Source: a virus
Strand: one strand, 5' to 3'
Virus record (IMG/VR): IMGVR_UViG_3300013132_000244
Location: 1-24,870 of that record
DNA length: 24,870 nt
In this document: positions 1-24,870 of the stretch, in pieces
Numbering within the stretch: position 1 is the stretch's first letter
How the letters are laid out: each line of letters begins with the position of its first letter
Position numbers and translations under genes: made by a program
The notes under the pieces: model-generated
Database searches by the model: none
What the model was told of the DNA's origin: nothing
Seen by the model: the letters and a program-made list of their open reading frames with translations, nothing else

Positions 1-2
1 AC

Positions 3-203
3 GCAATACTGAACTGCGAGTTCATCGGGGGTAAGTTGATCGAGATACACCTACGGGGAAACCCCGACTTTGCCCACGGCAACACGTCCGTGATCCCCTG
101 GTGGGACGACGAGCCCGACCCGCGACCAAACGGCTACAGGTACATAGACGACGAGGGGACCGAACTGCAGGGTGGTCGCCGAAGGGGCATTTGGGTCAGA
201 TAA
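3..203 (+). CDS. C-terminal fragment of an unidentified phage protein, possibly ATP-grasp-like
   Basis: The window opens inside a reading frame that runs for 66 codons to a TAA at 201-203. The product is acidic and aromatic-rich, with the pattern GGKLIEIHLRGNPDFAHGN followed by IPWWDDEP. A GGK-hydrophobic-E-hydrophobic-HLR stretch near a C-terminus recalls the last strands of some phage ATP-grasp-type proteins, where a Glu and a following Asn or Arg bind metal and nucleotide. Too little is present to be sure. The next gene starts 39 bases downstream in the same direction, so the two may be cotranscribed. Other phage enzymes or structural proteins remain possible. Confidence 0.5.
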   Translation, partial: AILNCEFIGGKLIEIHLRGNPDFAHGNTSVIPWWDDEPDPRPNGYRYIDDEGTELQGGRRRGIWVR

Positions 204-242
204 AACCTCGGCGGGCGACGTGCCCGAGCCACGAGGCAAACC

Positions 243-719
243 GTGGCAGAGACGGAACTGAGTCAATTTTACAACAATCCTGCCTACCCTGCGGTTTTCT
301 TCCCCAAACTAGACTTGGAGTGGCTCGCACCGCTCAAAAAAGACCCTCCTTTTTCAAATTTATCTGGAGATTCAATGGTTGAACAAGTGATGAAATGGCA
401 CGAGGACGGCCATTCCTTCCGCGTCGTGATCGACAAGTCCACCTTGCAGATAGTGGATTTCCACTGCCCCCACCGGGTCGAGGAATCCCCCGCCTGCCGG
501 ATGAACGACGAATGCGCGGTCGAGCGTTTCGTGATGGAATACGGCTTTGACTGCAACGTGGGGGTGGCCCCAATAGACGGAACAATGGAGATCGCGTGGA
601 CGCTTGTCGGCGACGCCAAGGACTACGCGACATGCCAAGTGTGGATTATCCCCACGACGGACGAGTTTTTTGCGGCGTGGGCGAACAGCCAGAAAGCGGA
701 GTTGCAATCCGAGGGCTAG
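243..719 (+). CDS. Hypothetical protein (158 aa, GTG start)
   Basis: I do not recognise this protein. The GTG start at 243 is preceded by a GAGG ribosome-binding sequence about 8 bases upstream. An internal ATG at 375 (MVEQVMKWHEDG) is an alternative start giving 114 aa. The product is soluble and acidic, with a CPHRVEESPACRMNDEC segment around residues 75-91 whose three cysteines and one histidine could bind zinc. It ends just before the promoter of the next gene. It has no signal peptide or membrane segment. Confidence 0.6.
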   Translation: MAETELSQFYNNPAYPAVFFPKLDLEWLAPLKKDPPFSNLSGDSMVEQVMKWHEDGHSFRVVIDKSTLQIVDFHCPHRVEESPACRMNDECAVERFVMEYGFDCNVGVAPIDGTMEIAWTLVGDAKDYATCQVWIIPTTDEFFAAWANSQKAELQSEG

Positions 720-727
720 ACGTCAAC

Positions 728-733
728 TAATCT
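728..733 (+). promoter_or_regulatory. -10 element of a leaderless promoter (TAATCT)
   Basis: TAATCT ends 7 bases before the ATG at 741, placing the predicted transcription start on or next to the start codon. No Shine-Dalgarno sequence lies between. A TTGCAA at 702-707 is a poor -35 candidate because the spacer would be 20 bases. Confidence 0.5.
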
Positions 734-740
734 TCGAATT

Positions 741-1121
741 ATGAACAAGTCGGAAATCAAATGGAAGAAATACTTATTAGCTCTCAAAGAATATGCTCAA
801 CTCAACGGGCACACGGCCGTGCCCGCCGACTTTGGGACGCAGGTCGACGGGTCGCCGCTAAAACTTGGGAACTGGGTCGGTTACATACGGTTGAGGGGAA
901 GGACGGGCAGGCTCTCGCCGGCCCGAAGGTCAGATTTGGAGAGAATCCCGTGGTGGACCTGGGACGCCAGAAAGCCAGGCCCAAGGGGGAATCCCGCCCG
1001 CGATGCCGAGATTGCGGTTGCGAGGAGGGGCGGGCGAAGCCTACAATCGATTGCGATGGAATGGAATATATCAAGGCAACGGGTGCATCAAATCGTCAAA
1101 AACCAGGAGGTCTCGGCGTGA
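741..1121 (+). CDS. Helicase-associated-domain protein with sigma-70-region-4-like HTH
   Basis: The first 75 residues match the helicase-associated (HA) repeat: W-x2-YLLALKEYAQLNGHTAVP, then DGSPLKLGNWV, R-x-GRLSPARRSDLERI and WWTWD. HA repeats usually occur in tandem behind helicase domains and probably bind nucleic acid. Here a single copy is followed by a basic linker and a C-terminal helix-turn-helix (about residues 96-119, SLQSIAMEWNISRQRVHQIV), which resembles sigma-70 region 4. A DNA-binding regulator is the simplest reading; its target is unknown. The start ATG has a leaderless-type promoter. The gene ends with a GTGA overlap onto the next gene, so translation of the two is likely coupled. 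Confidence 0.75.
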   Translation: MNKSEIKWKKYLLALKEYAQLNGHTAVPADFGTQVDGSPLKLGNWVGYIRLRGRTGRLSPARRSDLERIPWWTWDARKPGPRGNPARDAEIAVARRGGRSLQSIAMEWNISRQRVHQIVKNQEVSA

Positions 1122-1315
1122 TCAAGTTCGTGTCGGGTCTAGGCGTCTCTTCTGGCTCCCTTGCGATCTGCCTTCAGGTCATCGCCTGGGTCATCCGGGC
1201 CGAGACTGGCGCCGAGATAAACGTTTCATGGTTCGGCTCCTATGTTGGATCGGCGGCGTTCCTGTTCGGCCTCGCCACGGTCAAGGCGATTTTTTCCCCA
1301 GCAAAGACCCACTAA
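1118..1315 (+). CDS. Small two-helix membrane protein, possible holin
   Basis: The GTG at 1118 overlaps the previous stop (GTGA) and has a strong AGGAGG at 1105-1110, 7 bases upstream. The 65-residue product has two hydrophobic stretches, about residues 8-26 (SGLGVSSGSLAICLQVIAW) and 40-58 (WFGSYVGSAAFLFGLATVK), joined by a short charged loop, with a basic C-terminus. This size and topology fit class II holins, and a lysozyme-like gene lies 0.5 kb away on the other strand. Position and topology alone do not prove a lysis role; it could be any small phage membrane protein. Confidence 0.6.
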   Translation: MIKFVSGLGVSSGSLAICLQVIAWVIRAETGAEINVSWFGSYVGSAAFLFGLATVKAIFSPAKTH

Positions 1316-1346
1316 ATCGGGGACCCGGGCAGGGGGAAGTTCTCGG

Positions 1347-1787
1347 ATGAAAGTCAACAAGAAAAAGGCCCCCCAGCGAAAGGTCCTCGAGATCACCCGC
1401 ACTGGCAAGTGGGGTTCCGTCGTCTACCTCCATGCCCTCGAATGCGGCCACATAGAGGAGAGAAAAAGGCCGGCGAGAACCGCCGTGGTCGCCTGCGCCA
1501 AGTGCGTGATGGCCGAGGATTTCGGACAGCAGACCCGGAACCTCGTCAGGATGGGGGTCGGGTACGAGACGATCACCGAGATGGAGCTGACCCCCGACCC
1601 CATAGAAGTGTTGTTTTCGTCGTCGGAACGCAACATCGAGAGGATTAAGTCAAGAATCGCCGACATGCTGGGCATACATCCCGACGACGTGAGCGTCTTC
1701 GTGGAGCAAGACGAGAACATGCTCGTATCGGGTGCCACGGTGTTCCTGTCGGCTACCGACATCGCAAGGCTTTGCGAGAACCCCTAG
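1347..1787 (+). CDS. Hypothetical protein with Cys/His zinc-like motif (146 aa)
   Basis: The ATG at 1347 follows AGGGGGAAG at 1331-1339, a good ribosome-binding site, and was chosen over an upstream in-frame start that overlaps the preceding gene. The N-terminus is very basic. An LECGH segment followed about 20 residues later by CAKC could form a single zinc site. The C-terminal half is acidic and probably helical. No family is recognised. The stop codon overlaps the stop of the convergent lysozyme-like gene in a shared CTAG. Confidence 0.65.
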   Translation: MKVNKKKAPQRKVLEITRTGKWGSVVYLHALECGHIEERKRPARTAVVACAKCVMAEDFGQQTRNLVRMGVGYETITEMELTPDPIEVLFSSSERNIERIKSRIADMLGIHPDDVSVFVEQDENMLVSGATVFLSATDIARLCENP

Positions 1788-2428
1788 TCCTTCTTTTTGC
1801 AGCGGTGGGCGAATTCAGGGCCCCAGGTGCACGGGTCCCATGGCCCCCAGCCCGAGTACTGGTAGAGCAGATATCCCGCTTTGAGGTTTGTCAAGGGATC
1901 CAACAATGGCTCTTGTTCGCATATCCCGAGATCAAGGCAGACCCGTGCCCATTTATTCCTCTTGGTGTTGTAATTGACGCCGTTGATCTGGAGCAGGCCC
2001 GTGTCGGACCTGTGGTTCCATTCGGACACGCCCGTGATGACGCAGCTCTTGTCGACGACGTCGCCGCCCTTGCGGTTCGGGCATCCACCGGATTCCCTCA
2101 GGACTATCTCGGCCAGTCGTTCGTGGGTCCCCGCGGGCCAGCCCGCCCTCTCCGCCAGGCTGGGTAGCCAAGAGACGTCGCCGTGCGAGAAAGTAATGTC
2201 CTCGAATTTGATGCGGTCAGTATTCTCGTCTCGAGGTCCCGGTCCCGGTCGCATGGCCTCAAACCGGTCTTTTTCGGGCCTCTCGGAGAATTCGGGCATC
2301 GCCCTCGCGAGCCCATGCAACTCGCCCGGGAACGAAAGAGGTGCCGCCGAAGACATGGTTGCTATGCCCACGAAGACGCTCATCAGGATGACGGTTATGG
2401 AGGCAAAAACCTTTGTTAGACGATTCAA
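1784..2428 (-). CDS. Exported lysozyme/transglycosylase-fold protein (putative endolysin or secreted muramidase)
   Basis: The 214-residue product starts with a signal-peptide-like segment: a basic N-terminus, a hydrophobic core at about residues 7-25, then an AxA-like region near SSAAP. The C-terminal half has the hallmarks of the SLT/goose-lysozyme fold: a catalytic Glu in the RESGG motif (about E112), then SDTGLLQINGVNYNT (about 141-155), then NLKAGYLLYQYSGWGPW. Such enzymes cleave the MurNAc-GlcNAc bond of peptidoglycan. Four to five cysteines in the catalytic half may form disulfides after export. The start is TTG, supported by AGGAG 7 bases upstream; a downstream ATG (residue 16) would remove the signal peptide's basic part. 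It may act in lysis with the small membrane protein at 1118, or remodel the wall; this is inference. Confidence 0.82.
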   Translation of the reverse strand: MNRLTKVFASITVILMSVFVGIATMSSAAPLSFPGELHGLARAMPEFSERPEKDRFEAMRPGPGPRDENTDRIKFEDITFSHGDVSWLPSLAERAGWPAGTHERLAEIVLRESGGCPNRKGGDVVDKSCVITGVSEWNHRSDTGLLQINGVNYNTKRNKWARVCLDLGICEQEPLLDPLTNLKAGYLLYQYSGWGPWDPCTWGPEFAHRCKKKD

Positions 2429-2625
2429 CCAATTTCTCCTCGGTTAGGGAATGGGACGGCGACGACGTGGCTTCCAAAGAGCCAGACTCAGTCGCTTCTA
2501 GATGCTCATCCTTTGATAAGTCATATGATCAAGTATAGCCAAGGATGCGGTGCTGACGATGCTTAAAGACGATCATAGCGGTCATATGAAGGCTATTTTA
2601 AGCCAAATTGAAATTTTTAGGAGAT
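2429..2625. other. AT-rich intergenic region with two TCATATGA palindromes
   Basis: This 197-base gap between two leftward genes is clearly more AT-rich than its surroundings. It holds two copies of the perfect 8-base palindrome TCATATGA at 2521-2528 and 2582-2589. A weak hairpin (GGCT-TAAAAT-AGCC on the - strand, about 2591-2604) follows the reductase stop codon and could act in termination. A promoter for the lysozyme-like gene is expected here; TTGGCT-N17-TTATCA on the - strand is only a weak candidate. No convincing gene is seen. Confidence 0.45.
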
Positions 2626-4548
2626 TTATTTGACCGGACAGGCCCCGGTTGAGCAATCTTCAAGGGCGAGATCGCCGGTACCCGCATTCTGCATGACCAC
2701 GGAGAAATCCAGTTTGTCGCACAGCTTCTCGTACTGCTCCGCGTCGATCTCCTCGTAGGGCGGCAACGGGAAGTTGTGGTCGCTGTGGAGCAGGAACGAC
2801 ACGGACTTGACGCCCTGGTCGTAGTTCTTGGCCAGCCAGTCCTTTATCCCGTCCAGCTCTTCCTTTTTGTAGTAAACGGTGACCGAGACGGCGTTGTCGG
2901 CCCATATCTTCTGCATTCTCTTTACCCATTCAAGCTGCTGGATCGCAGTCATTTCCGACGCCAAAACGGCGTTCTCGGGCGACTTGCAGGGGAAATCCAC
3001 GACATAGCGATGGTGGTCCTCTCTGCCGTCGATTCCGATGTCCCATTGCACCCTGTATCCGCGCTTGCGACAGAGGTCGACGAGTGGGTCGGCGGCGCCG
3101 AATCTCACCCTTCGGATGTAGTAACGGGCGTAGGCGGGGTGGACGCCGGGCGTCACGCCGGGAAGCAGCGATAGGGTGCCCGAGGGTTGCACCGTGGTCA
3201 GCCTGACCGAGACGGGCAGGCCGTTGCCCTTGGAAAACTTCTCGTCGTAGTCCCTGAGGTGCTCGTAGGCGGGCGAGAGCCAGGAGATTTGCTCGTCCGT
3301 GGCCTGCAGGATCCCCGTGACGTTCTGACCGAGCCGGGCGTTTTTCTTCACCACGTCCGCCGTCTTCTGGTAGGGGTAGGACATTCTCGTCACCTGCTTC
3401 TGGACCCTGTAGAGCAGTTCCGAGATCTCCTTGAACTGGCCGAGAGACTCGATGTTCGGTAGGAATATCGTGGCGAGGTTGCAGGATTCGCCGTCGGCAA
3501 GACCGATCTCGGCGCAGGGGTTGAAACCCTCGATCGTGGGGTCCGATTTCTTTTCGCCGAGGCGACCGAAAGTCCTCGCAAGTTTCCTGTTCACGAGACC
3601 GTACGGCTCCCCCGAGCCGTCGTAACCCTTCCACAGCTCGGGGAGGATCTCGTCAAAGGAGTCGGCATAAATGCTGTTGTTCGAGTTCGCCCTCCACGCT
3701 GGGATGGATCCCGACGACCAGTTCTTCGCCCTGAGGAACAGCACGTCGTCGGGGTCCCCGATGGCGATTTGGGCCGAACGCCGCGAGGAACCGGACACCA
3801 CGATCCGGCCAATTATGTTGCAGATGTCGAGAACGTCGATTGACCTCAGCTTCTTGCCCTCCCGATTCTGCATCACCTTGCATATGTCCTCCACGCCCTC
3901 TATCAGGGCCTGCGGACCCGACGCGGTGCCGCCGAAGGTCTTCAGCGGCGCGCCGAACTGGCGAATGAGAATCGTTGAGTAGGTGAAGGATTTGCCCGTT
4001 TCGAAAAACGATTTCAGCGAACTGTGGAGCAGGCGGCGCCAACCGCTCCTGCTGTCGGGGACAATTATGTCTGCGTCGTTCGTGCGCTCGTGGGTGATCG
4101 TCACCCCAGGTTTCACCTTCGGGAGGTCGTGAATCTTGGACCGCTCGACGGAAAATCCAACCCCGCCGCCGAGCATGAGGTAGTCGAACAGCAGCTCAAA
4201 GTCCTCGACGGTTTCGATGTTCGTGAAGTAGCAGTTGTTCAGCGATGTGCCACTGAACTCCTTTACAAGGGGCGTCCCGAGCTGCCACAGGGCCCGGCCT
4301 GCTGGCAGACAGCGGAGGTTGAACATGTGATCGAATAGTTTCTCGGCCTCGGCGTCGCTTAGCTGCGCGCCTATCTCGAGCGCGCCGTTGACGGTGCGAG
4401 CGCAGGTCTCAACCCATGTCTCGTTCCGCGAGTCGTCGGCGAGCCTCCTGCTGTAGGTGCGGAGATAGACGATCTCGCCCAAACCACCGAAACCCCACGG
4501 CGCCTTTTTCGAAGCGTATGCAGACAAGAACTCTTTTGACAATGACAT
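2626..4548 (-). CDS. nrdJ: Adenosylcobalamin-dependent ribonucleoside-triphosphate reductase (class II)
   Basis: This enzyme reduces ribonucleotides to deoxyribonucleotides using a radical generated from adenosylcobalamin, with no oxygen requirement. The product is 640 aa, somewhat shorter than the roughly 740-residue Lactobacillus leichmannii enzyme it resembles. Visible catalytic features are the first redox cysteine in LNNCYF (about C106), the N-x-C-x-E finger in GFNPCAEIGL (about N343, C345, E347), the partner cysteine in GESCNLAT (about C356), and the C-terminal shuttle pair CSTGAC (about C632 and C637), three residues from the end. The ATG at 4548 is preferred because GGGGG lies 5 bases upstream; a TTG at 4608 would add 20 unlike residues. 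It probably boosts dNTP supply during infection, provided the host supplies B12. No cobalamin riboswitch fits in the short upstream gap. Confidence 0.93.
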   Translation of the reverse strand: MSLSKEFLSAYASKKAPWGFGGLGEIVYLRTYSRRLADDSRNETWVETCARTVNGALEIGAQLSDAEAEKLFDHMFNLRCLPAGRALWQLGTPLVKEFSGTSLNNCYFTNIETVEDFELLFDYLMLGGGVGFSVERSKIHDLPKVKPGVTITHERTNDADIIVPDSRSGWRRLLHSSLKSFFETGKSFTYSTILIRQFGAPLKTFGGTASGPQALIEGVEDICKVMQNREGKKLRSIDVLDICNIIGRIVVSGSSRRSAQIAIGDPDDVLFLRAKNWSSGSIPAWRANSNNSIYADSFDEILPELWKGYDGSGEPYGLVNRKLARTFGRLGEKKSDPTIEGFNPCAEIGLADGESCNLATIFLPNIESLGQFKEISELLYRVQKQVTRMSYPYQKTADVVKKNARLGQNVTGILQATDEQISWLSPAYEHLRDYDEKFSKGNGLPVSVRLTTVQPSGTLSLLPGVTPGVHPAYARYYIRRVRFGAADPLVDLCRKRGYRVQWDIGIDGREDHHRYVVDFPCKSPENAVLASEMTAIQQLEWVKRMQKIWADNAVSVTVYYKKEELDGIKDWLAKNYDQGVKSVSFLLHSDHNFPLPPYEEIDAEQYEKLCDKLDFSVVMQNAGTGDLALEDCSTGACPVK

Positions 4549-4604
4549 TGAAACCCCCGTTAGTGGAATAGAAGATATTACATCGAGCGACGTAGGTGCT
4601 GCCG

Positions 4605-4949
4605 TCAATCTCGGATAATGCCCAGTTTTTTTGCCTTCTCAAAAGTCACATACGAACCCTTCTTGGCGAGTCGCACGGTGATTTTAGTAAACGGAGTTAT
4701 CTGCCTCTCCTCGAACACATCCTGCTCAACAAGAATTTTCACCGATGGCTTCAGTGAATCGAGCGCGTTTCTCTCATCCGCAAATGCGATCGACGGCAGG
4801 GCATCCGAAACACCCCCGCAGTCGCCCGTCGGATGCCCGCAGACGATGCACGGCTCCCTGTCGGCGCGAAGGTGCGGCCCGCCCTCGTCTTCACGGCGGC
4901 GATAAGTCGGCCCCCAACTGAGGTTCGGGTCTTTGAAAATATCCGACAT
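4605..4949 (-). CDS. Conserved-looking hypothetical protein with Cys/His motif (114 aa)
   Basis: The N-terminal half (MSDIFKDPNLSWGPTYRRR) leads into PCIVCGHPTGDC, in which three cysteines and a histidine could bind zinc. The C-terminal half contains two short segments beginning VKILVEQDVFEE and ITPFTKITVR, and ends with KAKKLGIIRD. I believe similar proteins occur in actinobacteriophages, but I cannot assign a function. The ATG at 4949 has no Shine-Dalgarno; TAAAAT ends exactly 6 bases before it, so the mRNA is likely leaderless. It lies 56 bases upstream of the reductase gene and may be cotranscribed with it. Confidence 0.7.
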   Translation of the reverse strand: MSDIFKDPNLSWGPTYRRREDEGGPHLRADREPCIVCGHPTGDCGGVSDALPSIAFADERNALDSLKPSVKILVEQDVFEERQITPFTKITVRLAKKGSYVTFEKAKKLGIIRD

Positions 4950-4955
4950 GGTCAA

Positions 4956-4961
4956 ATTTTA
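4956..4961 (-). promoter_or_regulatory. -10 element of a leaderless promoter (TAAAAT)
   Basis: Read on the - strand, TAAAAT is followed by six bases and then the ATG at 4949. No clear -35 is seen. Confidence 0.5.
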
Positions 4962-5006
4962 CATGCGCGTCGCCGACCGGCGAGGATCCCCGCGGGGCTA
5001 ATGCAG

Positions 5007-5019
5007 TTTGTGGGATAAT
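5007..5019 (+). promoter_or_regulatory. Extended -10 promoter, TTTGTGGGATAAT
   Basis: The -10 GATAAT (5014-5019) carries an extended TG motif. The same 13 bases occur on the - strand at 21079-21091 ahead of the DUF932 gene, which supports a real element. No good -35 is visible. It would drive the gene at 5063 with a leader of about 35-40 bases. Confidence 0.5.
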
Positions 5020-5062
5020 GTGGCTGGCATCCAATTGCCAGAATTAGGAATAGCAAAAACCA

Positions 5063-5326
5063 ATGCCAGCAGTAGATAGCTTTCAACATCTTTCCAGGGT
5101 CTCGTCGCTCACCCGCGCCGAAGCAGTCACCCCCCACAACACCAACGAGCTGACCAACGTCTCCCGCGCAATCTACGTAGGCACGGGCGGGAACCTCGTC
5201 ATCGTCATGCAGGGTGGCGCCGAAGTCACCCTGACGGGCGTTGCGGCAAGCACCTGGCTCCCGATACGCATAAAAAAAGTCAAACTGACCGGCACCACGG
5301 CGTCAGACATAGTCGCCTTTTCGTGA
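5063..5326 (+). CDS. Small phage structural protein resembling the spike base protein (Rcc01079) family
   Basis: The 87-residue product follows the pattern of small beta-rich phage and gene-transfer-agent proteins called spike base proteins: AVTPHNTNELTNVSRAIYVGTGG, then NLVIVMQGGAEVTLTGV, then LPIRIKKVKLTGTTASDIVAF at the C-terminus. The alternating hydrophobic pattern suggests a compact beta sandwich. In gene transfer agents this family sits on capsid spikes; here a virion surface role is inferred. The ATG is preceded by AGGAA about 11 bases upstream. The gene is short, has its own promoter and is not next to other recognisable virion genes. Confidence 0.65.
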   Translation: MPAVDSFQHLSRVSSLTRAEAVTPHNTNELTNVSRAIYVGTGGNLVIVMQGGAEVTLTGVAASTWLPIRIKKVKLTGTTASDIVAFS

Positions 5327-5375
5327 GACCCAAGAATTTTTACGGGGCGGCCCTCGGCGCGCTACCTTGGTGAAC

Positions 5376-5396
5376 ATGGGAAACACCACCGAGTGA
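5376..5396 (+). CDS. Leaderless six-codon mini-frame (MGNTTE) overlapping the next gene
   Basis: TACCTT at 5363-5368 ends 7 bases before the ATG at 5376, matching the leaderless layout of other genes here. The frame encodes only MGNTTE; its TGA overlaps the GTG of the next frame (GAGTGA). It may serve as a translational coupling leader, or reveal a -1 shift that joins the two frames. Confidence 0.3.
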   Translation: MGNTTE

Positions 5397-5635
5397 ATCT
5401 CGAGATTGAGCTCTCCTCGTTCGCGACCAAGATTGAGGCCAGCGGCTACGTCTGCAGAATTGAGAAGGGCGACATCCGTCAGAACGGAGTCAGGTACAAG
5501 GACCAGGTCAGGAGACTCACCCTGACGCTGCCCGACGGAACCGAGATGGTCCACGAAACCAAGGGTTCTTCGTGCGAAATTAAGGCCAGGAGCTGGCTTT
5601 CGGAGGCCACAAACGGGGCTATCACCACCTTCTAG
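5393..5635 (+). CDS. Hypothetical protein (80 aa)
   Basis: The product has an apparent two-layer alpha/beta pattern (LEIELSSFATKIEASGYVCRIEKG, then VRRLTLTLPDGTEMVHET, then IKARSWLSEATNG). No family is recognised. The GTG at 5393 has no Shine-Dalgarno but overlaps the stop of the mini-frame at 5376, so it may depend on reinitiation or a -1 frameshift, which would give MGNTTEVNLEIEL at the N-terminus. It ends 23 bases before the next start. Confidence 0.6.
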   Translation: MNLEIELSSFATKIEASGYVCRIEKGDIRQNGVRYKDQVRRLTLTLPDGTEMVHETKGSSCEIKARSWLSEATNGAITTF

Positions 5636-5646
5636 CCCGGGCGTTG

Positions 5647-5652
5647 TAGTAT
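5647..5652 (+). promoter_or_regulatory. -10 element of a leaderless promoter (TAGTAT)
   Basis: TAGTAT is followed by six bases and the ATG at 5659. This spacing favours the ATG over the GTG at 5656 as the start. The -35 region is weak. Confidence 0.5.
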
Positions 5653-5658
5653 CTTGTG

Positions 5659-6012
5659 ATGGCCGGTCCGAGCAAAAAGAAGCAAAAACGCGAGGAGAAG
5701 AACGACGAGCAGACGGCGTTCGCCTCGGCCTCGACTTCCCCCTACTGCACGATCATGCCGATGAAGGACGCCGCCTTCGCCAGGTTCCACCACCCGTTCC
5801 TGTTGAACGACATCCACTGCGCCACGGACAGCGACAAGTTCGCCGACACGTTCGCCCAATTCTGCGAGAAGGGGCTCGCGAAGAAGATGGTCTTGGAGCT
5901 GTCCGACTACGCGGACCGCTTGGACGAGCGGTGGAGGCAGGTCCTGGAAAGAGCGGCCAGCCGGGCGAACATCAACATCGAGGAGTACTTCTCGCAAAAA
6001 AGCGTCGGCTAG
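5659..6012 (+). CDS. Hypothetical protein with basic N-terminus (117 aa)
   Basis: The N-terminus (AGPSKKKQKREEKND) is highly charged and probably disordered. The rest is largely helical (FADTFAQFCEKGLAKKMVLELSDYADRLDERWRQVLERAASRAN). No family is recognised. The gene has its own leaderless-type promoter and ends 8 bases before the stop of the convergent ribbon-helix-helix gene. Confidence 0.6.
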   Translation: MAGPSKKKQKREEKNDEQTAFASASTSPYCTIMPMKDAAFARFHHPFLLNDIHCATDSDKFADTFAQFCEKGLAKKMVLELSDYADRLDERWRQVLERAASRANINIEEYFSQKSVG

Positions 6013-6020
6013 CGGCGCGT

Positions 6021-6353
6021 CTATCTCCAGGTCTTCTGGCAGGTCTGGCAGGTGGTGACGCCCCACGAGTAGGTGACGATTGAGCAATCCGTCCTGTCGC
6101 AGGACTGATAATTTTCTTTCTGCTTCGAAATGGCGTCGCGCACGGCGTCCCTCACCATCTCGGCCATGGAGACACCGAGCGACTCCGCAAACACCCTCCA
6201 CGATTCGTGCTCGTCCTGAGTCATCCTCATCAGGAACTGCTTCGTGGCCGGGGCCCCCGGCTTGCTGTTCGTGTTGGTTCTCCGCGTGAGCGGCTCGCTC
6301 CTCATGACGGCATCCATCGCCGCGCCGAGGTTGTCGTGGGCGTCCGATGTCAT
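6021..6353 (-). CDS. Ribbon-helix-helix DNA-binding protein with C-terminal Cys4 motif
   Basis: Residues about 38-76 (KQFLMRMTQDEHESWRVFA, then ESLGVSMAEMVRDAVRDAI) fit the Arc/CopG/MetJ fold: one strand, two helices and a turn at ESLGVS. Such dimers bind operator DNA through the strand. The tail adds C85-x4-C90 and C102-x2-C105 (SCDRTDC and TTCQTCQ), a likely zinc ribbon that is unusual on this fold. Its ATG overlaps the stop of the upstream gene (ATGA), so it is translationally coupled to the HTH protein at 6350-6970. The pair may act together, for example at a packaging site; that is inference. Confidence 0.7.
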   Translation of the reverse strand: MTSDAHDNLGAAMDAVMRSEPLTRRTNTNSKPGAPATKQFLMRMTQDEHESWRVFAESLGVSMAEMVRDAVRDAISKQKENYQSCDRTDCSIVTYSWGVTTCQTCQKTWR

Positions 6354-6970
6354 GGGTTGAATTCTAGGCTCTCGGCCTCATCCTTCCCGACGACCTCCGC
6401 CTCAATCACATCGGACTGCCCGAGAATCTCGTTCACCGTCGACAGCGGCAACGCCCCGCTCCTACCCATCAGCTCGAGAAGCTGCTTCGCCTCGGCCTCG
6501 GCCGTCCCGACCCTAAACTCGGCGACGGGCTCCGCACCGGCGAGGGTCGCCCGCACGTTGACCGTCGAGTTCGTCTCCATCTGAATCGCGATGTTGGTTT
6601 TCTCCATGCCGAGGAGCCGCGCCCTGCGGTCCATGATGCCGAGCACCTGCTGTATCGCCTTGACGTCGGGCTCGAGCTGGATCTCCTGGCCGTCGTCAGC
6701 GGTCACCTTGCGATGCTGGGTCATGGGCCATATGGCCGACTGGAGGGCGTCAAGGCGCTCCAGCTCCATGCGGAGCAGCTCGGGGTAGGCCATCAGCGCC
6801 TCCGAGTTCATGTCCTCCAGCACCTTGCGAATTCGGGTCGCCACCCCGCGAGGCGTCATGTTGAACCGCTTGCCGATCTCGGACAGCGCGAGGCCCGCCT
6901 GCCTCAGCTTCATTATCTTGCTGTCCCTCTCGCTGAGAAACTCCCGGGTCAGCGCCTTACTCTCTGGCAT
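6350..6970 (-). CDS. HTH DNA-binding protein, terminase-small-subunit-like
   Basis: The 206-residue product begins with a helix-turn-helix (about 17-50: KIMKLRQAGLALSEIGKRF, then NMTPRGVATRIRKVLEDMN), followed by a helical region with ELLRMELERLDALQSAIW and a helix with IMDRRARLLGME. This order is typical of small terminase subunits, or proteins annotated as such, in actinobacteriophages: they bind packaging-site DNA and present it to the large subunit. No large terminase is in the window, so a regulatory role is also possible. GATAAT ends 6 bases before the ATG, with an extended TG, indicating a leaderless mRNA shared with the overlapping ribbon-helix-helix gene. Confidence 0.68.
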   Translation of the reverse strand: MPESKALTREFLSERDSKIMKLRQAGLALSEIGKRFNMTPRGVATRIRKVLEDMNSEALMAYPELLRMELERLDALQSAIWPMTQHRKVTADDGQEIQLEPDVKAIQQVLGIMDRRARLLGMEKTNIAIQMETNSTVNVRATLAGAEPVAEFRVGTAEAEAKQLLELMGRSGALPLSTVNEILGQSDVIEAEVVGKDEAESLEFNP

Positions 6971-6976
6971 AGGACG

Positions 6977-6982
6977 ATTATC
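6977..6982 (-). promoter_or_regulatory. -10 element of a leaderless promoter (extended, TGAGATAAT)
   Basis: On the - strand GATAAT, preceded by TG at the extended position, is followed by six bases and the ATG at 6970. Confidence 0.5.
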
Positions 6983-7019
6983 TCACGTCGACCAGTTCAC
7001 GGAGTCTCGATGTTCTGCG

Positions 7020-7092
7020 TGGGCCGAGAGGGGATCGAACCCCCGACCGAGGCATTATGAGTGCCCTGCTCTAACCACTGAGCTACCGGCCC
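7020..7092 (-). tRNA. tRNA with CAU anticodon (Met, or Ile2 if modified)
   Basis: The 73-base - strand sequence folds as a full cloverleaf: acceptor GGGCCGG with TCGGCCC, D arm GCTC-AGTGGTTA-GAGC, anticodon stem GGGCA/TGCCT with loop CTCATAA (anticodon CAT at 7057-7059), and T arm GGGGG-TTCGATC-CCCTC. The discriminator is A and no CCA is encoded. The paired first base rules out a normal initiator tRNA. Elongator Met is the default; a lysidine-modified Ile2 reading AUA cannot be excluded from sequence. Its 5' end overlaps the last codons and stop of the nuclease-like gene. Confidence 0.93.
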
Positions 7093-7610
7093 TTGTGCTG
7101 ACCCGCTAGGGCGTCCCATTCCCTCTCCTTGCGCTCGAGAAAAGCCAGGAAGTCGTCCATGCTCCTGAGGCACGACCTCGGCGCCACGTAGAAATCGTCG
7201 TAGATCTCCTTCTTGTGGTCGAACAGGCGGCGGGGCTCCCACTGCGACCTCGTCGAGCCGGGTATGACCAGGCACTTGCTGTTCGCCATGCACACCAGCA
7301 CGTAGGCGATCGGCTTCTCGGTCTTGCCCTCCCAGCTGCCCACCGTGTCCACGATCATCGTCGCGTACGGGAACGACAAGGGGTCGTCCGTGAAGTGCTT
7401 GCCCTGGCCCTTGACCTCTACTGTCCCCGCCCTCGTCACGACGTCCTTCTCCCCGTGCGTGAAATCGGAGATCTCGCTCTTCGTCTGCGCGAAGCGGAGC
7501 GGGGGGCAGTAGGCCCAGAGGCCCCTGCCGCGGATCACGCTCGCCACGTACTCGTTGCGGGAATGCCCGTCCGCGAAGGCCCTCCTGTAGTCGACGTCAG
7601 ACCATGCCAT
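7083..7610 (-). CDS. PD-(D/E)XK-like nuclease family protein (175 aa)
   Basis: The segment EKDVVTRAGTVEVKGQGKHF (about 54-73) has an acidic residue upstream and an E-V-K on a predicted strand, the catalytic pattern of the PD-(D/E)XK fold seen in restriction enzymes, resolvases and phage recombination exonucleases. The N-terminal HSRNEYVASVIRGRG helix fits the usual preceding helix. The context does not say which activity applies. The ATG at 7610 has no Shine-Dalgarno but TAGTTT lies 6 bases upstream. The stop (TAG, 7083-7085) lies inside the downstream tRNA gene, with codons AAG-GGC-CGG-TAG shared with the tRNA 5' region. Confidence 0.65.
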   Translation of the reverse strand: MAWSDVDYRRAFADGHSRNEYVASVIRGRGLWAYCPPLRFAQTKSEISDFTHGEKDVVTRAGTVEVKGQGKHFTDDPLSFPYATMIVDTVGSWEGKTEKPIAYVLVCMANSKCLVIPGSTRSQWEPRRLFDHKKEIYDDFYVAPRSCLRSMDDFLAFLERKEREWDALAGQHKGR

Positions 7611-7616
7611 GGCAAG

Positions 7617-7622
7617 AAACTA
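7617..7622 (-). promoter_or_regulatory. -10 element of a leaderless promoter (TAGTTT)
   Basis: On the - strand TAGTTT is followed by six bases and the ATG at 7610. A transcript from here would also carry tRNA(CAU). Confidence 0.5.
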
Positions 7623-7708
7623 GCGCGCCGACGTCGCGGGGCGGGGCGCGGGTTCCCGGGCGCCGCCGCGCCTGTTGTTAGTGTTGTCGGCGAGCACGGA
7701 GGAATGGC

Positions 7709-8521
7709 TTGACATACAACCAGTTGATACGGAAGTTTCCGCCCCAGGTGGTGCACATCCGCAACGCCGTGCCCCTCGATCTGATCGCCGGCGTCAGGAC
7801 GCCCAACGAGAGGGGTAAGCGGTACAAGGAGGGCGACTTCCTGCCCGAGCTCGACGATTTCCTGCTCTCCTACGCCAAGAAGTACGGCACGCCCGTCGGC
7901 TACGACAGGGAGCGCAACGGCGCCATGGTGCAGAACATCTTCCCCGACCGCAAGGAGGCGAAGTCCCAGATCTCGTCGTCGTCGTCCGTGGTCCTCCAGA
8001 TGCACACCGAGGCCGCGTTCCACCCGTACAAGCCCGACTGGATCCTGCTCGCCTGCGTGAGGGGCGACAAGAGGGCGGCGACCACCTTCGCCACGCTCGA
8101 CGACATCCTTTACGAGCTGGACGAGAGCTCCATATGGGAGCTCAGGCAGCCCGACTTCATGACGACGGTCGACAAGAGCTTCAGGACCAAGGGCGAGCCC
8201 GACAGGGAGTACATCGTGCGCCCGCTGGTCGGCTCGGGGGACTGGGTGCTGACCTACGACGCCGACCTGATGAGGCCCCTCACCGACCACGCCGCGAAGG
8301 CGTTCGGCAAGCTGGGGAGCGCCATCAAGAAGCGCACGCGCAAGATCGTCCTCGACGCGGGGGACATACTCGTGATCAACAACAGGACGACGGTCCACGG
8401 CCGCAACTCCTTCAAGGCCCGCTACGACGGGACTGACCGCTGGGTGAAGAGGGTGCTCATGAGGGAGACGATGCCTCCCCCGCGCAAGACGAAGGACGGC
8501 GTGATCCTCACCGACGCCTGA
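7709..8521 (+). CDS. Fe(II)/2-oxoglutarate oxygenase of the clavaminate synthase/VioC/AsnO type
   Basis: The 270-residue product has the iron triad and cosubstrate arginine of the TauD/CAS-like superfamily: H99-T-E101 in LQMHTEAAFHPYKPD, distal H230 in NNRTTVHGRNSF, and an Arg 14 residues later (R244 in YDGTDRWVKR). Glu rather than Asp in the HxE motif is typical of clavaminate synthase, arginine hydroxylase VioC and asparagine oxygenase AsnO, which hydroxylate free or carrier-bound amino acids. The HPYKPDWILLACVRGD stretch also matches that subgroup. It is shorter than VioC (about 350 aa), lacking N-terminal sequence. The TTG start has GGAGG 6 bases upstream. The substrate is unknown: a free amino acid, a peptide or another small molecule. 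Flanking genes give no pathway. Confidence 0.85.
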   Translation: MTYNQLIRKFPPQVVHIRNAVPLDLIAGVRTPNERGKRYKEGDFLPELDDFLLSYAKKYGTPVGYDRERNGAMVQNIFPDRKEAKSQISSSSSVVLQMHTEAAFHPYKPDWILLACVRGDKRAATTFATLDDILYELDESSIWELRQPDFMTTVDKSFRTKGEPDREYIVRPLVGSGDWVLTYDADLMRPLTDHAAKAFGKLGSAIKKRTRKIVLDAGDILVINNRTTVHGRNSFKARYDGTDRWVKRVLMRETMPPPRKTKDGVILTDA

Positions 8522-8524
8522 CGG

Positions 8525-8764
8525 CTACCGGGCGGCCTCGAGGGCCTTGTACTCGCTCTTGTACAGCTTCGAGAACTCCGCCGCGTGCCTGTGCGCGAGG
8601 ACTATCAGCGAGCGTCTGCGCGCCTCGGCCCTCATGCGGTTCTTCATCCTCTGCTCGGCGAGCCGCTCGGCCTTCTCGTCCGGCGGGAGCGGCCTGCGCC
8701 CGCGCTTGCTCACGCCAGAGGCGAGAATCTTTTCATATTCGGTCTTTTCTTTTTTCCTAGTCAC
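8525..8764 (-). CDS. Small basic hypothetical protein (79 aa)
   Basis: The product is strongly charged: MTRKKEKTEYEKILASG, an SKRGRRPLPPDE segment recalling an AT-hook core (RGRRP), then a long basic helix (KAERLAEQRMKNRMRAEARRR) and a second helix. Nucleic-acid binding is plausible. The GTG start at 8764 has AAAGGA about 7 bases upstream; the overlapping ATG is out of frame and closes at once. Its stop lies 3 bases from that of the convergent oxygenase gene. Confidence 0.6.
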   Translation of the reverse strand: MTRKKEKTEYEKILASGVSKRGRRPLPPDEKAERLAEQRMKNRMRAEARRRSLIVLAHRHAAEFSKLYKSEYKALEAAR

Positions 8765-8837
8765 TATTCATTCCTTTCGTGATAACTATTTGAATACACC
8801 CTACCCGGAATCCCCGGGAATGCCAACCCCTTAGGTC

Positions 8838-8866
8838 TTGCGCGTCCCGGGGAACGGCCCTAGGTT
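8838..8866 (+). promoter_or_regulatory. Promoter TTGCGC-N17-TAGGTT, leaderless
   Basis: The -35 TTGCGC (8838-8843), a 17-base spacer and -10 TAGGTT (8861-8866) end 6 bases before the GTG at 8873. Confidence 0.6.
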
Positions 8867-8872
8867 TGGGGC

Positions 8873-9337
8873 GTGGCAAATGACGAAACGGGCACCCCGG
8901 CGGGCATGGCGGACAGCGGGCTCCTCCCGCCCGTCAACGTCTTCGGCCAGCGCTGCGACGAGTGCGGCAAGCCCATCAGGCTCTTCAACGAGGACGCCCG
9001 CAGGGACGAGTCGTCGTACAAGCAGGTGGTCAACGGGATCTGCCTCGACTTCTCGGGCGGCTACGACGAGTTCAACGACCTGTGCGGCCAGTTCGCCTCG
9101 GGCGAGGACTACGTGGACGGCTACGTCGCGCTGTGCCACGACTGCACCATGCTCATCTACTCGGCCCTGCCCAACGCCACCGCGAAGTTCGGCCTCAGGC
9201 TGCACACGCCCGAGCCGGGCGACAACGAGAAGCCGTGCTGCCGGTGGTCGTGGACGCTGAGGAGGATCGGCGACCAGCTCAGGCTGTTCATCCCCAACGA
9301 GACGGCGGACGCCTGGGTCGAGGCGCCGTCTGACTAG
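8873..9337 (+). CDS. Zinc-ribbon-like hypothetical protein (154 aa)
   Basis: Two CxxC pairs, RCDECGKPI (about 28-31) and LCHDCTMLI (about 88-91), probably make one zinc site joining an N-terminal and a central region. A later PCCRW adds more cysteines. The middle (SYKQVVNGICLDFSGGYDEF, then NDLCGQF) is acidic and aromatic. No family is recognised. The GTG start is supported by a leaderless-type promoter with 6-base spacing and no Shine-Dalgarno. The vsr-like gene starts 31 bases downstream and is probably cotranscribed. Confidence 0.65.
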   Translation: MANDETGTPAGMADSGLLPPVNVFGQRCDECGKPIRLFNEDARRDESSYKQVVNGICLDFSGGYDEFNDLCGQFASGEDYVDGYVALCHDCTMLIYSALPNATAKFGLRLHTPEPGDNEKPCCRWSWTLRRIGDQLRLFIPNETADAWVEAPSD

Positions 9338-9368
9338 CCCCCCGACCGACCCCGCGACGAGCGCCAGG

Positions 9369-9785
9369 ATGCGCCTCGTGAGGACGAGGGGCACCCGGCC
9401 CGAGCGGGCCGTCGCGTCGCTCCTGAGGGCCTCGGGGATCCGCTACAGGTCGAACCTGAGGGGGATGCCGGGCACGCCCGACTTCGTGCTGCCCGAGGAG
9501 CGGGCCGTCATATTCGTCCACGGGTGCTTCTGGCACGGGTGCCCGAGGTGCTTCAGGGCCCCAAAGCGGAACAGGGCGTGGTGGCTGCGCAAGATAGAGG
9601 CCAACCGCCGCAGGGACGGCAGGAACGAGCGCAGGCTCCGCAGGGCGGGCTGGCGGGTGATGACGGTCAGGGAGCACGACCAAATTTCACGGACGGCGCG
9701 GCGCCTTTCCACATTCCTTGGTGGAGCGTGCGACGGACGCCGCCACCGCCACTCGGGTAGATCCGGGCGACCCCGGAGGGGCTGA
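9369..9785 (+). CDS. vsr: Very-short-patch-repair (Vsr)-like DNA mismatch endonuclease
   Basis: Vsr nicks DNA at T:G mismatches that arise by deamination of 5-methylcytosine. The 138-residue product keeps the family spacing: TRGTRPE (E12), GTPDFVLP (catalytic D38), FVHGCFWHGCPRC (H51 and H56, C53 and C58/C61 for zinc), then NRAWWLRKIEANRRRD and RRAGWRVMTVREHD. Offsets D to H of 13 and H to H of 5 equal those of the E. coli enzyme (D51, H64, H69). A Cys replaces one expected zinc His. No cytosine methyltransferase gene is in the window, so this is an orphan copy; it may act as a nicking repair or homing-type endonuclease. The arginine-rich tail after residue 118 is atypical. Confidence 0.82.
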   Translation: MRLVRTRGTRPERAVASLLRASGIRYRSNLRGMPGTPDFVLPEERAVIFVHGCFWHGCPRCFRAPKRNRAWWLRKIEANRRRDGRNERRLRRAGWRVMTVREHDQISRTARRLSTFLGGACDGRRHRHSGRSGRPRRG

Positions 9786-9790
9786 GCACG

Positions 9791-9827
9791 CCGGGTCCCC
9801 GCCGGAACCCCCAAAGCGTTTTTTTTT
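9791..9827 (+). terminator. Candidate terminator with nine-T run downstream of vsr
   Basis: A GC-rich segment with a short GGGT/ACCC stem is followed by a run of nine T at 9819-9827. The stem is weak, but a T9 run in such GC-rich DNA directly after a gene supports intrinsic termination. Confidence 0.45.
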
Positions 9828-9836
9828 CGCGGGCGT

Positions 9837-9860
9837 CCTCGGATAGATCCGAACCGAGGG
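9837..9860. terminator. Hairpin between convergent genes
   Basis: An inverted repeat CCTCGG-N11-CCGAGG encloses a smaller TCGGA-TAGA-TCCGA. It lies just past the stop of the leftward gene at 9870 and beyond the T run, so it may end leftward transcription. A related sequence (TCGGATAAATCAGAACCGA) recurs at 10252-10270, upstream of tRNA-Leu. Confidence 0.35.
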
Positions 9861-9869
9861 CGACGACCC

Positions 9870-10112
9870 CTAGGTATTACCGAGGGCGTCGAGCACCAGC
9901 CGGTCGTACGAGCTGAACGTCTCGGCGAACACCTGCCCGTCGGCTCCGTAGAACTCGGTCCTCAACCCGGTCCCCGTCGCCGTCAGGACGATCGACTCGC
10001 CCGACTCCGGGTCCAGCGAGAGCCCGACGAACAGCTCCGCCACCGCGGGCGAACCGGGAACCGCGCGGAAGACGAGCTGCGACCCAGCCCCCGAATCCCG
10101 CAGTCCGTCCAT
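9870..10112 (-). CDS. Hypothetical protein (80 aa)
   Basis: The acidic product begins MDGLRDSGAGSQLVF and continues with alternating hydrophobic stretches (SIVLTATGTGLRTEFYGADG), suggesting a small beta-rich protein. No family is recognised. Upstream in-frame sequence passes through the tRNA-Leu gene and is not coding. TAGGAT lies 8 bases before the ATG. The gene follows tRNA-Leu on the same strand and may share its transcript. Confidence 0.6.
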   Translation of the reverse strand: MDGLRDSGAGSQLVFRAVPGSPAVAELFVGLSLDPESGESIVLTATGTGLRTEFYGADGQVFAETFSSYDRLVLDALGNT

Positions 10113-10120
10113 CGCCGACG

Positions 10121-10150
10121 ATCCTACAGCCCAAAGGCCGGGAGTGCCAA
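10121..10150 (-). promoter_or_regulatory. Promoter TTGGCA-N18-TAGGAT overlapping the tRNA-Leu 3' end
   Basis: On the - strand the -10 is TAGGAT (10121-10126), 8 bases before the ATG at 10112. The best -35, TTGGCA at 10145-10150 with an 18-base spacer, is the 3' acceptor end of tRNA-Leu. Confidence 0.35.
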
Positions 10151-10228
10151 GGGAGGGACTCGAACCCTCACGCCCTCGCGGGCGCCAGCTCCTAAGGCTG
10201 GTGCGTCTGCCGATTCCGCCACCCCGGC
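10145..10228 (-). tRNA. tRNA-Leu (anticodon UAG)
   Basis: The 84-base - strand sequence forms a class II tRNA: acceptor GCCGGGG/CCTTGGC (two G-U pairs), anticodon stem CCAGC/GCTGG with loop CTTAGGA (anticodon TAG, reading CUA), a long variable arm built on GCCC-GCGA-GGGC, and T arm GAGGG-TTCGAGT-CCCTC. The discriminator is A and no CCA is encoded. It lies about 100 bases from the start of the low-complexity region. A TAGGAT at about 10238-10243 on the - strand could be its promoter -10. Confidence 0.93.
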
Positions 10229-10302
10229 TCCCGACAGATCCTAGCCGGCCGTCGGATAAATCAGAACCGACCCGGGCCGCGCGCACCGCCACGGGCCTGC
10301 GC

Positions 10303-10316
10303 ACCCCGAGAGGGGT
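10303..10316. other. Hairpin at the left edge of the low-complexity region
   Basis: ACCCC-GAGA-GGGGT is a perfect five-base stem with a GNRA-type tetraloop. It stands at the boundary between ordinary sequence and the adenine-free tract. Confidence 0.4.
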
Positions 10317-10329
10317 CGGGCGAAAAGTT

Positions 10330-11380
10330 TGGCGCACCCCCCTGTGTCGCCTGCGTGTCGTGCGTGTCGTGTGTCGCCTGCGTGTCGTGTCGCCTGCGTG
10401 TCGTGTGTGTGTGTCGTGTGTGTGTGTCGTGTGTGTCGCCTGCGTGTCGTGTCGTGTCGCCTGCGTGTCGCCTGCGTGTCGTGCGTGTCGTGCGTGTCGC
10501 CGTGAGCGTGTCGTGTGCGTTGCGTGTGCCTGTGTGTCTGCGTTGCGTGTGTGCGTTGCGTGTCTGCGTTGCGTGTGTGCCGTCTGCGTTGCGTGTGCCT
10601 GCGTGTGTGCTGTGTGTGTGCCTGCGTGTGTGCTGTGTGTGTGCGTTGCGTGTCTGCGTTGCGTGTGTCTGTCTGTGTCTGTGTGCCGTGTGTGCTGTGC
10701 CGTGCGTGCCTGCCCCCTGCCCCCTGCCTGCGTGTGGCGTGTGTGGCGTGTGCTGTGCGTGTCGCCCTGCCCTGCCTGCCCTGCCTGTGTGTCGCCCTGC
10801 CTGCCTGCCCTGCCTGTGTGTCGCCCTGCCTGCCTGCCTGCCCTGCCCTGCGTGTGTGTCGTGCTGTCGTGTCGTGTGGTGCTGTCGTGCCTGCGTGTCG
10901 TGCTGTCGTGTCTGTGTGTCGCCCTGCCTGTCGCCTGTCGTGTGTCGTGTCGCCCTGTCGTGCTGTCGCCTGTCGTGTCGTGCTGTCGCCTGTCGTGCCG
11001 TGTGTCGTGTCGTGCGCCCTGTCGTGTGGTGCTGTCGTGTGTCGCCCTGTCGTGCTGTCGTGTCGTGTGGTGCTGTCGCCTGTCGTGTCGTGTGTCGTGT
11101 CGTGCGCCCTGTCGTGCCGTGTCGTGCTGTCGCCCTGTCGTGCGCCCTGTCGTGTCGGTGCGCCGTGTCGGTGCGCCTACCGTGTCGCCGTGTGGTGCGC
11201 CTATGCCTGCCGTGCGCCTGCGCCTATGCCTGCCGTGCGCCTGCGCCTGCCGTGCGCCTGCCGTGTGGTGCGCCTGTGCCTGCGCCTGCCGTGCGCCTGC
11301 GCCTGCCGTGCGCCTGCCGTGTGGTGCGCCTGTGCCTGCGCCTGCCGTGCGCTGTGCTTGCCGAACACTCGTTCGCCCCC
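10330..11380. repeat. Low-complexity, adenine-free word-repeat region, left block
   Basis: About 1.05 kb of + strand is built almost only from C, G and T; adenine is nearly absent. The vocabulary shifts in sub-blocks: TGCGTGTCG and GCGTTGCGTGT words (10340-10690), CCTGCC and TGTGTGTCGCC words (10690-10860), GTGCTGTCGTG and TCGCCCTG words (10860-11150), and GTGCGCCTGCC words (11150-11370). Because every stop codon contains A on one strand and T on the other, no frame closes on either strand. I treat the long frames as non-coding artefacts. The sequence looks like the product of repeated slippage and short duplications. Confidence 0.85.
11236..11347. repeat. Tandem duplication, 56-base period
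   Basis: Two adjacent copies of a 56-base unit made of GCGCCT, GCCGT and GTGGT words. The landmark CCGTGTGGTG starts at 11261 and again at 11317. This recent tandem duplication shows that the region expands by unit duplication. Confidence 0.7.
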
Positions 11381-11403
11381 CTGTGGTGCGCCCGAAACGA
11401 TAC

Positions 11404-11432
11404 TTGACTTGTCCTAGTTATGTCGCTAGTGT
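11404..11432 (+). promoter_or_regulatory. Promoter P1: TTGACT-N17-TAGTGT, leaderless
   Basis: A near-consensus -35 TTGACT (11404-11409), a 17-base spacer and -10 TAGTGT (11427-11432) end 7 bases before the ATG at 11440. P2 at 14499-14527 on the other strand shares CTTGACTTGTC and ATGTCGCTAGTGT with it. Confidence 0.75.
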
Positions 11433-11439
11433 GTGGTGT

Positions 11440-11682
11440 ATGAAAATAGTCCTACTCACCGAGAGCCTCAACCTTCGTGAGACCCTTCGCCTCGCTCGCC
11501 TCGCTGAGCGTCTGCCCGTTTCCCGTTTCCGTTTCGGTTCGCCGTGCCGTTTCGTTCGTGTTATTGACTTGACGGTTCACCTCGTTCTGCCCGAACTGTG
11601 TGAGCGTGTCGGTGCGTTGCGTGTCGCTCGCTACCTGCGTAGCACCTCGCCACGCTGGGGTCGCTCGTGGCGCAAGTGGTGA
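11440..11682 (+). CDS. Small gene embedded in the low-complexity region (80 aa, function unknown)
   Basis: Starting exactly where P1 predicts a leaderless mRNA, the frame encodes MKIVLLTESLNLRETLRLARLA, then a mixed segment with VRVIDLTVHLVLPELCERVG, ending in a basic tail (PRWGRSWRKW). Unlike its surroundings it uses all four bases and has an ordinary amino-acid composition. No family is recognised. It is basic and leucine/arginine-rich, with an amphipathic first helix; nucleic-acid or membrane binding are possible. Toward its 3' end the DNA grades into the same words (GTGTCGGTGCGTTGCGTGTC) as the flanking repeats, so the repeats may have grown from gene material like this. The open frame running in from the left is an artefact. 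Confidence 0.6.
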   Translation: MKIVLLTESLNLRETLRLARLAERLPVSRFRFGSPCRFVRVIDLTVHLVLPELCERVGALRVARYLRSTSPRWGRSWRKW

Positions 11683-11710
11683 GCAAGGTGCGTCGTGCGT
11701 TGCGCTCGCC

Positions 11711-11871
11711 GTTCGCCGTTGCGTAGGCGTTGCGTCTCTCGCCGTGTGCGTGTGTCGCCGTGTGCGTCTCTCGCCGTGTGCGTCTCTCGCCGTGCGTCTC
11801 TCGCCGTGTGCGTCTCTCGCCGTGCGTCTCTCGCCGTTCGCCGTTGCGTAGGCGTTGCGTCTCTCGCCGTG
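11711..11871. repeat. Direct repeat pair, 125 bases apart
   Basis: A segment of about 36 bases beginning GTTCGCCGTTGCGTAGGC occurs at 11711 and again at 11836. The intervening DNA is itself made of CGTGTGCGTCTCTCGC words. Confidence 0.7.
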
Positions 11872-12269
11872 CGCCGTGTGCGTGTGTCGCCGTGTCTCGC
11901 CGTGCGCCGTGCGTCTCTCGCCGTCGGCGTGTGGTGCGTCGTCGTCGTCGCCTGCGTTGAGTGGGCTGACGATATCGCTCGCCGTTGAGCGAGTGCGCTA
12001 GTGGTGCGTGTGCGCCACGATACGCCGTGCGTCGGTGAGCGTCGCCGTGCGCCGTGCGTGTCTCGCCGTGCGTCGCCGTGCGTTGCCGTGAGCGTCGCCG
12101 TGAGCGTCGCCGTGTGCGTGTCGCCCTGCGTTGCCGTGTGCGTGTCGCCCTGCGTGTCGCCGTGTCTCGCCGTGCGTTGCCGTGTGCGTGTCTCGCCGTG
12201 TGCGTGTCTCGCCCCGTGTCTCGCCGTGTGCGTGTCTCGCCCTGTGTCTCGCCGTGTGCGTGTCTCGCC

Positions 12270-12344
12270 CTGTGTCTCGCCGTGTGCGCTCGCCCTGTGT
12301 CTCGCCGTGTGCGCTCGCCCTGTGTCTCGCCGTGTGCGCTCGCC
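12270..12344. repeat. Minisatellite, 25-base unit, three copies
   Basis: Three exact copies (12270-12294, 12295-12319, 12320-12344) of a unit that begins CTGTGTCTCGCC and ends GCGCTCGCC. Partial copies flank them on the left. Confidence 0.8.
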
Positions 12345-13395
12345 CTGTGCGTGAGCGTCGCCTATGGGTGCGCTCGTCGCCGTGTGCGCTCGTCGCCGTG
12401 TGCGTGTGCCGTGCGTATCGGTGAGCGTGTCGCCGTGTGTCGCCCTGTGAGTGTGTCGCCGTGCGTTGCCGTGTCTCGCCGTGCGTCGGTGCGTGTCGGT
12501 GAGCGTGTCGCCGTGCGTCGTTCGCCGTCGTCGTTCGCCGTCGCCGTTCGCCGTGCGTCGTTCGCCGTGCGTCGTTCGCCGTGCGTCGGTGAGCGTCGCC
12601 CTGCGTGTCGCCGTGTGTCGTTCGCCGTCGCCGTGTGTCGGTGAGCGTCGGCGTGAGCGTCGGCGTGTGAGCATCACGGGTCGCCTATGGGTGCGCCTGC
12701 CGTGCGTAGGCGTGTCGGTGCGCCGTGCGTGTGCCGTGCGTGTCGGTGAGCGTGTGGGTGCGTCGGTGCGTATCGCCCTGCGTCGCCGTGCGCCGTGCGT
12801 ATGCGTCGGTGCGTGGGTGCGCCGTGCGTGGTGCGTATGCGTGGGTGCGCCGTGCGTGTGTCGGTGCGTGTCGGTGTCGGTGCGTGTCGGTGTCGGTGCG
12901 TCGCCGTGCGCTCGTCAGTGCGTCGCCGTGCGCTCGTCGGTGCGCCCTGCGTCGGTGCGCCGTTGCCGTGCGTGTGTCGTGCGTGTATCGGCTCGCCGTG
13001 CGTCGTGCCGTGCGTCGCCGTTGCCGTGTCGCCGTGCCTCTCGCCGTGTCGGTTCGTGCGCCGTGCGTGTCTCGTCGTCGTGCGTGTCGCCCGTCGTGCG
13101 TGGGGTTCACGGTGCGCCGTCGTGCGTGTCGCCCGTCGTGCCGTTCGCCCGTCGTGCCGTTCGCCCGTCGTGCGTGTCGGTGCGTTGCCGTATCCGTTGC
13201 CGTGAGCGTGTCGCCGTGAGCGTGTCGGTGCGTGAGCGTGTCGCCGTGAGTGCGTTCGTCGTGCGCCGTCGTGCGTAGTGCGCCGTCGTGCGTCGTGCCG
13301 TGCGCTCGTCGTGCGCCCTGCGCTCGCCGTGCGTCGTGCCGTGCGCTCGTCGTGCGCCGTGCGCTCGTCGGTCGTCGTGCGCCGTGCGTGAGCCT

Positions 13396-13410
13396 CACGG
13401 GTGGCACGGG
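13396..13410 (+). repeat. Paired CACGGG box 1
   Basis: CACGGG-TGG-CACGGG, flanked by GAGCCT on the left and GTCGCCCGTCG on the right. The second half can pair with the right flank (ACGGG-GTCG-CCCGT). It is one of the few places in the low-complexity block that contains adenine. Confidence 0.65.
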
Positions 13411-13585
13411 GTCGCCCGTCGTGCGTGTGCGTCGCCCGTCGTGCGTGTGCGTCGCCGTGTCGGTGCGTGTCGTATCGCCGTGCGCCTGCGTGTGTCGTCG
13501 TGCGTCGCCGTGTCGGTGCGCCTGCCGTGCGTCGTGCGTCGCCGTGAGTGCGCTCGCCGTCGTGTCGCCACGCCCTGCGCTCGCC

Positions 13586-13639
13586 GTTCGTCGGTGCGTC
13601 GCCGTTCGTCGGTGCGTCGCCGTTCGTCGGTGCGTCGCC
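13586..13639. repeat. Minisatellite, 18-base unit, three copies
   Basis: Three exact tandem copies of GTTCGTCGGTGCGTCGCC, followed by three shorter GTTCGTGCC-type units. Eighteen is a multiple of three, but no coding function is supported. Confidence 0.8.
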
Positions 13640-13748
13640 GTTCGTGCCGTTCGTGCCGTTCGTGTGTGTGCCGTGTGTCGGTTCGCCGTGTGCGTGTGCG
13701 TCGTCGTGCGTCGGTCGGTGTCGCCCGTCGTGCGCCGTGCGTGAGCCT

Positions 13749-13763
13749 CACGGGTGGCACGGG
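13749..13763 (+). repeat. Paired CACGGG box 2
   Basis: CACGGG-TGG-CACGGG with the same GAGCCT left flank as box 1, 353 bases further on. The right flank gives a CACGG-GGTCG-CCGTG hairpin. Confidence 0.65.
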
Positions 13764-14131
13764 GTCGCCGTGTGTCCGTCGTTGCGTCGGTGCGTCGTGC
13801 GTGTGTCCGTTCGCTCGCCGTGTCCGTTCGCCCGCCGTGTTGGTGCGCTCGCCGTGTCGGTGCGCTCGCCGTGTCGGTGCGCCGTCGGTGCGCTCGCCGT
13901 GTCGGTGCGCCGTCGGTGCGCTCGTGTGTCTCGCCCGTCGGTGCGCTCGTGTGTCTCGCCCGTCGGTGCGCCGTGCGCCCGTCGTGTCGTGCGTCGCCGT
14001 GTCGGTGCGCTCGCTCTCCCTGCGTGTGCGCCTCTCTGCGTCGCCCTGCCGTGTCGTGCGTGTGCGCCCGTCTTGTTGGTCGTGCGTCGCCGTCTGCCGT
14101 CGTGCCGTGCCTCTCGTCGCCCTGCGACCCT

Positions 14132-14146
14132 CACGGGCGACACGGG
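14132..14146 (+). repeat. Paired CACGGG box 3
   Basis: CACGGG-CGA-CACGGG, flanked by GACCCT and TGCGCCCGTCG. ACGGGCG can pair with CGCCCGT to its right. It lies at the right edge of the low-complexity block. Confidence 0.65.
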
Positions 14147-14178
14147 TGCGCCCGTCGTGTTCGTCGTCGGATACGACT

Positions 14179-14221
14179 GAGCCTCGCCACTCTGCGCTAG
14201 GTGCGCTCGGTGGCGAGGCTC
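14179..14221. terminator. Perfect 12-base inverted repeat, likely terminator
   Basis: GAGCCTCGCCAC (14179-14190) and its exact complement GTGGCGAGGCTC (14210-14221) enclose a 19-base loop that itself contains GCGC-TAGGT-GCGC. It begins 12 bases beyond the stop of the leftward gene at 14233. There is no U run, but the stem is strong. It also marks the right boundary of the low-complexity block. Confidence 0.6.
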
Positions 14222-14232
14222 GTCGTGCCGTG

Positions 14233-14451
14233 CTAGACGGTCATCAGGTGTCGCCCGTCAAGTTCCCAGACGCTCAGCCAAGTCGTTGCTATCAACTTCG
14301 CCTGCGCCTCGGTCTGGCAGGGGATAACGACTATGTGAGTGTCGCTACTGTCCCCCGTCGGACTGCTTATCCATATCTCAACGGTGTCGCCGTTGGTTAT
14401 CACCGTGCGAGGCGTTCCCTTCATCACGGTTATCGGTCGGTTCGTGTTCAT
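14233..14451 (-). CDS. Hypothetical protein (72 aa) under promoter P2
   Basis: The product (MNTNRPITVMKGTPRTVITNG, then DTVEIWISSP, DTHIVVIPCQTEAQAKLIATTWLSVW) has three likely strands followed by a helix, a compact alpha/beta protein of unknown family. The ATG at 14451 has a purine-rich GAAGGGGGTGAAG immediately upstream. A more upstream start at 14511 is rejected because it lies inside the P2 spacer. The predicted leader is about 40-45 bases. Base use is ordinary, unlike the neighbouring repeats. Confidence 0.7.
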   Translation of the reverse strand: MNTNRPITVMKGTPRTVITNGDTVEIWISSPTGDSSDTHIVVIPCQTEAQAKLIATTWLSVWELDGRHLMTV

Positions 14452-14498
14452 CTTCACCCCCTTCTCCCTTCTCTGGTGGGGTTCTCCCCACGAACGCA

Positions 14499-14527
14499 AC
14501 ACTAGCGACATTTGTGAGACAAGTCAA
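14499..14527 (-). promoter_or_regulatory. Promoter P2: TTGACT-N17-TAGTGT, facing left
   Basis: On the - strand, -35 TTGACT (14522-14527), a 17-base spacer and -10 TAGTGT (14499-14504). It matches P1 over CTTGACTTGTC and ATGTCGCTAGTGT. Upstream it shares the 17 bases GCGAGGGTGCTTGACTT with P3, in inverted orientation. Confidence 0.75.
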
Positions 14528-14586
14528 GCACCCTCGCACCCCCCCCCGAACGGTGCGCCTGCGCCTGCCGTGCCGTGCCGAGGGCT

Positions 14587-14601
14587 CACGGGTGGCACGG
14601 G
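14587..14601 (+). repeat. Paired CACGGG box 4
   Basis: CACGGG-TGG-CACGGG followed by GTCGCCCGTG, allowing a CACGGG-GTCG-CCCGTG hairpin that an outer GGGTGG/CCACCC pairing can extend. Confidence 0.65.
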
Positions 14602-14818
14602 GTCGCCCGTGTCGCCCACCCTCGCCCGTCGTGTCGGCTCGCTCGCCCTGCCTGGGGTGTGCGCTCGCCGTGCGTCGTCTGGTCGGTGCGTGGTGCGCCC
14701 CCCGTGCCCGTCGCCCGACGCTTTTACGCCCCCCCCCTTGTGGTCGCCCCCCTGTGGTCGCCCCCCTGTGGTCGCCTGCGACGAGCCTGAGACACGAACG
14801 CCCCTAGCCCGACCGAGC

Positions 14819-14833
14819 CACGGGTGGCACGGG
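14819..14833 (+). repeat. Paired CACGGG box 5, next to P3
   Basis: CACGGG-TGG-CACGGG ends 9 bases before the P3 -35. The left part also reads as GCCAC-GG-GTGGC, an inverted repeat. Its position suits an activator site. Confidence 0.65.
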
Positions 14834-14842
14834 CGAGGGTGC

Positions 14843-14871
14843 TTGACTTCCGACGGCGAACGCCCTATCGT
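14843..14871 (+). promoter_or_regulatory. Promoter P3: TTGACT-N17-TATCGT
   Basis: -35 TTGACT (14843-14848), a 17-base spacer and -10 TATCGT (14866-14871). A GGGGC-GAAC-GCCCC hairpin at about 14880-14893 lies in the short leader before the ribosome-binding site of the gene at 14911. Confidence 0.7.
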
Positions 14872-14910
14872 GAGGGTGTGGGGCGAACGCCCCGAGAAGG
14901 GGAGACAGAT

Positions 14911-15270
14911 ATGAGGCAGTCATCAGCGTCAGGGAGGGAACGCACGACGGTCGTGCCGTTCGGCGTGTCGTTGCGCCGTGCGCTCGTCGTGGGCGCACTC
15001 GCCGTCGTGGCGTGGGGGGCGCACGACCTGCTCGGTGCGAGCCCGTCGTTCGTGTGCGACGCCACGCCCGTCGTCGCCGAGGAGGGCGACACGCTCTGGG
15101 CGATCGCCGAGGCGAGGTGCGACGGCGACATACGGCTTGCGACCGACGAGGCATACCGTGCCTTCGGCTCGCTGTCGGTGGGCGAGTTGGTGGCTATGCC
15201 CGAGCGTGAGGGCTGTCGCTTGGTCTTGGTCGGTGCGCCGGCGCCCGAGCCGAGGCAGGACTGCCGATGA
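14911..15270 (+). CDS. Membrane-anchored LysM-like protein (119 aa)
   Basis: A basic N-terminus is followed by one hydrophobic segment (about 24-42, ALVVGALAVVAWGAHDLLG) and then a LysM-like domain: VVAEEGDTLWAIAEARCDGD, then LSVGELVAMPE. LysM modules bind peptidoglycan or chitin; this one would face the cell wall. Three cysteines outside the membrane may form a disulfide. The ATG follows AAGGGGAGA by about 7 bases, and P3 lies 40 bases upstream. Its stop overlaps the next start (ATGA). Possible roles are wall attachment, superinfection exclusion or lysis control; none is shown. Confidence 0.7.
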   Translation: MRQSSASGRERTTVVPFGVSLRRALVVGALAVVAWGAHDLLGASPSFVCDATPVVAEEGDTLWAIAEARCDGDIRLATDEAYRAFGSLSVGELVAMPEREGCRLVLVGAPAPEPRQDCR

Positions 15271-15506
15271 GGGCACGAGCGAGGTCGCTGACCCTCACGG
15301 GTGCCACGGGCGTGATGTTCGTCGCCCACTCGCTGTGGGTCGTCGTCGGCGCCGTGATGTCCGTGGTCGGCTCGCTGTCGTGGCTCACCTACTTCGGCGT
15401 CGGCTTGCTGTCGTGGCTCGCCCTTCGGGGTGCGCTGTCGCTCGCCGAGAGGGCGCTGTCGGAATACATCGGCACGATCGTCGGCGACCGAGCCGAGTGG
15501 GACTAG
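15267..15506 (+). CDS. Small two-helix membrane protein (79 aa)
   Basis: The ATG overlaps the previous stop (ATGA), so the gene is coupled to the LysM-like gene. After a basic start (MRARARSLTLTGATG) come two hydrophobic segments, about residues 15-37 and 40-58, then a charged helix (LAERALSEYIG) and an acidic end. Holin-like topology is possible, and the pairing with a wall-binding partner is suggestive, but no family is recognised. Box 6 lies inside the first codons, encoding LTGATG. Confidence 0.65.
   Translation: MRARARSLTLTGATGVMFVAHSLWVVVGAVMSVVGSLSWLTYFGVGLLSWLALRGALSLAERALSEYIGTIVGDRAEWD
15296..15310 (+). repeat. Paired CACGGG box 6, within a coding region
   Basis: CACGGG-TGC-CACGGG with the GACCCT left flank also seen at box 3. 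It lies about ten codons into the gene at 15267. Confidence 0.55.
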
Positions 15507-15542
15507 GGGCGCACCACGGGCGCCACGGGCTCGCCCCTGCGA
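15507..15542. terminator. Bidirectional hairpin containing paired CACGGG box 7
   Basis: The 36 bases between convergent stops form GGGGCG...CGCCCC around CACGGG-CGC-CACGGG (15515-15529). Position and stem fit a shared terminator; no T run is seen. Confidence 0.5.
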
Positions 15543-16196
15543 TCAGTCGCCGTCCGAGCCCCCCACGAAACTCTTGGTCTCGAACCCGCGCTCCACCATC
15601 GCTATCGTCAGGGCGTCGTAGAACAGAACGCCCATACCGTCCCTGGGCGCATCCCACCCCACGGGGAGTGCGAGAGCTTTGGCGAAGAGCAGGGGATACA
15701 TCCCCTCGTGCCCGACCACGCGCTGGCGGCCTGGGACGAAGTTCTCCTCGTCCCACACGAGCGCCTTCGGCACGGCGTAGCTGTAGGGCTTCGTGACGAA
15801 CGAGACCTCCTCCCCGACGACATGGGTCACGGTGATCGCCTCCTTGATGTGGGCGTTGCCCCTGGCGAACTCGTTCGCGAAGTCCCTCCCCTTCGTCTCG
15901 AGCGGCTCGTCGGAGACGTACCCCTCGGCGACCATCGTTATCTCGTCGGCGCCCCAGCCCTGCCGGAGTATGGCCGCGGCCTCGGAGACGGCGAGGAACC
16001 TGACGTCGGGCGGCATCCGCGCCATGGCGTCGGTCATTCTCGTCACCGCGGCCAGCCGGTCGGAGCGCCAGCCGTAGAGCACCTGGTTCATGTCCTCGCC
16101 TATGCCGAACTCCTTGACGCCCTTGCTCTTGGTCTCGACGGCGGCACCGAGCACGAGCGCCAGCTTCATCATCCGACCCTCGTAAAAGACGTCCAT
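15543..16196 (-). CDS. Hypothetical protein (217 aa)
   Basis: I do not recognise this protein. It starts MDVFYEGRMMKLALVLGAAVE, contains VTRMTDAMARMPPDVRFLAV followed by SEAAAILRQGWGADEITMVAEGYVS, and ends with VLFYDALTIAMVERGFETKS. It looks like a soluble alpha/beta protein with no signal peptide, which would fit an enzyme or a phage accessory factor. The ATG has no Shine-Dalgarno; TACCAT lies 6 bases upstream. Paired CACGGG box 8 covers the expected -35 region, hinting at regulation. Confidence 0.65.
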   Translation of the reverse strand: MDVFYEGRMMKLALVLGAAVETKSKGVKEFGIGEDMNQVLYGWRSDRLAAVTRMTDAMARMPPDVRFLAVSEAAAILRQGWGADEITMVAEGYVSDEPLETKGRDFANEFARGNAHIKEAITVTHVVGEEVSFVTKPYSYAVPKALVWDEENFVPGRQRVVGHEGMYPLLFAKALALPVGWDAPRDGMGVLFYDALTIAMVERGFETKSFVGGSDGD

Positions 16197-16202
16197 GCCC
16201 CA

Positions 16203-16208
16203 ATGGTA
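16203..16208 (-). promoter_or_regulatory. -10 element of a leaderless promoter (TACCAT)
   Basis: On the - strand TACCAT is followed by six bases and the ATG at 16196. The expected -35 position (16226-16231) is occupied by a CACGGG of box 8. Confidence 0.45.
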
Positions 16209-16215
16209 AATAAGC

Positions 16216-16231
16216 CACGGGTGCCCACGGG
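16216..16231 (+). repeat. Paired CACGGG box 8, between divergent genes
   Basis: CACGGG-TGCC-CACGGG, with a 4-base rather than 3-base gap. It lies between the divergent starts at 16196 (-) and 16278 (+). Confidence 0.55.
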
Positions 16232-16264
16232 GAAGGGGTTCCCCTACGGCGACCCCGGGTTGAC

Positions 16265-16270
16265 TAGCGT
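16265..16270 (+). promoter_or_regulatory. -10 element of a leaderless promoter (TAGCGT)
   Basis: TAGCGT is followed by seven bases and the ATG at 16278. No good -35 is seen. Confidence 0.4.
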
Positions 16271-16277
16271 GTTCGCC

Positions 16278-16466
16278 ATGGCACAGAAAAAGAAAACAAC
16301 CAAGAAATCAACCAGCGCAAAGAAGCCAGCCGTTAGCGCGGCTCCGAAGGCGACGCCCAAGGTGGAAGCACCGAAGCCCGTCTCCATTCCGAGCACGCCG
16401 CCACCGGCACCGGTCTTGACGCCGAAGAAGAAGAAGAACTTCCTCAGGCGCCTGCTCGGCTTCTAA
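16278..16466 (+). CDS. Lys/Ala/Pro-rich histone-tail-like small protein (62 aa)
   Basis: The product is a lysine-rich N-terminus (MAQKKKTTKKSTSAKKPAV), a Pro/Ala/Val linker with several PxP units, and a basic hydrophobic end (KKKKNFLRRLLGF). It lacks a folded core and resembles histone H1-like tails, or a cationic peptide with an amphipathic C-terminal helix. DNA binding or membrane association are both possible. The start is supported by a -10 seven bases upstream. It ends 6 bases before the stop of a convergent gene. Confidence 0.6.
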   Translation: MAQKKKTTKKSTSAKKPAVSAAPKATPKVEAPKPVSIPSTPPPAPVLTPKKKKNFLRRLLGF

Positions 16467-16472
16467 CCTCGC

Positions 16473-16799
16473 CTAGCGAGGAAACGCCCTGTAGGCCGTG
16501 CGCAGTATCCGCACGCCCTCGCTCGAGATGCGGTAGCAGTACGAGTCGCCACGGGCGGACATCGGCAACCTCCTCATCGCCGAGAAGCTCGCCGGGCTCT
16601 TGACGAGAACGCCCGCCGTCGTCAGGCGGTCAAGGGCGTCCCTCGCCTCGCTCACGCTCCCGAACCCCGCGTCCATGGCGCACAACTGGTATGCAAAGGT
16701 CGGCACCTCCGCCCGCCTCGACAGGATGAACAGCGACGCGACAAGCAGCCTGCGGTCGCCCGCCACCGCGTCCGCGCCTGCGCACCCCGTCGCGATCAA
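16473..16799 (-). CDS. Winged-helix-like hypothetical protein (108 aa)
   Basis: The product contains a helix with RRLLVASLFILSRRAEVPTF, a second helix SEARDALDRLTTAGVLVKSP, and a beta-wing-like YCYRISSEGVRILRTAYRAF, an order reminiscent of PadR/MarR-type winged helices. Assignment is tentative. The start is taken as the TTG at 16799, overlapping the previous stop (TTGA); a GTG further in is an alternative. Sequence upstream of 16799 in this frame is a shadow of the neighbouring gene. It is the last gene of a three-gene leftward operon beginning at 17325. Confidence 0.5.
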   Translation of the reverse strand: MIATGCAGADAVAGDRRLLVASLFILSRRAEVPTFAYQLCAMDAGFGSVSEARDALDRLTTAGVLVKSPASFSAMRRLPMSARGDSYCYRISSEGVRILRTAYRAFPR

Positions 16800-17068
16800 G
16801 CCTGCTCCGCCCCGCCCCCGTCCGTATCGGGCTCGGCGGTTCGGTTGCCCTTGCCCAGCAGGTCGCTCATCGTCGCGTTCAACTGCTCCAGCAGGGCGTT
16901 CGTCTTCTCCATGAGCTGCTCCACGCTCGTCAGCAGGACGATCGTCTGGACGGCGAGGTTGCCCTGGTCCTCGTACTGGGAGCGGAGGTCCCGGGTCACC
17001 TTCCTGTAGAGGCGGTCCTGGCGCCACGGGTCGTTCTTGTCGAACGGTTCGTCGACGTAGCCCGCCAT
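16796..17068 (-). CDS. Hypothetical protein with coiled-coil-like helix (90 aa)
   Basis: The charged N-terminus (MAGYVDEPFDKNDPWRQDRLY) leads to a long helix with a heptad pattern (LAVQTIVLLTSVEQLMEKTN, continuing ALLEQLNATMSDLL), likely oligomeric, and a disordered Gly/Glu/Asp end. No family is recognised. Its ATG overlaps the previous stop by one base (TGATG). Confidence 0.6.
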   Translation of the reverse strand: MAGYVDEPFDKNDPWRQDRLYRKVTRDLRSQYEDQGNLAVQTIVLLTSVEQLMEKTNALLEQLNATMSDLLGKGNRTAEPDTDGGGAEQA

Positions 17069-17325
17069 CAGGACGACGCCATCCCCGCGAGCTCCCTCGC
17101 CAGAATGCGGTCGAACGAGACCTGGAGCTGGGCGTGCCAGCGGGCGGCGTCCATCATCAGCGCCTGCATGACGACGAGCTCGGGGGGCAAGCTCGTCGGG
17201 ATCGCCGCGACGGGCGACTGGTTGCGGAACAGGCACGGCTCGGACAGCGCCATCAGCTTGACGAGCATGCCCGGTTGCACGTTCATCGGCTTGGCCGAGA
17301 CGGGGGACGCCTTGGTTTCGGTCAT
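17068..17325 (-). CDS. Hypothetical protein (85 aa)
   Basis: First gene of a tightly overlapping leftward trio. The product has a flexible N-terminus, a proline-containing middle (SPVAAIPTSLPPELV) and a helical C-terminus (MMDAARWHAQLQVSFDRILA). Not recognised; small phage proteins like this often act as host-takeover or virion accessory factors. Its ATG has one of the best promoters in the window, with the -10 six bases upstream and no Shine-Dalgarno. Confidence 0.6.
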   Translation of the reverse strand: MTETKASPVSAKPMNVQPGMLVKLMALSEPCLFRNQSPVAAIPTSLPPELVVMQALMMDAARWHAQLQVSFDRILARELAGMASS

Positions 17326-17331
17326 GCCGGC

Positions 17332-17360
17332 ATCCTAGGTGCCCGCGGGCTCGCAGTCAA
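17332..17360 (-). promoter_or_regulatory. Promoter TTGACT-N17-TAGGAT, leaderless
   Basis: On the - strand, -35 TTGACT (17355-17360), a 17-base spacer and -10 TAGGAT (17332-17337), 6 bases before the ATG at 17325. It begins 3 bases past the stop of the primase-helicase gene. Confidence 0.75.
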
Positions 17361-17363
17361 CAC

Positions 17364-19154
17364 CTAGAACTGCTCATCTTCGCGGAACGCATTCTCCCTC
17401 GGCGCCTTCACGGGCGCGGCCTCGGAGATCTCGAACGGGAACATCTTGCCCCGCCTCAGCTTCAGCGGCCACTGCCTCTCGTCCCTCGCGCCACGGAAGT
17501 GGCGAAGCTCGTAGGTGTAGCCGTCGGCCGACAGGGGGTCGGGGGTGAGCGATATGCCGAACTCGGGCCAGCGAGACCAAACGGCCGACCCGAACGGCCT
17601 CAGCTCGCGTGTCGCCATGTTCGTGCCGAGCGGGGCATGGTGCTCGAGCCACAGGGCGCAACCGTAGGCGTCCTTGACGGAGTCAAGGAACTTGGCGACC
17701 TCCACGGCCACGGACTCGGAGTTGCGACCGCCCGGGTCCACGTACGACTTGTAGAGCGGGCCGAACATGATCAGCTGGGGCTTCACGGCCTCGATGTGGC
17801 GGAACAGGTAGGAGCGGTCGTCCTCCCTGAGGAGGTCTATGCCCGACGGCTTCAGCAGGAGCGAGCCGTCCAGCGGGCGGGCCTTCTGGCCGAAGTCCCT
17901 CTCCACCCTGAGCTTGGCCCTCATGTAGGTGTGCCTGCTCATGCGACGGATGATGCGGTCGGGGTTCTCCAGGTCCACGAACAGGGTCCTCACGGGCGGC
18001 ATCGGCTGGAACGAGAACGGGTGTATGCCGAACGAGGACAGTATGGCGATCTGGCGGGCGAGCATGGTCTTGCCGACGCCCTCGGCGGCGACGATGATTA
18101 CCCGCTCCTTGCGCTCGAGTATGTCGGGGATGACCCAGTCGTAGCTCCCGTCGTCCTCCTCGGACATGAAGGCGTCCCACTGCACGAGACGGCCGGTGTC
18201 GATGCGCTCGCTGATGTAGGCGCCACCGAGGAGCGCCTGCGCCCTCGCCAGCTTCGTCGCCTCCTTCGCGGACCTGTCGGTCAGGACCTCGCCGATCTTC
18301 ATGGCGAGCTCCTCCATCGGGGTCACGACCTGCTCCAATTCCTCACGGGTGAGAGGGGCGACGTCCACGAGGTCGCTGAGCTTGAACCCCGCCTCGACGT
18401 GGTCGGTGACGTCCTTGTGGTTGGGCGCCCGAACGAGCGACACCTCGCAACCGTGCTCCCTCAGCGCCGCGAACACATCCGACGCGTACGAGATGCCCGC
18501 CTCGTCGTTGTCGGCGACGATCTCCACGATCCCGCCAGCGAGCCACTCGCTGAACTGCGGCTCCCACTTCCCCGACCCCGCACCCGACGGGCCCGTCGTG
18601 GCGACGAAACCGAGCGAGGTGAGCGTGTCGGCGTCCTTCTCGCCCTCCACGACGTACACGGGCTCGCCGTCGCCCACCGCCTTCAGCACGGCGGGCAGGT
18701 TGTAGAGGACCTTGCGCACGCCGTCCAGCGAGTAGACGTAGTCGCCGGGGACGTTGGGGTCCGGCCGCCTCTGCAGGAACGTCTTCTTGCCGTCCTCGGT
18801 GACGTAGCGGAGCTTCTCGTAGGCGAACTCGCCGTTCTCGTCGTAGTACTTGTAGATCTTCACGAGCTTCTTGCTCTTGGGCTTCTTCGGCTTCTTCTCG
18901 CGGGCGAAGTCCCCGGTCTTCTGGTCGGCGAAGAGCTCCGACGGCTTCATGCCCACGGAGGCGCAGATCTGCTCGAAGTCGCAACCGTTGCCCCTGTGGC
19001 AGTACACGCCGACGTTGCCGTTCTCGTCCCTCACGGACAGGGACGGGTTCTTGTCGTCGTTCCGGCACGGGCACCTCGCCATCCAGCGGTTGGGCCCGTT
19101 GGCCCTCACCCCGTCCAGCTTGGACAGGAATCGGTAGGCGGTCTCCGACGTCAT
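17364..19154 (-). CDS. Primase-helicase: CHC2-like zinc finger, TOPRIM and RecA-like ATPase
   Basis: The 596-residue product combines replication modules in order. A zinc finger at about 23-62 has CPC, then DDKNPSLSV, then YCHRGNGC (likely ligands C28, C30, C52, C58; the usual His is replaced by Cys). A TOPRIM domain at about 165-260 has VVEGEKDADTL (E170) and VADNDEAG (D215/D217), the metal-binding acids of primer synthesis. A RecA/RepA-like ATPase from about 340 has Walker A EGVGKT (about 358-363), TLFVDLENP as a Walker B-like strand and a conserved HH (WLEHHAPLG). It probably primes and unwinds phage DNA. The ATG at 19154 overlaps the WhiB stop (ATGA); longer versions are rejected because they run through the WhiB gene. 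The gene lies at the end of the leftward early operon. Confidence 0.87.
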   Translation of the reverse strand: MTSETAYRFLSKLDGVRANGPNRWMARCPCRNDDKNPSLSVRDENGNVGVYCHRGNGCDFEQICASVGMKPSELFADQKTGDFAREKKPKKPKSKKLVKIYKYYDENGEFAYEKLRYVTEDGKKTFLQRRPDPNVPGDYVYSLDGVRKVLYNLPAVLKAVGDGEPVYVVEGEKDADTLTSLGFVATTGPSGAGSGKWEPQFSEWLAGGIVEIVADNDEAGISYASDVFAALREHGCEVSLVRAPNHKDVTDHVEAGFKLSDLVDVAPLTREELEQVVTPMEELAMKIGEVLTDRSAKEATKLARAQALLGGAYISERIDTGRLVQWDAFMSEEDDGSYDWVIPDILERKERVIIVAAEGVGKTMLARQIAILSSFGIHPFSFQPMPPVRTLFVDLENPDRIIRRMSRHTYMRAKLRVERDFGQKARPLDGSLLLKPSGIDLLREDDRSYLFRHIEAVKPQLIMFGPLYKSYVDPGGRNSESVAVEVAKFLDSVKDAYGCALWLEHHAPLGTNMATRELRPFGSAVWSRWPEFGISLTPDPLSADGYTYELRHFRGARDERQWPLKLRRGKMFPFEISEAAPVKAPRENAFREDEQF

Positions 19155-19486
19155 TCGTAGCCCGTGCGGGCGACGGATATCTTGAGCTTCGACCTGATCG
19201 ACTTGCGGGCGTACTCGGTCGTGCCGCCCCAGATGCCGAATTGCTCCCACTCAAGGCCGTACATCAGGCACTCCAGTTGCACGGGGCATTTGTGGCATAT
19301 CGCCATCGCCACCGAGCTCGGCGAATCGTCGCGGGTGTCGTTGTACTTCAGGCTGTACCACAACTCGGTCGGATGCCCGACGCACGCGCCGCCCTTCGGC
19401 GGGCTCGGCACGCCGTGCGCCCCTCCCCTGCCGAATCTCGCCGCCGTCGGCGGCCTTCTGCCTAGAGTTCCTTTGTCCACGGGCAT
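19151..19486 (-). CDS. WhiB-family iron-sulfur transcription factor
   Basis: WhiB proteins carry an oxygen- and NO-sensitive [4Fe-4S] cluster and act with the primary sigma factor. All signature parts are present: C35 in GACVGHPTELWY, C64-x2-C67-x5-C73 in ICHKCPVQLEC, then the GIWGG turn (84-88) and a basic C-terminus (RKSIRSKLK). Phage copies such as TM4 WhiBTM4 interfere with host WhiB control and can affect superinfection. The ATG at 19486 has AGGAGG about 10 bases upstream; a TTG at 19510 is a less likely start. The stop overlaps the primase-helicase start, an unusual coupling of a regulator to replication. Confidence 0.9.
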   Translation of the reverse strand: MPVDKGTLGRRPPTAARFGRGGAHGVPSPPKGGACVGHPTELWYSLKYNDTRDDSPSSVAMAICHKCPVQLECLMYGLEWEQFGIWGGTTEYARKSIRSKLKISVARTGYE

Positions 19487-19522
19487 CGTTCGAATCCCTC
19501 CTTCGCGCAAGAAGGGTATCGT

Positions 19523-20038
19523 CTACATCAGGCGCAAGTCAATCCTTTTCCACGCCTCGTAGGCGAGCCTGCGGAGCGTCTTCCTCCTGCCGTCCACGGG
19601 CATGCGGAACGCCTCGTCGACGATGTCCCTCCTCCTGCGCAGGCAGGCGTAGGTGACCTCGAGGATCATCTCGTTCCAGGCGTCGGTGTTGCGGGCCATC
19701 AGCCAGGTCTTCGGGTCGTAGACGCCGTGCTTGGAGAACGCGTAGTCCTCTATGTCGGCCCTCGTGGTCACGATCTCCATGTGCCAGCCGACGTTCCTCT
19801 CGATAGCGAACACCAGGTCCATCACTCCGCTCTCGCCACGGGCGTCCTTGATCGCCTTGACGGCCTCGCCGAAGCGCCCCTCGGCGATCATCGCGCAGTG
19901 CGCGTCTATCTCGTCGAGTCTGTCCTTGAGCATCTCGTCGTTCTCGCTCTCGGCGATCTCCCTCATGATCTCGTAGTCCTCGAAAAATTCGGGCATCTCG
20001 TCCTCCCCCAGACCATCCTGCCAGTCCTCGTTCTCCAT
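19523..20038 (-). CDS. Hypothetical acidic protein (171 aa)
   Basis: The first 40 residues are very acidic (EDWQDGLGEDEMPEFFEDYE). The rest is helical, with ARGESGVMDLVFAIERNVGW, EIVTTRADIEDYAF and a basic C-terminal half (CLRRRRDIVDEAFRMPVDGR). No family is recognised. The ATG overlaps the upstream DUF932 stop by one base (TGATG), so translation is coupled. Extended frames upstream are shadows of the DUF932 gene. Confidence 0.65.
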   Translation of the reverse strand: MENEDWQDGLGEDEMPEFFEDYEIMREIAESENDEMLKDRLDEIDAHCAMIAEGRFGEAVKAIKDARGESGVMDLVFAIERNVGWHMEIVTTRADIEDYAFSKHGVYDPKTWLMARNTDAWNEMILEVTYACLRRRRDIVDEAFRMPVDGRRKTLRRLAYEAWKRIDLRLM

Positions 20039-21057
20039 CAGGAACCTAGCAGAACTTTCTGCACGGAGAGCTTCTTCTTCGTCGTCAGGGAACTCTCGTC
20101 CATGCTCGCTATGGCGAGCTCCTCGTTGCTCGTGTGGCGGTAGTGATCTAGGTACTCGCAGGCGGCGTTGTAGACCGACCACGCGTTGTGGCCGAAGGCG
20201 CCCGAGTTCCGGTCCGACAGGTACACCTTCGCCAGCAGGTTCCAGACCGACTCCCTGAACTCCCGCTCCCTCCCCGACTCGCCCGCTTTCTTCGGCTGGA
20301 CGATGTTGAGTATCTTCTCGTTGATCGTCCGCGAGGTGTTGGACACGGAGGCGAGGAACTCCACGGAGCGCCTGACCTCCTCCTTCCATTTCACGGATAT
20401 GCCGAGGACCTCACGGGCGTCCTGAATGATCGAGTCCACGTTGCGGGTGTGCCTCGCCGTGAAGACCCTTCTCGCCTCCTGCTCGCCGAGGATTATGGTG
20501 TTGTTGCACACGGCCCTCACCTCGGTGTTGGCGTAACGGATGGGCCAGACCCCGTCGTGGCCCGTGGATATGACGAGGTACCTCGCGAGTTTGTCGTTGA
20601 CATCGGAGCAGGCGATGTCCAGGACCCCGAGGTCTATCGTGGCGAAGAAACGCGACCCGCCCTTGAGGACTCCGCAGGTGTCAATCGCGGCGTTGCCGTC
20701 CGAAGCGTTGACGACCGCCAACGCCCGCTCGAGGACCTCCTTGTTCTGGCGGACCTCGTACCTGGTTCCAACGGTAGCCAGCGGGTCGAAGCTCCCGTCG
20801 TCGTTCTGCCTCATCGTGGCCCTGCCGTCGGGAATGATGATCGCCGTGCCATCGGAGTTCCTGATCAGCTCGCCCGAGTCGTCAACGGCGGCGACCTTGG
20901 TCAGCACGACGTCGTAGTCGGCGTGCGACGCGACGAGCATCTCTTCGAGCGTGCCGAGCCCCCTCACGGGCGTGCCGAGACGGTGCCACGGGATCTGACG
21001 GTCGTTGTAGGCGAAGCGGGTCCAGCCCGTCTTCGTCCTCTCCAAACCGTGAGCCAT
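20038..21057 (-). CDS. DUF932 (phage/plasmid-like, TIGR03299-type) protein
   Basis: The 339-residue product matches the DUF932 family found widely in phages and plasmids: an N-terminal WTRFAYNDRQIPWHRLGTPV, then a region with VGTRYEVRQNKEVLE, then LKGGSRFFATIDL, YLVISTGHDG and VCNNTIILGEQEARR, and a helical C-terminus ending in a basic TTKKKLSVQKVLL. Function is unproven; members often sit near replication or recombination genes, as here. The ATG at 21057 has GGAGGTGA at optimal distance and is chosen over a GTG three codons upstream that overlaps that site. It heads the leftward operon that includes WhiB and primase-helicase. Confidence 0.85.
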   Translation of the reverse strand: MAHGLERTKTGWTRFAYNDRQIPWHRLGTPVRGLGTLEEMLVASHADYDVVLTKVAAVDDSGELIRNSDGTAIIIPDGRATMRQNDDGSFDPLATVGTRYEVRQNKEVLERALAVVNASDGNAAIDTCGVLKGGSRFFATIDLGVLDIACSDVNDKLARYLVISTGHDGVWPIRYANTEVRAVCNNTIILGEQEARRVFTARHTRNVDSIIQDAREVLGISVKWKEEVRRSVEFLASVSNTSRTINEKILNIVQPKKAGESGREREFRESVWNLLAKVYLSDRNSGAFGHNAWSVYNAACEYLDHYRHTSNEELAIASMDESSLTTKKKLSVQKVLLGS

Positions 21058-21078
21058 TTTGTTCACCTCCGTGGTTTA

Positions 21079-21091
21079 ATTATCCCACAAA
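21079..21091 (-). promoter_or_regulatory. Extended -10 promoter, TTTGTGGGATAAT
   Basis: Read on the - strand, the same 13 bases as at 5007-5019 end about 21 bases before the ATG at 21057. It gives a short leader with a strong Shine-Dalgarno, unlike the leaderless promoters nearby. Confidence 0.55.
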
Positions 21092-21137
21092 AACAAGACT
21101 AATAAACTCGCGGTTAATCACGGGAAAGCGATAGGGC

Positions 21138-21166
21138 TTGAAAACCGCCACGGGGATGCGTAGTCT
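21138..21166 (+). promoter_or_regulatory. Promoter TTGAAA-N17-TAGTCT with CACGGG in the spacer, leaderless
   Basis: -35 TTGAAA (21138-21143), a 17-base spacer containing CACGGG at 21149-21154, and -10 TAGTCT (21161-21166), 6 bases before the ATG at 21173. A second CACGGG stands at about 21119. Confidence 0.7.
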
Positions 21167-21172
21167 TCGACC

Positions 21173-21925
21173 ATGGACATTGATGAAGAATCCAACCTCA
21201 GCGAACAGGAGCTGCTCGTCCATCAGTCACGAGGGTACTGCGAAGGCATGATGGCCATGAAGAAGTTCTCCGTGCTCGCCGAGAAAGGACCGGTCGACAT
21301 CCCCTCGTTCCTGGTGGTTCGCTACGGGGCGAAATCGGGGAGCGCGGCGCACGAGCAAGTAAGATCGGGCGAGCGAGACGGAATCGTGCTCGACCAGCAC
21401 GACGGGTACGTTCTCTGCGAAGCGATGATCAACCTCAGCGAGTACGGGGACGAGAACTCGGCTCCGGGCAAACACGTCTACAGGGCGCTGTCCGACTTCC
21501 AGGCGGACACGGGGGACGCCGAGATCTGGACGGTTGGTCTCGTGGCCGACGGGGTCGTTTGCAAGAACCCCGAGGATCCAGAGTGGACCAAGTTCATAGA
21601 GACTCCCGAGAACGCAAGCCGCAGCTACCACGAGCTGTTCTGCGACGAGCCCTTGGCGCAACAATTCCTCAGCGAGTGCATAGGCATCTTCCTGATGTCG
21701 GTCACGGGCGAGATGGCCTCCGCGAACGTCGGCTACGTCTACGGGGACAAAACCTTCCCACCGGAGCTGATCTTCGAAGAACTCGAGGCGCGGTCGGATG
21801 GAAGCGTCTTCGACAAGGACAGGGACTGGCTGGAGAATCAGCGAGTCGCCACCCATGTGGTGCTGTTTTTCGCCGAGATGGAGTCCAACGCCGCCCGGGC
21901 GGGCGACAACGCAATCCCTGAGTGA
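21173..21925 (+). CDS. Hypothetical acidic protein (250 aa)
   Basis: The product is soluble and acidic, starting MDIDEESNLSEQELLVHQSR and containing SFLVVRYGAKSGSAAHEQVR, DAEIWTVGLVADGVVCKNPE and FLSECIGIFLMSVTGEMASA. I do not recognise the family. It is the first gene right of the divergent early promoters and stands alone before the next promoter at 21960, a position where phages often place host-takeover genes. The start is fixed by its promoter, six bases upstream, with no Shine-Dalgarno. Confidence 0.7.
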   Translation: MDIDEESNLSEQELLVHQSRGYCEGMMAMKKFSVLAEKGPVDIPSFLVVRYGAKSGSAAHEQVRSGERDGIVLDQHDGYVLCEAMINLSEYGDENSAPGKHVYRALSDFQADTGDAEIWTVGLVADGVVCKNPEDPEWTKFIETPENASRSYHELFCDEPLAQQFLSECIGIFLMSVTGEMASANVGYVYGDKTFPPELIFEELEARSDGSVFDKDRDWLENQRVATHVVLFFAEMESNAARAGDNAIPE

Positions 21926-21959
21926 CCGACGCCACTTTCAGAAAATCTTTGCTTAGGGG

Positions 21960-21988
21960 TTGCAATCATCACGGGCAACCCATAGTGT
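21960..21988 (+). promoter_or_regulatory. Promoter TTGCAA-N17-TAGTGT with TCACGGGC in the spacer
   Basis: -35 TTGCAA (21960-21965), a 17-base spacer holding CACGGG at 21970-21975, and -10 TAGTGT (21983-21988). The leader to the ATG at 22064 is about 70 bases and ends in a purine-rich AACGAGAAAG ribosome-binding region. Confidence 0.7.
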
Positions 21989-22063
21989 TTCAGACAAGCA
22001 ATAGAGAAGCACAAATCTCAATTAGCGAATTAGACAACAACTACTAACGAAACGAGAAAGCAA

Positions 22064-22930
22064 ATGAACACCAAGTCGACCACCGAGGACATCGAAGTCA
22101 GCGTGCAGACGATCACCCCCGAAGACGCAAAGGTCCTGTTGCAGACGAACGTCAACAACCGGAACCTGAGCCGACGCCGGGTGATCATGTACGCCAACGA
22201 CATCAAGCGCGGCATGTGGAAGCTCACGGGCGACAGCATCAAGCTCGCCAAGAACCCGAAGACCAACGAGGTCCGCCTGATCGACGGCCAGCACCGCCTG
22301 CACGCCATCGTGGAGGCCGGCGTCCCCGTCCAAACCGTGGTGGCCACGGGTCTCGATGAGGACGCCTTCTCGGTGATTGACCGGGGCAAGACGAGGACCT
22401 ACAACGACGTGCTCGGCATGAGCAGGATCAAGAACGCCAACACGGTCGCCTCCGTGATCAGGCCAGTGATCGTCCTCGAGGCGGGCATGAGCCCCTACGG
22501 CAGGGGCATCGACCTGGTGACACCCGAGGACGTCGTGCGGTACGCGACGGAGAACGAGGAGATGGTCCAGTGGGCCGTCAACCGCTCCTTCAAGATGCGC
22601 GAGCACCTCTCGGGGTCGGGCACGGCGTGGGCCATATTCCTCTACCTGCTCGCGAGGAAGCACGGGGTCAAGTGCTCCGAGGCGTTCAGCAACAGCCTGC
22701 TCTCGGGCGTTGGCTACGGGGTCGGCGACGCTCGCGCGGCGCTGCGAAACTGGATCCTCCGCAACTTTGCGAAGTACAGGGGCACCTCGCGCGGAGCGTA
22801 CGACCAGTGCGCCATCATGATCAAGACCTACAACTACACGGTCTCCAACACGAAGGTGGCCCAGCTGCGCATGACCGAGGTCGGCGGCGACAACTGGCCG
22901 GAAATCAGCGACAAGAAGTTCGCCGAGTAG
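22064..22930 (+). CDS. ParB/Srx-fold (ParB-like nuclease domain) phage protein
   Basis: The 288-residue product carries the hallmark LIDGQHRLHAIVEAGVPVQ (about 72-90) of the ParB/Srx fold, preceded by NRNLSRRRVIMYANDIKRGM and WKLTGDSIKLAKN, the usual phage layout. The D-G-Q-H-R-L motif corresponds to the nucleotide-handling site of the fold. The C-terminal half is helical, probably a DNA- or partner-binding part. In phages these proteins are often annotated as ParB-like nucleases without proof of partitioning; a role in replication or as a CTP/ATP-dependent factor is inferred. It leads a four-gene rightward operon. Confidence 0.85.
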   Translation: MNTKSTTEDIEVSVQTITPEDAKVLLQTNVNNRNLSRRRVIMYANDIKRGMWKLTGDSIKLAKNPKTNEVRLIDGQHRLHAIVEAGVPVQTVVATGLDEDAFSVIDRGKTRTYNDVLGMSRIKNANTVASVIRPVIVLEAGMSPYGRGIDLVTPEDVVRYATENEEMVQWAVNRSFKMREHLSGSGTAWAIFLYLLARKHGVKCSEAFSNSLLSGVGYGVGDARAALRNWILRNFAKYRGTSRGAYDQCAIMIKTYNYTVSNTKVAQLRMTEVGGDNWPEISDKKFAE

Positions 22931-22962
22931 ACTGGTCCCTGACCGATCAGACAGGACGGGTG

Positions 22963-23181
22963 ATGGACGAAACGAAAGACGAAGCCGAGGCCCCGAGGAC
23001 CGACGCGGGCGAGCGGGCGCACCTGGCGTCGCTGTGCGCGACGGTGTTGGACCTCACGGAGCAAGGCTTCACGATCGACGGCGAGACCCTCGCGGAAATC
23101 CGCAAGGCGGTCAACATCCCCCGGTGGATCGGCGATGTGCGGGACAACCCCTCGCTCATCGGGCTCCACGTGTGTAAATGA
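22963..23181 (+). CDS. Hypothetical protein (72 aa)
   Basis: The product has a charged N-terminus (MDETKDEAEAPRTDAGERAH), a helix (LASLCATVLDLTEQG) and the segment ETLAEIRKAVNIPRWIG. No family is recognised. The ATG follows AGGACGGG by a few bases. It is 32 bases after the ParB-like gene, and its stop overlaps the next start (ATGA). Confidence 0.6.
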   Translation: MDETKDEAEAPRTDAGERAHLASLCATVLDLTEQGFTIDGETLAEIRKAVNIPRWIGDVRDNPSLIGLHVCK

Positions 23182-23393
23182 CCATGAGGGCAGGAAGCAT
23201 TCGCGAAAACATCGCCTTCCGCCTGCTCTCGTCACGGCTCGCCTTGAGGCGGGCCAGGCGCAAGCTCGTCATCAGCGCCAAGTACGGCGCCATCGTCCGT
23301 CACGAGGTCACCATTCGTTTCATCGGGCTGCTGGCGTTCCTCGTGATCATCGGGATATGCGCCATCGTCGCCACGGGGAGGACGTGGCGATGA
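23178..23393 (+). CDS. Small single-pass membrane protein (71 aa)
   Basis: A strongly basic N-terminal half (LSSRLALRRARRKLVISAKYG) is followed by one membrane segment near the C-terminus (about 48-65, FIGLLAFLVIIGICAIVA) and a short basic tail. Its start overlaps the previous stop, and its stop overlaps the next start (both ATGA). Function unknown. Confidence 0.6.
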   Translation: MTMRAGSIRENIAFRLLSSRLALRRARRKLVISAKYGAIVRHEVTIRFIGLLAFLVIIGICAIVATGRTWR

Positions 23394-23803
23394 ACGAGCT
23401 CCAACTGAGGGTCGAAGCCCTCAGGTCGAAGCTTCCCCCGGACAGGCCCTACATAGAGGTGGACGAGGGTTGGTACGGGTTGGTCGCCGACTGCGACGCT
23501 GAGTTGACGGCCATGGACGCTAATTACCAATTGCTCCAGGTCAAGGAGAAGTTCGGCGGTCTGCGCTACTACTTCATCCCGTCGCAGGATGTCGCGGACG
23601 AACAGCGCAACGCCATGTACGAAGTGGTGGCCAAGTACGAGAAGATCGCCTCGCGAACGTGCGAGGCCACGGGCGGGCCCGGCGTTCTGATGAAATCGGC
23701 GCGGGGCCGCCTGAAGACGCTCAACCCCGAGTACGCGGCGGGCACGGCACATCTCGGGTCCTACGTGCCCGTTGAGAACAAATGGGTAAGGTTGGGGCAA
23801 TGA
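23390..23803 (+). CDS. Conserved phage protein with KEKFGGLRYY motif (137 aa)
   Basis: The signature VKEKFGGLRYYFIPS, preceded by GWYGLVADCDAELTAMDANY, marks a family found in many phages and bacteria whose function I do not know. Related proteins, as I recall them, carry a C-x2-C near the C-terminal end; here the segment reads TCEATGGPGVLM, so one cysteine is lost and the metal site is probably absent. The start overlaps the upstream stop (ATGA). It is the last gene of the operon beginning at 22064. Confidence 0.7.
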   Translation: MNELQLRVEALRSKLPPDRPYIEVDEGWYGLVADCDAELTAMDANYQLLQVKEKFGGLRYYFIPSQDVADEQRNAMYEVVAKYEKIASRTCEATGGPGVLMKSARGRLKTLNPEYAAGTAHLGSYVPVENKWVRLGQ

Positions 23804-23864
23804 AGGGCTCGTGGGTAGCAACCGCACGGAGAGGCGACTAACCGTGCGCAAAGCGAGGACGTTC

Positions 23865-23870
23865 TAAAAT
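23865..23870 (+). promoter_or_regulatory. -10 element of a leaderless promoter (TAAAAT)
   Basis: TAAAAT is followed by six bases and the ATG at 23877. The -35 is weak. Confidence 0.5.
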
Positions 23871-23876
23871 CTACGC

Positions 23877-24293
23877 ATGGCCAAGCGTAAGCGAAAGTTC
23901 ACGTACGCATTCAGCAAGGCGCAACTCCAGTTGACGATCGAAGCCCTTCTCTTGGCGCGAAGCGGCGGGGCGCACTGCGAGGTTCTCCTCATCGAGGAAT
24001 CAGGGGTCGAGCACAAGTTCGAGGGGATCTCGGACGACGGGCAAATCGACACTCTGGTGGACAAGCTCGAGGCGAGCAACACGGGCTACGAGATCAAGCT
24101 GAGCCCCACGGGCAGAATGTACACCCGCACCGAGGACAAGACGATAGAGCGCACGATCAACGCCCTCAACAACTCGCTGGGCGAGATAGAGGAGGCCGAG
24201 ACCGAGGAGCTGGACAAGATGGCCGCCGAGGCGGTCCCTCAGGTGATCGAGGACATCTACAGGTTCCTGAGCGACGAGCCGAAACCGGGCTGA
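23877..24293 (+). CDS. Hypothetical protein (138 aa)
   Basis: A basic start (MAKRKRKFTYAFSKAQLQLT) is followed by an alpha/beta region (AHCEVLLIEESGVEHKFEG) and an acidic helical C-terminus (INALNNSLGEIEEAETEELD). No family is recognised. The start is fixed by a -10 element six bases upstream. The next gene begins 7 bases after its stop. Confidence 0.65.
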   Translation: MAKRKRKFTYAFSKAQLQLTIEALLLARSGGAHCEVLLIEESGVEHKFEGISDDGQIDTLVDKLEASNTGYEIKLSPTGRMYTRTEDKTIERTINALNNSLGEIEEAETEELDKMAAEAVPQVIEDIYRFLSDEPKPG

Positions 24294-24300
24294 CCGCCCC

Positions 24301-24510
24301 GTGAAACACATCATTCATGTCCATCAACAGAGAATCAAAAAGGGTCTTGACGCGATAATAGACAGAACCTACAAAGGGTCGAAACATAGCCGCGAGTTGA
24401 CCATATCTTGCCCGCATTGTGGTCAAGAGGCCGCCAAAATAGTCCAATCAGACACCCCGGACAGATGTGGGGCAAGGGTTTGGATTGAAGCAGAATCAAC
24501 AGCGGACTGA
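24301..24510 (+). CDS. Small conserved-looking phage protein ending in a CGARVWIE motif (69 aa)
   Basis: The product (MKHIIHVHQQRIKKG, then TYKGSKHSRELTI, SCPHCGQEAAKIVQ and PDRCGARVWIEAES) resembles short phage proteins I recall with an N-terminal IHVN-type strand, a TYK segment and a terminal GARVWIET. The CPHCGQ motif with the later Cys suggests partial zinc binding. Function unknown. The GTG start has no good Shine-Dalgarno and probably depends on reading through from the gene 7 bases upstream. Confidence 0.65.
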   Translation: MKHIIHVHQQRIKKGLDAIIDRTYKGSKHSRELTISCPHCGQEAAKIVQSDTPDRCGARVWIEAESTAD

Positions 24511-24568
24511 TCCGGCCCCGAGGACTACCGTCCGCCCGCGGGACGCGCCGTGCCCGAAAACCGAAACA

Positions 24569-24603
24569 CCCCGAAGTCCTATCTCTTTCGAGGGACTCCG
24601 GGG
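24569..24603. terminator. Strong hairpin between convergent transcripts
   Basis: CCCCG-A-AGTCC pairs with GGACT-C-CGGGG around a 13-base loop, with a single mismatch in the stem. It lies between the rightward operon and the leftward gene at 24657. The - strand is T-rich just after it, so it may terminate both ways. Confidence 0.6.
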
Positions 24604-24656
24604 CATTTCATCTGATCACCCGACGCCGGGGTGGGCCGGCGTCAAAGCGACAAGAA

Positions 24657-24870
24657 TCAGTTCGGGTTGCGCACTCCGTCGTAGGCGATCGCCACGACGA
24701 GGTCTGACCCCGCCACGGTCGAGCCGATTTGATCAACGTCGATGGAGAGAACGTCGCCTGCGGCGAACGTCCTGACCGCGTGTTCTCCGGCGGTCACGCT
24801 TGCCGTGCTTACCGCAATTGTCGGGCGGTTTGCCTGCGTCGTGAAGATCGTGGTCGCCGCGCCGGCGCCG
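24657..24870 (-). CDS. C-terminal fragment of a tail-fibre/minor structural-like protein
   Basis: The frame enters from the right edge and ends at TGA (24657-24659), giving about 70 residues. The sequence (ATTIFTTQANRPTIAVSTAS, then AGEHAVRTFAAGDVLSIDVD, QIGSTVAGSDLVVAIAYDG) is a Thr/Val/Gly-rich beta pattern. The motif GD-L-ID-VDQIGST-AGSDL matches the C-terminal beta domain repeatedly seen in phage fibre or minor tail proteins. The N-terminal part lies outside the window, so the exact class is open. Confidence 0.65.
   Translation of the reverse strand, partial: GAGAATTIFTTQANRPTIAVSTASVTAGEHAVRTFAAGDVLSIDVDQIGSTVAGSDLVVAIAYDGVRNPN

Follow-up and report, generated by a model that had tools for sequence, protein, structure and literature searches.

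The adenine-poor tract described here is real and reproducible in second contigs, and it is probably a non-coding, satellite-like locus that occupies a fixed place in a phage clade and has grown by slippage and duplication. It was analyzed in a 24,870-base IMG/VR virus contig (IMGVR_UViG_3300013132_000244; the window, taken at its full length), which encodes a class II ribonucleotide reductase, a primase/helicase, and a DUF932 protein. The carriers are a clade of uncultured phages, probably of freshwater actinobacteria, a host assignment suggested by the MAG contigs with the 80-aa protein family and by LexA-type boxes, rather than by this phage directly. Two A-poor blocks on the + strand, bounded by a leftward tRNA-Leu gene (10144-10228) and a leftward 72-aa gene, form the tract together with the following features:

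10330-11360, + strand: tract A, a low-complexity block of GTGTCG, CCTG, and CGTG words with 0.5% A and a unit copy-number change at 11228-11283
11440-11682, + strand: intact 80-aa gene (P0002) of a conserved small phage protein family
11683-14178, + strand: tract B, a satellite-like block in which words form 16-56-bp units and these form higher-order blocks, with 2.3% A (11690-14178)
14233-14451, - strand: 72-aa gene (P0001), dN/dS ~0.17
~14540-14790, + strand: weaker extension of similar word-like material with one further CACGGG element and CCCCCCTGTGGTCG repeats

The sequence-only reading had placed two A-poor blocks here with a vocabulary that shifts between sub-blocks, and both observations were borne out. 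Adenine accounts for 17-19% of the flanks compared to the 0.5% and 2.3% given above, the AT skew is about -0.65 to -0.99 across both blocks, and G+C stays at 66-73% throughout the tract. Across most of both blocks, 41-114 distinct 5-mers were counted per 300 bp, against a window median of 228 and a minimum of 150 in the non-tract DNA of a 98-kb relative, and k-mer diversity is far under that of all other DNA of either sequence. Dense T7-type primase sites (GTC) were rejected as an account of the vocabulary, since GTC is less enriched in the tract than other words. The gap between the blocks is not decayed material, as 11440-11682 is an intact conserved gene with a promoter.

The whole tract is present in contig L002, which is 99.4% identical to the window over 14.6 kb. 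Within the tract no base is substituted between the two, and they differ by a GT indel and by one 56-bp unit that L002 lacks. In a second lineage (G002-type), two contigs named after different samples are 100% identical over 19.7 kb, with a tract of 1.2-1.4 kb and no copy-number difference between them. Across the clade, tract length ranges from 1.2 to 4 kb at one fixed genome position, and an equivalent tract built from other words lies in the same place, beside the same kind of flanks, in L005, L006/G002, and G001 (CACTC and GTGTCG in L005, CTCGTCG and CACAC in L006, CGTCGT and CCCTGCC in G001). The synteny by which the locus was to be recognized in related phages was therefore found, in position and in flanks, and the A skew was not shared by L005 (9% A) and L006/G002 (13% A), the depletion being limited to the window, L002, and G001. 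Purine-purine steps make up 1-7% of every tract on the same strand, compared to ~25% in the flanks, and GTGT, TGTC, CGTG, and GTCG are enriched in all tracts. A single ancestral tract probably gave rise to all of them, so their shared composition is not independent evidence of selection. A same-strand vocabulary in tracts that can no longer be aligned counts against unconstrained drift, unless it was inherited.

A shared-16-mer scan of IMG/VR with an unfiltered exact pattern returned 74 stretches, and tracts of this kind occurred only in the present clade. Among 296 genomes from the class to which an Ilumatobacteraceae MAG belongs, the same 16-mer gave four single matches, none of them low-complexity. 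With the tract as query, blastn found no match among phage isolates, a result that is uninformative, as low complexity is masked there, and no account of such a tract was found in the literature. Viral metagenome surveys may overlook tracts of this type, since short-read assemblies break at them and BLAST masks them.

Repetition in the tract is nested, from 3-8-bp words through 16-56-bp units to blocks roughly 300-460 bp long. The tandem units measure 16, 18, 25, 28, 30, and 56 bp, and repeat lags of 16, 18, 25, 28, 56, and 353 were obtained in the window and of 389, 457, and 846 in G001. The tandem duplication proposed earlier is supported by the 18-, 25-, and 56-bp units and by a 56-bp copy number that differs between near-identical contigs, and the view that the region is not a CRISPR array, a telomere, or a simple tandem repeat also stands. 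Tract B is ~1 kb longer in G001 than in the window, and blocks present a single time in the window have matches in G001 that are out of place. The best match of window positions 13900-14178 lies at G001 2719-2984, and 13228-13850 matches G001 3262-3833; from this displacement it follows that blocks were duplicated or moved. Indels relative to G001 are of all lengths and not in threes.

These products support slippage and segmental duplication as the mechanism that probably made them. Short direct repeats would have allowed replication slippage and unequal recombination, by which the array grew from A-free seed words. Of the earlier proposal of a slippage hotspot grown from gene material such as that at 11440, growth by slippage is supported; an origin from that gene was rejected, as it is intact and belongs to a conserved family with dN/dS ~0.16. 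Like minisatellites and VNTRs, the tract has short GC-rich direct repeats (head to tail, 10-100 bp), a copy number that varies between close strains, and hierarchical duplication. Unlike them, it has no dominant unit, drifts in vocabulary over several kilobases, keeps a fixed position in a phage clade, and nearly lacks one base on one strand. A simple minisatellite was rejected because no single consensus unit spans the 62 overlapping arrays with their many periods and drifting vocabulary, although the tract otherwise works like one. Eukaryotic satellites with higher-order repeats share the nesting, an element every few hundred base pairs, and fast turnover at a conserved position, whereas the tract lies in a phage genome, is much shorter and irregularly spaced, and has no known centromere-like role. 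Space in phage genomes is scarce, so that keeping 4 kb of non-coding DNA that is constantly reshuffled at a conserved site is unusual and costly. A passive tract offers a clean natural record of how slippage and duplication proceed in a virus; a functional one would be a DNA element that depends on composition and repeat structure and not on exact sequence.

The tract sits at a regulatory hub, where two small conserved genes with matching promoters occur together with LexA-type palindromes, and this position between transcription units may be why it was tolerated or kept. The regulatory features are:

11362-11375: palindrome CGAACACTCGTTCG with the LexA/SOS-box core, placed at the edge of the tract and the sole copy in the window
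11404-11439, + strand: promoter TTGACT-17-TAGTGT, 7 nt ahead of the ATG of the 80-aa gene
14182-14221: conserved hairpin without a T run, GCCTCGCCAC...GTGGCGAGGC, at the right tract edge and beyond the 72-aa gene's 3' end
14495-14528, - strand: promoter of the 72-aa gene, CTTGACTTG...TAGTGT, with the same core as the promoter of the 80-aa gene

The LexA box core of Actinobacteria is CGAAC-N4-GTTCG (PMC9380542, PMC2248561). The palindromes match this core beside promoters, as in LexA-regulated (SOS) phage promoters, and are by sequence putative LexA/SOS operators; unlike in such promoters, 28 bp separate the box in the window from the -35 downstream of it. Equivalents were found at tract edges or at the 80-aa gene promoter in L004, L005, G001, and G002, and all four LexA-type palindromes of the 52-kb G002 are at the tract or the two promoters. 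The promoter of the 80-aa gene, missed by a consensus promoter scanner, is near-identical in G001 and G002 and altered together with the ATG in L002, and its transcript would be leaderless. The 80-aa protein has no Pfam or PHROG match and is predicted, with modest confidence, to be all-helical; its family has ~50 loci, which lie on viral contigs and in some freshwater Actinomycetota MAGs. The 72-aa gene was found in IMG/VR only in tract-bearing genomes. A set of type III toxin-antitoxin-like repeats was rejected because this gene faces the tract from the wrong side. In G002, the two genes are direct neighbors and both lie outside the tract, which means that the 80-aa gene has changed its place with respect to it.

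Tract B is interrupted every ~0.3-0.5 kb by a 29-bp element, which with the slowly changing block around it would be the most likely sequence-specific part of the locus, the rest being filler:

13388-13416, + strand: 29-bp element GTGAGCCTCACGGGTGGCACGGGGTCGCC, first exact copy
13741-13769, + strand: 29-bp element GTGAGCCTCACGGGTGGCACGGGGTCGCC, second exact copy
13228-13850, + strand: slow-changing sub-block of tract B, 4.7% mismatch to G001 over gap-free anchored stretches

Partial copies start at 12667, 14124, and 14579, and G001 has seven copies on one strand, 317-461 bp apart; the spacing in the window is 353-455 bp and is irregular in both. Most genes show a synonymous divergence of 0.27-0.54 between the window and G001, and the sub-block diverges about as slowly as amino-acid sites. 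This suggests constraint on 0.6 kb around the element, with the reservation that low-complexity alignments are biased toward matches. As part of the array is slow in substitution, a DNA-level role as an origin, a recombination site, or a partition site is possible, and we regard a DNA-level function of the tract as rather unlikely overall. The slow block and the lack of substitutions in L002 count against passive satellite growth, the former weakened by that alignment bias.

The best-surviving alternative, and still an unlikely one, is a functional cis element, that is, a replication origin, a recombination hotspot, or a partition or packaging site, in which CACGGG-type elements would be protein-binding sites and the word-like DNA a spacer or loading zone. 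The slow block would fit it, as would the semi-regular direct array of the 29-bp element on one strand, whose paired CACGGG core is confined in the 98-kb genome to the tract and the DNA just right of it; in G002, however, the element is missing and only degenerate forms were seen, judged by eye. Single CACGGG hexamers right of the tract are strongly polar whichever way the genes run, with counts of 37+/5- for the window and 43+/7- for G001, but the window shows only a weak switch of polarity at the tract (Fisher p 0.006), and G002 shows none. The pattern left of the tract varies by genome and so does not establish an origin, and this polarity and the concentration of LexA-type palindromes at the tract are suggestive only as to an origin or packaging site. 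A primase/helicase gene and a ParB-like family gene lie nearby, yet no A+T-rich unwinding region occurs in this G+C-rich tract. GC skew was rejected as origin evidence because it tracks gene direction. Iteron-type replication or partition regions likewise have direct repeats near replication genes and a short one-strand element, whereas the copies of the element here are 0.3-0.5 kb apart and not in tight tandem, and the locus lacks an unwinding region. Slightly less likely is a phage satellite in the full sense, a hierarchical base-restricted array with a recurring element that would act in cis in replication, recombination, or segregation and be selected for composition and repeat structure over sequence.

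Strand-specific mutational removal of A from the + strand, by deamination or biased repair on top of the repeats, is improbable. The near-zero A over 3.5 kb would agree with it, as would the adjoining gene for a Vsr-type mismatch endonuclease (in the window and L006), through which it might act, and the third codon positions of the embedded 80-aa gene, where T occurs in 24 of 81 codons, compared to 28 of 629 in the primase. However, these positions are T-rich also in G002, where the gene is outside the tract, the L005 and L006/G002 tracts keep 9-13% A, and the tract acquired no substitution between the window and L002.

Still less probable is that tract B serves as template for a 3' UTR or a long non-coding transcript poor in A, running from the 80-aa gene promoter to the hairpin at 14182. 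The conserved promoter reads into tract B, no terminator-like site occurs within it, and the conserved hairpin is at its end; but the promoter points away from the tract in G002, and tract A is upstream of it. RNA folding z scores were near 0 on both strands relative to shuffles, except for the + strand of tract A, which was less stable than its shuffles, and Rfam gave no match in the tract, only tRNAs and a sub-threshold match overlapping a tRNA. The earlier suggestion of a non-coding transcript template, as a structured RNA, is not supported by these results, and a GOLLD/ROOL-type RNA was rejected on the same two counts.

An assembly artefact is very improbable: the L003, L004, L005, and G001 contigs break at or within the tract, as expected where assemblers meet real low-complexity DNA, but a near-identical tract stands in two contigs of one lineage and an identical one in two of another, with different sample names. 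A protein-coding or decayed gene is hardly credible, for although frames are open for up to 512 aa, a stop codon on either strand requires an A on the + strand, where A is nearly absent, so that long open frames arise from composition, and the non-coding nature proposed earlier is upheld by the 12, 11, and 4 stops in the + frames of tract B and by frame-breaking indels across relatives.

The 80-aa gene between the two blocks of the repeat tract (window 11440-11682) belongs to an unnamed small protein family with the sequence pattern SRFRFGSPCRFVR...YLRSTSPRWGRSWR. The family was found at about 50 viral loci and on nine MAG contigs (L086-L134, L226-L234), mostly from freshwater Actinomycetota. 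At the thresholds applied, comparison with Pfam, PHROGs and phage isolates gave no match. The 98-kb tract-bearing relative G001 carries a second, diverged copy at another site (L132). Eleven of the substitutions separating the window from the near-identical contig L002 fall within 77 bp (window 11380-11456), a stretch that includes both the start codon of the 80-aa gene and its -35 box; in L002 the ATG and the -35 were lost.

A Vsr-type mismatch endonuclease gene lies near the tract in both the window and the more distant relative L006. Immediately left of the tract, two to three copies of a CGGATAAATC-type motif were present in the window and in the distant relative G002; the exact CGGATAAATC form was not found elsewhere in these contigs.

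Features left of or near the tract
Window 9369-9785, + strand: Vsr-type mismatch endonuclease gene (Pfam PF03852)
L006:2301-2732, - strand: Vsr-type mismatch endonuclease gene (Pfam PF03852)
Window 9840 and 10253: CGGATAAATC-type motif
G002 37269, 37807 and 37854: CGGATAAATC-type motif

The hexamer CACGGG was strongly strand-polar, whatever the gene direction (window 12500-24870, + strand; G001 0-20 kb), with counts of 37+/5- right of the tract in the window and 43+/7- in G001 4-20 kb. It may act as a motif for orientation, priming or recombination.

Just past the position of the window's right end, G001 from about 17.5 to 31 kb (L144:1-11000) showed few coding-like frames over about 13 kb, a G+C content of 66% and a strong purine excess on one strand. 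Modules as long as about 140 nt recur there in diverged form, at intervals of some 150-900 nt or more. An Rfam search of this region gave no match. The region may be a cluster of large noncoding RNAs, or another stretch built from repeats in this clade of phages. G001 also holds several giant genes, among them a 4972-codon open frame (59894-74812, - strand; L145-L146), and a tmRNA gene (L145:11441-11821) with the tag ANKQFALAA.

Follow-up and report, generated by a model that had tools for sequence, protein, structure and literature searches.

A strand-polar array of CCCGTR sites confined to one genome region in actinobacteriophages

Background

Strand-polar sequence motifs have been known in phages for decades. 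Among directional DNA words, the translocase-orienting sequences KOPS and SRS cover whole replichores and flip at dif, and the stoperators of cluster A mycobacteriophages are 13 bp long, mostly intergenic and aligned with transcription. The nearest phenomenological match to the array described here is provided by the nick-associated motifs of the T5, phiKMV and tf/Rembedalsseter types (TACTRTGMC, WACTRTGAC). In tf and Rembedalsseter, these motifs lie on one strand and on one side of the genome, occur in genes of both directions and are kept in distant relatives (PMC3517423, PMC11780129); the function of nick-tied phage motifs is still unknown (PMC11780129). The Chi words of lambdoid phages are concentrated near the origin or cos/pac (PMC3784561).

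The DNA analysed here (the window) is an entire IMG/VR record of 24,870 bp (24.9 kb), itself a fragment, and it carries a polar array that is denser than these motifs, evenly spaced and limited to one arm. Like the nick-associated motifs, the array is nearly one-stranded irrespective of gene direction (39/4 in the window; 45/3 in G3, a distantly related contig), is concentrated on one genome side and is conserved among distant relatives. Unlike them, it has a different and shorter core, with about 45 copies in 11-21 kb compared with 13-14 sites per genome, and it is evenly spaced with doublets, even spacing not being among the known traits of the nick motifs. With Chi of the RecBCD/AddAB type, including phage Chi, it shares a short, asymmetric, polar word that is over-represented (about 7x the low-order expectation), but it is confined to one arm and is common to phages of very different GC. 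Short polar words are also the point of likeness to KOPS/SRS, from which the array differs in forming one region of one polarity, without the genome-wide polarity and switch point (13/20 outside the array in G3). Cluster A stoperators are likewise directional, dispersed actinophage sites, but the core here is short, mostly intragenic and indifferent to transcription. An earlier note on this DNA had drawn analogies to stoperators, Chi/KOPS-like sequences and packaging signals. The first is not supported, as the polarity is the same over - and + genes and most sites are intragenic; of the second, a polar DNA signal remains a reasonable description, but a KOPS-like genome-wide switch is absent in G3.

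A one-stranded array in the window

Judged by its proteins, the window is a piece of an uncultured actinobacteriophage. This placement rests on a primase/helicase related to those of Arthrobacter phages (about 32%), an RNase E-like protein, a class II RNR and a DUF932 protein, with WhiB additionally encoded by one distant relative; a scan of genome contigs for a host gave no actinobacterial match. Two close IMG/VR relatives were found, G1 (97.9 kb, 87% primase identity) and G2 (52.1 kb). The window also encodes tRNA-Met(cat) at 7019-7092 and tRNA-Leu(tag) at 10144-10228.

The earlier note had described a directional, dispersed, region-limited CACGGG motif from approximate counts, and this description stands, the motif also being kept in relatives. 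Exact recounting gives 39 copies on the + strand and 4 on the - strand in 14,132-24,112 (sign test p = 3e-8), in agreement with the counts reported for 14.1 to 24.2 kb, and 4 (+) and 6 (-) in 1-10 kb, where about 3 and 6 had been seen; the whole window holds 49 (+) and 12 (-). First- and second-order Markov models predict about 4-6 copies per strand, so that the + strand is about sevenfold above expectation and the - strand at expectation. Ranked by strand asymmetry among all hexamers of the region, CACGGG comes first in the window, first in G1 (45/7) and second in G2 (16/2). Of the hexamers one mismatch away, only TACGGG (14/4) is polar in the same sense to a comparable degree.

Pooled sites, including those of distant phages, place the motif on the - strand with the best form YRCCCGTRR and the core CCCGTR. 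The context T/C-CACGGG-C-G proposed previously is the same motif read from the other side, but it represents only one GC-rich form of the wider CCCGTR. The true start of the array is at 13,396, within a run of 9-bp doublets (Table 1). Genes run on the - strand from about 14.8 to 21.07 kb and on the + strand from 21.17 to 24.8 kb, and 23 array sites fall in the approximately 8.1 kb of coding sequence. Most sites are thus intragenic; some are intergenic (16216, 21119-21149, 21970). The doublets were also considered as a gene-junction motif with GTG starts, an idea that was dropped as the ORFs concerned lie in low-complexity filler.

Table 1. Array, doublets and neighbouring features of the window
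Feature	Position	Strand	Remarks
Low-complexity filler	10330..14200	-	2.8% T on the motif (-) strand, A-poor on +
Polar array	13396..24112	-	43 CACGGG on + (= CCCGTG on -); CCCGTR 48 on - vs 4 opposite
Doublet CCCGTGCCACCCGTG	13396..13410	-	two CCCGTG, 9 bp apart; conserved in relative
Doublet CCCGTGCCACCCGTG	13749..13763	-	
Doublet CCCGTGTCGCCCGTG	14132..14146	-	
Doublet CCCGTGCCACCCGTG	14587..14601	-	
Doublet CCCGTGCCACCCGTG	14819..14833	-	conserved in relative
Doublet CCCGTGGCACCCGTG	15296..15310	-	
Doublet CCCGTGGCGCCCGTG	15515..15529	-	conserved in relative
Conserved 217-aa protein, function unassigned	15543..16196	-	inside array
Doublet, 10-bp step	16216..16231	-	upstream of gene starting at 16196; conserved in relative
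Primase/helicase (Toprim_2 + AAA_25)	17364..19155	-	inside array; start refined by alignment with relatives
Acidic 172-aa protein adjoining DUF932	19523..20041	-	family also in large relatives without clear array
DUF932 protein (phrog_1221)	20038..21066	-	inside array
phrog_5931 protein, weak ParB-like similarity	22064..22930	+	motif on antisense strand there

Composition and codon use

Synonymous-codon shuffles of the window genes, pooled, predict 3.2 sites in the - genes, where 14 are seen, and 2.4 in the + genes, where 9 are seen, with similar results in G1; the word is thus in excess in both gene sets, which bears out the claimed independence of gene direction. Opposite-sense sites in the window array are not clearly depleted (2 observed versus 2.5 expected in - genes, 0 versus 1.0 in + genes). 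Being near expectation, they point to sites gained on one strand, not to sites avoided on the other. The G3 array likewise holds 19 sites versus 2.4 expected in + genes and 10 versus 1.9 in - genes, and G3 genes outside the array show no excess of the motif over the shuffles. Codon or dinucleotide bias, checked by Markov expectations for CACGGG and by the shuffles, does not account for the pattern, and the asymmetry is not lost at genome scale, with CCCGTR at 45/3 in 9.7-30.8 kb of G3. As a separate observation, coding-sense YACGGG is depleted relative to shuffles past 33 kb in G3, outside the array (8 versus 20.3; 3 versus 11.2), possibly through a codon-pair effect.

Conservation and spacing in close relatives

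Conservation in relatives, a check that the earlier note had put forward, is clear: the array is kept at the homologous position in G1 (98 kb) and G2 (52 kb). Between the window and G1, 30 of the 43 sites are conserved, compared with 144 of 393 (37%) other hexamers of the same composition (Fisher p = 5e-5), and none of the four opposite-orientation sites is. With doublets merged, the gaps in the window average 345 bp with a CV of 0.43 versus 0.85 for random placement (p < 5e-5); the values for G1 (346 bp, CV 0.45, p < 5e-5) are not independent, as G1 is kin of the window. Hardly any gap between sites exceeds 700 bp. Evenness is not significant in G2, and among distant relatives it is significant in G5 only (CV 0.50, p = 0.003).

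The array in distant relatives

Searching with a primase profile gave 80 loci. The distant phages compared show 50-55% primase identity and a GC content of 45-55%. Many primase loci with an adjoining DUF932 gene show the same polarity, with both CCCGTA and CCCGTG in 45% GC genomes; the array is common to phages only about 50% identical in protein. Two of the long contigs compared are G3 (174 kb) and G9 (172.5 kb). Within 9.7-30.8 kb of G3, CCCGTR stands at 45/3, versus an unbiased 13/20 in the remainder of the contig; CCCGTY is not enriched, and a scan of the whole contig for all NNNNN+R words places this word second of 1015. The switch point in polarity for which a search had been suggested does not appear, as G3 has no counter-polar arm outside the array. 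As regards a possible packaging signal, the third analogy of the earlier note, the G3 terminase gene lies at 97 kb, far from the array. In G9, the array occupies 115-134 kb and has doublets of its own at 11-12 bp.

Three further relatives, G10, G11 and G12, have no clear array although their genes are much the same, and the array is therefore not essential to the group. Cultured relatives available for comparison are distant ones only (terminase 43%, primase 32%), and in the four actinophage regions sampled CCCGTR forms no comparable array; their strongest 10-kb bin, in a Mycobacterium phage, is 14/4.

Polarity in rearranged genes

Relatives in which genes have been rearranged offer a natural experiment, which suggests a signal that goes with the DNA axis and makes its reader and purpose testable. 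The block with the RNase E-like gene has the word at 11/0 inside the G3 array versus 1/2 in the window, where it lies outside the array, and the SSB-methylase-SNF2 block has 7/2 inside the G3 array versus 1/3 where the homologues lie outside, in a comparison that spans G3 and the window or G1, genomes that differ in GC too. In G9, the genes for the SNF2 helicase, DUF932 and the primase lie the other way round from G3, with the flanking blocks (RNR, capsid, WhiB block) and the motif polarity unchanged. Within the SNF2 helicase gene, the count is 1 sense and 3 antisense in G3 versus 7/1 in G9, and within the DUF932 gene 14/2 in five genomes versus 1/2 in G9; these per-gene counts are small, and each comparison by itself is no more than suggestive (Fisher p 0.07 and 0.10). 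The - genes of G9 hold 8 sites versus 3.3 expected from synonymous shuffles (p 0.015). Taken jointly, the inversions and the G9 shuffle support, on small counts, a polarity that goes with the genome axis instead of the genes.

Filler and noncoding DNA at the array ends

At its 3' end in the window and G1, the array lies in low-complexity, mostly gene-free DNA, kilobases long and almost without T on the motif strand, with doublets at intervals of about 350-450 bp. In the window, this filler bears the first doublets (13.4-14.15 kb) and is elsewhere nearly without the motif; it is common to G1 (L014:1-4200) and as such missing from G2. At the opposite (5') end, G1 and G3 have apparently noncoding DNA that carries AGTCCCG elements on the strand of the motif. 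In G1, about 15 kb between 16 and 31 kb (L014:16000-20000, L015:1-11000) look noncoding, with 25 AGTCCCG on the - strand and 0 on the +. A tRNA array was rejected as the source of these repeats, as ARAGORN and Rfam find none there. In G3, 3.7 kb at L115:8800-12600 are apparently noncoding and hold about 17 TAGTCCCG elements, all on the + strand and about 110-450 bp apart.

What might read the word

In sum, the word is enriched within a single region and almost only on one strand, distant relatives retain it, and it depends on neither codon choice nor gene direction. As the same pattern is kept in those relatives, it is very probably a genuine directional DNA signal, and its action at the level of DNA is well supported. 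On balance, we think it probable that the array belongs to a class of axis-tied polar signals read by a phage DNA-processing protein. The word YRCCCGTRR, on the minus strand at steps of about 350 bp over the arm with the replication genes in a large actinobacteriophage, would be read directionally on the DNA by a phage-encoded protein. One strand may then be processed at each site, much as T5, phiKMV and tf-type phages have single-strand interruptions at specific sites, and such strand-specific processing would be made during passage of the fork or the packaging machine. That the reader is encoded by the phage is suggested, indirectly, by the same core being kept in phages of 45-64% GC, which probably have different hosts. 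The acidic protein next to DUF932 and DUF932 itself were considered as candidate readers and set aside, both families also occurring in genomes without a clear array. Within the axis-tied class, a nick-type mechanism, argued from the parallels above, is the leading single candidate but less than probable. The fuller proposal is of a previously undescribed phage-encoded, axis-tied polar signal system, in which 40-50 fairly even YRCCCGTRR sites would single out one replication arm for directional processing of the DNA, with gene-free, doublet-bearing filler lengthening the array by kilobases in some phages; we offer it tentatively, as plausible but short of probable.

The main rival to nick-type processing is Chi-like protection, with lagging-strand priming and protein binding following. 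Under the Chi-like alternative, which we consider unlikely, a host end-resection helicase-nuclease of the AdnAB, RecBCD or AddAB type would read the word, and the arm around the replication origin or DNA end would be protected or channelled into recombination. No actinobacterial Chi is known to us. In general, a Chi word is short, exact, asymmetric and enriched, and the doublets and gene-free filler at the array 3' end would suit an enzyme coming from that side, but no DNA end is known at the array 3' end in G3, and the alternative does not predict even spacing. Lambdoid phages without RecBCD inhibitors are Chi-enriched, with the words concentrated near the origin and cos/pac (PMC3784561), and Chi words vary by lineage, that of L. 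lactis being GC-rich (PMC8022716); the core here, however, goes with the phage group and is unchanged over its GC range of 45-64%, and the handling of a Chi-like step by AdnAB is unclear (PMC13309787).

Less likely again, the sites could be lagging-strand starts at which the phage primase primes at CCCGTR (primer pppACGGG), the motif strand being the lagging-strand template and the fork leaving an origin at the array 5' end. Even spacing with hardly a long gap, the primase gene in or near the array and the noncoding repeat regions at the array 5' end in G1 and G3 would fit such starts. The primers of T4 and T7 likewise begin with pppAC, opposite 5'-GT-3', and the window filler is nearly T-free on the motif strand, so that a start opposite T would there mostly have to fall in the motif. 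T is not lacking, however, from the G3 filler or from the right filler of G1; known phage primase sites are 3-5 nt long and need no enrichment, the remainder of the genome is without an array, and related primases occur in genomes without a clear one.

About equally improbable is a reading of the sites as stoperator- or iteron-like targets of a phage regulator, nucleoid protein or partition protein, with the paired copies in the filler set about one helical turn apart. Such binding agrees with the doublets at 9-12 bp seen in the window, G1 and G9, with a flank preference beyond the core (YR...RR) and with the intergenic position of some sites, but most sites are intragenic with an orientation that ignores transcription, and strict polarity across 11-21 kb is unexpected for a plain operator. 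Very improbable indeed is a by-product of composition or codon use, or of one-orientation restriction-site retention as for the type III sites of T7: the filler is compositionally extreme, but shuffles and low-order Markov models predict several-fold fewer sites than are seen, whichever way the genes run, the excess is gone outside the array, and the orientation bias is a gain on one strand, the kept orientation being far in excess and the opposite at expectation without clear depletion.

Other features of the relatives

A tmRNA gene with the tag ANKQFALAA is present in G1 (L016:11441-11821). Giant ORFs occur in G1 (4972 aa, 59894-74812, L016-L017) and G3 (5345 aa, 50217-66254, L117-L118). At 98-110 kb of G9 (L135-L136), a repeated intergenic TAGTAG...ATATCAGATTTACAAA resembles a repeated promoter of minus-strand genes.
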